Below the pieces are notes generated by a model, which was given only the letters and a program-made list of their open reading frames with translations, had not been told where the DNA came from and searched no databases. This document shows, piece after piece, positions 1 to 64,000 of a stretch of 64,000 nucleotides of DNA (its first letter is position 1; each line of letters starts with the position of its first letter). The translations under genes and the position numbers were made by a program. This stretch comes from Lachnoclostridium sp. Marseille-P6806 (GTDB lineage: Bacteria; Bacillota; Clostridia; Lachnospirales; Lachnospiraceae), in assembly GCF_900625025.1 (NCBI RefSeq), contig NZ_LR130579.1, positions 1 through 64,000 of the forward strand. Reading direction: 5' to 3'.

Positions 1-127
1 ATGGCAGGGGGCTTTCACCCCTGATTTGAGATTCAAGTTCTCTGTGAACTTTTCTTATTACTAAGTGCATTCACATGGTGCTGTTCGCTATCGCTGTCAA
101 CGATAACTTATGCACAACGTTTCGCAC
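1..127 (-). mobile_element. 5' end of a probable group II intron
   Basis: Read on the minus strand, the helicase reading frame stops matching its family at position 127. The new sequence begins GTGCGAAACG, which fits the GUGYG start of group II introns, and it contains a GGGGTGAAAGCCCC stem typical of intron domain I near the window edge. The exon ends in AAAAACA, so the insertion splits the codon after the conserved lysine-asparagine that follows the helicase DESH box. The intron-encoded reverse transcriptase would lie to the left of the window and is not visible. An insertion sequence end is the alternative, but no terminal inverted repeat was seen. Confidence 0.5.
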
Positions 128-2630
128 TGTTTTTAAAATAATGGCTCTCGTCGATAAACACCCGGTCCACGCCCAGTTCTTCAAAGGTCACAAGTCTGTC
201 TTTTCGGCTCTGGTCGTTGAGCTTTGCCATTTTCACTTCCAGTTGTTTCTTGGTTCGCTCCAGCTGCTTGACGGTGTAGCGCTCCGCTTTGGCGCGCCTG
301 GCTTCGTCGATGCCGTCCAGGATCTCATCGATCTGGCGCTGGATCAGGATCTCCTGGCGCGCGGCGGACATAGGGATCTTTTCAAACTGGCTGTGGCCGA
401 TAATCACTGCGTCATAATCCCCGGTCGCGATCCTCGCGCAAAATTTCTTACGGTTCTTGGTCTCAAAGTCCTTTTTGGTGGCAACGAGGATGTTGGCCGA
501 CGGATAGAGTTGCAGCCACTCGCCGGACCACTGCTCCGTGAGGTGGTTGGGCGCCACAATAAGGGATTTCGTGCACAGCCCCAGACGCTTTGATTCCATC
601 GCCGCCGCGACCATCTCGTAGGTCTTCCCTGCTCCCACTTCGTGAGCCAGCAGGGTATTCCCGCCGTACATGATGTGGGCGATGGCGTTGATCTGATGCT
701 TTCGAAGCGTGATCTCCGGGTTCATCCCAGAGAAGCGGATGTGCTGCCCGTCGTATTCCCGCGGACGGATAGAGTTAAAGGTCTTGTTGTAAATGCAGCA
801 CAGCTGCTCACGCCGGTCAATGTCCTTCCAGATCCACTCGGCAAACTGTGTCTTGATCAGCTCCTGCCGGTCCTTGGCGATGGCCGTTTCCTTTTTATTC
901 AGCACCGCTTTCTTATTTCCGCTCTCATCATAAAGATGGTCAAAGACGCGTACATCCTTCTGATTTAAGGTCTGCTCCAGGATGTGATAGGCGCTGATCC
1001 GTTTGGTGCCGTAGGTGGTAAAGCTCTTGACGTTGCTGCTGTCGGCATTCTTGTTGGTGATGTTCCACTCGCCGGTAGCTTTGGAGTGGAGTACGTGGAT
1101 GCGATCCCTGCCATAATAGCCGGTTCCCAGAAGCTCATACATGAACTGCTCGTAGACTTCTATGGGTATCCAGTTGACGCCAATGCGCACACCAATCTCG
1201 CCTGCGGTCAGGTCCACCGGCTGCACGGCCTCCAGCGCCGTGATATTTCCCTGTACCTGTTCAGTCAGATCCGGCCTTGCCTCGGCCAGCGCCTTTACCA
1301 TGCGGAGCTTTTTGCGCACGTTCCCGGACAAATACTCATCCGCCGTCACAAAGGAGAAGCGTTCAAGGTCTATAAATGCCCTGGAAATATCCGCCGCTTC
1401 CTCCGCGCACCGGATGTCCCGGAAGATCACGCCGGAAAGCTCGGCTTCCAGCTCCGCCCCGGTCTTGCCGGAGAGCTCCGCCATATATGCCATATCCACC
1501 CGCGCCTTTTCCGAGATGGAAACGGCAAGGGCTTCACTGGCGGTGTCCACCGTCGTCACCGGCACATGGGGCCGGATGGTGCGCTTGGTGAACATGTCCG
1601 CCTTGCGCTTGAAGCCTCCTTCCTCGTCCAGCACCTCCAGAGAACACAGCAGGCAGTAGCTGGCGTCCTCCCCGAAGGCAAGGCTGTTACCCCGGCTGGT
1701 GATCCTGTCGTATTTGGCGGTGTAGTCGTCGTAGAGACGATTTAATTTCCCCTGTTCGGCCCGGATGTCCGCCTCCGGATAGTCCTCGGTCTGGAGCTCA
1801 ATGAGCCGCCGCACACGGTCCCGGATGGCGATCATGCCCCGGATGCGGTTTTCCGCCGTGACAGAAACGGATACCGGGTACATGCGGGAGTTTTCCCGGA
1901 AATACAACTCGCCGTCCGTAATGCTGTAACTGAAATTGCGTACTGTGGGATCGGCTGGGATGGAACGGTCTTCCTCGTCCTCCTCCAGCTCCTCCACCTC
2001 ATAGGCGGTGATCTCCGCATGGAGGCCCGTGATGGCGTCCCGCAGCTGCTCGGCCAGGTCGCCGTCCTCATGGGCTTTGCAGGCGCTTTCTTCTCCAAAG
2101 CGGCCTGTCTGCATGACCATGTTGCCCAACACCATTTCTGGGTGCTGCACGAAATAGGCGTTCATCCGGATGCCGTTTTCATCCGTGTCCAGATGTACCC
2201 AGTCCGGCTCAATATCCGTCATGCGGTCCCGCTTCTGCAAAAACAGGATGTCACTGGTGACTTCCGTCCCGGCGTTCTGCTTAAAGGCGTTATCCGGCAG
2301 GCGGATGGCCCCGATCAGATCGGCACGCTGGGCCAGGTATTTGCGGACGGCGGAGTTTTCCTTGTCCATTGTCCCTTTGCTGGTGATAAAAGCAATGATG
2401 CCGCCTGGACGCACCTTATCTAAGGTCTTGCCGAAAAAGTAATCATGGATCAGCCAGTGGTGCTTGTCGTATTTCTTGTCCAGCACCTTGAAGTCACCGA
2501 AAGGCACGTTGCCCACGGCCACATCAAAGAAGCTGTCCGGCATCTGAACCTTTTCAAAGCCGTTCACGGCGATCGGACTGTTCTGATAAAGCTGCTGGGC
2601 GATCCGCCCTGATATACTGTCGATCTCCAC
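108..2630 (-). pseudogene. Middle part of giant ICE methylase/SNF2 helicase, interrupted on both sides
   Basis: This frame continues the 2634-6623 gene after an in-frame TAA. It carries the rest of an N6-adenine DNA methylase domain, with GNVPFGDF in place of the NPPF/NPPY catalytic motif. A linker follows, then the first half of a superfamily 2 helicase with Walker A AHEVGAGKTY and the DESH box in FIDESHYFKN. Family members continue several hundred residues further, but here homology ends at about position 128, where intron-like sequence begins, and the frame runs into a stop at 108. Such proteins are carried by conjugative elements of gut Firmicutes and are thought to protect or process element DNA. 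If the intron splices, only the nonsense codon would block synthesis. The GTG at 2630 has no convincing ribosome binding site, so independent translation is unlikely. Confidence 0.75.
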
Positions 2631-2633
2631 GCC

Positions 2634-5600
2634 TTAGGTACGGCGTGCCGACATGCCTTCCGGCAGCATCCCGATGAAGTTTCCGACACCGCAGGCGGGC
2701 TCTAAAATGTTGCCGCCCTGAAAGCCCATCTGGGAGAGGGCGTCGTATATGGCTTTGATAATGACCGGAGAGGTATAAAAGGCGGTCAGGGAGCTGGCTC
2801 TGGCGGCAGCGTATTCTTCCTCGGTCAGCAGGCGTTTCAGTTCCGGATATTTGCTGTGGCGCTCATCAAAGCAATCGGACAGACCGCCCCAGCCCGCGTA
2901 GCGGGATAAGATTTCCTGTTCCTTTGGTGTGGCCAGCCGCTCCTCGGCTTCAATCTGCTGTAAGGTGCGGATGGCGGCGACATTGGCACTGTATTTTTCC
3001 GTGGGAGTGCCGTAGCCCAGTTCCGGGTCAGTGATGTGGAAGTCGTGTCTTTCTTCGGCTGGTATCTCCGGGTGCAGCATGGCAAAGGTCACACGCTCCC
3101 GGCGAGGTTTCGGCGGCGTAAGGGTGGCCACCGGTGCTGCCTCTCGTGTCGGCTTCGGAGCACTTTGCTCTATTCCAGATAGTTCCGGTTGCCTGTTAGA
3201 AAATGCTTCCTCCGCATCTGCAACCATAGCGTCGAAATCCAGGCTGGCAAGGTACTCGTTCAGCTCGGCAAAACCTTGGCACTCATTGGTATAGACCGGT
3301 TCCCCGTCCACGGCATAGATCAGGCGGAAATTCACAAGATCAGCGTAAACCTCAATTAGATGTTCACCGTCGCTGGTACTGGAAAGGGCCAGGTCCACAT
3401 GGGAAAGGTCGGCAAAGTCCGCATCACTTTCAAAGGTCTCCTGGCAGTAGGCATTGATCAGCCAGATGGCCTTCTCCAAGTCAGTCTGCTTCGTTTTTTC
3501 CTGCTGGACCTCCCGCGTCTGTGGCGGGGTCGGAGCCGACTCATTCTTTTCCCCGAACAGGGAATAGGTGCCATCCCGGTAGGAGACAAAGGCGAATAAA
3601 GCGTCCTGCCGGTCCTGATAATACCGGTCGTCTGGAGTGCTACTGTCCGCTGCGGAGACCAGCATCGGATAGATTGCTTCTACCTTTACCGGATCGGTGA
3701 GCTGTGCTTGGATTTCCCGGGCCGCTTCCCAATAATCGCTGATCGGGTTGCCGCTGAACGGACGGGGGTGCTCCTCCGGAAGATCATAAAAAGCGCGGAG
3801 GATAATGGTCGAAAGTACCCGCCGCTCATAATCCGGCATGGCAGCCCGGTCTTCCTCGGACAGAAAACTGCCGCTCTCAATCAAGCTTGCAATACGCTGC
3901 GCGGCCTTGTTCCAGCTCCAGTCCAGCTTGGCATAGGGCGCTGTGATGCTGCCGTGGCTAAAGGAAAGGCCCTTGCTGCCATAGGTGATGTTGTCGTTGC
4001 CGCCATGCTGACCGCTGTCGCCGTGATAGTTCGCCAGATATTTTGCCCGCTCGTTCATATCCGGGTGTTCCAGATAAAAGGAGTAAACGCCCAGCCTGTA
4101 ATGGGAATTGCCGCCCCGTAAGAGCCCGTCGATCTCGTCCAAGGAGATAAAGAAGCGCCGCTGGGGATCGTAATCCTCGGCGGCGGTAAAGCGGACTGGC
4201 TCACGCTGCAGGTCGGTCAGCCGTTCCAGTATTCGTTTCGGGCGGTGAAAGTGGAAACGCAGAAGATCGCGGTTTCCCTCGTAAGCGGAGATGAAGTCCT
4301 GTAACTCCTCCACAAGCACCTGCAAAGTCTCCGGCTGTTTCAGCAGCTCCTTGATCTGTGCCGTCTGCTCCAGAAAACCGCCGCCTGACGTATAGATACC
4401 GTTGATTTGCGAAAGCAAGGCCTGTTCCCGTGCTTCCTCCGCAAAGTCCTGACGGAGATACCAAAGGCTGTTTGCCACCTCCTGATATTCATAGTCTGTT
4501 ACCCGGTCAAGTTCTGCCTGAGGCATGTAGCGTCCGGCGTCCAACAGTTCCCGGATACGCTTAGCCGCGTCTTCCCAGGAGATCAGCATGGAGGCATTTC
4601 CCTGTGTGCTGTCCCCGGAGGAGAGGCGAATTCCCTCGGTGTTGTACCAGATGGCATACGGACGGTCATTCAAGTAAAAGCCAGCGCCGTTCTCTCCGTA
4701 ATGCTCCATGAGAAAACGGGCGTTCTCCGCAAGGGGCTTGTTCTTCATGAAGTGGGCGCGGATGATCAGGCGGCTGTTACGGTCGTTGGCTCCGATACAA
4801 AGAGCCTCATCGATCACCTGCTGGGGATAGCGGAGCCCATAGGCTACGGGTTCTGCCGGTGCCATCTGCTCCGGTGCGGTAAATTCTGCGAAATCAAAGA
4901 GGGACAGCTGCCGGGTCTCTTGTGTTTTCAGCCCCTTGCTGTCCCTGTTCAGGTGATAGTCGCCTTTGTCGATGATCTGGGCGGTCCAATCTGCCACGAT
5001 CTGCCAGGAAAAGACGCTTTCCCTGCTGCGGGATAGATAAGAGCCCTCCCAAATAAGAAGGCCGTTCTCCTGTGCTTTATAGCCCACACGCCTGCGGGAT
5101 GCTCCCACAAGCAGCGCCGTATAGCGGTCCGGATAGGCGCTTTTCAGATACTCTGTCCGTTCCTCGGTATCGGGGTGTGCAGCAAAATACATCTCGATCT
5201 GCGCCTTCTTGTATTTCAGGTCGTCATCCGAGTTGGCAAGGATGGCGAAGATCAGCTCCTCATCCAAAAACGCGGGAAGCCGCGTCGTCGCAAAGTCCGC
5301 ACCGCTCGCAACGGAATCCACATCGGATTCCCTTTCTCGCTCCGCTCCCTTGCTTCTCCTTTCCCCAAAAAGCATTTGCTTTTTGGGGGCCCCAGTTCCC
5401 GCGTTTTCCTCCGGTGTTTCTTCGTTTAGCTGTAGATCAGCTCCATCAGCACGGTCTCCTCCGCGGCCTGCCGGATGCTGTTCATCAGCCCCACCCACTT
5501 CATCTGGTTGGCGGCCTTCAGCTGCTCCGTCACGCCCTCGGCTTTCGCCAGCTGCTCCGTGATCTGCTCCACCCGGCTCCTGGCTGTCTGCTCGATCTCC

Positions 5601-6623
5601 AGCAGGTGCTCCGTCAGCCTGCCGCTGGTCAGCAGGTTGGTAAACATCACCCTGCGGTGTTCCTGCAGGAACCTCCTGCGCAGCAGGCCGTATTTCCCAA
5701 TCGTCACCTCTATCTCCTGCGGGGGAAGCAGGTTCGGTATCCGGTAGCCGTCCTGCATTCTGTATGTGATCCCGTTCATGTGCCTCGCTCCTTTCCTGTA
5801 TATTGGTCTTGCTTTCGCTTATAGGATAAGCGTCCTCCGGAAGCTTCGCCACTGTGCGATTCAAACTTGTCTGCCGCTCCAGCGACGTAACGGTGCGGGC
5901 GATCTCCGAAAGACACATCTGTCCGATGTCGCCGGTGGCTACACCCAGGGCATTTAAGACTTGTGAGGTATTGAAATCAATCACACCCCGGAAATCATCA
6001 TCGGTAAAGTACAAAGCTGGATCAATATCGCACCGGAAAAGGAGCATATAGCCTACGCTGTTTCGGACAAGATCGCGGTAAATCACTTCCAGGTTGAAAT
6101 CGTCCAGTTCTTCCAGCAGGCTGTTTTCCTTGTAGTATTTCAGTTCTGAGAGATAATCCGGAAGATTGTCCTCTACGACGTTCCTGGCTGCGGATAGCAG
6201 GGCTTCGGCAAAGCCGCTCTTATCCGTCAGCTCCCCAAAGTTGTTTTCCAGTGCCTCCGTGATCTCCGCTTCATGTTCTGGACGCATCTGCCAGAGCGGG
6301 ACCCGCCTGGCAAACCGTCCCGGATGGGTGTCAGAGATGTCAAAGTAGTATTTCAGCCGCGACCGTCCGAGAGCGTTCCGGTCAAAGACCGCGATTCCCG
6401 TCGCGCCGCGGTTGACCCAGCGCCCAAACTGCCTGTTCCATCGCTCGATCTCCAGTACAGCAGTGGCATCCGGACGCTGGGCGAAAAGCAGGAGCTGTTC
6501 ATCAAAGGGAAGCTTATAGTTCCGGCAGGCGGTCGAAAGAAATCTTTGCCATTCCTGCGGAGCGGTCACTGCTTCCTGCATACGCTGATACAGCTCCGTA
6601 ATCAGCTCATACCTTCTTGCCAT
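2634..6623 (-). CDS. N-terminal part of giant ICE protein (DNA methylase-helicase), ends at premature TAA
   Basis: The 1,329-codon frame starts at ATG 6623 behind AAGGAGG at 8 nt spacing. The N-terminal third has the usual start of the large conjugative-element proteins, with repeated tyrosine- and tryptophan-rich modules of unknown role. A charged, disordered Gly/Asp/Arg-rich linker lies at about residues 280-410, and methylase motif I (NILEPACGVGNF) sits at the C-terminal end. The frame stops a few residues later at TAA 2636-2634, where relatives have a tyrosine codon in a leucine-tyrosine-glycine context; the homologous frame resumes directly afterwards. The gene is therefore most likely broken by one base change, unless this is a sequence error. 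It is the first gene of a minus-strand conjugation module whose remainder lies beyond the left edge. The disordered linker is encoded by the same DNA as tnpV in another frame. Confidence 0.8.
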   Translation of the reverse strand: MARRYELITELYQRMQEAVTAPQEWQRFLSTACRNYKLPFDEQLLLFAQRPDATAVLEIERWNRQFGRWVNRGATGIAVFDRNALGRSRLKYYFDISDTHPGRFARRVPLWQMRPEHEAEITEALENNFGELTDKSGFAEALLSAARNVVEDNLPDYLSELKYYKENSLLEELDDFNLEVIYRDLVRNSVGYMLLFRCDIDPALYFTDDDFRGVIDFNTSQVLNALGVATGDIGQMCLSEIARTVTSLERQTSLNRTVAKLPEDAYPISESKTNIQERSEAHERDHIQNAGRLPDTEPASPAGDRGDDWEIRPAAQEVPAGTPQGDVYQPADQRQADGAPAGDRADSQEPGGADHGAAGESRGRDGAAEGRQPDEVGGADEQHPAGRGGDRADGADLQLNEETPEENAGTGAPKKQMLFGERRSKGAERERESDVDSVASGADFATTRLPAFLDEELIFAILANSDDDLKYKKAQIEMYFAAHPDTEERTEYLKSAYPDRYTALLVGASRRRVGYKAQENGLLIWEGSYLSRSRESVFSWQIVADWTAQIIDKGDYHLNRDSKGLKTQETRQLSLFDFAEFTAPEQMAPAEPVAYGLRYPQQVIDEALCIGANDRNSRLIIRAHFMKNKPLAENARFLMEHYGENGAGFYLNDRPYAIWYNTEGIRLSSGDSTQGNASMLISWEDAAKRIRELLDAGRYMPQAELDRVTDYEYQEVANSLWYLRQDFAEEAREQALLSQINGIYTSGGGFLEQTAQIKELLKQPETLQVLVEELQDFISAYEGNRDLLRFHFHRPKRILERLTDLQREPVRFTAAEDYDPQRRFFISLDEIDGLLRGGNSHYRLGVYSFYLEHPDMNERAKYLANYHGDSGQHGGNDNITYGSKGLSFSHGSITAPYAKLDWSWNKAAQRIASLIESGSFLSEEDRAAMPDYERRVLSTIILRAFYDLPEEHPRPFSGNPISDYWEAAREIQAQLTDPVKVEAIYPMLVSAADSSTPDDRYYQDRQDALFAFVSYRDGTYSLFGEKNESAPTPPQTREVQQEKTKQTDLEKAIWLINAYCQETFESDADFADLSHVDLALSSTSDGEHLIEVYADLVNFRLIYAVDGEPVYTNECQGFAELNEYLASLDFDAMVADAEEAFSNRQPELSGIEQSAPKPTREAAPVATLTPPKPRRERVTFAMLHPEIPAEERHDFHITDPELGYGTPTEKYSANVAAIRTLQQIEAEERLATPKEQEILSRYAGWGGLSDCFDERHSKYPELKRLLTEEEYAAARASSLTAFYTSPVIIKAIYDALSQMGFQGGNILEPACGVGNFIGMLPEGMSARRT
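5426..5779 (-). CDS. tnpV: TnpV family transposon-encoded protein, nested in another frame
   Basis: The 117-residue protein has the full TnpV pattern: an N-terminal ITYRMQDGYRIPNL strand region, then IGKYGLLRRRFLQEHR, then a helical segment with EGVTEQLKAANQMKWV, and the closing MNSIRQAAEETVLMELIYS. It lies wholly inside the 2634-6623 gene on the same strand in a different frame. The start is supported by AAAGGAG 8 nt upstream. TnpV is a small protein found with many Firmicute transposons; its function is unknown to me. The host frame across this stretch encodes only a low-complexity Gly/Asp/Arg/Ala linker, as expected when one frame is constrained and the other tolerates anything. Confidence 0.8.
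   Translation of the reverse strand: MNGITYRMQDGYRIPNLLPPQEIEVTIGKYGLLRRRFLQEHRRVMFTNLLTSGRLTEHLLEIEQTARSRVEQITEQLAKAEGVTEQLKAANQMKWVGLMNSIRQAAEETVLMELIYS
5788..5794 (-). promoter_or_regulatory. Internal ribosome binding site for nested tnpV
   Basis: AAAGGAG on the minus strand lies 8 nt before the tnpV ATG (5779) and inside the coding frame of the giant ICE gene. This near-consensus site, at good spacing, is the main reason for accepting tnpV as translated rather than as a chance frame. Confidence 0.7.
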
Positions 6624-6638
6624 CGCTTACGCCTCCTT

Positions 6639-7184
6639 CTACCTTTGCAATTCCGTGCTCTGCCGCTGCCAGGGAAGAGAAAGCCCGTAGACTCTGGCAA
6701 TGTCATCGCCCAGCCTGCGGGTCACTCTTGTGTTATCGGCGCGGGTCGCCGTTCCGTCATACAGTTTCTCTTTCAACAGGTCGATCTGGGAATCACTTAT
6801 GCCATCTTTATAGGCACGGTAGAGATAGTGGTTGGTGCCGTCGTGATGAATGGCGTCGCATCGCAGGTCGCCCAGCTGATCTACGTACCAGGTGCTGTAA
6901 TCCGTATCGGCGTACAGGCAGTCCCGGATGTTCCCACTCTCGATCTCCTTGTATCCGCTGTGGCGGCCATCCCATAATCCCAGATCTCCGATCACTAAAA
7001 TCGGGCGGTCCAACTGGATGTTGAGGTTCATGCGCTCATCTTCCAGGTAGTCATTGTTGATTTCATACATCAGGGAGATGCGCTCATCCTCGGACAAATC
7101 CGGATATTGCTCCTCCAGGTCATCCTTCCAGTCGTCATAGTCCAGAAAGTAATTGCTCCAGATGATATGCTTTTCTTTCTTCAT
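6639..7184 (-). CDS. Conserved ICE protein of unknown function
   Basis: The 181-residue protein is acidic, rich in aromatic residues, Asp and Tyr, and has no signal peptide or membrane segment. It opens MKKEKHIIWSNYFLDYDDW and has a central hydrophobic strand (PILVIGDLGLWDG). I recognise it as a protein regularly found just before the giant methylase/helicase gene of such elements but know no function. The start at 7184 has only a weak G-rich site (GGGGTAAG) upstream. The preceding frame overlaps its first 50 nt, which suggests translational coupling. Its stop lies 15 nt before the next start. Confidence 0.7.
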   Translation of the reverse strand: MKKEKHIIWSNYFLDYDDWKDDLEEQYPDLSEDERISLMYEINNDYLEDERMNLNIQLDRPILVIGDLGLWDGRHSGYKEIESGNIRDCLYADTDYSTWYVDQLGDLRCDAIHHDGTNHYLYRAYKDGISDSQIDLLKEKLYDGTATRADNTRVTRRLGDDIARVYGLSLPWQRQSTELQR

Positions 7185-7461
7185 CGCATCTTACCCCGTT
7201 TCCTCTTTGCCCTCGTTTTCCTTCTTTTGCCATTGCCTCCGAAATCTCTGAGAGAATACGCGCACCCACCACCTTTTTATGGTCGCCATAAGCTTCATCC
7301 AGTGCCTTGTTCTGAACAGCCAGAACCGTCCGGATATTGGGCACCGTGATCCCCGGTATCTCCACCATTTCCTCCGGTGTGATATCCAGAAGCTGACTTG
7401 GCTGATATCCGGCTTCTGCAAAGATACGTAGAAGCCGCTCTTCAAACCGTTCCCGTTTCAT
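7135..7461 (-). CDS. Conserved small ICE protein of unknown function
   Basis: The 108-residue protein starts MKRERFEERLLRIFAEAGY behind AAGGAG at 10 nt. It contains a PSQLLDITPEEMVEIPGITVPNI segment resembling the helix-hairpin-helix-like fold of small DNA-associated proteins, though no catalytic motif is visible. The last 50 nt overlap the next gene in another frame; the basic C-terminal tail encoded there may not be conserved. It belongs to the same minus-strand ICE operon. Confidence 0.65.
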   Translation of the reverse strand: MKRERFEERLLRIFAEAGYQPSQLLDITPEEMVEIPGITVPNIRTVLAVQNKALDEAYGDHKKVVGARILSEISEAMAKEGKRGQRGNGVRCDEERKAYHLEQLLSGL

Positions 7462-7528
7462 TTGTGGAAATCTCCTTCCTCATATTTTTCTATGTACAGG
7501 GCAGCCAAACATGCCGCCCTGTGGAAGA

Positions 7529-7618
7529 TTACTTGCGTCTGCCTTTGATTTTCAGAAATGCCAGCACGCCGATAATCACAGCAACAAGCGCGATTCCGAT
7601 TATGGTTTTCGCATTCAT
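7529..7618 (-). CDS. 29-residue single-span membrane peptide
   Basis: The frame encodes MNAKTIIGIALVAVIIGVLA followed by FLKIKGRRK and a TAA stop: one hydrophobic helix at about residues 5-22 and a strongly basic cytoplasmic tail. A near-perfect ribosome binding site, GGAAAGGAGGCGATCAGG, precedes the ATG. It lies between a terminator after parB and the 108-residue gene, so it would start a new transcript. The family is not known to me. The short hydrophobic shape would fit a small membrane regulator or a type I toxin, but nothing in the sequence decides between these. Confidence 0.6.
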   Translation of the reverse strand: MNAKTIIGIALVAVIIGVLAFLKIKGRRK

Positions 7619-7675
7619 CCTGATCGCCTCCTTTCCGTGAGATTTCTTTGGCTCTGCCAATATCGCTTACCTGCT

Positions 7676-7716
7676 GAAAAAGAAAATCCTCCGTGCCGGA
7701 ACTCTCCGGCAGGAGG
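7676..7716 (-). terminator. Rho-independent terminator after parB
   Basis: On the minus strand the stem formed by CCTCCTGCCGGA and TCCGGCACGGAGG encloses a short loop and is followed by ATTTTCTTTTTC. It would end the parA-parB transcript before the 29-residue peptide. Confidence 0.65.
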
Positions 7717-7835
7717 CATGGATCATATTTCTTTTTTCAGCTGGTACAGCTGGTAACAGGGGGTGAGGTGTGGAGAGGGGGAATGAAACACAAACGGTCT
7801 CCCATAGCAGGGAATACGTCCCCCTTGGCGGAGAG

Positions 7836-8768
7836 TTACCGTTCCATATCCCTCTGACGCTTACGATAAAGTTCCAGTGCCTTGACGATGGTATCTTCAA
7901 TCTTTTGTACGGGCGTCCCCGGTGCAAAAAATTTGCTGATACGCTCTTTTGGGATCTTTACCTGTTCTTTCTGGTTTGGTTTTTCTTCCTGTATGATGGA
8001 CAGAATCACATCTCCGTTCAGCTTTCCCTCCTCCGAAAATCTCCGCAATTTGATCGCCTGAGCATAAGAGGGCGTGCAGTCCTCCATTTCCATTGTTTCT
8101 TGTAAAGCCATCTGTTCGCTTTCGGACAGGTAGGACAACTCCACGGCAGGGCGCATGGCAATCTTGCCCTCATCCACCATGTCCAACAGCGGAGGGATAA
8201 GGTTTGTCAGACGAATGTAACGTTGAATTTGTGTATTGCTATCCGGCGAATTATCTGCAAGTATCTCTCTTGATGTTAATCCCGACTTCTGTCCCACTGG
8301 GACAGAAGTTAAGTCTGTACGTTCTCCTTGTTGCCGTTTCATCGCCTCCAGTTTCATTTTGTAGGCAAAGGCTTTTTCCGATGGCAGTATCTTTTCCCGC
8401 TGCAGGTTGCTGTCAATCATCAGAAGAATGGCTTCGTCACCGGTAAGATCTCGCACAAGACAGGGAAGCTCCGTTTGCTGTGCCAGCTCTGCCGCCAGCT
8501 TGCGCCGGTGCCCGGCAACCATCTCATAGCCGCCCTCCGGCTTTGGACGTACCATAGCGGGAACCAGCACCCCATACTGTTTCACGCTCTCTGTCATCTC
8601 CTGCATGGCTTCGTCCATCCGCACCTTAAAGGGGTGGTTTGGAAAGTCGCTGATCTCGGAGATGGGAATCTTCTTTACCGTTTCCCGTTTTGCCTCATCC
8701 CGTTCCGCCTGCGTGGTAAACAGTTCATCGACCGAGGTCAGAAGATCGGCTGCGCTCTTTTTCTCCAA
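7836..8768 (-). CDS. parB: ParB/Spo0J-family partition protein
   Basis: The 310-residue protein has the ParB N-terminal nuclease-like fold, with a conserved NHPFKVR box and GHRRKLAAELAQ (the CTPase C motif region) at about residues 50-100. A helix-turn-helix segment for parS binding follows (LTSREILADNS, then IQRYIRLTNLIPPLLDMVDEGKI), and the C-terminal region is basic and coiled. It would load at parS sites and work with the adjacent ParA to partition or stabilise the element. The start overlaps the parA 3' end by 44 nt, consistent with co-translation. parS was not located in the window. Confidence 0.93.
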   Translation of the reverse strand: MEKKSAADLLTSVDELFTTQAERDEAKRETVKKIPISEISDFPNHPFKVRMDEAMQEMTESVKQYGVLVPAMVRPKPEGGYEMVAGHRRKLAAELAQQTELPCLVRDLTGDEAILLMIDSNLQREKILPSEKAFAYKMKLEAMKRQQGERTDLTSVPVGQKSGLTSREILADNSPDSNTQIQRYIRLTNLIPPLLDMVDEGKIAMRPAVELSYLSESEQMALQETMEMEDCTPSYAQAIKLRRFSEEGKLNGDVILSIIQEEKPNQKEQVKIPKERISKFFAPGTPVQKIEDTIVKALELYRKRQRDMER

Positions 8769-9546
8769 TGCTCATCACCTCCTTTACCAGACTGCGGTAG
8801 GCATCTGCCGCTTTTCCCTTTGGTTCATGCAAAAAGATGCTCTTGTCCGCGGTACTGATCTCTGCAAGCCGCACCGTAGAGGGGATAACAGTCTGCAACA
8901 CGGACAGATGCCTCCCGAAGTTCTCCCGGACAGACTTTACGATGTCTCTGCGGAAGTTTGTCTCATTCGCCATCGTCAGGAACACGCCGCCCACTTTCAA
9001 TTTAGGGTTGATCTGCCGATTAATGCTCTGCACAGTCCCGATCAGTTCCGTCATATCCTCCGCCGCAAGATAGTCCGCCTGCACGGGAATCAAAACATAG
9101 TCAGAAGCAGACAGAGCGTTGATGACCAGCATGCCAAGAGAGGGACGGCAATCCAGCAGAACATAGTCGTAATCCTGTTTGACACTGTCCAGATACTGCC
9201 GCAGCACCGTTTCCCGGCTCATCACATTGACCAGTCCCACCTCTACGGCGGAGAGCGTGCGGTTGGCCGGGACGAAATCAAAGCCCTCCGCATGGTGCAT
9301 GACTTCCGGGTGTACCGGTGCATCCATTCCGGCGACAATATCATTTATCTTGTTTGCCAGGGTCAGCGACAGCTCATGGGGCTTACGCTGGCCTAGCATT
9401 TTGGTAAGATCGCCCTGCGGGTCCACATCGACAAGCAGGGCTTTATGCCCGGCGGCGACCAAACCGGCCCCGATACAGTACACGGACGTACTTTTGCCGA
9501 CACCGCCTTTCTGATTCGCCACGGAAATGACCTTTGTCTTTACCAT
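8725..9546 (-). CDS. parA: ParA-family partition ATPase
   Basis: The 273-residue protein has the deviant Walker A of ParA/MinD (KGGVGKST), the A' box LLVDVDPQGDLTK and the Walker B-like LLDCRPSLG. It is a cytoplasmic ATPase that binds nucleoid DNA and moves ParB-parS complexes; in integrated elements it is thought to stabilise the excised circle. The ATG at 9546 was chosen because AAAGGAGG lies 10 nt upstream; the longer frame would begin inside that site. It is co-transcribed with parB. Confidence 0.93.
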   Translation of the reverse strand: MVKTKVISVANQKGGVGKSTSVYCIGAGLVAAGHKALLVDVDPQGDLTKMLGQRKPHELSLTLANKINDIVAGMDAPVHPEVMHHAEGFDFVPANRTLSAVEVGLVNVMSRETVLRQYLDSVKQDYDYVLLDCRPSLGMLVINALSASDYVLIPVQADYLAAEDMTELIGTVQSINRQINPKLKVGGVFLTMANETNFRRDIVKSVRENFGRHLSVLQTVIPSTVRLAEISTADKSIFLHEPKGKAADAYRSLVKEVMSIGEKERSRSSDLGR

Positions 9547-9610
9547 TGGGGTTTTTCCTCCTTTCAAAGATTGAGCCGCCTGCGGCAGCAGACGGCTATG
9601 TAGGGAAATA

Positions 9611-9646
9611 GAAAAAGCCGCCTACTCTTTGTCAGAATAAGCGGCT
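9611..9646 (-). terminator. Rho-independent terminator of the 53-residue ORF
   Basis: The minus strand folds into a 12-bp stem (AGCCGCTTATTC pairing with GAGTAGGCGGCT through three G-U pairs), followed by TTTTTC. It separates the 53-residue gene from parA. Confidence 0.75.
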
Positions 9647-9676
9647 CCCAAAGGAACGATATGTAATTGTAGTAAC

Positions 9677-9838
9677 TCACATCAGACGGGATACCTTCAC
9701 GATCATTTCGTCGATGCAGTCTGTGTATCTGCCCTCACGGATCAGCTTGTTTTTACAATGGACCAGGCTGGCCATGACGATGCGCAGCTCTTCGTATGTA
9801 AGATAAAGATAGTGTTTTTCTTTCTTCTTCCACAACAT
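9677..9838 (-). CDS. 53-residue conserved ICE protein
   Basis: The protein opens MLWKKKEKHYLYLTYEEL and is basic and helical, with no membrane segment. The start at 9838 was chosen because AAAGGAGG lies 9 nt upstream; longer versions start within or before the site. I recognise it as a small protein that accompanies parA at the end of such elements, without a known role. It is the outermost element gene before the rlmD tail, so the element boundary should lie close to 9.84-9.90 kb. Confidence 0.6.
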   Translation of the reverse strand: MLWKKKEKHYLYLTYEELRIVMASLVHCKNKLIREGRYTDCIDEMIVKVSRLM

Positions 9839-9878
9839 GCTCATCAACCTCCTTTTCAGGTCCATTGTACCGTGAACA

Positions 9879-10259
9879 TCAGACACCAGACAAATGTGCG
9901 ATTTTTACTGCTGATGCTTCTTTCTTGCTGATAAGTTCAAAATGAATTAATGCGTCTGTGATGGCCCTTACCTTATCTTTTGTCGGATGTGCCTTACGAT
10001 TCTTTAATTTCTCAACTGCATTGGGAGCATCATACATGGGCAGGCCAAACGCTCTTTTCACTTCTGCTATGTAAGCGGTGTGTACCTTGAATCCGTATTT
10101 TTCTTCTATGTACTCCTTTATTTTCTTATATGTAACCTTTTCTTTTGGTTTGTACTTTTCTGCCCTCTCCGCTATTTTATCAAGCGGCACCTTTCCTTTT
10201 CCCTCGCCAAACTTCACTTTTACGTTGATATGACTGTCCGGAGCCTTGTGGGAAAGCAT
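9879..10259 (-). CDS. Detached C-terminal tail domain of RlmD (126 residues)
   Basis: This frame encodes the tail that many Lachnospiraceae carry at the end of RlmD. It opens with LSHKAPDSHINVKVKFGEG, continues with VTYKKIKEYIEEKYGFKVHT and GLPMYDAPNAVEKL, and ends in a Lys/Thr-rich helix. The first 45 or so residues match the tail still attached to RlmD at 18.1-18.2 kb; the rest is missing there. In frame upstream it keeps VETVV, then meets TAG, so nothing of the methyltransferase core is present. A valine/leucine-to-ATG change creates a start at 10259 but without a good ribosome binding site. The last ten codons may already be element sequence. It may be a relic or an expressed stand-alone tail. 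Confidence 0.7.
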   Translation of the reverse strand: MLSHKAPDSHINVKVKFGEGKGKVPLDKIAERAEKYKPKEKVTYKKIKEYIEEKYGFKVHTAYIAEVKRAFGLPMYDAPNAVEKLKNRKAHPTKDKVRAITDALIHFELISKKEASAVKIAHLSGV

Positions 10260-10276
10260 TACTACCGTCTCAACAT
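10084..10276 (-). repeat. Left copy of rlmD-tail direct repeat
   Basis: These 193 bp align without gaps to 18050-18242 with 9 mismatches by my count (about 95% identity) in the same orientation. Weaker similarity continues for about 35 bp beyond the left end. The two copies bracket 7.8 kb of defence genes. Confidence 0.9.
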
Positions 10277-10380
10277 AAGTATCGAACTAAAACATATCCC
10301 CACAAAATGGCGGAAAAACAGACAACATTTATACAGTACTAATACTGCTAGTGCATCCCTTTTCCCACAAAATATAACTA

Positions 10381-10979
10381 GTGACGTTCATCAAACGTTA
10401 TTCTTTTCTGCCTTGCGACAAAGGAAAAACCTCTGCCAAGTTCAAAAAGGAACTTCTGCAAATACGTAATTAACGCTTGCTCTAAATCACTTTCATAAAA
10501 ATCGTCATTATGTCAGTTCAAGAAATTCCAACACATATGGTTCACGAATAACATCTTCTGTTTTTTCGCTAGCTATAATGTCTTTACTTCCTCTGCAACT
10601 TGTTCTTTATTTTACTGGACAATAACCTTTCAAAAAAGAAAGAATTTATCTGACGATCAAGTTGTCTGGTACTCCATTGAGACTTTACAGTTTCCTCCAA
10701 ATAAAATTCTCATGTAATTTGCTTTTCAGATCACATCAAAAGTCGATAATACATCCAACTCAATTCGCTACGCAGTGCGTAGCCGTTTGGAAACGTTAAA
10801 TAAAACTGCCGCATATTTCTCAAGCTTGCAACGGTAAATCCTTTCCCAAAATCTTGAGTCATTTGTTTTGAAAATTCTTTCAATAAACCTGTTCCGTGAT
10901 CCGCCTTTTCGTTACCATTTTGTTCTCCAATGATTGATTTTCCAATATTCCAATAAGCTTTAACCATTGCAAAGTTGGC
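10381..10979 (-). pseudogene. Decayed YhcG/DUF1016 family PDDEXK nuclease
   Basis: The best preserved part is a 78-codon frame (10731-10967) with MVKAYWNIGKSIIGEQ, GKGFTVASLRNMRQFYLTFP and RSELSWMYYRLL, which is the DUF1016 N-terminal domain. After TGA the homology resumes in frame as EFYLEETVKSQWSTRQLDRQ. It then shifts frame through EDVIREPYVLEFLEL and ends as LELGRGFSFVARQKRITFDERH, the start of the PDDEXK nuclease domain, before TAG at 10380. The N-terminal end and the last catalytic part are gone. The family is frequent in defence and mobile regions. The gene is dead here from at least two stops and a frameshift. Confidence 0.8.
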
Positions 10980-11072
10980 AGTTTAATAAACTTTATTTCT
11001 TGCTGAAATTAGAAGTTTTGATTTCTTTATAAAAAATACATTCATCTTGTAAACTATCCCTTCTTTTACAAA

Positions 11073-11960
11073 TTATTTATTAACCTTTCTTTTTGAATTA
11101 GCAAGGAACGTATTTTGCGAAAACGGTCCCTTATATGCCTCCTCATCCAAAAAGCCGAGAATAACCTTTATCTGTTCTTTATCATTTGGAATAACAACTT
11201 TCTTGTTTTCAACCGCAATCCTTATCCCGGCGTCTTTAGCCAATTTTTTTATTTCTGATGCTTTATAATTTACAAGCACATCAGAATCATTAATCATAGC
11301 TATTTTTCTCCTTATCCAAGTATTAGCCGTATTCTTAAATGCCTCTGTATCTTCGAAAGATAATTTGTCACTTGTTGCAAATGCTTGAACTTCTTGATCC
11401 GTTGCAGATCTATAATATTCACTCAAATCAAAAATCTGCCTTGCAAAATAGAAAGAGGAAAATTGCAATTCTCCTTCTGTATAATAACAATCCGCCGTAT
11501 CAGAAATACTTATTCCAAAGTTCTTTTCTCTTCTAAATGTATCTCTAGTGAAAAATAAATTTACCCAATTTGTAGTGATATATTGTTCTTTACGAAAGCG
11601 CTGAAAGGCAACTTGAAATCTTTCAGTATCCTCCGTTTCCGTCCTCTTTCCAACAAATATTGCTTTAATTTCATAAAACTCACCGTTTTCTTTTTGATAT
11701 GCAGGCACGCCTAATGGATCTCTTATTGCATCTTTAATTTCATCTGAAAGATGAAAATTTTTAATAACTAAAAACTCGTCATTATTTGGTTTATAACTGC
11801 CATCGAATGAAATTTTTGTTTTTTCAGAAATCAAATCATTTACTGCACTATCAAGTGATAAGCAAACTTCCTTTTGTGTGTCTGCATCAACTTCAAGTCT
11901 ATACAATTCATCTAAATGACTTCCGTTTGCAATAATTATTATTGAACAATCCTCAAACAT
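11073..11960 (-). CDS. kwaB: Kiwa defence system protein KwaB (DUF4868)
   Basis: The 295-residue soluble protein matches my memory of the DUF4868 layout: a variable N-terminal half, RFQVAFQRFRKEQYI, a FGISISDTADCYY strand region, FDLSEYYRSATDQEVQAF, and a C-terminal part with KASEIKKLAKDAGIRIAVE ending NSKRKV. In Kiwa, KwaB binds DNA and forms a membrane-associated complex with KwaA that restricts phage replication and transcription. ATG 11960 was chosen over the longer frame because AGAGGAG lies about 11 nt upstream and the start then falls just after the kwaA stop. The direct neighbour is a four-helix membrane protein of the right size, which supports the call. The gene is markedly more AT-rich than the chromosome. 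Confidence 0.78.
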   Translation of the reverse strand: MFEDCSIIIIANGSHLDELYRLEVDADTQKEVCLSLDSAVNDLISEKTKISFDGSYKPNNDEFLVIKNFHLSDEIKDAIRDPLGVPAYQKENGEFYEIKAIFVGKRTETEDTERFQVAFQRFRKEQYITTNWVNLFFTRDTFRREKNFGISISDTADCYYTEGELQFSSFYFARQIFDLSEYYRSATDQEVQAFATSDKLSFEDTEAFKNTANTWIRRKIAMINDSDVLVNYKASEIKKLAKDAGIRIAVENKKVVIPNDKEQIKVILGFLDEEAYKGPFSQNTFLANSKRKVNK

Positions 11961-11967
11961 GCTATAT

Positions 11968-12495
11968 TTATCTCCTCTCTGCATCCAAAAGCAAATAGTC
12001 AAAAATCCTATTAACTGTTTTCACATCTTTCGCTTTTCTAAGTTTTCTATTACTAATTAAAACGCTTCCCGATATCCCATGCTCACCGCTCACTTGATAA
12101 AAATGATATCCTCGTAAAAATAATATCGGATTGGGAATTGCTGTATTAACACATGGTGCTGCCATAATCAACATACCAGCTATAATAACGCAAATTATTA
12201 AATTAATATCCTTAATTGCCAGACTTGCAAATGGAAACATATATGTGATTATATACACAATAACCCAACTATCATAAGGGGCTATATCATTTATTCTTAT
12301 TTTTATGGGGGCAAAATGCCTTTTTCCATAAGCAAAGGATACAATAAACAGTATAACAAGAACGATTCCTATACATATTGCAATACATGAAATATCCCTA
12401 GTCTTTTTTTGCCAATACCAAACCAAGGCAAAGATAAAACATAAGGGTGCAGCAGCGGACAAATTATATATAAATCGTTGTGATATATTTCCCAT
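11968..12495 (-). CDS. kwaA: Kiwa defence system membrane protein KwaA
   Basis: The 175-residue protein has four hydrophobic segments, at about residues 9-27, 34-55, 76-95 and 97-115, followed by a cytoplasmic domain of about 60 residues containing ISGSVLISNRKLRKAKDV. KwaA is the inner-membrane partner of KwaB and is reported to sense phage attachment at the membrane. Sequence identity within KwaA is low, so the call depends on topology, size and linkage: kwaA ends 7 nt before kwaB. The start has only a weak ribosome binding site. The pair lies between two rlmD-tail copies. Confidence 0.7.
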   Translation of the reverse strand: MGNISQRFIYNLSAAAPLCFIFALVWYWQKKTRDISCIAICIGIVLVILFIVSFAYGKRHFAPIKIRINDIAPYDSWVIVYIITYMFPFASLAIKDINLIICVIIAGMLIMAAPCVNTAIPNPILFLRGYHFYQVSGEHGISGSVLISNRKLRKAKDVKTVNRIFDYLLLDAERR

Positions 12496-12533
12496 ATCTC
12501 TAACCTACTCTTTCTGATGATTTGTTGTATCAA

Positions 12534-12672
12534 TTATATTATCTCAAAGTATTTAAACGCATCTCGCTTCCACGCTTTTCTCTGTCGGATGCTTTCTCGG
12601 TTGTTTTAGTTCTTCTACTGCATTAGGGGCGTCCTACATAGGAAGCCCCTAAACTCTCTTTACTTCTGCTAT
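12534..12672 (-). pseudogene. Middle, degenerate copy of the rlmD tail 3' end
   Basis: Reading minus from 12672 gives IAEVKRV, a stop, GLPM, a stop, DAPNAVEELKQPRKHPTEK, then a frameshift and DAFKYFEII with a natural TAA at 12536-12534. This is the last 45 or so codons of an RlmD tail and is more like the usual family sequence than the left copy. Two nonsense codons and one frameshift show it has been inactive for some time. It separates the Kiwa block from the Qat block and shows that the tail was duplicated more than once. Confidence 0.8.
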
Positions 12673-12775
12673 CTTTAGGCGTCAGACGCTTCCGTGATTC
12701 CATGAAGGCTTCCTTGAATCAGGTGCTGTCGAAGAGAGTTATGCCCTTATAATTTCCTTGCATGTCAATACATTC

Positions 12776-13504
12776 TTACTTTGTATTGATTAAAGCTTGT
12801 AGATTTCTATGAAACAATTCATTCATGTCATCAATCCCAATGCTATTCTCTTTTGCAAAATATGAAGTAACTGTTGTATCCCACGGCATATATGGCACAC
12901 CATCTTTTTGTGTGAATGGAGCATCCGTTTCTGGAAGCATCCTATCAAGTGGTATGCAGCCGATCACCTTTTTCCCCGTAGCAGTAAAACACATATTGGG
13001 ATTAACACTGAACCAACAGCCAAGTTCGACTGCTTTTTCCGCATCTTTAGCGCTTCCAGTAAACCAATGAAGTACTGCAACATACTTTCCTTCATGTTTT
13101 CCAAGAATTTGCAGCACTTCTTTTACGGCTCCCCTGGAATGGATGCTTAAGACCTTCCCTCCATAAACAGCAGCAGTATGAAGCACTTCATCAAAGAACT
13201 CTATCTGCTCAGAAATTGATTGTCTCGCTCTCTGGGACCCGTCTATGCCTATTTCCCCCAGGAATCGAGCTGACTTCATCTGTTCAAAAAATAATTCTTT
13301 TTCCGAGAAACGCTGTTTTACTAGTTCTGGATGAAATCCAAGTGCTACTCTTACATTATTTGATCCCTTAAAGTACTGTGAAGTTTTGACAAACGCTCTG
13401 GGACTGGTAGTGACTGCAAGTACTTCCGTTTTCCTTCCCTTAACCTCGTCAAATACTTTCATAGGATCTTCATACAAATCTAAATGACAGTGAAAATCGA
13501 TCAT
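12776..13504 (-). CDS. qatD: QatD, TatD-family metal-dependent nuclease
   Basis: The 242-residue TIM-barrel protein has the TatD metal ligands: the N-terminal HCH (residues 5-7), LGEIGID, IHSRGA, LHWFTG and ETDAPF. TatD enzymes are metal-dependent DNases. QatD is the fourth component of the QatABCD anti-phage system, where its catalytic residues are reported to be needed. The start overlaps the qatC stop by 4 nt (ATGA), so the four genes are translationally coupled. It is shorter than housekeeping TatD (about 255-265 residues) and clearly diverged from it. It is the last gene of the operon; a decayed rlmD tail lies about 100 bp downstream. Confidence 0.9.
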   Translation of the reverse strand: MIDFHCHLDLYEDPMKVFDEVKGRKTEVLAVTTSPRAFVKTSQYFKGSNNVRVALGFHPELVKQRFSEKELFFEQMKSARFLGEIGIDGSQRARQSISEQIEFFDEVLHTAAVYGGKVLSIHSRGAVKEVLQILGKHEGKYVAVLHWFTGSAKDAEKAVELGCWFSVNPNMCFTATGKKVIGCIPLDRMLPETDAPFTQKDGVPYMPWDTTVTSYFAKENSIGIDDMNELFHRNLQALINTK

Positions 13505-14772
13505 AATACATTATGCTCCATCAAAAGAGTCCGTATCTCGTCTAAACCACGACTTACAACGCCAAAATACTCTTTTCTTTCAGGAGCCTCACTAAATGAC
13601 AAAGCTGACTTAACGAATCTCTCAATCCCATGATTTTGAACTTCTATACACGCCATTGCTGCCGCAGAAACATCTTGAGAAGTAGATCCTTTCAGGGACT
13701 CAACGCAATAACCATTCTCCGTGTCATCCTTTAGGCCAGCCTTTAAGAATGCCGCTCTTCTTACTAAACAAGGAACGCACTCGCCACAATGTCGCAATCC
13801 ATGTCTCTGATATTTACCGCAACTTGTTGAGCCGAAAATGAGGGTTCTCATCAAATCCTGATTTTTACAACCGGTGAGAACTTCTCCTTTTGTTTTGAAT
13901 CTATATGGAAGAACGAGATCCACTTTAAGATCAAGATCATTCCAAATATTCTGAAGCATTCTCATGTATACGGGATGCGTTGTTTTTGTGCTAAGACTAC
14001 CAATCCGTATATGATCAAGCGGGATATTAAGGCTTATATAACCGTTTTCCGGAACAAATATTTCTTTTCTTCCATCTTCGTTATAATCAATGCCACATGA
14101 TGCCAGAAGAGCATAAGCAAAAAAGATTATTGATCGCGCCCTTGTGGAGTTTTCTGTCCTTCCATGCTTTTTTACACTATTGCTCCATTGACATAGATTA
14201 TCTTCCCCAACAGCCGCAGCATAAGCGCGCTGGTGCTCTGCATCTCCTCTAACGATCTGGGAAAGGAATAGCGGATTTCGTCCTTCCTCATGAAGATCAA
14301 TGGCACCTACAAGGCTATCCATTCCTCCTGAGAGCAAACAGACGCAATCATTGCTTCTCAATGGATAATCCTTTTTGGGGCATATTGGTGCATCAAGCTT
14401 TTCAAAATGTATAGTCCAGAAATCCCCCGTTAGAAAGCGGAGCATCTCTTCAAGTTGTTTTTTCTCTTGTAGCCATTTATCGAACTCATGAACATATACT
14501 GTCATCTCAATTTGCCGCGTCCATCCATCAGCACATTCGCTTCTTAATACAGCCTTGTCCGCAGAAACTACACCCAAAGCTATCATTAGAAAATCAAACG
14601 CGGGCACTAACGGATGTATTTGGGATCTACGCATCTCTTTAAGGATTTGCAACCCAACATGCCCTACGTTCGTACGATTTTCTTCGGGCGTAGAGAACAT
14701 TTCAAAATATAATGCGCTATCATCGTAAGCTGAGGGTTTACAACAGCGCGGATAACAAATGACTTTACTCAT
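13501..14772 (-). CDS. qatC: QatC, QueC-like PP-loop enzyme
   Basis: The 423-residue protein carries the PP-loop ATP pyrophosphatase motif SGGMDS at residues 148-153 and a four-cysteine zinc site C318-x10-C329-x2-C332-x2-C335, both typical of QueC (7-cyano-7-deazaguanine synthase). The N-terminal 140 residues are an extension absent from QueC. In the related type IV CBASS system a QueC-like enzyme has been reported to attach a deazaguanine to the N-terminal glycine of its partner protein; QatC is expected to act similarly, with QatB the obvious target. It overlaps qatB and qatD by 4 nt each. No other queuosine gene is present, which argues against a role in tRNA modification. Confidence 0.92.
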   Translation of the reverse strand: MSKVICYPRCCKPSAYDDSALYFEMFSTPEENRTNVGHVGLQILKEMRRSQIHPLVPAFDFLMIALGVVSADKAVLRSECADGWTRQIEMTVYVHEFDKWLQEKKQLEEMLRFLTGDFWTIHFEKLDAPICPKKDYPLRSNDCVCLLSGGMDSLVGAIDLHEEGRNPLFLSQIVRGDAEHQRAYAAAVGEDNLCQWSNSVKKHGRTENSTRARSIIFFAYALLASCGIDYNEDGRKEIFVPENGYISLNIPLDHIRIGSLSTKTTHPVYMRMLQNIWNDLDLKVDLVLPYRFKTKGEVLTGCKNQDLMRTLIFGSTSCGKYQRHGLRHCGECVPCLVRRAAFLKAGLKDDTENGYCVESLKGSTSQDVSAAAMACIEVQNHGIERFVKSALSFSEAPERKEYFGVVSRGLDEIRTLLMEHNVL

Positions 14773-15563
14773 ACTTCAACCTCGAATACTTCGAATGTAT
14801 TTTTTATCGTATCTTGAAAGAGTTGATTCATGTCCACATTTTGATCCGTCGTTTTTCTCAATGCATCCATCTGTGTTGCAATTTCCGATTGAATATAATC
14901 TCGCATATCATTCAACCTATTCACACGGTCAACATAAGGAACATCCTGCTTTTCAAAGGCTTGCCCAATATCCATCTGTATTCTGTTAAAAGCCTCATTA
15001 CCAAGATATATTGCCGTTAATGACCAAATCTGATCGTCGCTCAAATTGCTGAAATCAGCATCTGGATTTTGATCCATAAACTCACTTAATGCGGATGTTC
15101 CTGAATCACGGCAGGATACCTCATCAACACTTCCGCCTTTTGGACATACATGACCCACTATGGCATCAATTATTTCAGATGCATCTGCTCCGCGATTCTT
15201 GAGCTCCGATATCTCTTTTCCTAAAGAAAAAGTAGTATCATCTCTGAGAGAACGGAAAGTGTTGAAGAAGTTTGATGCGGTTTTTGTTGATGTGCGCATT
15301 CTGCGGGCAACATTTTGTGCCCCACCCATTCCAGTTTTTGAATAATGCCCTAGCGATCTCCTCGCAGAATCTTTACTACCGGAACGGACATATTCTCCCA
15401 TGCTTTTTCGCGCACTTCCAAACCGCGCTTTCGGAGCAATTCCTATAGCTGGATTCACATTGTTATTCTGGTTATCTTGTCCAGGAACATCAATATCATC
15501 TAGCCATGGCGGATCAAAAGAAACGCCTGCTCCTGGTCCTTTACTTGAAGCGGAAGTCCCCAT
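14769..15563 (-). CDS. qatB: QatB, Qat anti-phage system associated protein
   Basis: The 264-residue protein begins MGTSASSKGPGAGVSFDPPW. The family keeps this glycine-rich, proline/tryptophan-containing start, and methionine removal would expose glycine 2. The rest is predicted soluble: an RS/GKS-rich stretch at about residues 45-90, then helices, with no catalytic motif that I can see. QatB is required for QatABCD defence, and its biochemical role beyond being the likely substrate of QatC is not settled to my knowledge. The gene starts 2 nt after the qatA stop and overlaps qatC by 4 nt. Confidence 0.88.
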   Translation of the reverse strand: MGTSASSKGPGAGVSFDPPWLDDIDVPGQDNQNNNVNPAIGIAPKARFGSARKSMGEYVRSGSKDSARRSLGHYSKTGMGGAQNVARRMRTSTKTASNFFNTFRSLRDDTTFSLGKEISELKNRGADASEIIDAIVGHVCPKGGSVDEVSCRDSGTSALSEFMDQNPDADFSNLSDDQIWSLTAIYLGNEAFNRIQMDIGQAFEKQDVPYVDRVNRLNDMRDYIQSEIATQMDALRKTTDQNVDMNQLFQDTIKNTFEVFEVEV

Positions 15564-15565
15564 GC

Positions 15566-17455
15566 TTATTTCCTCGATTTCTTAGGCGTTATAGAATTCT
15601 TAACCGATTCTGGTGTTTCTGAATCGTTAACCCATTTTTCAAGCAATCCTTTTGCCCAATCCTTATCTTTGATTCGTCCCACGATCGCAGGTTTAACAGA
15701 TTTCGATGGAATTTCACCTAATGCTAACGCCAACCTATCTCCTATAGAAGGATAAGCCTCCGTAATATGGATTGCCGCACACACTGTGTCCACTTTCCAC
15801 TGATTACCCCTGCCGATTCGCGCAATTTGATTCAGTAGCAGTGTGGATTCCATCTCTCCGATTCCCTTGATCTTATCTATTAGCCCCTGGTTTAGCGGTC
15901 CATTCTTCACCACCTTTAAAGCTTCTAAGATTTTCTTTCCTTCAGGAGACAACTCATCATATGCAGCAAAAGGCATTGATCTGTCTTTGCTCAAATAAAT
16001 CAATGGACGCAAATCCATTTCGCCTAAAGCAGGTGACAACAACAACCATTTCTTGATGAAATCCGTCTCCCAATTAGTGTCAGGAGCATTGTATTCATTG
16101 CCGGTTACCAAACTATCTTCCAATTCTTTTATGAAGTTCGGTTTTCCATCCTCATCTTGTAAGACTTGCTGAGACAAGTAATCAAAAGCCCCGGCTGAAG
16201 CACATCTTTCAAAGAGTAGCATCTTGATAAGAAGCCCTGGATCAACTGTAATACCGTTAAATGTTGCTACTTTCTTGCGGATTTCCAGTGAGTTCATGAA
16301 CCTCTTTATTAACCTTGGATTTCCCTTAATGTTGTCTGCCGTCGCAAGAATACCAGCTAACTGATCTGCCAAAGAAACATAACCTGAAAGCCCCTCTAAA
16401 GTGATTTTTTCCAAAGCTTTTTCGATAGCCTCCTTAGTTACGGGAGTTTGCCATGCGCCAGAAAGCAAGTCATTCAACTTCTTCTGGGCGTCAGTAAGCA
16501 TCTTTTCATCCAGATTGTGCTTTCTGATATCTGCCTCGATATACAGAAGGACAATGTATACTTTGATTTCAGCAACACCCAAACGCGGCACAGTAATCGG
16601 CACCTGTATCAGCTTATCGAAATAGCTTGTGATTAAGCCTTCGGATAATTCAACGTCTCCAAAATGCGCTCGGACGCCGTTCCGTATCATCTGTTCATCT
16701 GCTGCAATGATAAAAGCAGTTCTATCGACAAACAGCAAAAGTCTCATAGCCTCAAGTGTTGAAACAGCAGTTTCCGGCAGACATCTGTCCAGATCGTCAA
16801 CCAGCACTACTAATTTTACATTGAGCTTTTCTAAGAGCTCTTGGAATTCCTTGCGGAGTCCTTCAATCTGCTCAGTTGCTGGCTTTGCCGCTTCATCTTT
16901 TAAGAGTTCCTTCATTTCAGGAGCAAATTTCTCAAACGCATTGTTGACAGCCTCGCTGTTTGCCGAAGCTTCCTCTGGATTACCTATACTGTTGGAAATG
17001 GCGGAGACAAGACCTCCGATTGCACCTACCGCATTAACTCCGGGAATAAAACTGGCGATAAGAGGAAGCACTAATTTAGAAACCTGAAACCAGCTTATCC
17101 TTTTGGTGAACTTTTTCAGTTTATCCCAAGCTCCATCTCCTTCAGGGATCTTTCTCTTTTTCATTTCGGAAGACAGCTTTTTGGAAACTGATTGTAACAG
17201 AGCTGCTCTGGCATCATCATATCCTTGATAAAGCCAAGCATTGAACTCTAAAAAAATATAGTTTTCGTCTGTCTCATCGCGGTTCTTCAAATCCTGGCCG
17301 ATCATCTTTACCATCGATGATTTTCCTGAGCCCCAACTTCCTGAAACTCCTATAGATATTGGGCTCTTTCCCGATTCAACAATCATGTCCGCGACTGCCT
17401 GCGAAACAACAGAAAAATGCAGATAATCTGTTGACGTTTCTATATCATTCCACAT
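15566..17455 (-). CDS. qatA: QatA, KAP-family P-loop ATPase
   Basis: The 629-residue protein has Walker A GSWGSGKSS at about residues 39-47 and Walker B KLVVLVDDLDRC at about 214-225. Between them are two hydrophobic helices (about 127-157), the inserted membrane segment typical of KAP NTPases. The long helical C-terminal half includes DNIKGNPRLIKRFMNSLE, a sensor-2-like motif. KAP proteins are membrane-associated STAND-like ATPases. In Qat this is the first gene and is needed for defence against phage. The start is 10 nt before an older brxL remnant ends, so the promoter must lie within or upstream of that remnant; I did not find a clear one. Confidence 0.93.
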   Translation of the reverse strand: MWNDIETSTDYLHFSVVSQAVADMIVESGKSPISIGVSGSWGSGKSSMVKMIGQDLKNRDETDENYIFLEFNAWLYQGYDDARAALLQSVSKKLSSEMKKRKIPEGDGAWDKLKKFTKRISWFQVSKLVLPLIASFIPGVNAVGAIGGLVSAISNSIGNPEEASANSEAVNNAFEKFAPEMKELLKDEAAKPATEQIEGLRKEFQELLEKLNVKLVVLVDDLDRCLPETAVSTLEAMRLLLFVDRTAFIIAADEQMIRNGVRAHFGDVELSEGLITSYFDKLIQVPITVPRLGVAEIKVYIVLLYIEADIRKHNLDEKMLTDAQKKLNDLLSGAWQTPVTKEAIEKALEKITLEGLSGYVSLADQLAGILATADNIKGNPRLIKRFMNSLEIRKKVATFNGITVDPGLLIKMLLFERCASAGAFDYLSQQVLQDEDGKPNFIKELEDSLVTGNEYNAPDTNWETDFIKKWLLLSPALGEMDLRPLIYLSKDRSMPFAAYDELSPEGKKILEALKVVKNGPLNQGLIDKIKGIGEMESTLLLNQIARIGRGNQWKVDTVCAAIHITEAYPSIGDRLALALGEIPSKSVKPAIVGRIKDKDWAKGLLEKWVNDSETPESVKNSITPKKSRK

Positions 17456-17466
17456 GTATATTCTCC

Positions 17467-18031
17467 TTACTCCACTCCCAGTGCTTTATACACCGCATCT
17501 TCAGCGCTGTTATTGAAAATCAAATTAAATCCTCCAACCAGATCATTCGGGACAGTACCAAGAGCCCGATGGAGGTTATCGGCAACAATACTCTTTTCGC
17601 TCCAGAGTCCAAGTACACCTGCAAAGTGTTCGCCAGTTCATCTACCTTGATGATAGTGCCGCCTATCCGATTACCATTCGCCTTCAGGAAACTGAACGCA
17701 GTATGGGGAGCTTCTCTGTATTCACGGTCAGAATCGAAACCAGTACGATCGAATTTGCCGTTTCCGGGGAACATCTGGCTCAATAAAAGGAACTAGCCGA
17801 TCATTCCTGATTTCCACAGACTGTCGCATATACCAGTCTAGAATTGCACACGCCCTCAGGAATCAACTTTCCACCGCCCTACTCAAGCACTGAAATGTAG
17901 TGTCCTTCAAAAGTCGTGTTATTAATGTATGAGAAGTTCACATGAAAGGACTCCATGTCACCCAGCTTCTTCAGCTGTTCCTTTACGCGACGGCGCATCT
18001 CCAGTGCAAAAATCAGGCTCTTTTCACCTTT
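17467..18031 (-). pseudogene. C-terminal remnant of BREX Lon-like protease gene brxL
   Basis: Reading minus from 18031 gives KGEKSLIFALEMRRRVKEQL, GDMESFHVNFSYINNTTFEG, a TAG, then GGGKLIPEGVCN. After a further stop and frameshift it continues FPGNGKFDRTGFDSDREYRE, AFSFLKANGNRI joined directly to GGTIIKVDELANTLQVYLDS, and RVLLPITS. A final frameshift leads to LGTVPNDLVGGFNLIF and EDAVYKALGVE with a natural stop at 17467. This is the end of BrxL, the Lon-like BREX component, with an internal deletion after NGNRI, two nonsense codons and two frameshifts. No other BREX gene is present. The remnant joins the rlmD tail within AAAGGTGAAAAGAGC, where both homologies meet. Confidence 0.82.
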
Positions 18032-18049
18032 ATTATATAAGTGCTATGC

Positions 18050-18242
18050 ACCTTGAATCCGTATTTTTCTTCTATGTACTCCTATATCATCTTATATGTA
18101 ACCTTTTCTTTTGCTTTGTACTTTTCTGCCCTCTCTGCTATTTTATCAAGCGGTACCTTTCCTTTTCCCTCGCCGAACTCCACTTTTACGTTGATATGAC
18201 TGTCCGGAGCCTTGTGGGAAAGCAGTACTACCGTCTCAACAT
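18050..18242 (-). repeat. Right copy of rlmD-tail direct repeat, attached to rlmD
   Basis: This copy is still fused in frame to the methyltransferase core. Compared with 10084-10276 it has 9 mismatches; one turns an AAG codon into TAG and ends RlmD at residue 600. Weak similarity continues leftward to about 18017, where the brxL remnant begins. Confidence 0.9.
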
Positions 18243-19884
18243 GCACCGTCTGCCCGAACTGGTCCACCGCCTGCACTCTCTCGAGCTCATACCGGTACTC
18301 CTCCCCGTCCCTGCTCCTCTGCCCCCTCGTCAGCTTCGCCAGATCGCGGGCAAGCGTCGCGCTGTCGCAGCTCACATATACGATGCGCTTCGGGGCCATC
18401 GCAAGGCAGGTCGCAATCGTCACATCGTCCAGTCCCCTTCGCGGCGGATCGACCACAATGACATCCACCGGATGCTCGCGGTATTCCTCCCGGTGACGCT
18501 CCACGTAGCGCGGCAGAACCTCCTCCGCGCGCCCCACCTCAAACTGCACATTGCATATTCCGTTAAGGCGCGCGTTTTCTCTTGCATCGCGGATCGCCTC
18601 GGGAATCACCTCCACCCCGTAGACTTTCCCCGCTCTGCGCGCAAGAAAAAGCGAGATCGTGCCGATCCCGCAATAAAGATCCCAGACCGTTTCCTTTCCG
18701 GTGAGCCCGGCAAAATCCAGAACAAGACTGTACAGCTTCTCCGTCTGTTTCGGATTCACCTGATAAAAGGAGAGCGGCGAGATTCTGAAATCCACACGTT
18801 CCCCAGTCGAAACAAAGCGCACTCCAGAAGCCAAACCGGCGCCGGAACCAATATCAGAACCGGCGCCGTCTCCCGCTTCTTCCCTCTCCGTCAGGCCCTC
18901 ACGGCTTTCCGCGCCCATATCCTCCACCGCAAACACCCGCAGTGAATCGCGGATCGCCTCCGCCCCCCAGATGACGCGCAGCGTTTTCCCGAGAATCACG
19001 TTGCCGCGGGCTTCATTGCAGTTCAGGGATATTCCCGCAACGCCGGGCAAGGTGCGGAGCCGCTCCACCAGACGCTCCTCGGCGGGCAGCGTTTTCCCGT
19101 TGACGACAAGGCAGACCATGATCTCACGGCTGTACAGGCCGGTTCGGATCAGAACGTGGCGCAACAGGCCTCTGCCGGATTTTTCGTCATAGGCCGGAAC
19201 CTGTTCCTCCTGCATATAATCGAGCACCGCCCGCAAAATTCTGTCGTTCCCCACATCCCCGAGCAGGCAGTCCGTCATCGGGACAATGCTGTGCGTCCGG
19301 CCTGCGTAGAAGCCTGCGACAGGCTTTCCGCTGCGGTCCGTCCCCAGCGGCACCTGCGCCTTATTGCGATAACGGAACGGCTCCTCCATTCCCACAATCG
19401 GCCGCATCACACGGTCGAGAAGCGCGGGTGCAAAACTTCCGAGCCGGAGCAGATTCCCGCGCACCTTTTTCTGCTTGAATGCAAGCTGTTTTTCATAGCG
19501 AAGCGTCTGGAGCTGACATCCGCCGCACTGTCTGGCAATCGGGCAGCTTGCCTCGACGCGATCCGGAGAGGGGCAGTCGACGGACAGAAGCCTTGCATAC
19601 GCATAGCCCGGCGCAGCTTTCATAACGGCAGCGGTAACCGTATCCCCGACCACCGCATCCTTTACAAAAACAGTGTAGCGTTTCCCCTGTTCCGCACCCG
19701 CGCTTTCACTTTCTGCCGAAGCGAACCGCGCGCCGCCAGACTGCATCCCGCCGGGCTGCGCATTGCCAGACTGCGCTGGCAGCACAACGTGGCCGATTCC
19801 CTCGCCGTCATTTCCGATGTCTTCAATCGTCAAATGGAGAATATCGTCTTTCTGCACCGGCGTATTTTTTCTTTTTCCAGACAT
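18082..19884 (-). CDS. rlmD: 23S rRNA (uracil-5-)-methyltransferase, RumA family, with truncated tail
   Basis: The 600-residue enzyme has an N-terminal TRAM domain (about 12-100), the iron-sulfur cysteines C114-x5-C120-x2-C123, SAM motif I DLYCGIGT (402-409), the VDPPRRG motif (478-484) and the catalytic cysteine C506 in VSCDSATLARDL. It uses SAM to form 5-methyluridine in 23S rRNA; in Firmicutes one enzyme may modify both U747 and U1939 (RlmCD). It is longer than the usual 440-460 residues. The excess is a Gly/Ala/Ser insert in TRAM (about 37-67), a Gly/Glu-rich insert (about 321-358) and the start of a C-terminal tail (about 550-600) cut by TAG. The complete tail lies 8 kb away. The start follows yhaM by 4 nt. 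Confidence 0.93.
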   Translation of the reverse strand: MSGKRKNTPVQKDDILHLTIEDIGNDGEGIGHVVLPAQSGNAQPGGMQSGGARFASAESESAGAEQGKRYTVFVKDAVVGDTVTAAVMKAAPGYAYARLLSVDCPSPDRVEASCPIARQCGGCQLQTLRYEKQLAFKQKKVRGNLLRLGSFAPALLDRVMRPIVGMEEPFRYRNKAQVPLGTDRSGKPVAGFYAGRTHSIVPMTDCLLGDVGNDRILRAVLDYMQEEQVPAYDEKSGRGLLRHVLIRTGLYSREIMVCLVVNGKTLPAEERLVERLRTLPGVAGISLNCNEARGNVILGKTLRVIWGAEAIRDSLRVFAVEDMGAESREGLTEREEAGDGAGSDIGSGAGLASGVRFVSTGERVDFRISPLSFYQVNPKQTEKLYSLVLDFAGLTGKETVWDLYCGIGTISLFLARRAGKVYGVEVIPEAIRDARENARLNGICNVQFEVGRAEEVLPRYVERHREEYREHPVDVIVVDPPRRGLDDVTIATCLAMAPKRIVYVSCDSATLARDLAKLTRGQRSRDGEEYRYELERVQAVDQFGQTVHVETVVLLSHKAPDSHINVKVEFGEGKGKVPLDKIAERAEKYKAKEKVTYKMI

Positions 19885-19888
19885 ATCC

Positions 19889-20830
19889 TCACAGCTCCGT
19901 CCTGCGGATATTGCTTTCCAGCGAGTTCTGATACCCGAGCCAGCCGTTCACACTGCTGCCACTCAGAATTTCCTTGAACATCTCCATCCGCGCGTCGGTA
20001 TTATCCGCAAAATGCAGGGCCGATGCCTCCGCCAGAGCAGGCTTTTTCGGAGAGCCGTACTCGAGCTCCCCATGATGGGCCAGAATGCAGTGGCGCAGCT
20101 CCATGGCAAGCAGCGACGGAAAATCCGGAATATCCCGCAGCTTTTCATCCACCATCTCCACCCCGATCACAAGGTGGCCGATGAACTGCCCCTCGTCGGT
20201 ATAATCATTCTTCGGAAAGGCCGAGAGCTCGCGAATCTTTCCGATATCATGAAGCATGGCCGCCGGAACGAGCAGATCACGCTTCAGTATCGGATAGGCC
20301 TTGCAGTAATAATGGCAGAGATTCGTGACTCCGAGGGTGTGCTCGAGGAGTCCCCCCACAAAGCCGTGGTGGATCATCTTGGCCGCCGAAGAGCTGCGGA
20401 ACGCCGCGGCAAAAGCCTGATCCTCGGTAAAAAACGCCCGGAGGAGCTTCTGCATCGGCTCCGTATGGATGGTTTCAATATAATGCGTCAGTTCCGCATA
20501 CATCTCATCGATCGACTTGCTGGAAACCGGGAGGTAATTGGCCGGATCGTACTCCCCCTCGCGGCAGCGCCGCACACGGGTGACATTGAGCTGCAGATTG
20601 CCCTGAAAGCTGGTGATGCTGCCCGTGACATCAATATAATCAAGATTGTCGAACTCACCGATTCCCATGTTGCCCGGCTCCCAGATCTTGGCGTCAAGCG
20701 TCCCAGTTTTGTCCTGCAGCGTCAGGCTGTCGTAGGCCTTGCCCGCCTTGGTTTTGAGCTCCTGCTTCTTTTTGCACAGATAAATATCATGGACGCTGTC
20801 GCCCTCGCGAAGATCCTGAATAAAACGCAT
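19889..20830 (-). CDS. yhaM: YhaM-like 3'-5' exoribonuclease (OB fold + HD domain)
   Basis: The 313-residue protein has an OB-fold nucleic-acid binding domain (about residues 10-100, with KAYDSLTLQDKTGTLDAKIW) followed by an HD phosphohydrolase domain. The HD metal ligands are MIHHGFVGGLLEHT, MLHDIGKI and CILAHHGELEYGSP. It fits YhaM of Bacillus, a metal-dependent 3'-5' exonuclease acting in RNA turnover and on DNA. It forms a two-gene operon with rlmD, 4 nt apart. An AGGAAAGGCAGGGACAT context supports the start at 20830. Confidence 0.92.
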   Translation of the reverse strand: MRFIQDLREGDSVHDIYLCKKKQELKTKAGKAYDSLTLQDKTGTLDAKIWEPGNMGIGEFDNLDYIDVTGSITSFQGNLQLNVTRVRRCREGEYDPANYLPVSSKSIDEMYAELTHYIETIHTEPMQKLLRAFFTEDQAFAAAFRSSSAAKMIHHGFVGGLLEHTLGVTNLCHYYCKAYPILKRDLLVPAAMLHDIGKIRELSAFPKNDYTDEGQFIGHLVIGVEMVDEKLRDIPDFPSLLAMELRHCILAHHGELEYGSPKKPALAEASALHFADNTDARMEMFKEILSGSSVNGWLGYQNSLESNIRRTEL

Positions 20831-21130
20831 ATGTCCCTGCCTTTCCTCCTGCGGCCCTGCCGCCGGCGCCCCCCGGATTCCAGTCCGGTGCTATTCAATG
20901 ATGTTCTCGATCCCGGAACAGTCATTGCCGTGCTCCCCGGATTCCGTACTCTGCGCCGGGCGCCGCCCGGAGCTTCCTTTCTTACCTGTCAACGATAAAA
21001 ATCGCCTGCAGCACCGGCTGCAGACGAAATAATTATAGCATGAAAACCGCGCCGTCCGATGGTAAGATAATGGGAGCCGGGCAGCGGCGCGCCCCCGCGC
21101 AAAAAGAAGCGCTTCGGCATGGAGACGGAT
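20831..21130. other. Divergent intergenic region, no gene seen
   Basis: These 300 bp separate yhaM (minus) from the DUF1848 gene (plus). I see GC-rich sequence with short inverted stretches such as CTGCAGCACCGGCTGCAG near 21005-21022 and a TTATAGCATG box near 21035. No RNA gene or conserved frame was recognised. The promoters for both flanking units should lie here. Confidence 0.4.
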
Positions 21131-22069
21131 ATGATCATTCAGACCGGAATGAGAACAGATATTCCCGCCTTTTACGCGGATTGGTTCGCGAACCGCCTGC
21201 GGGAGGGCTTTGTTCTCGTGCGCAATCCGTATAATCCGCTCTCCGTCACCCGCTACGAGCTGAACCCCTCCGTTGTGGATCTGATCGGCTTCTGCACAAA
21301 AAATCCTGCGCCCATGCTGCGCCGGGGCCGCATGGAGCTCCTTTCGCCCTACGGTCAGTACTGGTTCGTCACCATCACTCCCTACGGGCGCGAAATCGAG
21401 CCGAACGTTCCTCCGAAAGAGGAAGTGATCGACAGCTTTCTGCGTCTGTCACAGCTCGTCGGCGCGGATTCTGTCGCATGGCGCTATGATCCCATTCTGC
21501 TCGATAAAACCTACACTCCCGAGCATCACATTCGGGATTTTGGCGAGATGGCCCGCGCACTTGCCGGCAGCACGAAGACCTGCGTCATCAGCTTCATCGA
21601 TCTTTTCCGGAAAGTGAAGAACAATTATCCCGAGGCGACGGCGATTCCGCCTGCCGAGCAGCACCGGCTGACCGCAGAATTTGTCCGTATCGCCGCGGCA
21701 TACGGCATGACGGTCCGCCCCTGCGGGGAGAGCCCGGAGCTCGCCGCGCGGGGCGCGGACTGCGGCGGCTGCATGACCGTCCGCATCTTTGAGCAGGCCA
21801 TCGGCCGGAATCTGAATGTTCCGCCGAATCCGAAGAACCGAAAGGAATGCGCCTGCTATCTCACCGGAGACATCGGGCAGTACAACAGCTGCGGCCACCT
21901 GTGCCGGTACTGCTATGCGAACGCCGACCGGGACGTGGTCCGAAGAAACATGGCTCTGCACGACCCGGAATCGCCGCTGCTGATTGGGTCTATCGGGCCG
22001 GACGACATCATACACCACGCCGCGCAGGAAAGCTGGATTGATCCCCAGCTCCGACTGACACTGTGCTGA
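21131..22069 (+). CDS. DUF1848 family protein, radical-SAM-like cysteine motif
   Basis: The protein of about 312 residues has the DUF1848 pattern: TDIPAFYADWFANRLREGF, a SWRYDP-like AWRYDPILLDKTYTPEHHI, ADCGGCMTV, and the cysteine cluster CGHLCRYCYAN near residue 265. It ends with a conserved SPLLIGSIGPDDIIHHAAQESWIDPQLRL. The C-x3-C-x2-C spacing resembles a 4Fe-4S site, but enzymatic activity is unknown. ATG 21131 was preferred to 21119 because GGAG lies 7 nt upstream. The gene appears intact. Confidence 0.85.
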   Translation: MIIQTGMRTDIPAFYADWFANRLREGFVLVRNPYNPLSVTRYELNPSVVDLIGFCTKNPAPMLRRGRMELLSPYGQYWFVTITPYGREIEPNVPPKEEVIDSFLRLSQLVGADSVAWRYDPILLDKTYTPEHHIRDFGEMARALAGSTKTCVISFIDLFRKVKNNYPEATAIPPAEQHRLTAEFVRIAAAYGMTVRPCGESPELAARGADCGGCMTVRIFEQAIGRNLNVPPNPKNRKECACYLTGDIGQYNSCGHLCRYCYANADRDVVRRNMALHDPESPLLIGSIGPDDIIHHAAQESWIDPQLRLTLC

Positions 22070-22091
22070 CACATTTATGAGGACCGCTTTC

Positions 22092-22517
22092 ATGCTTGCT
22101 TATCTCTGGCCCGTTGCTCTCGTTATTCTCTCCAATGTCATTTACCAGATCTGCGCCAAGGCCCTCCCCTCCGGGATGGATCCTCTGGCCTCCATGACGA
22201 TCACGTATCTTGTGGGAGCCGTCGTCTCCGCGACTCTCTACTTTGCTCTGCACCGGGATGCGGATCTCCTGCACGAATACGCAAAGCTGAACTGGGCTCC
22301 GTTTCTGCTCGGCATCGTCGTGGGACTGGATGTCGGCATGCTCTTCGCCTACCGGAACGGGTGGCAGGTCAGTATGCTCAATATTGTCCAGAGCGCCTTT
22401 GTTGCCGCGGCCCTCATCCTTGTGGGGCGCCTCCTCTACCACGAGGCACTCAACTGGAATAAAATCGCCGGCATCGCCGTCTGCCTCATCGGGCTGGTTC
22501 TCATCAATCTGAAATAA
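22092..22517 (+). CDS. Small EamA/DMT-type transporter
   Basis: The protein of 141 residues has four to five hydrophobic helices with a C-terminal IAGIAVCLIGLVLINLK, typical of half-size drug/metabolite transporters of the EamA or SMR type. Such proteins usually work as dimers. The ATG at 22092 has GAGGA about 8 nt upstream; the ATG at 22077 has no site. It follows the DUF1848 gene by about 20 nt and may be co-transcribed. The substrate cannot be inferred. Confidence 0.8.
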   Translation: MLAYLWPVALVILSNVIYQICAKALPSGMDPLASMTITYLVGAVVSATLYFALHRDADLLHEYAKLNWAPFLLGIVVGLDVGMLFAYRNGWQVSMLNIVQSAFVAAALILVGRLLYHEALNWNKIAGIAVCLIGLVLINLK

Positions 22518-22526
22518 GGCAGAGAC

Positions 22527-23507
22527 TCATCCGAAAATTCCGGACAGAACCCCGGCGACCGGCCATATGACCCACGTGATATCCCAGCGCATAGTCAGAA
22601 AGCTGACCAGCAGATACACAGCGGTGACGATCGGCCAGTATATTCTGCCGATCTTTTCCTGCGCCAGCTTATGCCTGCGGGTATAGTCTCCCTCCTCAAG
22701 GAGCGTCTGGAAACCGTCCCATATCACGCTGGTGCGGACAATCAGGAAAACGCCTGCCGCCACCATCGCAAGGAGCAGACACACGCCCAGCGCCATGGCG
22801 AAATTATTTTCTTTCCCGATGGCTCCCTCCTCGAAAAAGCCGCCGATCAGTGCCGGAACCACCGCAAAAATGCACAGCACGATCCCTGCGACCATATCGC
22901 GGGTATGCTCGGATTCATAGCTGCTCCGCGCCTCTTTCGTCATTCCTTTCACACCGTAGGCGGTATCCAGCTGCTCCTTGCCCAGATATTCAAAGCGTCT
23001 GCTCCGAAGCGACACCGCCACAAAAATCGCGACCGCTCCCGCAATGAGAAGAATCAGAGGAATCAGTCCCAATATTCCGCCTTGATCCTCCGTGATCGGG
23101 AGATATCCCGCCTCTCCGGCCGCGGACAGAAAGATAAGAAGAATCGGAGACACGATGCACATCGCCACGCCAACCGCAATCCAGCCGGCATTCCGCCCGT
23201 TCAGCGCAAGATACTCGTTGGCCTCCTCCAGCGAAACATAGGTCAGCTTTTCTCCCTGTTCATTTACAACCGTTTCATTCACCGCAGGGAGCGCTTTCAG
23301 CTCCTCCCCCATATCCTCCCGCAGAAGATAATCCGTCGATACCGCAAACAGATCCGAAAGCTGCAGCAGCTTATTCATGTCGGGCATCGCCTGCACGCTC
23401 TCCCATTTGGAAACCGACTGGCGGCTCACGCCCAGCTTCTCCGCGAGCTGTTCCTGCGACCAGCCCTCCTTTTTGCGAAGCTCCATAATTTTATCTGCCA
23501 GAATCAT
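22527..23507 (-). CDS. Xre-family regulator with C-terminal membrane domain
   Basis: The 326-residue protein has an N-terminal helix-turn-helix (MILADKIMELRKKEGWSQEQ, then LGVSRQSVSKWE, about residues 1-60). A linker and about five hydrophobic segments in the C-terminal half follow (about 105-130, 145-170, 215-240, 250-275, 290-326). The family is widespread in Clostridia; DNA binding is probably coupled to a membrane signal or to a neighbouring transporter. The start at 23507 has AAAGGA 7 nt upstream; a longer frame to 23717 has no site and a non-conserved N-terminus. It is convergent with the small transporter, ending 9 nt from it. Confidence 0.85.
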   Translation of the reverse strand: MILADKIMELRKKEGWSQEQLAEKLGVSRQSVSKWESVQAMPDMNKLLQLSDLFAVSTDYLLREDMGEELKALPAVNETVVNEQGEKLTYVSLEEANEYLALNGRNAGWIAVGVAMCIVSPILLIFLSAAGEAGYLPITEDQGGILGLIPLILLIAGAVAIFVAVSLRSRRFEYLGKEQLDTAYGVKGMTKEARSSYESEHTRDMVAGIVLCIFAVVPALIGGFFEEGAIGKENNFAMALGVCLLLAMVAAGVFLIVRTSVIWDGFQTLLEEGDYTRRHKLAQEKIGRIYWPIVTAVYLLVSFLTMRWDITWVIWPVAGVLSGIFG

Positions 23508-23789
23508 ACGTCGTCCTTTCCCGGGATCCCTGTTTTCCATCTCTGCTTTTCCATCCCGCCGTTTCCGGACGGCGCCTCCGTCAGTCTCTCTGCGCCGCCG
23601 CCCGCTGTCCTCGTTTGCGATATCAGCATAAGAAATACGGCGGTTGCGCGCTACCATGCAGGCCTTGCAATCTGTCAACCGGCGGTTGCATTCTGTCCCG
23701 TTTGACCGCTCCTGCACCCCGCGGTAAGATATTTCCGATATTATCTATATTGTCATTGTCTTCCCGTATACCCCAAGGAGAATTATGCC

Positions 23790-24848
23790 ATGTTCCCGTT
23801 CCGTATCAAAGCGTTTCAGGAGCTGACCGCCGCCGAGCTGTATGAAATCTTCCGGGCCCGGGCGCAGATCTTTGTCGGAGAAGAAAAAATACTGTATCCG
23901 GATGCCGACGGGCTCGATTACAGCAGCCTCCACATATTCCGCATGCAGGAAAACGGAACCGTGGCCTGCTATCTCCGTATGTTCCCCGACCCGGAAGTCT
24001 CCTCGGCGCTTCGGATCGGCCGCGTGCTCGCCGTCCGAAAGGGCGAGGGACTCGGCACCGCACTCATGCAGACGGCCATCCGGACCGCCGGAACACAGCC
24101 CGGAATCCACGAGCTTCGCCTCGGCGCACAGCTTCATACGGCCGGTTTTTATGAAAAGCTCGGCTTTATCCGATGCTCCGGGGAATTTTCCGAAGCCGGC
24201 ATCCCCCATGTCGCCATGCGTCTGGAGCTGTCTTCGCCCGCCGGCGGGGCGCAGGCAGAGGCTCCCGCCCCGCCGGATGCCCGCGCCTCCCTGCTGTCCG
24301 TCCGGACCGCTGTCCCCGGCGACGCGCCGCGGCTTCTGGAAATCTATGCTCCGTATGTGAGAGACACCGCCGTTTCCTTTGAATACGAGGTTCCCTCGCC
24401 GGAAGAATTCCGGCGTCGGATCGAGAGCACGCTCCTCCGTTACCCCTTTCTTGTCGCGGAAGAAAACGGGCGCGTGATCGGCTACTGCTGCGCCGGTGTA
24501 TTCAAAAACCGGCCGGCCTACGACTATGCCGTGGAGACCTCCATCTATGTGGACCCGGTGGCCCGCCGGACCGGAGCCGGCAGAGCGCTCTACACCGCTC
24601 TCGAGGACGCGCTCGCACGCATGGGGATCACCAACCTGTACGCCTGCATCGCCAGCCCCGAAGCGCCCGATAAATATCTTACACGAAACAGCATCGAATT
24701 TCACAGTCACCTCGGCTACCGCCTGATCGGCGAGCACCTGCGCTGCGGTTATAAATTCGGCCGCTGGTACAATATGGTCTGGATGGAAAAAATCATTGCG
24801 CCGCATACCAGCCCGCAGGCGCCGCTTACATGGTTCCTGAAGCTGTGA
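23790..24848 (+). CDS. Fused double acetyltransferase (ElaA-like + phosphinothricin-type GNAT)
   Basis: The 352-residue protein has two GNAT domains. Residues 1-150 match ElaA: FRARAQIFVGEE, YPDADGLDYSSLHIF, RIGRVLAV, EGLGTALMQ and GFYEKLGFIR, ending in GIPHVAM. Residues 170-335 match the phosphinothricin/Pat type: RTAVPGDAPRLLEIYAPYV, DTAVSFEYE, YAVETSIYVDP, GAGRALYTALE and FHSHLGYRLIGEH, with GRWYNMVWMEK at the end. A Pro/Ala linker joins them. Both should acetylate small amines with acetyl-CoA; the substrates are unknown. AAGGAG lies 9 nt before the start. These domains are usually separate proteins. Confidence 0.88.
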   Translation: MFPFRIKAFQELTAAELYEIFRARAQIFVGEEKILYPDADGLDYSSLHIFRMQENGTVACYLRMFPDPEVSSALRIGRVLAVRKGEGLGTALMQTAIRTAGTQPGIHELRLGAQLHTAGFYEKLGFIRCSGEFSEAGIPHVAMRLELSSPAGGAQAEAPAPPDARASLLSVRTAVPGDAPRLLEIYAPYVRDTAVSFEYEVPSPEEFRRRIESTLLRYPFLVAEENGRVIGYCCAGVFKNRPAYDYAVETSIYVDPVARRTGAGRALYTALEDALARMGITNLYACIASPEAPDKYLTRNSIEFHSHLGYRLIGEHLRCGYKFGRWYNMVWMEKIIAPHTSPQAPLTWFLKL

Positions 24849-24983
24849 AAGACCGAAGCACGCCGAAGGCACTTCAACGGTAGCCTCAGCGGCGCTTTGT
24901 AACGGGAGCTGGCACGGCCGGATGACACGACGGTCTGGCGGAAGCAGATACCGCGAGGGCGGTACGATATCCTCGGAACGGAC

Positions 24984-25022
24984 ACTGCCTCCCTCCGGCA
25001 TGACACAGCCGGGGGAGGCAGT
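24984..25022 (+). terminator. Strong hairpin terminator after the GNAT gene
   Basis: ACTGCCTCCCTCCGGC pairs with GCCGGGGGAGGCAGT with one bulge, leaving an 8-nt loop, and is followed by ATTTGTTT. It would stop plus-strand transcription before the convergent GH3 gene. Confidence 0.75.
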
Positions 25023-25083
25023 ATTTGTTTCCTCATTCCCATTCAGGACAGATGCCGCGGAACGATCCGCCGCCCGTCCGTGC

Positions 25084-27384
25084 TCAGTTCCCCAGCGCCC
25101 GGTTCAGCGCCGCGACAATTTCCTCCACGTTCTCATCCGTCAGAGAGCCGAAGCTCCGAAGCGCGCGGATCGGCATATAGCGCATCATCGCCATTCCCAT
25201 ATCCTCGGAAACCGCCTGATCCCTGCCGTTCTCGTCCTTTTCCTGCGGGGCGAGGAGCGCCATGTGCGAAAGAAGCGTCGTTTTCAGGATCTCCGCCGTC
25301 TCCGGATGCTGCATCAGCTCGCCCAGCATGGTGTTCGCATGCACCGCAAAACGGGGCGCATTGGTGCTCGTCACATGGAGCTTTGCCGTTCCCGCAATAT
25401 TTCTCGACGAATTTCCGACAAGAATTTCATATTCTCCGGTCGGCGCATACCAGTCTCCGATTTCCTCACTGTAAAACGCGAATGAGCGCTTGTCGAGCTC
25501 CATGCTCACCGTCCCGGTCTCGCCCGGCGCAAGCGCGATTTTCGCAAAGCCCTTGAGCTCCTTGTCCGGGCGAATTTCCGTCCCCGTGAGATCGCGCACA
25601 TAGAGCTGCACAACCTCGCGTCCGAAGACCGTTCCCGTATTTGTCACCTCGACCGTCACGCGCACCGTGTCCGTATCCCGTATATCCGAGGCGGACAGCA
25701 CCGGCGCGCCGATCCGGAAACTGGTGTAGGACAGCCCGTGTCCGAACGGGAACAGTACCTCCATCCGCCGGCTGTCGTAGTAGCGGTAGCCCACAAAGAC
25801 GCCCTCGCGGTAAAACACTTTGCCTCCCTTTCCGGGGAAATTCAGATAGCAGGGTGTATCCTCAAGACGGAGAGGGAACGTTTCCGCGAGCTTGCCGGAG
25901 GGATTCTCCTCGCCAAACAGGATGCGCACGACAGCCTCGCCGCTCCCCTCGCCGCCAAGATATGCCTCGAGAATCGCGCTCACCCTGTCCGCCCACGGCA
26001 TCTCCACCGGCGATCCGTTATGAAGCACGACGATAAGATTCGGATTCACCGCGGCCAGCCTTTCGATCAGCGCATCCTGACAGGCCGGCAGCTTCATGCT
26101 GCTGCGGTCGTAGCCCTCCGATTCAAACGAATCCGGAAGTCCCGCAAAGACCACGACCCGCGACGCCCCTTTCGCAAGCGCCTCCGCCTCCGCAAAATCC
26201 TCCTCGCGGCTGACGTCGCCGTCTGCGGGGAAGCCCTTTGCGTACTGAACATCCGTCCGCTTTCTTGCCTCGCGCAGAGCGTCCGTGATCTGATAGCAGT
26301 TGATATGGGAGCTTCCGCCACCTTGGAAGCGGGGTTTCTCCGCAAACTCGCCGACAAAGAGGATCGGCCCGTCCGGGTTCCCGCAACCTGCCGCATGCGC
26401 GGAGAGCGGAAGAACCCCGTTCTCATTTTTCAGCAGAACCATGCACTGCGCCGCGATATCCACCGCTTTCGCGTGGTCCCTCTCTCTGTCAAATACCGCG
26501 TCCGGGGAGACATTCTCCGCATAATCATACACGACCGTCAGTATCCTGCGGACCGCCTCGTCCAGCGTGCTCTCCGGGAGCCGTCCCTCGCGGACCGCGC
26601 GCACGATCAGCGCGTCGTTCGCAAAGTTTCCGCCGGGCATTTCCAGATCCTCTCCGGCCTCCATCCCTTTCACGCGGTCATTCGTCGCGCCCCAGTCCGA
26701 GACCACATAGCCCTCAAAGCCCCATTCGTCCCGCAGAATCTCCGTCAGAAGACGGTGGTTCTCCGCCGCGAACACCCCGTTGATCCGATTATAGGAATTC
26801 ATGATGGTTTTGGGCTGGGACTTCTTCACCGCCGTCTCAAACGCGGGAAGATAGATTTCCCGGATGGTTCTCTCATCGGCCTCGGAGGAGCCGCTCATGC
26901 GCTCATGCTCCTGATTGTTCAGCGCAAAATGCTTGATCGAGGTTCCGACATGCTTCTCCTGCACGCCGCTGATATAGCTCGCCGCCATCTCGCCCGCAAG
27001 ATACGGGTCCTCGGACAGATACTCAAAATTCCGTCCGCAGAGGGGGGAGCGCTTGATATTCACCGCCGGTCCCAGAACGACGGAAACCTTTTCCGCCTGA
27101 CATTCATTGCCGATGGTGCCGCCCATCTCCCTTACAAGCGCCCGGTCAAAGGAGGCCGCCGTCGCACAGCCCGCCGGGAAGCACACGGAGACAATACTGT
27201 CATTGATCCCCAGATGGTCGCCGCCCTCCGCCTGCTTGCGCAGGCCGTGCGGCCCGTCGCTTACCATAACCGACGGAATCTCCAGACGCTCCACCGCCTT
27301 GGTGTGCCAGAAGTCCGCTCCGGAGCAGAGCCCGGCCTTTTCCTCCAATGTCATCTGTGCTATCAGCGCTTTGATATCTGCCAT
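25084..27384 (-). CDS. GH3 family beta-glucosidase
   Basis: The 766-residue enzyme has the two-domain GH3 core and a C-terminal fibronectin III-like domain (about 640-710). The catalytic nucleophile is the aspartate in VVSDWGATND; substrate-binding elements include MSDGPHGLRKQ, SIKHFALNNQEHER and GPAVNIKRSPLCGRNFEYLSEDP. No signal peptide is present, so it acts in the cytoplasm on imported oligosaccharides. ATG 27384 was chosen because GGAGG lies about 5 nt upstream; the longer frame adds 15 unrelated residues. It is divergent from a broken LacI gene that probably once controlled it. Confidence 0.93.
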   Translation of the reverse strand: MADIKALIAQMTLEEKAGLCSGADFWHTKAVERLEIPSVMVSDGPHGLRKQAEGGDHLGINDSIVSVCFPAGCATAASFDRALVREMGGTIGNECQAEKVSVVLGPAVNIKRSPLCGRNFEYLSEDPYLAGEMAASYISGVQEKHVGTSIKHFALNNQEHERMSGSSEADERTIREIYLPAFETAVKKSQPKTIMNSYNRINGVFAAENHRLLTEILRDEWGFEGYVVSDWGATNDRVKGMEAGEDLEMPGGNFANDALIVRAVREGRLPESTLDEAVRRILTVVYDYAENVSPDAVFDRERDHAKAVDIAAQCMVLLKNENGVLPLSAHAAGCGNPDGPILFVGEFAEKPRFQGGGSSHINCYQITDALREARKRTDVQYAKGFPADGDVSREEDFAEAEALAKGASRVVVFAGLPDSFESEGYDRSSMKLPACQDALIERLAAVNPNLIVVLHNGSPVEMPWADRVSAILEAYLGGEGSGEAVVRILFGEENPSGKLAETFPLRLEDTPCYLNFPGKGGKVFYREGVFVGYRYYDSRRMEVLFPFGHGLSYTSFRIGAPVLSASDIRDTDTVRVTVEVTNTGTVFGREVVQLYVRDLTGTEIRPDKELKGFAKIALAPGETGTVSMELDKRSFAFYSEEIGDWYAPTGEYEILVGNSSRNIAGTAKLHVTSTNAPRFAVHANTMLGELMQHPETAEILKTTLLSHMALLAPQEKDENGRDQAVSEDMGMAMMRYMPIRALRSFGSLTDENVEEIVAALNRALGN

Positions 27385-27641
27385 TTTTCCTCCGTTCCCG
27401 CATATCGGCGGAATTATTATGAAATGCAACAGTCCACTGTAAGCTGACTATATCATCCATTCACTTAATTTACACGCCTAATTTTTCCTCTATTTACTTA
27501 ATCCTGCTTAATTCATTCCATTTTGCACAAAATTCATGCTATAATTATTCTGTATATTATTACTTTTGTTCAAGGCGCAGCACAAATCGGGAGACACACG
27601 CCCTCTGCCGCCCGGCGCGTCTGCCGGAAAGCCTTTTGCCT

Positions 27642-28547
27642 ATGACCTCCAAAGAACTTGCAAAGCTGCTCGGCCTCTCCGAGGCCGCCGTCTCTTTCAC
27701 TCTCAATGACCGCCCCGGTGTCAGTGCCAAAACCCGGAGTCTTGTAAAAAAGACCGCTCTCGATCACGGAATGAATCTGTCCTCTATGGCGTGCCGCCGC
27801 AAGGGCGACGGCACGATCTACGTCATCTATTATTCCTCTCATCTCAATTTCGACACCGGTTTTTTCCGCTCCACTTTCAACGGCATCGAGTTCGCCGGTG
27901 CAAACGCGGGATACCGGATCACCATGGTCAGCACTTTCTGTGGAATTCCAACCGTCGTGCTGGACAATTACTTTCCCAGCTCCAAAATCGACTTTATTCA
28001 GATCAATAATGAGGACGCTGCCTTTCAGGCCACAAATTATCTCATCAACAAAAGAGCGGTGCAACCCGGCTATCTCCGCTCCAGCATCCGCACATGGGAC
28101 TTTGAGCGTCGCGCACAGGGCTTCTATACCGCCCTGCGCTACAATCTGATGTCAAAGACAAAATCCATAGTGCACGACCTCTCTGCCAACACAATTGAGG
28201 CCGCGGAAAGAGACATGCTGGAAATCTTGGACAGCAGAGAAGAAATTGCCCCCAGTTACTTTGCCGACAACGATATGATTGCCATCGGGGCCTTCCGGCA
28301 GAAAGGCTACCACATACCCGAGGATATTTCCATCATCGGCTTTGATGATATTCCGATGGCAGGCTACATGGAACCTCCGCTCACAACCATTCACATTCCC
28401 CGTCATTATATGGGGTAGCTGGCCACGGAGCGTCTGCTTAAGTTGATACGGGATCCGGATAACTACCCCGTCTCCATTCAGATCAACGGTTATCTCAAAA
28501 TCCGCCGTTCCATCGCTCCGCTCGAGCAGGCGGGATCTTCGCGTTAA
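27642..28547 (+). pseudogene. LacI-family transcriptional regulator, broken
   Basis: The N-terminal helix-turn-helix is good (MTSKELAKLLGLSEAAVSFT, LNDRPGVSAKTRSLV) and the periplasmic-binding-protein-like domain is recognisable (NNEDAAFQATNYLI, FADNDMIAIGAF, DISIIGFDDIPMAGYMEPPL). Two defects are seen. An apparent deletion of about 35 residues between RITMVST and GIPTVVLDN removes part of the first subdomain. An in-frame TAG at 28416 cuts off LATERLLKLIRDPDNYPVSI and the end of the domain, which otherwise continues to 28547. It lies divergent from the GH3 glucosidase, whose regulation is probably lost or taken over. Confidence 0.85.
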
Positions 28548-28585
28548 TCCTCCATGTGGAAACGGTTGTAAAGAAAGAGCACTTT

Positions 28586-29053
28586 ATGAAAACGGTTAAA
28601 AAGACAAGCATATTCCCAGCGAGCAAAAAGAGAGTGTTTGCAAGGCTGTTGAAGCTAAAAACACTTCAATATATTGCATATCCGTATGCAACATTTACGC
28701 CGGTGGATGGCGTCGACAGTATGTCATGGGAGGTTGGAAGTACTTCACGTTTTACGTTCAGGCTGTTTGGCATTATCCCATTTGGAACTCATACGATCCA
28801 TGTGATCCGATTCGGACCGGATGAGGGAATCTATACTCATGAAAGAAATGAACATGTTCCTGTGTGGAATCATGAGATTATTCTCGAAGAATTACCGGGG
28901 AACAAGTGCAGATATACGGATATGGTTGATGTAGATGCCGGATGGAAAACAATCTTCATATGGATGTGGGCGAATTGCTTTTATGCCCATAGGCAGAGAA
29001 AGTGGATAAAACTGCTGAGCGGGAAAAATAAGGATAGCTTCCAGATTTATTGA
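28586..29053 (+). CDS. SRPBCC-like small protein
   Basis: The 155-residue protein starts MKTVKKTSIFPASKKRVFAR. It continues with alternating strands (YPYATFTPVDG, STSRFTFRLFG, THTIHVIRFG, GIYTHERNEHVPVWNHEI) and a C-terminal helix, a layout of START/SRPBCC ligand-binding proteins. The ligand is unknown. The start at 28586 is preferred to 28556 because the family begins there; only a weak AAAGAG site precedes it. The gene is visibly more AT-rich than its neighbours, which suggests recent acquisition. Confidence 0.65.
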   Translation: MKTVKKTSIFPASKKRVFARLLKLKTLQYIAYPYATFTPVDGVDSMSWEVGSTSRFTFRLFGIIPFGTHTIHVIRFGPDEGIYTHERNEHVPVWNHEIILEELPGNKCRYTDMVDVDAGWKTIFIWMWANCFYAHRQRKWIKLLSGKNKDSFQIY

Positions 29054-29083
29054 ACAGCGGATGCAGAATATGATAGAAAACCA

Positions 29084-29113
29084 AAATCAGCGCATCCGCG
29101 TGATTTCTCACAC
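29084..29113. repeat. Interspersed 30-bp repeat, copy 1
   Basis: The sequence is AAATCAGCGCATCCGCGTGA followed by TTTCTCACAC. It differs at two positions from the copies at 36024-36053 and 43037-43066, which are identical to each other. It lies just after the SRPBCC gene stop. Confidence 0.75.
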
Positions 29114-29247
29114 GATCCGTCCGTCCGGAATAATCCGGCACAAACACGCCCTGCACGGAAGCGGCATGCTATAATTCCATCAGAGAGCGTCACTTTCGCT
29201 CCCTTGCCGCATCCACCCCGCAAAAATCCCGAGACATTGAGGTCCCT

Positions 29248-30228
29248 ATGCTGCATATCATCATCAATCCGAACGGCGCATCCGGCAGAACCCGCAAGCT
29301 GTGGGCAAGGCTCGAGCCCGTCTTCGCATCGAGCGGCCGGCGCTATGAGGTGCACCTGTCCACGCCGGAACGCGGCATCTCCGAAATCTGCCATGAACTG
29401 ACAGCCAGCGCTCCGGAAAACGAAGCCGACGAGCCGGAGCTTGTCCTTGTGGGAGGCGACGGTTCCTTAAATGAGGCGCTGAACGGCATCGCCGATCTGT
29501 CGAGGGTAAAGGTCGGACTCATCCCGGCAGGCTCCGGCAACGACCTCGCACGGGATCTGGAGCTCCCGAAAGACCCTGTCGCCGTTGCCCGCCGCATTCT
29601 TGAGGGCAAGGTCTGCCGCCGCTCCGATATCGGCGAAGCCGAGCTCTTCGGCGTCTGCGACATGCAGCCGCTCCCCCGCGGCACAGTACAGCACGGGGAT
29701 TATATCCGCCGCCGTTTTCTCATCAGCTGCGGCATGGGATTTGACGCGGCGATCTGCGCCTATGTGACGCATTCCCCGCTGAAAAAATTTCTCAATATTC
29801 TGCATCTGGGAAAGCTCAGCTATATCATGGGCGCCATAAAGCTGATCTTTACCTATCGGAACGCCGGGCTGGACGCTCTCTACGATGACAGGGAGCCGAT
29901 CCATTACAACCGGCTGCTTCTGGCCGCGGTGATGAATCACCGCTTTGAGGGCGGCGGTTTTCAGTTCTGTCCGCAGGCCGACGCGCAGGATGGCATCCTC
30001 GATACCTGCTTCGCCGACCCGAAGAACAACATGGCCTTTTTCCGAATTTTTCCCACCGCTTACAAGGGGAATCATCTTCGCTACGATGTCGTCCACGCAG
30101 ACAGGGGGAGGCGCATTGAGCTTTCCTCCCCCTGTTCCCTGTGGGTTCACACGGACGGCGAGGTGAGCGGCAGGGCCACCCGCCTCGTTCTGCGCACGCT
30201 GGACACCCGTCTGCGGCTGCTAATGTGA
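29248..30228 (+). CDS. Diacylglycerol/lipid kinase family protein
   Basis: The 326-residue protein has the DAGK catalytic signature: IIINPNGASGRTRKLW at the start, VGGDGSLNEALNGI at about residue 72 and LIPAGSGNDLARDL at about 95. A C-terminal beta-rich domain with VHTDGE follows. It phosphorylates a lipid such as diacylglycerol with ATP at the inner membrane face; YegS/DgkB-like members act in lipid recycling. The length is normal. An AT-rich stretch with GGCATGCTATAATTCC near 29163-29178 contains TATAAT and may be its promoter. Confidence 0.9.
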   Translation: MLHIIINPNGASGRTRKLWARLEPVFASSGRRYEVHLSTPERGISEICHELTASAPENEADEPELVLVGGDGSLNEALNGIADLSRVKVGLIPAGSGNDLARDLELPKDPVAVARRILEGKVCRRSDIGEAELFGVCDMQPLPRGTVQHGDYIRRRFLISCGMGFDAAICAYVTHSPLKKFLNILHLGKLSYIMGAIKLIFTYRNAGLDALYDDREPIHYNRLLLAAVMNHRFEGGGFQFCPQADAQDGILDTCFADPKNNMAFFRIFPTAYKGNHLRYDVVHADRGRRIELSSPCSLWVHTDGEVSGRATRLVLRTLDTRLRLLM

Positions 30229-30289
30229 GCCTTACGTCAGGATGCCGCTTTCGACTCCGGCGCCGGGCACTTTCTTTGCGGAGCCCCGG

Positions 30290-30709
30290 TCAGGCTTCCT
30301 CCGTCCGGTAAAAACAGATCCGCACTCTTTTTTCGCCGTTCGACTCTACGGTCCCGCAAAGCGCCGCGTCCTCCAGCCATGACAGCACGGCGCTGTCCGT
30401 AAAGATCCTCGGACGCGTCGTGATGCCGTCCGGTCCTATCGCACCGTTATTCTCAATGAATATGCGGCAGCTCCCGCCGTCCGCATCCACCCCCTCCAGA
30501 ATGTAACGGGCAGAGAGAAAGCGCGCCTCTCCTTTCCTTTGCGTCTGCGTATCCACGCCGCCCGGCAGAATGCTTCCTTGAAACAGAGGGCCGTCCGCGG
30601 TCCCGTGGAACGGAATCATGCAGGCCTCTCCCCGTTTTCCGTGCACCTCATGGAAGCCGTCCAGACGCACATCCAGCTCCAGAACCGGCTCTTTTCCCGT
30701 CTTGACCAA
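30290..30709 (-). CDS. DUF3237 family protein
   Basis: The 139-residue protein carries the DUF3237 pattern: VLELDVRLDGFHEVHGKRGE, GPLFQGSILPGGVDTQ, FLSARYILEGVDADG, IENNGAIG, TRPRIFTDS and LCGTVES. It is expected to form a small beta-barrel; its function is unknown. I place the start at TTG 30709, not at an upstream ATG, because GGAGGAGG sits exactly 7 nt before it. That site lies inside the last codons of the esterase gene, whose stop is 2 nt upstream, so the two genes are translationally coupled. Confidence 0.8.
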   Translation of the reverse strand: MVKTGKEPVLELDVRLDGFHEVHGKRGEACMIPFHGTADGPLFQGSILPGGVDTQTQRKGEARFLSARYILEGVDADGGSCRIFIENNGAIGPDGITTRPRIFTDSAVLSWLEDAALCGTVESNGEKRVRICFYRTEEA

Positions 30710-30711
30710 TT

Positions 30712-31521
30712 TTATGCCTCCTCCGTGCGCTTCAGGATCCACTCCACACCGTTCAGAATATATTGATTCCAGAATTTCCAGTCGTGGATTCCCGGCCCCT
30801 CCTCATAGCAGAAGTCCGCACCGGCCTCCTCCAGAAACCGGCGGAACTCCTGATTGTTTTCATAAAGAAAGTCCTCCGTCCCCACCGCCATGTAAATTGG
30901 CGGGATCGGCCGGTTTTCCGCCGCGCAGCGCCGGTACAGCACTTCCGGGTTCGCATCCGATGTCCCGACCGCGCCGAGATCCCCGAACACCTCGCGGTAA
31001 TAGGCATAGTTTGCCACAGCATCCGCCGTGCCGGGCTTCATCCCCGCAATGGCATGGATAATCAGCGCCGAGGACAGGGCCACCGCTCCCCCGAACGTCT
31101 CCGGAAAGGCAAGCGCCGTATGGAGCGCGCCGAACCCACCCATGGAAAGTCCGCCGATCAGCGTATCCTCTCTCCTCCCGGAAAGGCCGAACAGTCTTCT
31201 TGTGTATTCAACGGCCTCTTTTCCGGCAAAGCTGCTGTACTGACGGCCCGTGGCCTCCCTGTCCAGATAGAAATTATTGCCCGCCGTCAGCATAAACACG
31301 GCCAGATTATAGCGGAGAGCCAGCTCCTCTGCGATGCCGTTGTACTCCCAGTCCGCATCGTTCCCGGAATATCCGTGCAGGAGATAAAGCGCCTTCATCG
31401 GGCGGTCAAAGCTCCGGTTCCCCTCCGTCACCATCGCCGGAATATCGTTGGGTATCACGTAGCTGATCTCTGTCTGTCCGCCCTGTGTCTGTGCGTAAAA
31501 CCGTATTCTTCCTGTCGCCAT
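30712..31521 (-). CDS. Alpha/beta hydrolase, esterase (CE1/EstD-like)
   Basis: The 269-residue protein has the nucleophile elbow GLSMGGFG, an oxyanion-side motif LYLLHGYSGNDADW, and the catalytic histidine in GPGIHDWKFW. The acid is probably the aspartate in VGTEDFLYENN. There is no signal peptide, so it acts in the cytoplasm, likely on acetylated or feruloylated oligosaccharides, or on S-formylglutathione-like esters. It is the first gene of an operon with the DUF3237 gene. The surrounding polysaccharide genes favour a carbohydrate-esterase role. Confidence 0.88.
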   Translation of the reverse strand: MATGRIRFYAQTQGGQTEISYVIPNDIPAMVTEGNRSFDRPMKALYLLHGYSGNDADWEYNGIAEELALRYNLAVFMLTAGNNFYLDREATGRQYSSFAGKEAVEYTRRLFGLSGRREDTLIGGLSMGGFGALHTALAFPETFGGAVALSSALIIHAIAGMKPGTADAVANYAYYREVFGDLGAVGTSDANPEVLYRRCAAENRPIPPIYMAVGTEDFLYENNQEFRRFLEEAGADFCYEEGPGIHDWKFWNQYILNGVEWILKRTEEA

Positions 31522-31793
31522 GGTTTCTCAGTCCTCCATAATATATGCTTTCAGAATCTCGCCGTAATAGGCGACAGGGTGCCCGCCGGAGCGCTCACTC
31601 TGCAAGATGGCCTTTGCAGAATAACACAAATACCCCGCGGAAGCGCCATGCCCTTGCGCTGCGGACTTTTCCGCAGCGGCGCACTCCCGCGGGGCTCTGT
31701 ATCATTCCTTATGAAAATATATCATATCCGGGGCGTCCGGGGACACCCCTTTCCGCATTTGTTCTGCACGCGGACAGCTGCGGCTCTGCCGCC

Positions 31794-32246
31794 TCACTTC
31801 ACTTCGATCCGCTTTACCTCCTCCTGCTGCGGGAGACTCTCCTTTTTCGGAATCACCAGTGTCAGAACGCCGTTCTCGTACTTCGCCTCGATATCCTCCG
31901 GCTGGAGATTCTCTCCCACACGGAAGCTCCGCTGATACGAAGCATAGCGGCGCTCGCGGCGGATGTATCTGCCGTTCCCGTCTTTTTCGTCATTGTTCTC
32001 CTCATGCGCCGCCGAGATCGTAAGATTCCCGTTCTTCATGTCAACATGAATGTCTTCTTTCTGAAAGCCCGGAAGCTCGGCCTCCAGACGGTAATTCCCG
32101 TTCTCCTCGATCACATCGGTCTTCATGGATTTGGTCGTCTCGAGAGAATCACCCCAGAAGCTGCTCAGCGCACGATCCATCGCATCAAAAGGATCGGTCC
32201 AGTCCATCACTCCATTATTTCCATTCCAAAGCATCGGCATCAACAT
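31794..32246 (-). CDS. Hsp20/alpha-crystallin small heat-shock protein
   Basis: The 150-residue chaperone has a short N-terminal region with DWTDPFDAMDRALSSFWG, the alpha-crystallin domain from about residue 40 (MKTDVIEENGNYRLEAELPG, KNGNLTISA, YQRSFRVGENLQPEDIEAKY) and the terminal A-x-x-x-n-G-v-L-like NGVLTLVIPKK. It holds unfolding proteins as an oligomer in the cytoplasm. The start at 32246 follows GGAGAG by 6 nt. A perfect 21-bp palindrome lies 111 bp upstream and is a likely operator. Confidence 0.93.
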   Translation of the reverse strand: MLMPMLWNGNNGVMDWTDPFDAMDRALSSFWGDSLETTKSMKTDVIEENGNYRLEAELPGFQKEDIHVDMKNGNLTISAAHEENNDEKDGNGRYIRRERRYASYQRSFRVGENLQPEDIEAKYENGVLTLVIPKKESLPQQEEVKRIEVK

Positions 32247-32356
32247 ATTGATCTCTCCTTTCCTGTCCCGGGCCGTTTGCCCGGACAACATCTGCTTCTT
32301 ATATTTCCGAAGAGCAGGTTCCCTGATTTCTTTCTTCATTCCCTCTCTTCATTGTC

Positions 32357-32377
32357 TGTTATATATCATATATAACA
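32357..32377. promoter_or_regulatory. Perfect 21-bp palindrome upstream of hsp20
   Basis: TGTTATATAT-C-ATATATAACA is a perfect inverted repeat with 10-bp arms in the hsp20 upstream region. It lacks the sequence of a CIRCE or CtsR site. It would suit a dimeric repressor of the PadR or MarR kind; no such gene is adjacent. Confidence 0.55.
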
Positions 32378-32512
32378 AATGTGCAAGCCTTTCTTCCACA
32401 TTTTATAAATTGTTAAGAATTGCAGAAGCTGTTCCGGTCTCTGAGAGACAAAGCGGGTAATCAGCTTCAGTCATCGACAAGCGGTGGAGCCAAAGCCCTG
32501 GAGTGTTGCCGG

Positions 32513-32636
32513 TCCCTCGACTGTTACAGTGAGCCGGCGGTCATCGTTCGCTTTCATGATCCGGTTCTCACCCAGGTATTCAAAAAAACGTATCACACTA
32601 CACCTGTGAGATATCGAAAAGAACGGAAAGCAGCTC
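32513..32636 (+). pseudogene. Remnant of an AraC-family regulator C-terminus
   Basis: A frame here contains RFHDPVLTQVFKKTYHTTPV followed by RYRKERK, the end of an AraC-type second helix-turn-helix and its recognition helix. The rest of the regulator is missing and the surrounding sequence shows no matching frame. It lies between hsp20 and the sugar kinase and suggests a lost regulator of the arabinose locus. Confidence 0.55.
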
Positions 32637-32783
32637 AGGAAAAGCTTCGTCCGGCATTTCCTCTGCCATTTCCGTTATCTCCTGCCATTCGCCTCTGTAA
32701 CAATAGACGCAGAACGATTTCGCAAGGTTACAGCATTCCGGATAATAGTTGATTGAAGCCGATTAATCAAGGCATCAGAAAAT

Positions 32784-32823
32784 AAAAACCGGAGCCCGCC
32801 GCCACGGACGGATTCCGGTTTTT
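32784..32823. terminator. Bidirectional terminator after the sugar kinase
   Basis: AAAAACCGGA pairs with TCCGGTTTTT around a GC-rich 20-nt loop, giving a U-run in both directions. It ends the minus-strand kinase-GH51 transcript. Confidence 0.75.
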
Positions 32824-32873
32824 AACAAACTATTTTCGTCAAAAGACTGTCCTGTCACTGCATTACAAACCGG

Positions 32874-34319
32874 TCAGCCTCCCGCGCTCTCCCCATAGGC
32901 ATCCATGTATTTTCGATAATGGCTGCAGTAAAACGGCTGTTTTTCCTCCCGGCTCCGGATCAGAATCAGCCGGTCCTTTCCCCACGCAAAATCCGCGGGA
33001 TCGCCGATCACCCCGCCCGCCGCAAGCCCCAGCGCCGCGGCGCCGAGCATCGAAGCATGAGGAAAATCGGACACGAGAATGTCCTGCTCGAAGATGTCTG
33101 CCAGCATCCGGAGCCAGACCTCCGATTTGGTGATGCCGCCGGAGACGATGATCTCCGACGGAGTACCGCAGCTCTCTCTTAGCACGTCGAAGCACTGCTT
33201 CAGATGGAACAGAACGCCCATCTGCACCGCTTTATACATTTCCCGAAGCCCGTGCTGCGGCAGAAGCTCCCGGAACGCGCCGCGCCGGTCATCCCGCCAG
33301 CCGGGGCTTCTCTCCCCGTAAAGAAACGGAAGAAAGACAGGGAGCTCCGTGAGCTCGTCCGCCGCATCCTCCAGCTCCCCGTAGGAACAGCCCGCCGCCA
33401 TTTTATCCCGGAACCAGCCGATGCAGTTGCCCGCCCCCGACGTCGCCGCACCGGTGAGATACGCGTCGGCGCCGCGGTAGCACCAGAGCGCATGATTGTC
33501 CGAAAGCGCCGGCTGATCCGCCGCGAGGCGAAGCGCGCCGCTGGTTCCGACGGAGAGCGTCATCACGCCCCCGCCCGCCGCATAATTTCCGATTTGATTG
33601 AGCGCGCCGTCCGCATGGGCCGGCACGACGGGAGTTCCCGCCGGAAGCCCCAGCAGCCCCGCCCCCGCAGCGCTCAGCGGACGGGGACTGCGATACCCCG
33701 TAAGCTGCCCCAGCTGTTCTCTACGGATCCCCAGCCAATCGAGAATCTCCGCATCATAGTCCCCGGATGTGAGCGACACGAGGCCTCCGCCGGACTGCAT
33801 GCAAGCGGTCTCCTCATAGCAGCCCGTAAGACGATAAAAATTGTAGGCTCCCTGCGTGATAAACCGCTTATCCGAGAGCTCCGCCCCCTCCTGCCTCAGA
33901 TACTGGATGACATGGCGGGGATAGCCGGAATGCGGCATGCAGCCGGTGCGCCGGTAAAGCCATTCCGTTCGCTCACGATCCCGCCGGAGCCGCGCACACA
34001 GAGGCGCCGCCCCGGTAAAATTCCATGAGTACACCGGCGAACAGGGCTCCATATCCCCGGACAGCACACAGAGGCCCTGCCAGACCCCGCAGAGCGAAAC
34101 GGCGTCGATTTCCGGCTTTTTCCCTCCGGCACAGAGCGCTCCGAGCGCCTGCGCCGCCGCTCTGCAGCTGTATTCCAGAACTCCCCGGGGATCGCTTCTG
34201 CCATTTTCCGAGACAGATGTAGGATAGGGCTCCTCGCAGGCGGAAACGATCCCTTTGTCCGAATCAAAAATCAGCGCCTTGGCCGAAGATGTACTTGATT
34301 CTATGGCAAGTACGCGCAT
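32874..34319 (-). CDS. FGGY-family carbohydrate kinase
   Basis: The 481-residue protein has the FGGY fold: N-terminal phosphate-binding MRVLAIESSTSSAKALIFDS, a second-domain nucleotide-binding GGVMTLSVGTSGALR, and the C-terminal signature region IVSGGITKSEVWLRMLAD, with an ASMLGAAALGLA helix. It phosphorylates a sugar or polyol with ATP in the cytoplasm. The neighbourhood of two arabinofuranosidases points to a pentose or its alcohol, but the sequence alone does not tell xylulokinase, ribulokinase and gluconokinase types apart. The length is slightly below the usual 490-510. It follows the GH51 gene by 16 nt and is co-transcribed with it. Confidence 0.88.
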   Translation of the reverse strand: MRVLAIESSTSSAKALIFDSDKGIVSACEEPYPTSVSENGRSDPRGVLEYSCRAAAQALGALCAGGKKPEIDAVSLCGVWQGLCVLSGDMEPCSPVYSWNFTGAAPLCARLRRDRERTEWLYRRTGCMPHSGYPRHVIQYLRQEGAELSDKRFITQGAYNFYRLTGCYEETACMQSGGGLVSLTSGDYDAEILDWLGIRREQLGQLTGYRSPRPLSAAGAGLLGLPAGTPVVPAHADGALNQIGNYAAGGGVMTLSVGTSGALRLAADQPALSDNHALWCYRGADAYLTGAATSGAGNCIGWFRDKMAAGCSYGELEDAADELTELPVFLPFLYGERSPGWRDDRRGAFRELLPQHGLREMYKAVQMGVLFHLKQCFDVLRESCGTPSEIIVSGGITKSEVWLRMLADIFEQDILVSDFPHASMLGAAALGLAAGGVIGDPADFAWGKDRLILIRSREEKQPFYCSHYRKYMDAYGESAGG

Positions 34320-34335
34320 GGCTTTCTCCCCGAGC

Positions 34336-35850
34336 TTATTTCCGAAGAATAATCTCCGCCGCCGAGCACGCCGGGAGCTTCACCGCCGCGGCGCCGTCCG
34401 GATACAGGACAAGCTGCGTTTCATCCATCGCCCGGACGCAGACCGCGTCCGTGTCCTCAAAGCTGTTCTTCTCGTGAATCTCACCGCTCACGATGCGCCC
34501 CGACGCGGAGGATGCCCGATATTCCACCGGCAGAATTCTGATCTCCTCATCGCGGCTGTCCGAGACGTTGACCAGCGTGATCACCAGCGAACCGTCCGCC
34601 GACTGCGACGCCGACTGGGACAGCTCGGGTATGCGCCACTCCCCGGCGCCGATCATTTCGTTCTCGAGATAGCTGCCGAGCAGCGTATTTTCCTGATGCT
34701 CCTTGAACAGATCAAACACATGGTAAGTCGGTGTCTTGATCATGCGGCGGCCGTCCGTCAGAATCACCGACTGCAGCACATTGACGAGCTGCGCGATATT
34801 CGCCATGCGGACGCGGTCGCTGTACTGATTGAAAATATTGAGCGTAATGCCCGCAATCATCGCATCGCGCATGGTGTTCTGCTGATAGAGGAAGCCGGGA
34901 TTTGTACCGGGCTCCACCTCATACCAGCTCCCCCACTCATCGATGATGAGCCCGATCTTCTTTTCGGGGTCAAACTGATCCATGATCGTCCCGTGACGAC
35001 GGATCAGCTCCTCCATGTAATAGGCCTTATGGAGCGTCTCATAATAGGTCTCCACATCAAAATCCGTGGCTGACTTCTTGTGTTCAAAGTCTCCGGGGAC
35101 GGTGTAATAATGCAGAGAAATGCCGCGCAGCAGTCCGGAGCGGAGACTGGCCTCCAGCGGGGACAGTACCCGGCAGAGCCGCTCCATCCATTGATAATCG
35201 CCGGCGTTCGGGCCGCAGGCGATCTTATAGAGAGGAAAGCCCGGATCATAGGTTCGGCAGTAGGTCGAATACTGGCGGAACTCGTTCGCGTAATACTCCG
35301 GCGTCATGTTGCCGCCGCAGCCCCAGTTCTCATTGCCGACACCGAGAAAGGCCGGATGCCATGCCTCTTTCCGGCCGTTTTTTTCCCGGAGCTGAGACAT
35401 CGGAGAGAGCCCCTCAAAGGTCATATACTCCACCCATTCGCTCATCTCCCGGACAGAGCCGCTGCCGACATTGGCATTGATATAGGCCTCGCAGCCAAGC
35501 TGATCGCAGAGCTCCATAAACTCATGTGTTCCGAAGCTGTTGTCCTCGACCACGCCGCCCCAGTGCGTGTTGATCATCCGCTTGCGGCTTTCTTTCGGAC
35601 CGATCCCGTCCTGCCAGTGATACTCGTCGGCAAAGCAGCCGCCCGGCCAGCGTAGAACCGGGATGCGGATCGCTTTCAGCGCCTCCACGACATCCGATCG
35701 CATTCCGTTGACATTCGGGATCTCCGTATTGTTCTCTCCGACATACAGCCCCTCATAAATGCAGCGGCCCAGATGCTCCGAGAAATGCCCCTGAAGCTCC
35801 TTGTGAATTTTGGATTTTTTCTCCAGCGTGTTGATGACAAGACGTTTCAA
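34336..35850 (-). CDS. GH51 alpha-L-arabinofuranosidase (first copy)
   Basis: The 504-residue enzyme has the GH51 TIM-barrel motifs: [33 protein letters not shown], the acid/base glutamate in [12 protein letters not shown], and the nucleophile glutamate in [14 protein letters not shown]-terminal beta-sandwich follows. No signal peptide is present, so it acts on imported arabino-oligosaccharides. The start is probably TTG 35850, since AAAGGGGGC lies about 5 nt before it and the conserved region begins there. It differs strongly from the other GH51 at 36.5-38.1 kb and belongs to another subgroup. Confidence 0.9.
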
Positions 35851-35940
35851 TGCAGCCCCCTTTGGGCAAAGCAAGAGAGTTTATCCCCTGCGCGACCCCG
35901 TGCAAATCATTTTATCCTCTATGCCGAAGTGCCCCCGGAG

Positions 35941-35968
35941 AGGCACGCGCCGCAAAATCCGCGCAGGC
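35941..35968. repeat. 28-bp GC-rich repeat, copy 1
   Basis: AGGCACGCGCCGCAAAATCC followed by GCGCAGGC matches 42939-42966 with one mismatch. In both places it lies 55-75 bp before the 30-bp repeat and after a similar CCCCGG stretch, so the two modules may form one composite element. Confidence 0.7.
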
Positions 35969-36023
35969 AGTTTTGCGGCTGCGATCAGGAGCCATTTGGA
36001 CTTCGGCACATATCGCCGTGTAA

Positions 36024-36053
36024 AAATCAGCGCATCAGCGTGATTTTTCACAC
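36024..36053. repeat. Interspersed 30-bp repeat, copy 2
   Basis: AAATCAGCGCATCAGCGTGA followed by TTTTTCACAC is identical to 43037-43066. The outer AAATCA and TGATTT can pair. It lies in the 385-bp gap upstream of the first GH51 gene, which otherwise shows no gene. Confidence 0.8.
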
Positions 36054-36235
36054 TATTCACCCTGAAATAGTTTATAATCTCTGTGGCTCCAACATATCAT
36101 AACTGCCCCGAATTGCAACCGAAATCACCGATTTTCGCAATATCCGACTGACAAAGAAAGCGCGGCCGCCAAACCGCCTTGAACGTTTTACGGCGTGTCC
36201 CGCCGGAGCGCTTCGGCGCGGAGGATTTTATTTTC

Positions 36236-36538
36236 ATGAACACTGCTGACAGCAACCGCATCTGCTACCGGTGTCTGACCTATGAACTGGCCGACGCGGC
36301 AGAAAACGGAAACGGTTCGCTCCACACCCGCCTCCTAGCCCTGATCGAACGCATTCCGGAGCAGCAAAGAGCCGGCGACGCGCAGTATCAGAGCCGCTTG
36401 TCCCTCTGCCGGGAATGCGATCTTCTCATGGACGGCATGTGCCGCGCCTGCGGCTGTTATGTGGAGCTCCGCGCCGCGCGGAATCATCAGGACTGCCCGC
36501 ACGGAAGGTGGGAAGCCCTCGCGACATCCGCCGAATAA
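36236..36538 (+). CDS. Small zinc-ribbon-like protein (DUF6171)
   Basis: The 100-residue protein has eight cysteines in a pattern CYRC ... CRECDLLMDGMCRACGC ... CP, which fits a small metal-binding protein I recognise as DUF6171. The function is unknown. The start at 36236 was chosen because GGAGG lies 11 nt upstream and the conserved region begins there. Its last 52 nt overlap the 3' end of the convergent GH51 gene on the other strand. Confidence 0.7.
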   Translation: MNTADSNRICYRCLTYELADAAENGNGSLHTRLLALIERIPEQQRAGDAQYQSRLSLCRECDLLMDGMCRACGCYVELRAARNHQDCPHGRWEALATSAE

Positions 36539-38052
36539 CCGCTGAAATGGATCACATTCCATGAAAGCGGACGGAGCTGCGCCGTGAGCTCGCCGTTTTC
36601 AAAGCTGTGCTCCGCCGTTTTCTTCGGCGCGACCGCCCTGTCATTTTCGGCACTGTTGACCGCATCCACCGGGAAGCCGGCCATCTCCGTGTGTTCATCC
36701 AGCACAAGCCCGTCCCCGAATGCGCGCAGATCCGCCGAAAAGTCCACCGTTTCCGTCATGCTGCGGTTCACGGCAAAAATCGTGACCTCGCCCTTTTCCT
36801 CGTTATAGACCGCCGTCGCGTCAATGTCCGTGACATCCGTGTGTTTCGACGTATCGTGCTTCCCGCTCGTGAGAGGACACTCCAGCGCGTAGCCGCGGCC
36901 ATATTTCGAGACCTGCAGGAACGGATAGAAAATCGTCTGTCTCCACGCGTTCCCGTTTTCCTCGGTCATGATCGGCGCAATCACGTTCACAAGCTGCGCA
37001 AGGCAGGCAATGCGGATCCGATCCGCATGGCGGAGGAACGTAATAAGGATCAGACCGACCAGCAGCGCGTCCTCAAAGGTATAATGATCCTCGAGAAGCG
37101 GCGGATGCAGATCCCAGGGCTCTCTGGTCATCTTCTCATTGTCTTTCTGCATGGAATGATACCAGACGTTCCATTCGTCAAAGCTCAGATTCACCTGCTT
37201 CTTCGAGCGGCGCTTCGCCCTGACATAGTCGATCGTACACTCGATCGTGTGGATAAAGGTCTCGAGGTCAAGCGTATTGGCAAGAAAGTCGGCCGTGTCG
37301 CCCTCATCATTGCCGTAATACTGGTGAAGAGACACATAGTCGATGTAATCATAGGCCTCCTCCAGCGTGATGCGCTCCCACTCCGGGAATGTCGGCATCA
37401 TGATGTTGGAGGAGCCGCAGATCACGAATTCCAGCGAATCGTCCATCAGCTTCATCGCCTTGGCCGTCTCCGCCGCAAGCCGTCCGTACTCCGCCGCTGG
37501 CTTGTGCCCCACCTGCCACGGGCCGTCCATCTCATTTCCCATGCACCACGTCCGGATCCTGTAAGGCTCCGGATGCCCGTTTTCGCGGCGCATTCTCGCG
37601 TAGGCGGTTCCCGTATCCAGATTGCAGTACTCCAGCAGATTCAGCGCGTCCGCCGTGCCGCGCGTCCCGAGGTTGACCGCCATCATGACCTCGGAATCCG
37701 TCCTGCGGCACCACTTCTGAAATTCATCGATGCCGAACTGATTGCTCTCCAGCGTTCTCCACGCAAGGTCGAGACGGGGTCTGCGGCTTTCCTTCGGACC
37801 TACAGAATCCTCCCAGAAGAAATTCGAGACAAAATTCCCGCCGGGATAGCGCACAATCGGAACGCCGAGCTCCCGGACAAGCTCCATGACGTCTCTCCGG
37901 AAGCCGTCCTCGTCCGCCGCGGGATGCCCGGGCTGATAGATGCCGGTGTAGACCGCCCGCCCCAGATGCTCGATGAACGAGCCGTACATGCGCCTGTCGA
38001 TCTCCGCGATCCGGAAAGAGGGATCGACGATCATTTTTGCCTTGTCAGCCAT
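36487..38052 (-). CDS. abfA: GH51 alpha-L-arabinofuranosidase (second copy)
   Basis: The 521-residue intracellular enzyme has YGSFIEHLGRAVYTGIYQPG, VRYPGGNFVSNFFWED, the acid/base glutamate in WCMGNEMDGPWQVG and the nucleophile in LSFDEWNVWYH. This is the classical AbfA subgroup (about 500 residues) that releases arabinose from arabinan and arabinoxylan oligomers. The start at 38052 follows AAGGAGAAAATCAAT. It is the last gene of the unit that begins with the solute-binding protein at 41.4 kb, 58 nt after the second permease. About 20 extra residues at the end overlap the DUF6171 gene. Confidence 0.93.
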   Translation of the reverse strand: MADKAKMIVDPSFRIAEIDRRMYGSFIEHLGRAVYTGIYQPGHPAADEDGFRRDVMELVRELGVPIVRYPGGNFVSNFFWEDSVGPKESRRPRLDLAWRTLESNQFGIDEFQKWCRRTDSEVMMAVNLGTRGTADALNLLEYCNLDTGTAYARMRRENGHPEPYRIRTWCMGNEMDGPWQVGHKPAAEYGRLAAETAKAMKLMDDSLEFVICGSSNIMMPTFPEWERITLEEAYDYIDYVSLHQYYGNDEGDTADFLANTLDLETFIHTIECTIDYVRAKRRSKKQVNLSFDEWNVWYHSMQKDNEKMTREPWDLHPPLLEDHYTFEDALLVGLILITFLRHADRIRIACLAQLVNVIAPIMTEENGNAWRQTIFYPFLQVSKYGRGYALECPLTSGKHDTSKHTDVTDIDATAVYNEEKGEVTIFAVNRSMTETVDFSADLRAFGDGLVLDEHTEMAGFPVDAVNSAENDRAVAPKKTAEHSFENGELTAQLRPLSWNVIHFSGYSADVARASHLPCGQS

Positions 38053-38109
38053 ATTGATTTTCTCCTTGTTTTTTCTCTATCCGCTTCTGAATTTGTAAGC
38101 ACCGCGCCG

Positions 38110-38991
38110 TCAGCCCTTGACCGCTCCCGCCGTCATCCCGTCAATGATATACCGCTGGAACAGCAGAAACACCGCCAGAATCGGCAGGATCGCCAGCATG
38201 GAACCGGCTATGAGCATATCATAATTATTCCCGTAGGGCGTAAGCAGCGTGTTCAGTCCGATGGTCAGTGTAAACCGGTCCGCACTGCGGTAAATCAGAA
38301 GCGGCCACAGCATATTGTTCCATGCTCCCATCGCACAGAGGATCGCCATCGCCGAGAATGCCGGCTTCGTGATCGGCAACATGATCCCCACGCAGATACG
38401 GTACTCGTTCGCTCCGTCGATCCGTCCCGCATCCAGAAGCTCCCTGGGAAGCGAAGACATATACTGATGGAAGAAAAAAATGGTGGAAGCGCCGCAGAGC
38501 CCCGGCAGAATCACTCCCGCCGTCGTATTGATCAGCCTCATGCTGATGATCTCCCGATAGAGAGGGAGCATCAAAATTTCAAAGGGAACCATCATCGTTG
38601 CAATGACAAGGAAAAACAGCACCCTTTTCAGGCGGAATTCATACATCGTGATCCCGTAGGCCACAAAATAGCAGATCAGGAGCGTCAGCACCACGGTGAC
38701 GATCGTCAGATACATGCTGTTCCGAAACCACATCCAGTACTTTCGGGAATCGGCGTTTCCGCTGAACAGATAATTGTAATTGTTGAGGTTCATCGTGGAG
38801 ACATCCAGATTAACAGACAGTCCGCGCCGGATCAGCTCCACGCCGGGGCGAAATGACGCGACCGCTCCGGCAAAAATCGGAAAGAACACCACCAGTGAAA
38901 GAAACACAAACCAGCCCGTGGCAAGGACGGAGCCGACGAGCCGCCTCGCCCTCATTCCGCGTCTGTCCTTAGAAGAAGCCCTGACCGCCAT
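38110..38991 (-). CDS. Sugar ABC transporter permease (AraQ/MalG type)
   Basis: The 293-residue protein has six membrane segments and the EAA loop at about residues 187-215 (LPRELLDAGRIDGANEYRIC), the contact with the ATPase. It forms the channel with the next permease; the ATPase is not encoded here, so a shared MsmX-type ATPase is likely. The gene ends AVKG, as is usual for this family, and starts 2 nt after the upstream permease stops. Confidence 0.93.
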   Translation of the reverse strand: MAVRASSKDRRGMRARRLVGSVLATGWFVFLSLVVFFPIFAGAVASFRPGVELIRRGLSVNLDVSTMNLNNYNYLFSGNADSRKYWMWFRNSMYLTIVTVVLTLLICYFVAYGITMYEFRLKRVLFFLVIATMMVPFEILMLPLYREIISMRLINTTAGVILPGLCGASTIFFFHQYMSSLPRELLDAGRIDGANEYRICVGIMLPITKPAFSAMAILCAMGAWNNMLWPLLIYRSADRFTLTIGLNTLLTPYGNNYDMLIAGSMLAILPILAVFLLFQRYIIDGMTAGAVKG

Positions 38992-38992
38992 C

Positions 38993-39889
38993 TCACCTGT
39001 CCTCCTTCTGAAAGCTTCCGTTTAAGCCAAGCTGAACGAAATTGATCGCCAGGCCGAGCACCATGAGGACCACGCCGACGGCGCAGGCATATCCCATATC
39101 GTTTTTCTCAATGCCCCGCTTATATAGGTAGCCGACGATGGTAAGGCCAATGTTGTGCGGCGAGCTGTTGCCCGCCCACAGCATAAAGCTCTCGAGAAAC
39201 ATCGCAAGCCCCGCATAGATGCTGATGGTCAGCACATAGATCGTTGTGGGCCGCAGGAGCGGCAGTGTGATGTATCGAAGCTTTGCTCCAAAGCTCGCGC
39301 CGTCGATCTCCGCCGATTCATAGAGCTCCTTGTCAATGGATTTAAGCCCGGAGAGAAAATAGAGCATGTTGACGCCCGTCCAGCGCCAGCAGCAGAGCAG
39401 AAGCAGCGCGATTTCGGAGGTCCACTTGATCTTGAGCCACTTGACCGGAGCCATGCCGAGGATGCTCAGCACCACATTCATCTGCCCTGTCCGGTACTCG
39501 GAGAACATCAGACGGAAGAGCGTACCCGAGATGACGACCGAGGTCAGCGCCGGGACATAGAGCATGGCCTTCCACACGCCCTTGGCTTTGACGATGTTAC
39601 TGTCCATCAGAACCGCAAACAGCATCGGGAAAGGAATCAGCAGTGCGCAGGTGAACAGCATGTATTCAAAGCTGTTGATGACCGCCGTATGAAATACATT
39701 GTCCTTCAGGAGCTTGGCGTAGTTTTTCAGTCCGACCCAGTCCGCAGTCACAGCTCCGATATCCTGAAAACTCATGACGATCGCGCTGATCAGCGGATAG
39801 ATCCAGAAAATAACAAAGCTCAGAATAAATGGCAGCGCAAAAACATAAGGCGCCGTTTTCTGAGAATAAAGAAATTTCTTGAATTTCAT
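38993..39889 (-). CDS. Sugar ABC transporter permease (AraP/MalF type)
   Basis: The 298-residue protein has six membrane segments, the family start YVFALPFILSFVIFWIYPLI and an EAA loop with DKELYESAEIDGASFGAKL. It pairs with the AraQ-type permease. ATG 39889 was chosen because GGGGGAT lies just upstream and the preceding 7 codons of the longer frame are not conserved. Confidence 0.92.
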   Translation of the reverse strand: MKFKKFLYSQKTAPYVFALPFILSFVIFWIYPLISAIVMSFQDIGAVTADWVGLKNYAKLLKDNVFHTAVINSFEYMLFTCALLIPFPMLFAVLMDSNIVKAKGVWKAMLYVPALTSVVISGTLFRLMFSEYRTGQMNVVLSILGMAPVKWLKIKWTSEIALLLLCCWRWTGVNMLYFLSGLKSIDKELYESAEIDGASFGAKLRYITLPLLRPTTIYVLTISIYAGLAMFLESFMLWAGNSSPHNIGLTIVGYLYKRGIEKNDMGYACAVGVVLMVLGLAINFVQLGLNGSFQKEDR

Positions 39890-40014
39890 ATCCCCCATTC
39901 CTCTCCGCATCCGCCGTTAAAGAGAAAAGAGCGCCGCCGGCATTGCGGCTGCCGCGCGGCGCTCCCCCGCAGGCCACAGCTCCCTGCGCTGCTGTCCCTT
40001 TCAAAGCCTGCTGC

Positions 40015-41451
40015 CTACTGCTCCATATCGACCGCATCCTGCAGCTCCTGCAGAGCCTCGTCGACGTCCATGCCGTCCTCAAGAACCTCATTGAGCGTCG
40101 TGGTGCAGACATACTCGTTGATGGTCGGGCTGATCTTCACCGTCATAATCATGCCAATCTGATCCTTGATCTCCTCCAGCACATCGTACGGATAATTCCG
40201 GAAAAACTGATTGTACTGATTGGTATCGTCGTGAGCAAACGAGGCGTCGCTCCAGAGCGAAGTATTGCAGACATCAAAGCCGAGATCCTTCCAGATCATG
40301 GTCTCGCCCTCCGGCGACATCTTCGCGTAGCAGAGGAAATCCGCCGCGAGCGCCGGATCCTCCGACTGCTGCGTCACGACCGTGCCGGTTCCGCCGATGC
40401 CGACAGAGCACTTCTGTCCGGCCTCAAACACCGGGCACTTCGTGATATACCACTTTCCCTTTTCATCCGCCATATAATTGATAAAGCGGCTCATGAACCA
40501 CATCGCTTTCGGGAAAGAGACAATGTTCCCGTCAAGGATATTCTGGTAGCCCGCCTCCAGATCGACATGACCGTCCGGAGAAACCTCCGCGATACCGCTC
40601 TTGAGCCAGTTCTGCTGCATGGTCAGCATATTCCTGACCGATTCAAGCTGCACATTGGCCTTCGCGTCATAACCTCCGGTCCAGTCCTCTCCGTATTCCG
40701 CCATGGCGATCCACAGCCAGTCCGTTCCGCCCGTATCCACGCTGGTAAAAAACCGGTCGTCCGGGCTGCCGATCGCTTCCATATATTTTTCGCCGAGCGC
40801 CGTGTAGTCATCCCATGTCTCAACCGCGTCGACTTCCTCTTTTGTGATGCCGGCCGCCTCCAGCCTTTCCATATTCCAATACATGACCGTCGCGCCGACA
40901 TGGAACGGAGCGCCGTACTGTTTGCCGTCCGAGCCCTTGTAGGCATCCAGCCGGGAAGTCAGCATGTCCGCCGCATAGGGAGCCATGGCACCGTCCAGCG
41001 GATACAGCCATGTGTCAATCCCCTCATAGACATTCGGAACCTGTCCCATCTCGACATCGCACAGATCCGGCGCCCCGGTCCCCGTCTGCAGGGACATGAT
41101 CAGCTTTTGGTGCATATCGCCGTAGGGATAGGTCGTGAACGTGATCTGGATCTGTCTGTCCGGATTCTCCTCGTTCCATTTTTCGAGCATCCCCGCATAG
41201 AATGTATTGTGAGCTTCGACGAAGGACCACATCTCCATCTTCGTTCCGGAATCGGGCCCCACGGTCGTGACCGCCGTCGGCTCCGCCTCGGCGGGCTCCT
41301 CCTCTGCCGTTTCCTCCGCTTCCTCCGCAGCCACGGTTTCTCCCTCCGCGGCACCGGTCGAGCCTACCGGCGCATTGGTCTCGCCGCAGCCGGCCAGCAT
41401 CGCTGCCGCCACCGCCGCACTGAGAACCGCGCCGAGAACTCTCTTTTTCAT
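40015..41451 (-). CDS. Sugar-binding lipoprotein of ABC transporter
   Basis: The 478-residue protein has a lipoprotein signal peptide with lipobox LAGC (cysteine 22) and an acidic Glu/Ala-rich linker (about 30-60). It then has a family 1 extracellular solute-binding domain with GTKMEMWSFVEAHNTFYAGM, DLCDVEMGQVPN and KAMWFMSRF. It captures sugar outside the cell and delivers it to the permeases. Neighbouring GH51 enzymes suggest arabino-oligosaccharides. It is the first gene of the operon behind a good promoter. The AGGAGGGCAGAGAGATC context gives a ribosome binding site for 41451. Confidence 0.92.
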   Translation of the reverse strand: MKKRVLGAVLSAAVAAAMLAGCGETNAPVGSTGAAEGETVAAEEAEETAEEEPAEAEPTAVTTVGPDSGTKMEMWSFVEAHNTFYAGMLEKWNEENPDRQIQITFTTYPYGDMHQKLIMSLQTGTGAPDLCDVEMGQVPNVYEGIDTWLYPLDGAMAPYAADMLTSRLDAYKGSDGKQYGAPFHVGATVMYWNMERLEAAGITKEEVDAVETWDDYTALGEKYMEAIGSPDDRFFTSVDTGGTDWLWIAMAEYGEDWTGGYDAKANVQLESVRNMLTMQQNWLKSGIAEVSPDGHVDLEAGYQNILDGNIVSFPKAMWFMSRFINYMADEKGKWYITKCPVFEAGQKCSVGIGGTGTVVTQQSEDPALAADFLCYAKMSPEGETMIWKDLGFDVCNTSLWSDASFAHDDTNQYNQFFRNYPYDVLEEIKDQIGMIMTVKISPTINEYVCTTTLNEVLEDGMDVDEALQELQDAVDMEQ

Positions 41452-41626
41452 GATCTCTCTGCCCTCCTTTTTGTTTGCTGTCGCTCTGCGGAATCCGCAT
41501 CGCTATGTAATATTTTGTTTTTGCTAAATTATTTGTTGATACTGTAAAAATATTGTCGCGGCTTTTTGTATATTTTGAATAACTTTATGCAAAACGCACT
41601 TATTTTTCTTAGCGCTTTATGAGAAT

Positions 41627-41655
41627 AATATACAATTGCCTCGATGCACTGTCAA
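41627..41655 (-). promoter_or_regulatory. Sigma-A type promoter of the arabinoside importer operon
   Basis: On the minus strand TTGACA (41650-41655) and TATATT (41627-41632) are separated by 17 nt. The start codon lies about 175 bp downstream, leaving a long AT-rich leader. An 11-bp GATGCACTGTC occurs twice in the same gap, overlapping the -35 box and again near 41750, and may be an operator for the divergent ArsR-type regulator. Confidence 0.65.
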
Positions 41656-41854
41656 TCATTTATTTTAGATAATATTGTTTTATTTTAATTTATTCTAAAG
41701 TTAAATGGCCTGACTCGTCCTTACTCTGCCCGCCGCCCGCGGGAATAACGATGCACTGTCGGGTTCTGTTTGACTTGACCGCAGATATGCGTGATAATTT
41801 TCGATGTGTATGATTGATTAAAAACCGATAAAATATCCTTCGGGGGAACCCGCT

Positions 41855-42787
41855 ATGATGCACATCACCACTCTGGACGACGGTCTCGACGTATTCAAGG
41901 CTCTCGGCTCCGAGGTCCGGCTCGAAATCATCAAGATACTGCTGGAAAACGACAGCATGAATATGAATGAGCTCGCAGGGCATCTGCACATCACAAGCGG
42001 CGCACTGACCGGCCATATCAAAAAGCTGGAGGACTGCGGCATCGTCACAGTATCGATGGAAAACGGGAGGCACGGCAATCAGAAAATGTGCTCCGTCCAC
42101 CTCGATTCCATCCTGGTCGACCTCAAGGGAGAGCGCAGCGGCGACAAAAACGTCTACCGCACCCAGATCCGCGTCGGACACTACACCGATTACGAGGTTT
42201 ACCCCACCTGCGGCCTGGCCTCCGGCGTCTCCCTCATCGGCGAGGTCGACGATGCCCGCTATTTTGCGCATCCCGACCGCTACAACGCGGATATCGTCTG
42301 GTTCACCAAGGGCTATATCGAATACGTCATCCCGAATTTCATACCGGCCTCGCAGAAAATCGACCAGATCATGCTCTCTGCCGAGCTGGGGAGCGAGGCT
42401 CCCGGCGTCAACAACGTCTGGCCCTCCGATATCCATTTCTACCTGAACGGTAAATTCATCGGCATATGGACCTCCCCCGGCGATTTCGGCGACGTACACG
42501 GGCTCTTTACGCCGGACTGGTGGTATCCGAACTGGAATCAGTACGGACTGCTGAAGCTCCTCGTCGTCAACCGGAACGGCAGCTTCATCGACGGACTCAG
42601 GATCTCCGATGTCTGCATCGACGATCTGGAGCTGAACCATCACAGTCCCATCAAATTCCGCATGGCGGTTCCCGACTGCGCCGCGCACGTCGGAGGGCTC
42701 ACGATCTTCGGCAGATCGTTCGGAAATTACAGTCAGGACATCGATGTGCGAATCAGTTACAGCCCGGCAGGAAGCGCGGGGGACTGA
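41855..42787 (+). CDS. ArsR-type winged-helix regulator with large C-terminal domain
   Basis: The 310-residue protein has an ArsR-like N-terminal domain (about residues 5-85: VFKALGSEVRLEIIKILLEN, MNELAGHLHITSGALTGHIK, LEDCGIVTV). A C-terminal domain of about 210 residues follows, rich in aromatic residues (DIVWFTKGYIEYVIPNFI, HFYLNGKFIGIWTSPGDFG, LTPDWWYPN-like FTPDWWYPNWNQYG). No metal-binding CxC motif is seen in the recognition helix. I know this architecture from Clostridia next to glycoside hydrolase genes, where the C-terminal part probably binds a sugar. It is divergent from the importer operon and is its likely regulator. Confidence 0.85.
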   Translation: MMHITTLDDGLDVFKALGSEVRLEIIKILLENDSMNMNELAGHLHITSGALTGHIKKLEDCGIVTVSMENGRHGNQKMCSVHLDSILVDLKGERSGDKNVYRTQIRVGHYTDYEVYPTCGLASGVSLIGEVDDARYFAHPDRYNADIVWFTKGYIEYVIPNFIPASQKIDQIMLSAELGSEAPGVNNVWPSDIHFYLNGKFIGIWTSPGDFGDVHGLFTPDWWYPNWNQYGLLKLLVVNRNGSFIDGLRISDVCIDDLELNHHSPIKFRMAVPDCAAHVGGLTIFGRSFGNYSQDIDVRISYSPAGSAGD

Positions 42788-42938
42788 CGGCGGAGCGGGG
42801 GACAGGAACTTATACGGTAACGGTGATGATGATCTGCGCATAACGCGCCAGTCTGTACTCATCCTCCGACTGCGCCCTCCCGCGCGATCCACGAGCCGCG
42901 TAATGTCCGTCCAGTTATACGCCGAGCGTTCCCCGGCA

Positions 42939-42966
42939 AGGCACGCGCCGTAAAATCCGCGCAGGC
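42939..42966. repeat. 28-bp GC-rich repeat, copy 2
   Basis: It matches 35941-35968 except for one C-to-T change and lies 71 bp before the 30-bp repeat copy 3. The 279-bp gap around it contains no gene that I can support. Confidence 0.7.
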
Positions 42967-43036
42967 GCGTAGTGTGTCGAGCCGCTTCGCGTCTCGTGCC
43001 GTCCCACTACATAACAGCACTTTTCGCTCACAGAGC

Positions 43037-43066
43037 AAATCAGCGCATCAGCGTGATTTTTCACAC
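43037..43066. repeat. Interspersed 30-bp repeat, copy 3
   Basis: It is identical to 36024-36053 and lies immediately next to the manC stop codon at 43067. Confidence 0.8.
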
Positions 43067-44419
43067 TTATGTCCTCTCCGGCGGATTTTCTCCCGCGGCC
43101 GCGCAGAACGAATACGGATATTTCATCTTATCGTTCGCCGCAATTTCCTCCCCGAGCTGCAGCTCGAAGAGCTTGAGCTCCGTATCCGCCGCAATCGTAT
43201 GCCGTTCTCCCGGATGCACCGTGACGACGTCGCCCGCGCCGACACAGCGCTCCGCATCCTCAACGACGATCCGCCCCGTACCGGAAATGACAGTGAGTAT
43301 TTCGGTGCGCTTTTCGTGGCTGTGATAGCTCATGTGAGCGCCCGCATTCAGCGTGTTCATGACCATCACGCTGTCGCTCTCCACATTCACGACGCGGTAT
43401 GTCCCCCAGCTTTTCTCCGCGAACATCACGCGGTCATCGATGTTCTCGACATATTTTCTGATATAGCTGGACTGTCCCTTATCTGAAACCAGTATGCCCT
43501 GCGGGCTTGCCGAAACCACTGCGTTTTTCAGTCCCATGCACAGAATCGGTATGCTGAGCTCGTTGATCACATGCACGTTTTCACAGCCGTCGCCGAGCAC
43601 CGCGTTCCCCAGCACCGGCTCCTCCATGGCCTCCGTCAGCGTATTCCATGTTCCCAGATCTTTCCACTGTCCGGAAAAACGCATCACCGCAATATCCGGC
43701 TCTTTCTCCGCGACCGCGTAGTCAAAGCTGATGCGCTCCAGCGTCTCATAGCGCCGGAACAGATCCTGATAGTCCGTAAAATCAAGGAGCTCATGCGCCT
43801 TTTTGACCATATAGTCCAGCTTGTACGCAAAGACGCCGCCGTTCCAGAGGCCGCCTCTCGCAATATACCGCTCCGCCGTCTCGCGGTCCGGCTTTTCCTT
43901 GAACGACGACACCCGGCTGACCGCCTCCCCCGTTTCCGGAACGATGTAGCCGTACTTCTCGCTGGGATAGGTCGGCTCCATTCCCAGAAGACACAGGTTC
44001 GCCGCGCCCTGCTCCGCGAGGCTCCCCAGACGCTTCAGCGCGCGGAAATACTCCCTGTCCACATACGGGTCACAGGGGCAGACCACCACCGCCTCGTCCC
44101 CGCCGACGCCCCGTACATCACGCAGATACAGGGTCGCCAGCGCGATAGCCGGAAACGTGTCCCTCCGGCAGGGCTCGACGGAGATCCCGACGTTCTCCCC
44201 GAGCTGATTATGGATGACGGAAACCTGCGACTTCGAGGTTGCGATCGACACCGACGCCTCCGGATCCGCCGCCAGAATCTCACGGTACATCTGCTGCACC
44301 ATGGATTCATAGCTGCCGTCCTCCCGCCGGAATATCTTGATGAACTGCTTGCTGCGGATATCATTGGAGAGCGGCCAGAGCCGTTTCCCCGAACCGCCGG
44401 ACAGTAAAATAATGTGCAT
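43067..44419 (-). CDS. manC: Mannose-1-phosphate guanylyltransferase / mannose-6-phosphate isomerase
   Basis: The 450-residue bifunctional-type enzyme has the nucleotidyltransferase signature LLSGGSGKRLWPLS, EPCRRDTFPAI, VVVCPCDPYV and FKEKPDRE. The C-terminal type II isomerase cupin carries MSYHSHEKRTEILTVISGTG and VHPGERHTI. It makes GDP-mannose from mannose-1-phosphate and GTP. The order gmd-fcl-manC on the same strand gives a complete route from mannose phosphate to GDP-L-fucose. The C-terminal ten residues are not conserved. Confidence 0.92.
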   Translation of the reverse strand: MHIILLSGGSGKRLWPLSNDIRSKQFIKIFRREDGSYESMVQQMYREILAADPEASVSIATSKSQVSVIHNQLGENVGISVEPCRRDTFPAIALATLYLRDVRGVGGDEAVVVCPCDPYVDREYFRALKRLGSLAEQGAANLCLLGMEPTYPSEKYGYIVPETGEAVSRVSSFKEKPDRETAERYIARGGLWNGGVFAYKLDYMVKKAHELLDFTDYQDLFRRYETLERISFDYAVAEKEPDIAVMRFSGQWKDLGTWNTLTEAMEEPVLGNAVLGDGCENVHVINELSIPILCMGLKNAVVSASPQGILVSDKGQSSYIRKYVENIDDRVMFAEKSWGTYRVVNVESDSVMVMNTLNAGAHMSYHSHEKRTEILTVISGTGRIVVEDAERCVGAGDVVTVHPGERHTIAADTELKLFELQLGEEIAANDKMKYPYSFCAAAGENPPERT

Positions 44420-44473
44420 CCTCTCCCTCCTCCGAATCCCAAGTCAGCTTTGCGCTCCGCGGGGGCGCTGCAG

Positions 44474-44498
44474 CGTGTAAGGCCGCAGGCCTTACACG
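44474..44498. repeat. Perfect 11-bp inverted repeat between fcl and manC
   Basis: CGTGTAAGGCC and GGCCTTACACG enclose GCA just downstream of the fcl stop. There is no U-run on the minus strand, so it may be a pause site or mRNA-stabilising hairpin rather than a terminator. Confidence 0.6.
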
Positions 44499-44501
44499 CA
44501 C

Positions 44502-45443
44502 TTACCGTTCCGCCCTTGCCGGATTTCGCAGAAAATCCTCATAAGTCAGACGTATTCCGTCCTCCAGCTCCGTGTGATACGTCCATCCGAGCGCCGCCGC
44601 CTTGGAAACATCAAGAAGCTTGCGCGGCGTTCCGTTCGGCCGCGTGCTGTCCCAGAGAATTTTCCCCGTATAGCCCACGATCCCCGCCGTCAGCTCCGTC
44701 AGCTCGCGGATCGTCAGCTCTTTCCCCGTCCCCGCGTTCACCGTCTCGTTCCCGCTGTAATGGTTCATCAGAAACACGCACAGCTCTGCGAGATCGTCGA
44801 CATACAGAAATTCGCGCAGCGGGCTGCCGTCCCCCCAGCAGACCACACTCTCCGCTCCCTGCTCTTTCGCCTCGTGGAAGCGCCGGATCAACGCCGGCAG
44901 CACATGACTGTGCTCCGGATGATAATTGTCGTTCGGCCCGTACAGATTGGTCGGCATGACACTGATATAGTCCGTGCCGTACTGGCGGTTCAGAAACTCA
45001 CAGTATTTGAGCCCGGAAATTTTTGCCAGCGCATAGGCTTCGTTCGTTTTTTCCAGCTCTCCGGTAAGGAGCGCACTCTCTTTCATCGGCTGCGGCGCCA
45101 TCCTCGGATAGATGCACGACGACCCGAGAAACTCCAGCTTCTTCACGCCGTTCTTCCACGCCGCATGGATCACGTTCATTTCAAGGATCATGTTGTCATA
45201 CATGAAGTCTGCCAGCGCCGACTCGTTGGCGGCAATTCCTCCCACCCTTGCCGCCGCAAGAAACACATACTCCGGCTTCTCTGCCGCAAAAAACGCCTCG
45301 ACGGCCTCCTGCCGCGTCAGATCGAGCTCCGCGTGCGTCCGCGTGACGATATTGCCGTAGCCCTGCCTGCCGAGCTCCCGGACGATGGCGGAGCCCACCA
45401 TTCCCCGGTGCCCCGCGACATAAATTTTTGCATCTTTTTCCAT
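44502..45443 (-). CDS. fcl: GDP-L-fucose synthase
   Basis: The 313-residue short-chain dehydrogenase has the NADP-binding [14 protein letters not shown], the catalytic serine in [15 protein letters not shown] and Y-x3-K in YALAKISG, and the substrate motif [20 protein letters not shown]. It epimerises and reduces GDP-4-keto-6-deoxymannose to GDP-L-fucose, a precursor of surface glycans. Its ATG overlaps the gmd stop (TAATG), so the two are translationally coupled. Confidence 0.95.
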
Positions 45444-46540
45444 TATTTAATCAATCCTTTCTCCAGATACTCCTCCAGATTGGAGCGGACCCGCTCGCTG
45501 GCTCGTTCCAGCGCCACCTTTTGCATATCGGACTCCACCATGAGCCTGACCAGCTCCTCAAAGCTCGTCTTCTGCGGATTCCAGCCAAGCTCGGTGCGCG
45601 CCCTCGTGGGATCGCCGAGGAGATTCACCACGTCGGTCGGACGGTAGAAATCAGGACTCACCTCAATAAGAACCCGGCCCGTCGCCCTGTCATAGCCCTT
45701 TTCCTCCATTCCCTCTCCGCGGAATTCGAGCTCAATCCCGGCGCAGCGGAATGCCAGCTCCGCAAATTCCCGGACGCTGTGCTGCACACCGGTCGCGATG
45801 ACAAAATCCTCCGGCGTTTCATGCTGAAGAATCAGCCACATGCACTCGACATAGTCTTTCGCATAACCCCAGTCCCGGAGACTTGAAAGATTCCCCAGAT
45901 ACAGCCTGTCCTGCTTGCCCTGCGCGATGCGGGCCGCCGCCAGCGTGATCTTCCGGGTCACAAAGGTCTCCCCCCGGCGCTCGGACTCGTGGTTGAAGAG
46001 GATGCCCGAGCAGCAGAACATATGGTAGGCCTCGCGGTATTCCCGGATAATCCAGTAGCCATAAAGCTTGGCGACGGCATACGGGCTGTACGGGTGAAAC
46101 GGCGTTGTCTCGCTCTGCGGAACCTCCTCCACCTTGCCGTAAAGCTCGGACGTGGACGCCTGATAGATGCGGCAGCTCTCCGCCAGTCCGCAGCTCTGCA
46201 CCGCCTCAAGAATACGGAGAACGCCCACCGCGTCGATGCCCGCCGTGTACTCCGGCACATCGAAGCTCACCTGCACATGGCTCTGGGCCGCCAGATTGTA
46301 TATCTCGTCCGGGCGCACTCTCCCGACCACACCGACAAGGCTCGAGGTATCCGACAGATCGGCATAATGAAGATGAAAGTGAGGCCGCCCCTCGAGGTGC
46401 GCGATCCTCTCCCTGAAATCCGTGGAGGAACGGCGGATCGTGCCGTGAACGTCATATCCTTTCTCCAGCAGAAACTCCGCGAGATAGGAGCCGTCCTGCC
46501 CCGTAACCCCGGTGATAAGCGCCCGCTTCATGTCTCCCAT
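45443..46540 (-). CDS. gmd: GDP-mannose 4,6-dehydratase
   Basis: The 365-residue enzyme has [20 protein letters not shown] near the start, RRSSTDF, the catalytic [10 protein letters not shown] and [10 protein letters not shown], and the substrate loop [17 protein letters not shown]. It converts GDP-mannose to GDP-4-keto-6-deoxymannose with bound NADP. Two starts are possible: 46540 with AAGGAG 5 nt upstream, or 46531 (MKRALITG), where the family usually begins. It is the first gene of the GDP-fucose operon. Confidence 0.94.
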
Positions 46541-46669
46541 GTTGTCTCCTTATATAAAAGATAGTAATATTATTTTGCAGGTTTCTGCCAAAGTATACCC
46601 CTCAATATATCGGGTTTCAAGAAACTATATTGCGTGATAATAGGATAATATTGCAGAAAGGTTTTCCCC

Positions 46670-47503
46670 ATGAAGTCCTCCTCCGACCGCATCCTCGAGA
46701 CCCCGTCCCCCTACGCCAGAGCGCACTACTATCATGTGCAGGAGATCGGGACGCTTCAAAGCCTTGAGCCGCACGTCAGCCGCAGACAGAATCTCCGGTC
46801 TTTCCTGTTTTTCATTGTTCTCTCAGGCCGCGGCCGGGTTTCCATCGGGCAGACTGCACATGCCATCGCTGCGGGGGACTGCGTCTGGATCGACTGCTCG
46901 GGAGAATATTCCCACGAGAGCAGCGCCGACGATCCGTGGAGTCTCTTCTGGATCCATTACAACGGTCCGGACGCCGCGGCCGCCTACGCAAATTTTCTCG
47001 AGCAGGGGCGCTCGCCGATATTTCACCCCGGAAACCTCCTGCCGTTCACCGATACGCTGGACCGCCTCTTCCGCCTCCACAAGGAAAAGCCGGCCATGAT
47101 GGAGCTTCTTTCTCATAAATATATTACGGACATCGTCACGGCCTGCTGCGTGGAAACGCAGGACGGCGCCTCCGGCGACACGACGGTTTCGGAAAAGCTC
47201 CGCGCCGTTCACGCCTACCTCGAGGAGCACTACGCCGAAAGGCTCGATCTCGACCGTCTCGCCGGGCGGTTTTACCTCAGCAAATATTATCTTTCGCGGG
47301 AATTTCGCAAGCATTACGGCACGCCGCTGTTCCGCGAGCTCTCCGCCATTCGCCTCTCCCACGCGAAATCGCTTCTGCGCTTTTCCGACCGCTCCGTCTC
47401 GGCCATTGCGGCGGACTGCGGCTTTCAGGAGGCCGGTTATTTCATCCGGGTCTTCCGGGAAGCGGAGGGAATGACGCCGCTGGAATACCGGAGAAGATGG
47501 TAG
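46670..47503 (+). CDS. AraC-family transcriptional regulator
   Basis: The 277-residue protein has an N-terminal cupin-type sensor (FLFFIVLSGRGRVSIGQTAH, GDCVWIDCSGEYSHESSADD, WSLFWIHYNGP) and a C-terminal double helix-turn-helix (LDRLAGRFYLSKYYLSREFR, SVSAIAADCGFQEAGYFIRV, MTPLEYRRRW). It should bind a sugar and activate transport or glycosidase genes. It is divergent from the GDP-fucose operon and 1.9 kb before the importer at 49.4 kb, which is a plausible target. Confidence 0.9.
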   Translation: MKSSSDRILETPSPYARAHYYHVQEIGTLQSLEPHVSRRQNLRSFLFFIVLSGRGRVSIGQTAHAIAAGDCVWIDCSGEYSHESSADDPWSLFWIHYNGPDAAAAYANFLEQGRSPIFHPGNLLPFTDTLDRLFRLHKEKPAMMELLSHKYITDIVTACCVETQDGASGDTTVSEKLRAVHAYLEEHYAERLDLDRLAGRFYLSKYYLSREFRKHYGTPLFRELSAIRLSHAKSLLRFSDRSVSAIAADCGFQEAGYFIRVFREAEGMTPLEYRRRW

Positions 47504-47698
47504 CTCCCTCGCGTTCCGGCCGCTCCGTACTGTGCCGGTTCGGCAGGGAGGGCAGTTCCCTGCCGCGGGTGCCTCTCCTCCCTGCGGCGGTTGAGAAAAT
47601 CATCTCCGCGATGTATGATAAGAGGCAGTTTTGAGAACACTGTTGTTTTCTGACCTTTGATATAAGAACTGATAAAAATTCCGTGAGGCTGGACATTC

Positions 47699-48592
47699 AT
47701 GAAAAATATCATTGTGACAGGCTGCGGCGGACAGCTCGGAATCGCCATCAACCGCCTGCTGGGAAATGACCCCTCCTATCATCTCATCAATACCGATATC
47801 GCGGCTTCTCCTTTCGTCTGCGTCGACCGCACGCTCGATATCACAAATGTCGGCGAGGTGCTGGCCTTTGTCCGGGAGATCCGTCCCTTTGCCATCATCA
47901 ACTGCGCCGCCTACACGGCCGTCGATGCCGCGGAAAAAAACGTGGATCTCTGCTGCCGCATCAATGCCATTGGCCCCCGCAATCTCGCCATCGCCGCCTC
48001 CGACACCGGAGCGCGGCTCATTCACATTTCCACCGATTACGTCTTTCCCGGAACCTCTAAGGAGCCGCTGAATGAATTTGCCCCGACCGGTCCCGTGAGC
48101 ATTTACGGATCCACGAAGCTCGCGGGGGAAAACTTCGTGCGCGAGTTCTGCCGCCGCTATTTCATCATCCGCACGGCGTGGCTCTACGGAGAAGGGAAAA
48201 ATTTTGTCCGGACCATGCTGAAGCTTGCGGAAACGCATGACACGCTCACTGTCGTGAACGATCAGTTCGGCTCTCCGACCAGCGCCCGCGAGCTGGCAGA
48301 GGCCATCCGCGTTCTGCTCCCCACTGACAATTACGGGCTCTTTCACGGAACCTGCGAGGGAATGACCTGCTGGTCTGATTTTGCCGCCGAAATCATGAAA
48401 AAAGCCGGGAAGACCACCCGGATCGTCCCGGTCACCACCGAAGAATACATGGCGCTCAATCCCGGCGCCGCGCCCCGCCCCGCGTATTCCATACTCGACA
48501 ACTATATGCTCCGCCTGACGACGGATCACGTATTCGCCGACTGGCACGAGGCGCTGGATCTTTATATGAAAGAATCCGGCTGCGCAAGGTAA
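47699..48592 (+). CDS. rfbD: dTDP-4-dehydrorhamnose reductase-like protein
   Basis: The 297-residue protein has the NAD(P) site VTGCGGQLGIAINRLLGND, the RmlD motif NCAAYTAVDAAEKN, HISTDYVFPGT with the catalytic threonine, and Y-x3-K in SIYGSTKLAGENFV. The enzyme reduces dTDP-4-keto-L-rhamnose in the last step of dTDP-rhamnose synthesis. No rfbA, rfbB or rfbC gene is nearby, so the rest of the pathway must be elsewhere or the substrate may differ. Confidence 0.88.
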   Translation: MKNIIVTGCGGQLGIAINRLLGNDPSYHLINTDIAASPFVCVDRTLDITNVGEVLAFVREIRPFAIINCAAYTAVDAAEKNVDLCCRINAIGPRNLAIAASDTGARLIHISTDYVFPGTSKEPLNEFAPTGPVSIYGSTKLAGENFVREFCRRYFIIRTAWLYGEGKNFVRTMLKLAETHDTLTVVNDQFGSPTSARELAEAIRVLLPTDNYGLFHGTCEGMTCWSDFAAEIMKKAGKTTRIVPVTTEEYMALNPGAAPRPAYSILDNYMLRLTTDHVFADWHEALDLYMKESGCAR

Positions 48593-48629
48593 CGCCGTCT
48601 TTCTTTCATCCTTTCGGACAGGAGACATC

Positions 48630-49094
48630 ATGCCCGGCTACACTCTGACCACTTTGCTCCATAATCCCTTTTTTGTCGCTCCGGCCGCCGGCTGGTGCAT
48701 GGCCCAGCTCCTCAAGGTCGCCATCTACACCGCCATCAACCGGGAATTCCGTACCGACCGCATTTTCGGCAGCGGCGGTATGCCGAGCTCGCACTCCGCG
48801 ACGGTGTGTGCGCTCTGCACCGCCTCCGCCTTTACCCGCGGCTTCGGCAGTTTTGAATTTGCCATCACGTTCTTTCTCGCATTCATTGTCATGTACGACG
48901 CCATGGGCGTCCGGCGCGAAACCGGCGAACAGGCCAAAATCATCAATGAAATGCGCCGCCAGTTCTCCAACATGTACAAGGTTTTCACCGACGCCGATGA
49001 GCTCAAGGAATTTGTCGGCCACTCGCCTCTGCAGGTTCTGTGCGGCGCGGTTCTGGGCATCATCATCGCCAGCCTTGTCTGCTACACCATGTAG
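48630..49094 (+). CDS. Divergent PAP2-family membrane protein (YuiD-like)
   Basis: The 154-residue protein matches the divergent PAP2 family: NPFFVAPAAGWCMAQLLKV, GSGGMPSSHSATVCAL, FFLAFIVMYDAMGVRRETG and FVGHSPLQVLCGAVLGIIIA, with about four membrane segments. It is related to membrane phosphatases acting on lipid pyrophosphates; the exact substrate is unknown. It begins 37 nt after rfbD with AGGAG upstream and may be co-transcribed with it. Confidence 0.88.
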   Translation: MPGYTLTTLLHNPFFVAPAAGWCMAQLLKVAIYTAINREFRTDRIFGSGGMPSSHSATVCALCTASAFTRGFGSFEFAITFFLAFIVMYDAMGVRRETGEQAKIINEMRRQFSNMYKVFTDADELKEFVGHSPLQVLCGAVLGIIIASLVCYTM

Positions 49095-49283
49095 CCGCAG
49101 GCTTCTGCGGTGCGCTCTCATTCCGTCTGTATTCCCCGGCGGCCGCAGTGCCGATGCCCGCGGATACAGACTTTTTTGTCATCTGCATTCGTTTCTTTCC
49201 GTTTTGCTTCCAATTTTCGCCTTGTCTTTTTGTATATTTTGTACAATATTTATTTGATTATGTTTTATTTTATGTGCATTAAG

Positions 49284-49319
49284 GCAACATATGTCAAATT
49301 GAAAGCAATATATGTCAAA
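49284..49319 (+). promoter_or_regulatory. Paired 15-bp direct repeats, candidate AraC-type operator
   Basis: GCAACATATGTCAAA (49284-49298) and GCAATATATGTCAAA (49305-49319) differ at one base and start 21 bp apart, two helical turns, as in AraC-family half-sites. They lie about 90 bp before the importer gene at 49407 in an otherwise gene-free 312-bp gap. Confidence 0.6.
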
Positions 49320-49406
49320 ACTTAAAACGTTTAAGGTGCTTTAATGAGAGTGTCGCAGAAACAAAAGAAACGTGGCCGCGATTTCTGTATCATTATGGAG
49401 GATAAC

Positions 49407-50873
49407 ATGAAAAAGAAAGCATTCGCTGTATTACTGACCGGTGCGATGGCAGCCTCTGTCCTGAGCGCCTGCGGCGGAACAGCTCCCGCACCGGCGGCTG
49501 ATAACGTCGCTTCGGAAACCGGGACTGCCGCTGAGGAGGCTGACGCGGAGACTTCCGCAGAGGAAGAGACCGCAGAAGCGGCTCCTGCATCAGGCGGCGG
49601 CGCCGGCACGATCAATCTCTGGACTTTCACGGATGAAGTTCCGGGCATGGTCGATCATTTCCTCAAGGATCATCCGGACTTCCCTTACAAGGTCAATTCG
49701 ACGATCATCGCGACAACGGACGGCGCATATCAGCCCGCTCTGGATCAGGCCCTGCAGGCCGGCGGCGCAGAGCAGCCCGATATTTACTGCGCCGAGTCCG
49801 CATTTGTTCTGAAATACACCAAGGGCGACATGCAGGATTTTGCGATGCCTTATAAGGATCTCGGCATCGACATCGACGCCAGGGTCAAAGAGGCCGACAT
49901 CGCGCAGTACACCGTCGACATCGGCTCCAATACCGACGGAGAGATCGACGCTCTCGGCTATCAGGCGACCGGCGGCGCATTCATCTATCGCCGCTCTATC
50001 GCCAAGGATGTGTTCGGAACCGACGATCCCGCAGAGATCTCCAAGATCATCGGCGGTGGCTCCGGCTCATGGAACAAGTTCTGGGAGGCTGCAAAGACGC
50101 TTGCGGATTCCGGCGCTGCCATCGTTTCCGGCGACGGCGACATCTGGCATGCGGTGGAGAACAGCTCCGATACCGGCTGGCTGAACGATGCGGGTCAGCT
50201 CCAGATCGATCCCAAGCGCGAGGCATTCCTCGACATCTCCAAGGATCTCACCGACAACGGCTGGTCCAACCAGACGCAGGACTGGCAGGATGCGTGGTTC
50301 GCCGATATGAAGGGCGAGGGCAGCAAGCCGGTATTCGGCTTCTTCGGACCGGCATGGCTGATCAACTACACGCTGGCTCCCAACTGCGGCGGCGAGGCTG
50401 TCGGCGAGGGAACCTACGGCGACTGGGCAGTCTGCGATTCCCCGATCGGCTTCTTCTGGGGCGGCACATGGATCGTCGCCAACAAGAACATGGATACGGC
50501 CAAAATCGATGCGGTTCGTCAGATCATCGAGTGGATCACGCTTGACTGCACCGAGGACGGCCTGCAGTACAAGTGGGCCAACGGCACGCTGAACGGCGAG
50601 GGCGGCACCAAGGATTCCGTCGGCTCCGGCACCGTCATGGCGATGTCCGACGGTTCTCTGGATTTCCTCGGCGGAGAGAATATGTTCGATTACTTCGTCC
50701 CTGCGAACCAGTATGCAAACGGCAAGAACCTCACGCAGTACGACGAGTCCATCAACACCGCATGGAGAGATCAGGTCCGCGCATATGCGGCCGGTGAAAA
50801 GGATCGCGACGCGGCGATTGCAGACTTCAGGCAGGCCGTTGCCGACAACCTCGGCATTGAGGCCGCACAGTAA
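49407..50873 (+). CDS. Sugar-binding lipoprotein of ABC transporter
   Basis: The 488-residue protein has a lipoprotein signal peptide with lipobox LSAC (cysteine 21), an Ala/Glu-rich linker to about residue 65 and a large solute-binding domain (INLWTFTDEVPGMVDHFLKD, PDIYCAESAFVLKYTKGDMQ, GFFGPAWLINYTLAPNCGGE, GFFWGGTWIVANKNMD). The ligand is unknown; the GH3 gene nearby suggests a plant oligosaccharide. GGAGG lies 5 nt before the ATG at 49407. Codon use is highly biased, which suggests strong expression. Confidence 0.92.
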   Translation: MKKKAFAVLLTGAMAASVLSACGGTAPAPAADNVASETGTAAEEADAETSAEEETAEAAPASGGGAGTINLWTFTDEVPGMVDHFLKDHPDFPYKVNSTIIATTDGAYQPALDQALQAGGAEQPDIYCAESAFVLKYTKGDMQDFAMPYKDLGIDIDARVKEADIAQYTVDIGSNTDGEIDALGYQATGGAFIYRRSIAKDVFGTDDPAEISKIIGGGSGSWNKFWEAAKTLADSGAAIVSGDGDIWHAVENSSDTGWLNDAGQLQIDPKREAFLDISKDLTDNGWSNQTQDWQDAWFADMKGEGSKPVFGFFGPAWLINYTLAPNCGGEAVGEGTYGDWAVCDSPIGFFWGGTWIVANKNMDTAKIDAVRQIIEWITLDCTEDGLQYKWANGTLNGEGGTKDSVGSGTVMAMSDGSLDFLGGENMFDYFVPANQYANGKNLTQYDESINTAWRDQVRAYAAGEKDRDAAIADFRQAVADNLGIEAAQ

Positions 50874-51068
50874 GATCGGGTTTTACGGCAAGGGACATCT
50901 GCTCCGCTGCTGATAAAATCTTGTTTCATACCCGGCAGGACAGTCTTTCAGGCTGCCCTGCCGCCTCCTTTGTTCCTGACAACACCGTTCGCTGTATCTG
51001 AACGGCAGACGTTTTCGCAGTTCGGTATGGCAGCGGCCTGCAGAAACCGCTCTGCGCTGGAGAAATAC

Positions 51069-52061
51069 ATGAAAAAGAAAAAAAAGCACAACAGCTATGC
51101 GAAATACGGCTATCTGTTCAGCCTGCCTTTCGTCATCGCCTACTGCATTTTCTCCCTGTATCCGACACTCTACACCGCCGTCATCGGCTTCACGGATCTC
51201 AAGGGCATCGGGAAGACCTCGTTCCGTTTTCTCACGGAGGATCTGTTCCTGAATTTCCGGACGATACTCACCAGTCCCACCTTTCAACTTTCCTTTAAGA
51301 ACACGGTCCTCATGTGGGTGTGCAACTTCATTCCGCAGCTTGCTCTCGCCCTGCTTCTCACCGCATGGTTCACGGACCGGCGCTTCAAGATTCCCGGCGA
51401 GGGCGCTTTCAAGGTTCTGTTCTACATGCCCAATATCATCACGGCAGCCACCATTGCGATCCTTTTCAACGCACTGTTCGGCTACCCGATGGGGCCTGTC
51501 AACGACCTCCTGACCCGCTTCCACATTCTCAGCGAGCCGTATAATTTCCTCATCAAAAAGGATATTGCACGGGGCGTCGTCATCTTCATTCAGACGTGGA
51601 TGTGGTACGGCTATACCATGATTATTCTGATTTCCGGCGTGCTCGGCATCAGCCCGGAGATCTTCGAGGCCGCCGAGGTGGACGGCGCAAACGGCTGGCA
51701 GACATTCTGGCTTGTCACACTGCCGAATATCCGGACCATCCTCCTCTTTACGCTTGTCACAAGTCTGATCGGCGGACTGAATATGTTCGATATCCCCAAG
51801 CTGTTCCTCATGGGAGGGCCGGACAACGCTACAATCACAACCGGCGTGTTCATTTACAATCAGGCGTTCAGCGGCGCATACATGTACAACCGGGCCGCCG
51901 CCACCTCCATGATCATGTTCGCGATCATCGTCGTGCTCTCGGCAGTTCTGTTCTTTGTGCTGCGGGATAAGGATGAAGCGAAGCTGAACCGGGAGATCCG
52001 GAGACAGGTCAGGGAAGAAAAGAAAAGGCGGAGAGCCGCCGGAAAGGAGACGGCAAGATGA
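51069..52061 (+). CDS. Sugar ABC transporter permease (MalF type)
   Basis: The 330-residue protein begins MKKKKKHNSYAKYGYLFSLP and has six membrane segments and an EAA loop with SPEIFEAAEVDGANGWQTFW. It ends in an unusually long Arg/Lys/Glu-rich cytoplasmic tail of about 35 residues. ATG 51069 fits the family start; only a weak AGAAA site precedes it. The gene follows the binding-protein gene by 195 bp, and its stop overlaps the next start by 4 nt (ATGA). Confidence 0.9.
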   Translation: MKKKKKHNSYAKYGYLFSLPFVIAYCIFSLYPTLYTAVIGFTDLKGIGKTSFRFLTEDLFLNFRTILTSPTFQLSFKNTVLMWVCNFIPQLALALLLTAWFTDRRFKIPGEGAFKVLFYMPNIITAATIAILFNALFGYPMGPVNDLLTRFHILSEPYNFLIKKDIARGVVIFIQTWMWYGYTMIILISGVLGISPEIFEAAEVDGANGWQTFWLVTLPNIRTILLFTLVTSLIGGLNMFDIPKLFLMGGPDNATITTGVFIYNQAFSGAYMYNRAAATSMIMFAIIVVLSAVLFFVLRDKDEAKLNREIRRQVREEKKRRRAAGKETAR

Positions 52062-52897
52062 AAAACGCAAATCATTACGGCGCGAAGACTGCTATTTTCA
52101 TTATCTCCGTCCTCCTCGCCATTCTCAGCGTAATGCCCTTTATCATCATGATTGTGAACGCGACGCGCTCCACAACGCAGATTCAGCAGCACGCCGTGTC
52201 GGTCATCCCCTCGGTCTATCTGCTGAAAAATATGAAGATCCTGCTCGGCAAGAGCTTCCATCCCGCCGTGGGCTTCATGAACTCCCTGATCGTCTCGGTG
52301 TTCACCACGGCGCTGGCCACCTATTTCTCCACCATGACCGCCTATTCGCTGGTGGTCTATGAATGGAAGCTCCGCGACTCGTTCTTCCGCTTCATTCTCG
52401 CGGTTATGATGATTCCGGCGCAGATCACGATGATCGGCTTCTACCAGATGGTCTACAAGCTTCACATGACCAACCGGCTGCTGATGCTGATTCTGCCCGC
52501 AATCGCCTCGCCGGCCATGGTCTTCTTCATGCGTCAGTATATGAAGCCGGCGCTCTCCATGGAGATCGTGCAGTCGGCCCGCATCGACGGCGCAAAGGAG
52601 CTCTACACCTTTAACCACATCGCGCTGCCGATCATGAAGCCGGCCATCGCAACGCAGGCCATCTTCACCTTTGTGTCGAGCTGGAACAACCTGTTCACAC
52701 CGCTGGTACTGCTCACGGATCAGAAGCGCTACACGCTGCCGATCATGATTTCACTGCTGCGCGGCGACATTTACAAGACGGAGTACGGCGCGGTATATCT
52801 GGGTCTGACGCTGACGGCCCTCCCGCTGATCATTGTTTACCTGCTCCTGTCGAAGTACATCATCGCCGGCGTCGCTCTGGGCAGCGTCAAGGGCTGA
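52058..52897 (+). CDS. Sugar ABC transporter permease (MalG type)
   Basis: The 279-residue protein has six membrane segments and the EAA loop MEIVQSARIDGAKELYTFNH, ending in the familiar GVALGSVKG. It forms the importer channel with the preceding permease. No ATPase gene is linked, so a general MsmX-like ATPase is expected. Confidence 0.92.
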   Translation: MKNANHYGAKTAIFIISVLLAILSVMPFIIMIVNATRSTTQIQQHAVSVIPSVYLLKNMKILLGKSFHPAVGFMNSLIVSVFTTALATYFSTMTAYSLVVYEWKLRDSFFRFILAVMMIPAQITMIGFYQMVYKLHMTNRLLMLILPAIASPAMVFFMRQYMKPALSMEIVQSARIDGAKELYTFNHIALPIMKPAIATQAIFTFVSSWNNLFTPLVLLTDQKRYTLPIMISLLRGDIYKTEYGAVYLGLTLTALPLIIVYLLLSKYIIAGVALGSVKG

Positions 52898-52950
52898 AGC
52901 GCATGGGCCAGGGCGCATTCGTAATACGTAACTGAACTCGCAGCTGAGGC

Positions 52951-53922
52951 TCATGTCTGAAACTCTCCTCCGCGGTACCGCTCTGCATAGGAGCGGTACC
53001 GTCTTGGCGAGAGGCCGGTGCATTTCTTGAAGCTGCGGCTGAACGTCGCCAGATTGTGAAAACCCGCCTTATAGGCCACCTCCGTGACGGAGAGATTTTC
53101 CGAGAGCAGCTCCTGCGCCGCATGGATCCGCTTATTCATCAGATGATCGGTAAAGGTCGTGCCCGTATACTCCCGGAAGAGCCTTGAAAAATGAAAGCGG
53201 GAGAGGCCGACGCGCTCCGCCGCCTGATCGAGAGAGATATCCTCGGCATAATGCTCGTCGATATAGGACAGAAGCTGCGCAAAGCGGCTGTAATTATTCA
53301 GGTTGTGCGCGTCTCCTCCGACAGAGAAATTATTCGTCCGCAGGAAATAGTCCCGCCCGATCGAAGCATACATTCGGGTGATCTCCGCGTAGGCGAACAT
53401 TTCCCACATGTTTTCCTGTTGGAAATAGTAATCCACGATTTTATCAAGGCAGCGGCTGACTTTCGCATACAGCTCCGGGCACCCGGTCTGTGTGATGAAC
53501 AGCGCCTGCGTGAACCTCGGCTGAATACTCGCGTAGTCCAGAAACAGAGCCAGCGGTTCCGGATCGAAAAGCATAACGAAGCGCGCCCCCTCCCGGTTTC
53601 CGAGAAGACGGTGCAGCATATGCGAGGGAATCAGCAAGATATCGCCGACAGACAGATTAAAGGTTCTGCCGCCGGCTGTCACAGTATAACCGTTTTCCAA
53701 ACAGCGTATCATTTCCATCGCCGCATGATGGTGCTGCGCATAACCCTCCATCTGGCAGTTGTACCAGATCCGGAAATGGGATCCCGGGAGATAATCCACC
53801 TGCTCCAGAGATCCCTGCACGGTTCTCCCCGCGTAATCCTGTACGTCCGACTGCCGATACTGAACCGGTGTATTATCCGTCATATTGCGGTGAAATTCGC
53901 GGATTCTTTCTGCCTTTATCAT
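52951..53922 (-). CDS. AraC-family transcriptional regulator
   Basis: The 323-residue protein has an N-terminal cupin sensor (HHHAAMEMIRCLENGYTVTA, GDILLIPSHMLHRLLG) and a C-terminal double helix-turn-helix (LDQAAERVGLSRFHFSRLFR, SVTEVAYKAGFHNLATFSRS, GLSPRRYRS). It is divergent from the GH3 gene at 54.1 kb and adjacent to the importer; both are likely targets, giving a compact regulator-importer-hydrolase unit. Confidence 0.92.
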   Translation of the reverse strand: MIKAERIREFHRNMTDNTPVQYRQSDVQDYAGRTVQGSLEQVDYLPGSHFRIWYNCQMEGYAQHHHAAMEMIRCLENGYTVTAGGRTFNLSVGDILLIPSHMLHRLLGNREGARFVMLFDPEPLALFLDYASIQPRFTQALFITQTGCPELYAKVSRCLDKIVDYYFQQENMWEMFAYAEITRMYASIGRDYFLRTNNFSVGGDAHNLNNYSRFAQLLSYIDEHYAEDISLDQAAERVGLSRFHFSRLFREYTGTTFTDHLMNKRIHAAQELLSENLSVTEVAYKAGFHNLATFSRSFKKCTGLSPRRYRSYAERYRGGEFQT

Positions 53923-54075
53923 ACTTTCCCCTTTTCCGCGAGACGAATTTCAGATTCGCCGATGCGATCTGCGACGTCCGGGCAGCCACGCCGCCCGCGC
54001 ATTTCTGTTTCCTGTATTATACTATATTCTACGACACTTGCACCGCAGGTTCAGTCCTGCAGAACGGAGCATCAA

Positions 54076-56298
54076 ATGGCACATATGGATCGAAAAGAAG
54101 CGGTAAAAAGAGCCGCGGCTCTCGTCGCGGAAATGACGCTGGAGGAAAAGGCCTCCCAGCTCCGCTACGATTCCCCAGCGATCGAGCGTCTGGGAATACC
54201 GGAATATAACTGGTGGAACGAGGGCCTGCACGGCGTGGCAAGAGCCGGCACCGCCACGGTCTTCCCGCAGGCGATCGGCCTCGCCGCCGCCTTTGACGAA
54301 GATCTGATGCACAAAATCGGAGACGCCGTCGCCGAGGAGGGGCGGGCCAAGTACAACGCCCAGTCGCGCCGGGGCGACCGGGACATCTACAAGGGACTGA
54401 CTTTCTGGTCCCCCAACGTCAATATTTTCCGCGATCCCCGCTGGGGACGGGGACATGAGACCTACGGCGAGGATCCTTTCCTCACGGGCTCCCTCGGCGT
54501 CGCTTTTGTAAAGGGTCTGCAGGGGGACGGCGAATATATGAAAGCGGCCGCCTGCGCCAAGCACTTTGCCGTTCACTCCGGTCCGGAGGCGGTGCGCCAT
54601 GAGTTCAATGCCGTCGCATCCAAAAAAGATATGGAAGAAACTTATCTTCCCGCATTCGAAGCCTGCGTCCGGGAGGGCGGCGTCGAGGCCGTCATGGGGG
54701 CCTACAACCGCACCAACGGCGAGGTATGCTGCGGGAGCCCCGCCCTGCAGGAGATCCTGCGCGGCAAATGGGGCTTTGAGGGGCATTTCGTTTCCGACTG
54801 CTGGGCGATCCGCGATTTTCACGAGCATCATCACGTCACCTCCACACCGGAGGAATCCGCTGCGCTGGCAATACGAAACGGCACGGACGTGAACTGCGGC
54901 TGCGTCTATCAGAAGCTCCTCGGCGCCGTGAAGCAGGGTCTCGTCTCCGAGGAGGAGATCACCCGCTCCTGCGTCCGGCTCTTTACCACACGCTTCCTGC
55001 TCGGTCTCTTTGATCACACCGAGTACGACGCGATCCCGTATTCACGCGTCGAATGTCCCGAGCATCTGCAGCTCTCGGACCGCGCCGCGGCAGAGGGCAT
55101 CGTACTGCTCCGGAACAACGGCGTTCTTCCTCTGGATATCAGGGAGCTCCGCACCGTCGGCGTGATCGGCCCCAACGCCGATTCCCGCACGGCGCTCATC
55201 GGCAATTACCACGGAACCGCCTCCCGCTATATCACCGTGCTGGAGGGACTGCAGGACGCTCTCGGCTATCACCGCGGCGATCCGGGAGATATCCGCGTTC
55301 TGTACTCGCAGGGCTGCGATCTGGAAAATGATAACGTCGAGCCGCTCTCGCGTCCGGAATCCGCCGACCGGCTGGCGGAGGCGCTCACCGTCACCGCCGA
55401 ATCAGACGTTGTCATTCTCGTCATCGGCCTCGATGAAACCCTTGAGGGCGAAGAGGGAGACGACGGCAACGCGTATTTTTCCGGCGATAAAAAGGATCTC
55501 AGCATTCCGCCGTTCCAGCTTGAGATGATGAAAGCGGTTCTGCGCGAGGCACATGCCCTCGGCAAAAAGACCGTTCTTGTCAACATGTCTGGCTCCGCGC
55601 TCGATCTCTCTCTCCCGGAGGAGCAGGCCGACGCCGTTCTGCAGGCATGGTATCCCGGCGCGCGGGGAGGCAGAGTTCTCGCGGATATTCTCCTCGGAAG
55701 CGTCTCGCCCTCCGGAAAGCTCCCCGTGACATTCTATCGCAGTGCGGAGGATCTTCCGGACTTTGAGGACTACTCGATGAAAGGGAGAACCTACCGCTAC
55801 TACGGCGGCACGCCGCTCTATCCTTTCGGCTACGGGCTGACCTACGGCGACTGCCGTGCGGATGCGGTTTCCGCGGCGCTCTGCACCGCTCCCGCAGACG
55901 AAAGCACAGACGCCGCAGGCGGGAACGAGGCGGCCACCGCCGGAGCAGACGGGCGCTTTGACGGCGCGGATGTCACGGTGCAGGTGCACAACGAGGGGAC
56001 GGCAACCGAAGACGTTCTGCAGCTCTATATCCGGGACGAGACCTCGCCCTGCGCCGTGCCTCACCCCTGTCTGTGCGGCTTCCGCCGGCTGCCGCTCGGA
56101 AAAAATGAAACCCGGACCGTCACTCTGCACATTCCCGCCCGCTCCTTTACCAGCGTGAACGAAAATGGCGAGAGAGCGATCCGGGGACAGCGCTTTACCG
56201 TCTATGCGGGCTTCTCACAGCCGGATGAAAGGAGCGCCGCGCTCACCGGCAGACGCCCTGTCAGCACGACGGTCGAATTACCGACCATGCCTCAATGA
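54076..56298 (+). CDS. GH3 family beta-xylosidase/beta-glucosidase
   Basis: The 740-residue intracellular enzyme starts at ATG 54076, 6 nt after GGAG; a longer frame reaching to 53.2 kb is the antisense of the AraC gene. It shows NWWNEGLHGVARAGTATVFP, FWSPNVNIFRDPRWGRGHET, ACAKHFAVHSGPEAVRHEF and the nucleophile aspartate in FVSDCWAIRDFHEHHH. This pattern is typical of the GH3 xylosidase/arabinosidase subgroup (Xyl3A). A fibronectin III-like domain closes the protein. It would cleave imported xylo-oligosaccharides. Its last 38 nt overlap the convergent glycosylase gene. Confidence 0.92.
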   Translation: MAHMDRKEAVKRAAALVAEMTLEEKASQLRYDSPAIERLGIPEYNWWNEGLHGVARAGTATVFPQAIGLAAAFDEDLMHKIGDAVAEEGRAKYNAQSRRGDRDIYKGLTFWSPNVNIFRDPRWGRGHETYGEDPFLTGSLGVAFVKGLQGDGEYMKAAACAKHFAVHSGPEAVRHEFNAVASKKDMEETYLPAFEACVREGGVEAVMGAYNRTNGEVCCGSPALQEILRGKWGFEGHFVSDCWAIRDFHEHHHVTSTPEESAALAIRNGTDVNCGCVYQKLLGAVKQGLVSEEEITRSCVRLFTTRFLLGLFDHTEYDAIPYSRVECPEHLQLSDRAAAEGIVLLRNNGVLPLDIRELRTVGVIGPNADSRTALIGNYHGTASRYITVLEGLQDALGYHRGDPGDIRVLYSQGCDLENDNVEPLSRPESADRLAEALTVTAESDVVILVIGLDETLEGEEGDDGNAYFSGDKKDLSIPPFQLEMMKAVLREAHALGKKTVLVNMSGSALDLSLPEEQADAVLQAWYPGARGGRVLADILLGSVSPSGKLPVTFYRSAEDLPDFEDYSMKGRTYRYYGGTPLYPFGYGLTYGDCRADAVSAALCTAPADESTDAAGGNEAATAGADGRFDGADVTVQVHNEGTATEDVLQLYIRDETSPCAVPHPCLCGFRRLPLGKNETRTVTLHIPARSFTSVNENGERAIRGQRFTVYAGFSQPDERSAALTGRRPVSTTVELPTMPQ

Positions 56299-56782
56299 GC
56301 TTTCCCAGACTCCACGCCGCGTTGGCCGGGCTGGAGGAGGGGAGCTTCTCCGCGGGGCGGCCGATCCGCGGCAGAGTATATCTCTCATAGACGCGGAATG
56401 CCGTTCCCCCATTGACAAAAATACGATCGACCCTGCTGTGATCCAGTATCACCGCGAGGTCGGTCGTTTTTACATTGCGGATTGTGCTGTCTGCCGAGCC
56501 GACGATATCGCACTCCTCGATGACATCCCAGAGAGCGATGCCATGCCGCAGGGCGAGCGAGCGTTTTGCCGGAATATCGTCCGGCTCCGGCATCTCCTCC
56601 TGAAACAGCGCACTGAGGATTCTCCAGAAGCGGTTCTGCGGATGTCCGTAATAAAACCTCTGCTCACGGGATTTTACCGAGGGAAAGCTCCCGAGAATCA
56701 GCGTCCGGGAATCCCGGTCAAACAGCGGCCCGAAATCATCGTGCGTAAGATGCACATAGCGGCTCTCTTCTGTTCCTTTCAT
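56261..56782 (-). CDS. DNA glycosylase of the uracil/deoxyinosine type
   Basis: The 173-residue protein has the UDG-fold motif LILGSFPSVKSRE, the HPQNRFWRILSALF segment and IFVNGGTAFRVYE, matching the small hypoxanthine/uracil DNA glycosylases. It removes deaminated bases from DNA in base excision repair. The start at 56782 is preceded by GAGGAGACGC. It is convergent with the GH3 gene. Confidence 0.87.
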   Translation of the reverse strand: MKGTEESRYVHLTHDDFGPLFDRDSRTLILGSFPSVKSREQRFYYGHPQNRFWRILSALFQEEMPEPDDIPAKRSLALRHGIALWDVIEECDIVGSADSTIRNVKTTDLAVILDHSRVDRIFVNGGTAFRVYERYTLPRIGRPAEKLPSSSPANAAWSLGKLIEAWSVIRPSC

Positions 56783-56809
56783 GCGTCTCCTCCTGCCTCA
56801 CATTAAAAA

Positions 56810-56832
56810 GCCAACCTCATTCTCAGGTTGGC
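56810..56832 (-). terminator. Rho-independent terminator
   Basis: GCCAACCT and AGGTTGGC form an 8-bp stem with a 7-nt loop, followed on the minus strand by TTTTTAAT. It would end transcripts coming from the RluA gene or the short remnant next to it. Confidence 0.75.
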
Positions 56833-56914
56833 CGATTTCCTAATCACTGGGATGATGCCCGGATTTAAGCGGAGGCCGATTGCCAACATCCTTCACTGAC
56901 AAGGTTTAGGATAT

Positions 56915-57037
56915 CTATTTGATTTGTATGCCTATTTCACGCATCATATCATACAGGTTAATAGTTTTAACACCGAAATGATCTGCTACATCAGGAATCT
57001 TTGCGTAACAAAAATATTTCTGATATGCATTAATTTT
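56915..57037 (-). pseudogene. Short C-terminal gene remnant of unknown family
   Basis: On the minus strand a frame encodes KINAYQKYFCYAKIPDVADH followed by FGVKTINLYDMMREIGIQIK and a stop. It looks like the regular end of a helical protein but has no start or ribosome binding site; it begins at the very end of the RluA gene. The DNA is AT-rich compared with its surroundings. I do not recognise the parent family. Confidence 0.35.
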
Positions 57038-57977
57038 GCATTGCCCGCCGGAAATCCTCCGGAAGCGGCGCCGAAAACCGCAGCCTCTCTCCCGTAAAGG
57101 GCTGAATGAACTCCGCCTCCGACGCATGGAGCAGCGCCCGGCCGGGCCCGCCCTGTTTCGGCCCTGTTCCTCCGTAAAGTGTGTCCCCATAGAGCGGATG
57201 ACCCTCCGACATCATATGAACCCGGATCTGATGCGTCCTCCCGGTATCGATGTGGAGCCGCAGAAGCGACAGCACCGGCCTCGAGCATCTGTTGTCCGGC
57301 GGCAGAAGCACTTTCTCGACATGATAGTGTGTGACCGCCCTCCTGCCTCCTCCCGGCGGGGCCGTCTGCTGACGGAACAGTGAGGACGGATCGGCTTCGA
57401 GCGGCCGGTCTATGGTTCCCTCCGTCCCCTCTTCACCGACCGCTCCCTCCGCCAGCGCAAGGTAGGTTCTCCGGAAGCTCCCCGCAAGTCGCTGTGCCGC
57501 GAGCCTGCCGGAGGCCGCCCGGTTCACGGCAAGCACCAGAACTCCCGAGGTCTCGCGGTCAAGCCTCCCCACGACGCGGCACACCGCATCCCTCCCCTGC
57601 CGGGCATAGTACCCCGCGGCCGCATTGAGCAGGGTATCGCTGTAATGCCCGTGGGTCGGGTGAACCACGACGCCGGCCGGCTTGTTCAGCACGAACACAT
57701 CCTCGTCCTCAAAAAGGATATCCAGAGCCCCGTCGGACGGAACGACCCGGCTGTCGCTCCCCTCCGCGAGCACCACCCGGAGCGTCTGACCCGGGAGAAT
57801 GCGGTCTTTCACCGTGACGGAGCGGCCGTCCGCCGTAATGCCGCCCGGCGTAAATTTGGCGTGCCTGATCTCGTGACCGGTGACACCGATGCAGTTTTTC
57901 AAAATCAGATTGACAAGTCCCCCGGCAGTAGACGCGAGGTCTTCCTGCCGGAGGACATAACTTAGAATCCTATCCAT
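57030..57977 (-). CDS. RluA-family pseudouridine synthase
   Basis: The 315-residue protein has the RluA catalytic motif GRLDRETSGVLVLA with the nucleophilic aspartate, a preceding LFEDEDVFVLNKPAGVVVHPTHGH and a C-terminal RLHIDTGRTHQIRVHM with HPLYGDTLYG. An N-terminal S4-like region lies at about residues 10-70. It isomerises uridine in rRNA or tRNA; which site cannot be told. No good ribosome binding site precedes 57977, and a 13-bp tandem repeat lies immediately upstream. Confidence 0.9.
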   Translation of the reverse strand: MDRILSYVLRQEDLASTAGGLVNLILKNCIGVTGHEIRHAKFTPGGITADGRSVTVKDRILPGQTLRVVLAEGSDSRVVPSDGALDILFEDEDVFVLNKPAGVVVHPTHGHYSDTLLNAAAGYYARQGRDAVCRVVGRLDRETSGVLVLAVNRAASGRLAAQRLAGSFRRTYLALAEGAVGEEGTEGTIDRPLEADPSSLFRQQTAPPGGGRRAVTHYHVEKVLLPPDNRCSRPVLSLLRLHIDTGRTHQIRVHMMSEGHPLYGDTLYGGTGPKQGGPGRALLHASEAEFIQPFTGERLRFSAPLPEDFRRAMQN

Positions 57978-57991
57978 AGCATGTGATTGCC

Positions 57992-58069
57992 TGATTCAAT
58001 TGCCCGATTCCATTTCCCCATTCAATCAACTGTTTCAATCGACTGATTCCATCGTCTGATTTACGGCGC
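57992..58069. repeat. Degenerate 13-bp tandem repeat, six units
   Basis: Consecutive units are TGATTCAATTGCC, CGATTCCATTTCC, CCATTCAATCAAC, TGTTTCAATCGAC, TGATTCCATCGTC and TGATTTACGGCGC, with a partial unit before. All start at 13-bp steps and share a central ATTC/TTTC core. They lie directly upstream of the RluA start. Confidence 0.7.
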
Positions 58070-58269
58070 TGTGCATTGTCCGCCTGTCTGCCTTACGCCA
58101 GCGGACTTTCGAGCGCCGCGCCCAGAGGCTCAGCGGATCGGTAGCAGATCCTCGCCTGCGCCGTTCCGAGAGCCTCATGCCCTTTTTTTATTATAACATC
58201 CGCGGCTGTGTAACAGCTGCTTTTCTCTGTTATACGAAACTTTCACAGAAGACCGCCGGGCCAGACGAC

Positions 58270-58743
58270 CTATCGGAAGCTTTCCAGAAGCTCGATCCGG
58301 CATTTCAGCGTCCTGTGAAGAGACAAGTAAACATATTTCCCGCTGGCGTCTCCATAAAAGCCCTCCTGTTCCACAACAGCATCGTACTCTTCCACAAGCT
58401 GCTTCACGACCTCATCGGCATTATCCACATTGAACGCAACATGATGCAGGCCCTCTCCGATCCTCTCCATCTCGTCCCGCCATACAGAATGTTCCTTGTT
58501 CGGCTCGATGAGCTCAAGCTGCAGGCCAGGAAGAAGCTCAAAGAAGCACAGACTGCTGTTCACAAGCGGCGCATCCTTTCCGTACAGCCTTGTTTTACAC
58601 ACCTCATACTCCCCGCAGGGCTGAGTCGGAGGCACCGGCACACCGAGAAGCGACGCCCAGTTCTTCTTCACCTCATCCACGTTTTCCACCACCATTGCCA
58701 CCTGTGCGAAATTACTTCTTTTGAGAATTCCCTCCAGACCCAT
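58270..58743 (-). CDS. VOC-family protein (first of a pair)
   Basis: The 157-residue protein has two beta-alpha-beta-beta-beta modules (VAMVVENVDEVKKNWASLLG and GEGLHHVAFNVDNADEVVKQ) as in methylmalonyl-CoA epimerase and glyoxalase relatives. Putative metal ligands are the glutamate in LQLELIEP, the histidine in LHHVAF and the glutamate in CRIELLES; the first-module histidine is replaced by glutamine (FAQVAM). The reaction is unknown. It is the last gene of the sugar operon, about 60 nt after the second VOC gene. Confidence 0.85.
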   Translation of the reverse strand: MGLEGILKRSNFAQVAMVVENVDEVKKNWASLLGVPVPPTQPCGEYEVCKTRLYGKDAPLVNSSLCFFELLPGLQLELIEPNKEHSVWRDEMERIGEGLHHVAFNVDNADEVVKQLVEEYDAVVEQEGFYGDASGKYVYLSLHRTLKCRIELLESFR

Positions 58744-58802
58744 TCTGTTCCCCTTTCCCGACGACTGACTATCACATCACCTGCCGTCTCTATCTTATAA
58801 TG

Positions 58803-59321
58803 TTATAATTGTTGCTCCTGTTCCGAATTGTCCATCCGACTCCGGATTTCCGCTATTCTCGCAGAATTGTCCCTGTCGACCTTGAGATTGATCTCACTCC
58901 GCAGTGCCTCCCACGTGTCGTAAAACGCATAGGACTGCTCCGGATAAAAGCCAATGTGATACGGCGTCCCGCTTCCGGTGAGCTTCTGTATCGTCTTCTC
59001 CGCCTCCGCCTCGTCCGGTGCCAGAAACGCAATATGGCAAAAGCCCTCACCATGCTTTTCAAGAAAAGTCCTCCAAGGACTCGGTCCATCATCCGGCTGG
59101 CATAGCTCAAGCACCAGATTATCGAGCTGTATAACAGATATAAGGCAGTTCTCATACTGTTCCGGTTTCCCATCCGTCAGCACCGGCGCGACCTCCGGCC
59201 CGGGAATCTTCCATATGGCAGGCTTTTCGATGCCCAACAACTCCGCCCAGTTGGCCGTGAGCTTTTCAATGTCGCGAGCCACAAAGGAAATGTGTACCGC
59301 TTTCTTCGTTCTTATCGACAT
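58803..59321 (-). CDS. VOC-family protein (second of a pair)
   Basis: The 172-residue protein has VHISFVARDIEKLTANWAEL, LVLELCQPDDGPSPW, EGFCHIAFLAPDEAEA and SEINLKVDRD. Unlike its neighbour, it keeps a histidine in the first module, so the usual metal site H-E-H-E may be complete. The two VOC proteins are clearly related in layout but diverged. It lies 27 nt after the TIM-barrel isomerase gene and is part of the same transcript. Confidence 0.85.
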   Translation of the reverse strand: MSIRTKKAVHISFVARDIEKLTANWAELLGIEKPAIWKIPGPEVAPVLTDGKPEQYENCLISVIQLDNLVLELCQPDDGPSPWRTFLEKHGEGFCHIAFLAPDEAEAEKTIQKLTGSGTPYHIGFYPEQSYAFYDTWEALRSEINLKVDRDNSARIAEIRSRMDNSEQEQQL

Positions 59322-59348
59322 CTGTGTCTCCCTTTCCGCATTTCGCCG

Positions 59349-60191
59349 TCATACTGTCACCGCAATTCCTTCCCGCCGCAGTCTCTCTTTTACATAAGCA
59401 AGGCTGTCAAGATACTCCCGGTCCGTTTTCAGATGCTCAATCAGAACCGGCATGTCCTCATCCACGTCATTCATGAGGCGAATATACTTCTCGATATTGA
59501 GCGTCCCGTTTCCGCAGCGTGTCTCCTCCAGCTGGAACGTCAGTTCTTCCCGCAGCCGGATATCCTTGAGGTGGCAGCTGCAGATCCGGTCCCCGAGCTT
59601 GTCGAAGCACTCCTCCAGAAACTCATCCGAAAAGAAATATCGCTCCGGACAGTTGATCATATTCACGATATCCAAATGAACGCCGAACGCCTCCCGATCG
59701 ACCGCCTCACAGAGTTTCAGAATCTCATCCGGCCCCGTGGGGATCATCCACGGCATCGGTTCGATGCTGAACTCGGTATTCTTCGGCCGGACCGTATCGA
59801 TCAGCTCCCGGATGTACTCCACCGTCCGGTCCCAGCACTCTCCGGAAAAATTTTCACGGTAGCCGCCGTCCCAGACCGGCCCGCCCCATGTTCCCGCTAT
59901 ATTGACGCAGCACCGCGCGCCGATTGCCTCGGCGAGCCGGAGCTGTCCCTCCGCACGTTCACGGGCCTCACGCCGTTCCTGCGGATTAACGGCAAAAACG
60001 TTCCTCCATATCCCCACCTCCGCAATTACCAGTCCGTTCGCACGCGCCGCGTTGACATAATCCGCGATCTGATTCTCCGGCGCGGTGAAATCCAGTGGGA
60101 AATTGACGCAGCCGCAGCCCAGTTCTTTCATTTTTGCAGCCCATTCCCCTGCCGTTTCGTGCGCGAGCGGAGAAGAAAGTCCCAGTCTCAT
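59349..60191 (-). CDS. Sugar phosphate isomerase/epimerase-like TIM barrel
   Basis: The 280-residue protein belongs to the xylose isomerase-like TIM-barrel family. Metal ligands are seen as FSIEPMPW (Glu), GVHLDIVNMIN (Asp), CSCHLKDI (His) and PVLIEHLK (Glu). Family members act on keto-sugars, inositols and 3-keto-glycosides. With the adjacent Gfo/Idh oxidoreductase it forms the common pair for oxidation-isomerisation of an unusual sugar. The start at 60191 has GGAAAGGAGAC upstream. Confidence 0.9.
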   Translation of the reverse strand: MRLGLSSPLAHETAGEWAAKMKELGCGCVNFPLDFTAPENQIADYVNAARANGLVIAEVGIWRNVFAVNPQERREARERAEGQLRLAEAIGARCCVNIAGTWGGPVWDGGYRENFSGECWDRTVEYIRELIDTVRPKNTEFSIEPMPWMIPTGPDEILKLCEAVDREAFGVHLDIVNMINCPERYFFSDEFLEECFDKLGDRICSCHLKDIRLREELTFQLEETRCGNGTLNIEKYIRLMNDVDEDMPVLIEHLKTDREYLDSLAYVKERLRREGIAVTV

Positions 60192-60240
60192 TGTGACAGT
60201 CTCCTTTCCGGTATGTTTTTCTTATACTGACAGAAAAACG

Positions 60241-61362
60241 TTATTTTACGGCCACTGCCGTCTCATAGTGCGTCACCAGCTCATACGGTCTGCCGGTTTC
60301 CGCCGACCGCATGATCCCTGTCATGATATCCACGACATGAACTCCCAGCATGCCATTCGACTCATTCATTCCATCCTCCGCAATCGCCCGGGCAAGCTCA
60401 GCCACTCCCGCCCCGCGCACATACTCTCCCACATCCTGAAAGAGCTCCGGCAGGCGGAGCGGCTCACCGTTTCCCGTATCCGTTCCCCCGAAGCTTCCGG
60501 CAAGCTTCTGCTCTTTTCGGTAGATCTGCGGCACACCTCCATACATATTCGGATCCGGGACGTTCAGAGTCCCGTCCGTGCCGTAAATCTCAAACATCGG
60601 AAGACTGCTGTGCCAGATGTCAAAGCTGAAATTCATCGTGACCAGAACGCCGCTCCGCATCGTAAGCACAATCGAATAAAACGTCGGCGTCTCGACCGGA
60701 ATCCGGTCGCCGAAATGCGGCTGCGAAAAAATTTCCCGCTCCTGCCATCCGGTTCCGGACACCGCATAGACCGAGGCCGCCTCGCCGAACAGCGACACCA
60801 GTGCGGCAAAATAGTAACCGCCCATATCACAGATCGGCCCCCCGCCCTCCCGGTAATAACTGTACGGTTCCGGATGCCATGTCTCCACTCCGCTGTTCAT
60901 CATATTGGCACTGACATACAGCGCCTTCCCGATCCAGCCGTCTTTCACGAGTTTGCGACAGGTTTTGAAAGAGCTTCCAAGAAACGTGTCCGGAGCACAG
61001 CCGATGCGCAGCCCTTTCTCCTCCGCGAGGGCAAGCGTCCCCTGCGCATCCTCAAGAGTCAAAGCAAACGGCTTCTCACAGAACAGGTTCTTGCCTGCCG
61101 CAAGAATACGGCGATTCAGCTCCGTATGAGAGCGAGGCGGCGTCAGATTGATCACCAGCTCAATGCTCCCGTCACAAAGCAGTTCCTCCACACTGCAGGC
61201 CTGCGCGATCCCGAATTTTTCCGCCTGCTCCCGTGCCCGCTCCTCCACCGCATCCGCGACAGCCCGGATGCAGAGCTCCTTTTCCCACAGCCTTTGCAGA
61301 TCCCGGAGGTAGACGCTGCTGATCACTCCGCACCCTATGATTCCCACTCCGACCCGCCTCAC
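60241..61362 (-). CDS. Gfo/Idh/MocA-family oxidoreductase
   Basis: The 373-residue protein has an N-terminal Rossmann fold (VGVGIIGCGVISSVYLRDL), the EKP motif in FCEKPFALTLEDAQ and a C-terminal alpha/beta domain with GGGPICDMGGYYFAAL. It is an NAD(P)-dependent dehydrogenase of sugars or inositols. It lies between the permeases and the isomerase, 46-50 nt from each. Confidence 0.92.
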   Translation of the reverse strand: MRRVGVGIIGCGVISSVYLRDLQRLWEKELCIRAVADAVEERAREQAEKFGIAQACSVEELLCDGSIELVINLTPPRSHTELNRRILAAGKNLFCEKPFALTLEDAQGTLALAEEKGLRIGCAPDTFLGSSFKTCRKLVKDGWIGKALYVSANMMNSGVETWHPEPYSYYREGGGPICDMGGYYFAALVSLFGEAASVYAVSGTGWQEREIFSQPHFGDRIPVETPTFYSIVLTMRSGVLVTMNFSFDIWHSSLPMFEIYGTDGTLNVPDPNMYGGVPQIYRKEQKLAGSFGGTDTGNGEPLRLPELFQDVGEYVRGAGVAELARAIAEDGMNESNGMLGVHVVDIMTGIMRSAETGRPYELVTHYETAVAVK

Positions 61363-61407
61363 AAAGCTCCTTTCCTGCAGGCCCCGCCTGCTCTGTGTAC
61401 CCCTGCG

Positions 61408-62289
61408 TTAACCCATCTCGGTCTCTCCGAAACGGAAACCCTTGAACAGCGCCGCAATAATGATCATCGCCATCAACAGCATGATCCATGCCTGTGCCGA
61501 CGCATAGCCCATTTTGAAAAAGGTGAACGCATTCTGATAAAGATACAGGGAATAAAACATCGTCGCGTTGCTCGGTCCTCCCTCCGTCATGATATAGGGC
61601 TCCGCAAACCACTGAAACACACCGATAATCAGCGTCACCACATTGTAGAGAATGGTCGGCCGCAGAAGAGGTACCGTGATGTAGAAAGATTGTCGGACAA
61701 AGCCCGCCCCGTCGATCGCTGCCGCGTCATAAAGGGTCGGAGAGATATCCTGGAGCCCCGCCAGATAAATAATGACCGCATTGCCGCAAGTCCATATCAT
61801 CATGAGGAGAAATGCCGGCTTCGCCCATGCCGGGCTCGAGAGCCAACCAGGTCCCCGGATGCCGATATAACCAAGCAGGGTATTGACAATCCCGCTGTCC
61901 GGCTGCATCACCCAGATCCAAAGAAGACAGGCCACCACGGTCGGCACCAGCGTCGGAACGAAAAAAACCACCCGCATCCAGCCCGTTCCCCGGAGCTTGC
62001 GGTAATTAAGAAGAACAGAAACCGTCACGGCAATGACGGTCGTCACCGGAACGCCGATCAGAATCATGTACGCCGTATTAAAGCAGGACGCCAGAAATGT
62101 TCTATCCCGGAGCAGATTGATATAATTCGCTGCACCGATGAACTTCGGCGCACCGATCACAGAATAATTGCACATACTGTAATACAGCGAGCACAGAATC
62201 GGATACAGCGTGAAAATCAGAAAACCGAGCATCCACGGCAGCACAAACAGCAGACCGCTGCGCGCCTCCCTTCGTTCTCTGCGTGTCAT
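61408..62289 (-). CDS. Sugar ABC transporter permease (MalF/UgpA type)
   Basis: The 293-residue protein starts MTRRERREARSGLLFVLPWM behind GAGGAGG and has six membrane segments. Its EAA loop contains ISPTLYDAAAIDGAGFVRQS. The longer frame to 62334 lacks a ribosome binding site and overlaps nothing conserved. It pairs with the permease at 62.3-63.2 kb. Confidence 0.92.
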   Translation of the reverse strand: MTRRERREARSGLLFVLPWMLGFLIFTLYPILCSLYYSMCNYSVIGAPKFIGAANYINLLRDRTFLASCFNTAYMILIGVPVTTVIAVTVSVLLNYRKLRGTGWMRVVFFVPTLVPTVVACLLWIWVMQPDSGIVNTLLGYIGIRGPGWLSSPAWAKPAFLLMMIWTCGNAVIIYLAGLQDISPTLYDAAAIDGAGFVRQSFYITVPLLRPTILYNVVTLIIGVFQWFAEPYIMTEGGPSNATMFYSLYLYQNAFTFFKMGYASAQAWIMLLMAMIIIAALFKGFRFGETEMG

Positions 62290-62338
62290 ACGCACCCTCC
62301 TCTCGGGGCAAACCGCCTTTCTCCGTCGGATCACCGCG

Positions 62339-63190
62339 TCACCCCTTGATGCCGCTCATGGTGATCCCCTGTATGAAATACCTCTGCAGCAGAAAAAACA
62401 GAATCAGCACCGGAATAACCATGACCGCCCCCAGCGCCAGAAGAAGCTCCCAGTTCGGGTCCAGATTTGACCGAAGCATTGAGGCCGCAAGAGACAACGT
62501 ATAGCGCTGGTCACTGCCGAGAAAGATCAGAGGTCCGAGAAAATCATTCCATGCCCGCATAAACGACATAATTGCAACCGTTGCGAGAACCGGCTTGGAA
62601 ATCGGCAGAAACAGCCTCGCATAGATCTGCAGCTCATTTGCCCCGTCAATCCGAGCCGATTCCGTGATCTCCCGCGGGATTCCTGCCAGAAACTGCCGCA
62701 TCAGAAAAATATAAAATGCATTCCCGAAAAAGCCGGGAACCGTCAGCGGCAGAAAGGTACCGATCCAGCGAAGCTTTGTAAACATCATGTAGACCGGAAT
62801 CAGCGTGACCTGATACGGCAGAATCATAGTCACAATTACAATCATGAACACCTTGTCCCGTCCCGGCCAGCGGAGTCTCGCAAAGCCGTAGCCCACAAGA
62901 GAATTGGACACAAGAGCCGCAATGATATTAAACACTACAATGATCAGCGTATTCCGCAGATAGCGGAAAAACGGGATATTATGAAATACCGCATAATAGT
63001 TGTCAAACGTCCATTTCTCCGGCAGCCAGTGAAACGGTACAGAAAACAGCTCACTGGTCGTCTTGAATGAGCCGGTGAGAAGAAACAGGAACGGAAGCAG
63101 GAATATCATGGCGAACAGAAAAAGCAGCAGATAAATCAGCCCCCGCCGGAAAGCGACACCCGCTTTATAAAGATTTATATTCTTCGTCAT
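62339..63190 (-). CDS. Sugar ABC transporter permease (MalG/UgpE type)
   Basis: The 283-residue protein has six membrane segments, the EAA loop with IPREITESARIDGANELQIY, and ends GITMSGIKG. It is located directly after the solute-binding protein gene, with 79 nt between them. No ATPase is linked. Confidence 0.92.
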   Translation of the reverse strand: MTKNINLYKAGVAFRRGLIYLLLFLFAMIFLLPFLFLLTGSFKTTSELFSVPFHWLPEKWTFDNYYAVFHNIPFFRYLRNTLIIVVFNIIAALVSNSLVGYGFARLRWPGRDKVFMIVIVTMILPYQVTLIPVYMMFTKLRWIGTFLPLTVPGFFGNAFYIFLMRQFLAGIPREITESARIDGANELQIYARLFLPISKPVLATVAIMSFMRAWNDFLGPLIFLGSDQRYTLSLAASMLRSNLDPNWELLLALGAVMVIPVLILFFLLQRYFIQGITMSGIKG

Positions 63191-63269
63191 ATCGCCTCAC
63201 TTCCCAGGACAAATATCCTGCGGACGCCTGCAAAAACAGAGCGTCCGCAGACCGGCATCCAGTCGGATA

Positions 63270-64000
63270 CTACTTTGTCTCCATTGTTCTCTGCATGTTG
63301 TCCTCCAGCTCTTTCAGAACCGTCTGAGGATCCGCCCCCTGATAAACCACGTTGTCACGGACCGTCTGGAACTGAGAGGCGAGCTCCGCAGATACCGAAC
63401 ACAGTGCAGGAATGCCATTCTCGGGAGAATTGGCAATTCTGCGTTCGAGCGCATACATCTCATCCCCGTTCTTTGTAAGACTTACATCATCAAACGCCGC
63501 GTCAATAACCGGAATGGAACGCCACTGCGCAAAATTGTCCTCATTGACCGAACCCTGCTCGCAGAACTTGATGAACAGTGCCGCCAGCTCCGATTTTTCC
63601 GGGGATGTTCCCTGCGGAATCGCAAACACATTGCAGCCGAACGTCGTCGACTCTGCTCTTCCTCCCTCAGGAACCGGGACCGGGCACACCTCGTATGGCA
63701 CATCGGGCGCATACCGTCGGAGAGCCTCCGAAAACCAATTGCCGGTAATCGTCATGGCGACCTTCCCCGTCATGAACGGATGATCCGGGGAAAACATCCC
63801 GCCAAGCCCCGAGGAAAACGCATTGATCCTTTCCGCGTCATACTTTGCTGCAAAATCCCGGATCCATTTCATATAGATGATCATGGCATCGCTGGTCAGA
63901 TTGATCCTGTTCGTCTCCTTTTCATAGGGATTTGCTCCGAACAGATACGGAAGAGTAAACGCATCGTTCCCCGAATCCAGCCACGGAATCAGACCGAAAC
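63270..64000 (-). CDS. Sugar ABC transporter solute-binding protein, C-terminal part
   Basis: The frame is open to the right edge; 243 codons are visible. Features of family 1 binding proteins are FGLIPWLDSGNDAFTLPYLF near the edge, HPFMTGKVAMTITGNWFSEA, and GGRAESTTFGCNVFAIPQGT. The signal peptide and N-terminal lobe lie outside. It is the first gene of the operon for the uptake and oxidation-isomerisation of an unidentified sugar. Confidence 0.9.
   Translation of the reverse strand, partial: FGLIPWLDSGNDAFTLPYLFGANPYEKETNRINLTSDAMIIYMKWIRDFAAKYDAERINAFSSGLGGMFSPDHPFMTGKVAMTITGNWFSEALRRYAPDVPYEVCPVPVPEGGRAESTTFGCNVFAIPQGTSPEKSELAALFIKFCEQGSVNEDNFAQWRSIPVIDAAFDDVSLTKNGDEMYALERRIANSPENGIPALCSVSAELASQFQTVRDNVVYQGADPQTVLKELEDNMQRTMETK

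Follow-up and report, generated by a model that had tools for sequence, protein, structure and literature searches.

Integrase-less defence cassettes in a probable accretion array at the rlmD gene of a Lachnospiraceae genome

A defence-rich locus downstream of rlmD

We analysed a 64,000-nucleotide stretch of the genome of Lachnoclostridium sp. Marseille-P6806 (contig NZ_LR130579.1, positions 1 to 64,000; hereafter the window), in which a series of defence genes follows the methyltransferase gene rlmD (Table 1). A first-pass annotation, made from the letters alone, had described three same-strand copies or fragments of an rlmD-associated tail, with Kiwa, QatABCD and dead YhcG and brxL genes between them. 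This layout was confirmed, the genes by PADLOC and, for YhcG, by DNA identity. By PADLOC, the Qat system appears complete, its four genes lying together, and both Kiwa genes appear to be present. The YhcG stretch (approximately 11060–10382) contained no minus-strand open reading frame (ORF) of 80 aa or more. The outer two tails share 193 bp with 9 mismatches (18050–18242 versus 10084–10276), as annotated, within a full repeat of 226 bp with 18 mismatches. The protein encoded by the intact tail matched the outer copy with an E value of 1.2e-35 and also matched the middle fragment, both far above chance; the middle copy was correctly called as a tail, but comprises just the 3′ half. Tail 1 reads on from rlmD in frame as far as its own internal stop codon. 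ARAGORN found no tRNA in the window, and Pfam scans of ten proteins encoded at 7836–19884 returned no integrase family, in agreement with the earlier remark that no integrase is visible.

Table 1 Features of the window, from rlmD to the contig end
Feature	Position	Strand	Evidence or remark
rlmD body (m5U methyltransferase)	18223..19884	-	Pfam PF05958 4.4e-22; 3′ end HVETVVLL, probable docking site
Attachment core and decayed tail 1 (internal stop codon), truncated at AEVKR codons; left end of probable cassette alpha	18017..18242	-	
brxL remnant	17520..18010	-	PADLOC BrxL 5.7e-15 and 5.6e-13, two separate pieces
qatA	15566..17455	-	PADLOC QatA 2.3e-132
qatB	14769..15563	-	PADLOC QatB 3.2e-29
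qatC	13501..14772	-	PADLOC QatC 5.2e-97
qatD (TatD-like)	12776..13504	-	PADLOC QatD 7.1e-76
Second tail, 3′ half only, first codons AEVKR; left end of probable cassette beta	12534..12672	-	Protein match E 4.0e-9
kwaA	11968..12495	-	PADLOC KwaA 2.2e-30
kwaB	11073..12002	-	PADLOC KwaB 6.6e-81; Pfam PF16162
YhcG (DUF1016) pseudogene	10382..11060	-	81-85% DNA identity to YhcG genes of L037, L042, L038, L054
REND, cassette right end	10259..10432	-	blastn E 9e-16 to 4e-33 against nine other loci
Attachment core and intact tail 2; left end of putative conjugative element	9879..10276	-	
Small left-end ORF of putative conjugative element	9680..9838	-	Homologues 3′ of tails at varying distance: L034, L035, L039, L041, L050, L053, L064
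parA-like gene, putative conjugative element	8725..9567	-	Pfam AAA_31 2.9e-50
parB-like gene, putative conjugative element	7836..8768	-	Pfam ParB_N 3.1e-17
Remainder of putative conjugative element	1..7461	-	Cut by contig end at position 1

The interval from tail 1 to tail 2 probably represents two fused defence cassettes, with a putative ICE (the conjugative element) docked behind them. Cassette alpha probably consists of the brxL remnant and QatABCD, and cassette beta of KwaAB, the YhcG remnant and the right end that we call REND; the right end of alpha appears to have been deleted at 12534..12672. Site-specific insertion of Qat exactly at the AEVKR codons was rejected: identity to tail 2 is 92% for the 5′ half present in tail 1 but 75% for the 3′ fragment, so the two are probably halves of different tails. 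In three informative pairs of loci with the same cargo, no fixed crossover lay at AEVKR.

The third layer of the window resembles the left end of a rumA-type ICE, supporting the annotated conjugative element that ends at the tail as a putative one. It begins with the core and tail 2, followed by the left-end ORF and the parA- and parB-like genes, and its core adjoins REND, not rlmD directly. One of its ORFs, at 2630–108, is SNF2/helicase-like (Pfam SNF2-rel 7.8e-8) and a large ORF lies at 6623–2634; Pfam searches of nine ORFs in the part on this contig returned only ParA/ParB and helicase domains, and no transfer gene. The genome encodes five PF07508 recombinases, and one rumA-type integrase query found no close homologue in it (best 25% identical).

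The tail marks the left end of inserted elements

To which gene the tail belongs is indicated by its contexts. Tails occurred on one of two methyltransferase paralogs, fused to serine integrases, or as orphans, and a near-identical tail was present on the second m5U methyltransferase paralog. Of 20 rlmD loci from the same genus, 11 have the native end, 3–11 residues past HVETVVLL, and no tail; these provide the empty sites in relatives that the first-pass annotation had anticipated. For L045, a search for an empty site yielded no second genome of its genus in the collection used. These comparisons indicate that the tail of approximately 109 aa (approximately 330 bp) is the left end of inserted elements, found also on a paralog and on serine integrases, and hence not RlmD's own, which overturns its assignment to rlmD. 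Local duplication of RlmD's own C-terminal domain, through insertions targeting it, would account for the in-frame continuation of rlmD into tail 1, but we consider this extremely improbable, given the tail-less loci, the paralog, the integrase-borne and orphan tails, and the CTn5 insertion, which according to the available text of PMC4320837 fuses rumA to CD1844A.

The attachment site is probably a serine-integrase site within the last rlmD codons (DMFPxTxHVETVVLL), at which the region would form an accretion array. Contrary to the annotation, which knew of no hotspot at this tail, the site itself is not new: the accessible parts of two papers describe rumA/rlmD as a target of serine-integrase ICEs (PMC4701971, PMC4320837), and on integration rumA and the integrase gene exchange their 3′ portions (PMC4701971). 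The flanks of rlmD and its paralog vary among the loci examined, tails are repeated within arrays, and no examined locus showed the 10–18 kb arrangement of the window in unaltered form. At a near-empty site (L172), a 97% identical methyltransferase gene is accompanied by only approximately 200 bp, and the flank matches the sequence downstream of REND at L133 (97.6% over 957 bp). The earlier picture of a defence-rich insertion hotspot, built by successive insertions with tail copies marking element ends, is supported.

A recurring unit with a conserved right end

The recurring unit, as defined by its sequence, is a tail, one to four co-oriented genes (mostly defence genes) and then REND, a conserved right end of approximately 130–160 bp. 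Integrase-less cassettes of this kind turn up repeatedly in Lachnospiraceae, and at least one further family has them. We found REND in 23 of 397 family genomes (E ≤ 1e-5), with two weak cases (G076:C13 and G247:C1), and obtained 45 non-redundant RENDs, 33 with an upstream tail. The left neighbour of these tailed units was a methyltransferase in 17 cases and an integrase in 7, with 9 left unassigned, and three serine integrase queries gave no match between tail and REND in any of the 33 spans. No tail was found upstream of the other 12 RENDs; ten of these have less than 3.3 kb of sequence there, and L131 and L161 have more. In one of the twelve, L138, inspection showed a fragment resembling a recombinase at a distance of 1.7 kb before its REND, so an integrase-bearing ancestor is possible.

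In several cases the cassette is an undamaged operon of multiple genes whose listed ORFs include no other ICE gene, and we noticed no relaxase or conjugation genes on reading the cargo ORFs. Cassettes lay beside integrases, beside methyltransferases or, at L045, as the sole insertion, with a short native-type 3′ end behind it; REND directly after an integrase gene was not seen in the mapped loci. The tail is common to cassettes and ICE-like elements and is the only part that they share. Plasmids and phages were rejected as vehicles, since blastn with one REND (that of L039) returned nothing from the plasmid collection PLSDB or the phage collection INPHARED.

The cargo is mainly defence. At E ≤ 1e-10, PADLOC matched 36 of 50 scanned cargo proteins; among 60 flanking controls the number matched was no higher than 9. 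For this comparison 52 ORFs of approximately 150 aa or more were chosen, with shorter ORFs and the ORFs of L127 and L138 excluded; a 136-aa ORF of L126, too short for the count, had no PADLOC match. At 1e-10, L130 and L133 had no match, and L141 and L143 contain no cargo ORF. PADLOC assigned cassette systems to CBASS, PARIS, Qat, Kiwa, Gabija, Lamassu, AbiE, IetAS and DarTG. We rejected the idea that REND is specific to YhcG, as it also ends IetAS, DUF262, CBASS, Lamassu, PARIS and DarTG cassettes.

REND resembles half of an attachment site

In sequence, REND resembles the left half of attB. The REND of the window closes with CGDMF*FDTYVETVV, which imitates the methyltransferase 3′ end in frame and includes a stop; REND model R1 scored this REND at 9.4e-34, a value for a member of the model's own training set. 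In a half-site test with the methyltransferase matrix, the nine RENDs that have a tail behind them in the locus map scored 1.9 to 19.1 bits, seven of them above the background maximum (n = 3548, mean −36.2, 99.9% at −0.9, maximum 2.4), and nine integrase ends scored −43.9 to −8.0 on the same matrix. An in-frame stop was present in 35 of 36 readable RENDs, compared with a fraction of 0.29 of random windows. This in-frame mimicry of the last methyltransferase codons, in almost every case with a stop, gives REND the look of a portable attB half. Junction reads and half-site scores indicate that the attachment sites flanking the cassettes are common to them and ICEs.

Shared cargo in distantly related hosts

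Loci of different families (L134 and L200) share a CBASS cassette at 97.3% identity over 5,546 bp, the match starting 21 nt ahead of the tail and stopping where REND ends, and a cassette shared by different genera (L045 and L125) was 94.6% identical over 4,303 bp. Outer homology stopped at the attachment core or the REND end, where the neighbours differ. Within three same-cargo pairs, tail identity was about 82–94% per window, below that of the cargo (mostly 88–100%), and REND also fell below the cargo in two of them (L045/L125 and L037/L139). Identity rose near the tail end at differing positions, about nt 297, 378 and 460 from the tail start; the pairs L036/L132 and L137/L162 were uninformative, their tails being diverged or partly deleted. 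With the tail, and partly REND, more diverged than what lies between, the ends can evidently have a history separate from that of the cargo, and strict co-travel of tails with cargo is unsupported. The homologous exchange near the tail suggested by the first-pass annotation fits this pattern.

A model of cassette movement and its alternatives

As a whole, an accretion array of integrase-less cassettes and an ICE at the rlmD serine-integrase site is probably the right account. It builds on what the sequences display directly: the structure of the unit, the lack of an integrase match from tail to REND, the defence cargo, the precise outer edges, the occurrence of one cargo in distant hosts and the likeness of REND to the left half of attB. 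In this account, recombination would be supplied in trans by ICE serine integrases. REND would recreate attB at the far end of the cassette, so that the next ICE could dock there, and ICE and cassette could excise together. A cassette circle, with an attL-like junction of REND and tail, could enter the attR of an ICE through an attL × attR reaction, which would give the observed order integrase–tail–cassette–REND. Cargo would also be exchanged through homologous recombination near the tail, and is probably expressed from the host methyltransferase transcript.

More tentatively, the cassettes might be a dedicated class with their own portable attB half, whose circular forms would serve as attL, with a resident ICE's serine integrase inserting and releasing them and cargo expressed from the host methyltransferase promoter. 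This would amount to integron-like exchange run by the enzyme of another element, and arrays would grow because each insertion recreates the docking site. Rather unlikely, in our view, is that tail and REND (approximately 150 bp) are mere conserved flanks that let RecA exchange the defence genes between them, as happens in the hotspots of phages and satellites, with site-specific movement unneeded now. Pure homologous recombination fits the shifting rise in identity near the tail end in three pairs, the RENDs more diverged than their cargo and the repeated tails within arrays. Against it stand the end of outer homology at the core or REND end beside differing neighbours, cassettes that adjoin integrases or methyltransferases or stand alone before a short native-type end, a near-identical flank without a cassette, and the in-frame attB mimicry of REND. 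It is less probable still that the cassettes are leftovers of large rumA ICEs, from which deletions spared a tail and the defence genes, and that they are no longer mobile. The tail at element left ends, the decayed tail 1, brxL and YhcG, the L138 fragment and the definition of CIMEs as decayed ICE or IME derivatives (in the available text of PMC7563491) are all consistent with such decay; the intact operons without other listed ICE genes, the same REND in 45 non-redundant cases and between-family transfer at 97% identity argue against it.

Relation to known elements

The SCC elements of staphylococci, too, are serine-recombinase islands in tandem, located at the 3′ end of an rRNA methyltransferase gene, rlmH. 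They carry ccr genes, and rlmH encodes a methyltransferase unrelated to rlmD. The cassettes, in contrast, target rlmD or the related m5U methyltransferase paralog, and gave no match to three serine integrase queries other than ccr. With the rumA serine-integrase ICEs (the Tn1549 family, C. difficile CTn5 and streptococcal ICE_rumA) they share the target gene, but those ICEs carry their own integrase, whereas the cassettes have no integrase match from tail to REND, hold mostly defence genes and end in REND. The rumA-ICE descriptions do not mention such cassettes in the portions available (PMC4701971, PMC4320837).

CIMEs, as the accessible text of PMC7563491 describes them, are att-bounded, lack recombination and transfer genes, stand in tandem with ICEs and are decayed derivatives; the composite islands of S. 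salivarius lie at rpmG, rpsI, fda and rplL. The cassettes are likewise att-bounded, have no integrase match in any of 33 tail-to-REND spans and stand in tandem with a putative ICE, but differ in their serine-integrase site, single conserved terminus family, mainly defence cargo and attB-mimicking right end, and we file them as a variant of cis-mobilizable (CIME) accretion elements. In the P2/P4 phage-satellite anti-phage hotspots, too, the defence genes vary while their position within the mobile element stays the same (PMC9122126, available part), but the present site is used by conjugative elements, and one REND query was unmatched in a phage collection. The Dehalococcoides ssrA islands, in the part of PMC3146451 available, are tandem and bounded by gene-end repeats, some without an integration module and suggested to be cis-mobilizable; their target, cargo and termini all differ from those of the cassettes. 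No description of integrase-less defence cassettes at rumA/rlmD appeared in the literature searched, which covered few subscription papers or preprints.

The rumA/rlmD docking site is thus already known, and the recurring tail–cargo–REND unit is new. Conjugative elements and small anti-virus units share one docking site, and the same units occur in distantly related hosts. Whole defence systems without an integrase of their own could in this way pass between gut Clostridia, even across families, along a route defined by sequence, which makes defence-island assembly testable at one site. The two termini also provide a search handle for new systems; candidates among the unannotated cargo include a 404-aa protein (L039) and a 679-aa ATPase-domain protein (L037).

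Origin of the tail

The first-pass annotation had assigned to RlmD the roughly 109-residue extension, here called the tail, that follows the HVETVVLL attachment core of the methyltransferase, and had regarded the insertion site as new. A search of 61 same-genus genomes returned 20 rlmD loci that we read, that of this genome among them. In 11 of these, rlmD ends natively 3–11 residues past HVETVVLL and lacks the tail, which contradicts that assignment and, judged by sequence, indicates that the tail is not part of RlmD itself. Four loci carried a tail on rlmD (this genome, two with another tail type and one cut by a contig end), one was ambiguous and four lay at contig ends. A second m5U methyltransferase paralog of this genome bears a nearly identical tail (96% across 45 amino acids), truncated and followed by an element remnant, which shows that two paralogs were hit.

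Tail-like matches were found in 98 of 250 family genomes at E ≤ 0.001, many of them to distant tail types. On its 5′ side a tail had one of the two methyltransferases, an orphan junction, or a serine integrase whose frame runs on into it; the integrase–tail fused ORFs measure about 650–670 amino acids in all. These neighbours agree with published rumA ICE biology: two reports describe serine-integrase ICEs that target rumA, whose integration makes rumA and the integrase gene trade their 3′ portions (PMC4701971), and fusion of rumA to CD1844A by CTn5 insertion (PMC4320837). The insertion site and its ICEs are already known. In tandem or circular elements, the integrase may itself own the tail as its C-terminal domain.

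Coordinates of features in the window and at loci (L) of this and related genomes
Feature	Locus	Position	Remark
Right end (REND)	window	10259-10432	stop in place of motif proline
Tail copy	window	9930-10276
Tail copy	window	18017-18242	92% of 226 nt identical to 9930-10276
Second paralog site	L003, L064 (this genome, G000:C3)	~52820-54400	outside window; truncated tail, then remnant of same element's left end
Integrase in frame into tail	L035	9541
Integrase in frame into tail	L037	10757
Integrase in frame into tail	L042	9618
Integrase in frame into tail	L049	9657
Integrase in frame into tail	L052	414
Integrase in frame into tail	L060	14355
Serine-recombinase-like fragment	L138	725-1528	1.7 kb before REND
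Qat operon (PADLOC Qat) 5′ of tail	L047	3982-10282	another genus; serine recombinase fragments before operon; REND not detected
Primase-helicase protein	L195	3592-6573	matches TOTE conflict-system primase domain; directly before serine integrase of ICE-like element

A shared right end

Orphan tails like that of the window are preceded by a conserved stretch of 120–160 bp (REND), with 80–85% identity to the window copy in nine other loci. A sequence-only model built from nine ends, the window's among them, gave 26 matches in 23 of 397 family genomes at E ≤ 1e-5, nine being training members and two weak. The class-level search matched 5 of 391 genomes, of which two lie outside the family. Scanning named genomes for the pattern yielded 29 REND stretches, several on repeated contigs, with Eubacterium ramulus ATCC 29099, Catenibacillus scindens DSM 106146 and Hominisplanchenecus faecis among the hosts. 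Two REND cassettes are labelled outside Lachnospiraceae (L144, a Traorella MAG; L145, a Coriobacteriaceae MAG), where binning errors are possible.

Merging RENDs that share their last 90 nucleotides left 45 non-redundant ends. A tail lies at most 9.5 kb 5′ of 33, and none of these 33 spans matched any of three integrase queries. To the left of the 33 units stands a methyltransferase (17), an integrase (7) or a neighbour with no clear call (9). Twelve RENDs have no tail 5′: ten have less than 3.3 kb of sequence there, and L131 and L161 have more. Among the ten, L150 has a longer version, L199, with tail and integrase; at L138, where no tail was found, inspection revealed a serine-recombinase-like fragment, which may be a relic from a time when the cassettes' ancestor had an integrase. 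On the 3′ side, 17 of the 45 RENDs are followed by another tail, 27 by none and one by the contig end.

Pairwise comparisons delimit the cassette as a unit. L134 and L200, from different families of one class, are 97.3% identical over 5,546 bp; the match starts 21 nucleotides ahead of the tail and stops where REND ends, and blastn found nothing outside this unit. For L045 and L125, which belong to different genera, identity is 94.6% over 4,303 bp bounded in the same way, the sole further match being an additional tail of L125, and L037 and L139 share 92.0% over 3,676 bp. The methyltransferase of L172 is 97% identical to that of L133; its site holds only a remnant of about 200 bp, and its downstream flank matches the L133 flank 3′ of REND (97.6% over 957 bp). 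In a third relative, genome G459, whose methyltransferase is 98% identical, the site holds about 29 kb. This is by sequence an ICE-like element, which has a tail next to the methyltransferase and a serine integrase reading frame that ends ...ETVCLLSNRKPD...; a further 2.3 kb of different DNA precedes the shared flank. The site is thus variable between near-identical hosts.

Other comparisons complicate this picture of a simple unit: termini and cargo have partly separate histories. In three same-cargo pairs, tail identity was about 82–94% per 120-nucleotide window versus mostly 88–100% for cargo, changing near the tail end at differing positions; two of these pairs, L045/L125 and L037/L139, also had a REND more diverged than the cargo, and the L045/L125 tails ranked only 24th of 120 tail pairs. 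Two further same-cargo pairs were uninformative. Such histories would follow if cargo is also swapped through homologous recombination close to the ends.

Defence cargo

From the window and the family-search cassettes we chose 52 ORFs of about 150 amino acids or more and scanned 50, of which 36 had a PADLOC match at E ≤ 1e-10, many to candidate (PDC) families rather than proven systems. In a control set of 60 of 67 ORFs 5′ of methyltransferases at the same and related loci, at most nine had such member matches (mad3 three; six other families one each). At least one matched gene was present in 21 of 23 assessable REND cassettes (24 family-search ends examined); L130 and L133 had none at this threshold, and L133 has a dCTP-deaminase-like gene. 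By PADLOC name, the cargo includes CBASS (L134), AriA and AriB, that is PARIS (L136), AbiE with Lamassu (L129), IetAS (L036, L132), DUF262-like pairs (L045, L125; the match of the second gene is weaker, 7.8e-6), Gabija (L145), DarTG (L159), restriction-modification genes (L152, L155), and YhcG and RhuM candidates. The left limit of cargo is not marked by a tail in L054, L131 and L138, and L141 and L143 have no cargo ORF. Nearly all listed ORFs are co-directional with the methyltransferase, exceptions being antisense ORFs of 413 amino acids in L054 and 83 in L146, and cargo usually starts within about 150 bp of the tail. We found no description of a defence-cassette family with shared ends in the literature searched; the family is best filed as a variant of CIME-type accretion elements.

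REND as a proposed half of a rebuilt attB

A matrix built on 24 methyltransferase ends served to score the final 27 nucleotides ahead of the HVET Glu codon. Nine RENDs that precede a tail scored 1.9–19.1 bits, leave-one-out methyltransferase ends 16–37 and nine integrase ends −43.9 to −8.0. For background sites (window plus strand, n = 3548) the mean was −36.2, the 99.9% point −0.9 and the highest score 2.4, above two of the RENDs (1.9 and 2.0). The left half of attB, rather than that of attP, is therefore what REND resembles. The mimic CGDMF*FGTHVETV holds an in-frame stop in 35 of 36 readable RENDs (L199 excepted) versus 29% of random windows; TAA, TAG or TGA stands where the methyltransferase motif normally has proline, immediately ahead of the attachment core.

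If REND is the left half of attB, the right junction of a cassette with the native end would be a rebuilt attB. A new ICE docking there would give the order found in the window, and a cassette circle (REND joined to tail) entering the attR of an ICE would give the order integrase, tail, cassette, REND. Inferred from sequence, the cassette orders would fit standard serine-integrase reactions. This genome gave no close match to the one integrase used as query.

Layout and proposed history of the window

Along rlmD (minus strand), the window, which is the first 64 kb of a 171-kb contig, reads rlmD body, attachment core, tail 1, brxL remnant and QatABCD, then the 3′ half of another tail, KwaAB, YhcG remnant and REND, then another attachment core, whose tail is intact, and a putative conjugative element, of which the left end is present. 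A stop codon interrupts tail 1, which breaks off at the AEVKR codons. The gap of about 39 bp between the partial tail and the start of KwaA resembles the spacing in other cassettes. The element's left end holds a small ORF, ParA- and ParB-like genes and a helicase-like ORF before running off the contig; no transfer genes were identified in the part present. A deletion removing the right end of the brxL–QatABCD cassette and the 5′ half of the KwaAB cassette's tail would have fused the two, and the putative ICE would then have docked at the REND of the latter. The first-pass count of 9 mismatches in 193 bp between the outer tail copies was exact; the observed arrangement held up, and its interpretation as a defence hotspot built on the tail of rlmD did so in part.

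Tails within this genome are alike, the window copies with each other and with the second paralog's, and the best tails of other genomes among the 250 family genomes searched reach at most 85% amino acid identity. The likeness suggests that tails were homogenised locally or that one element lineage arrived repeatedly.
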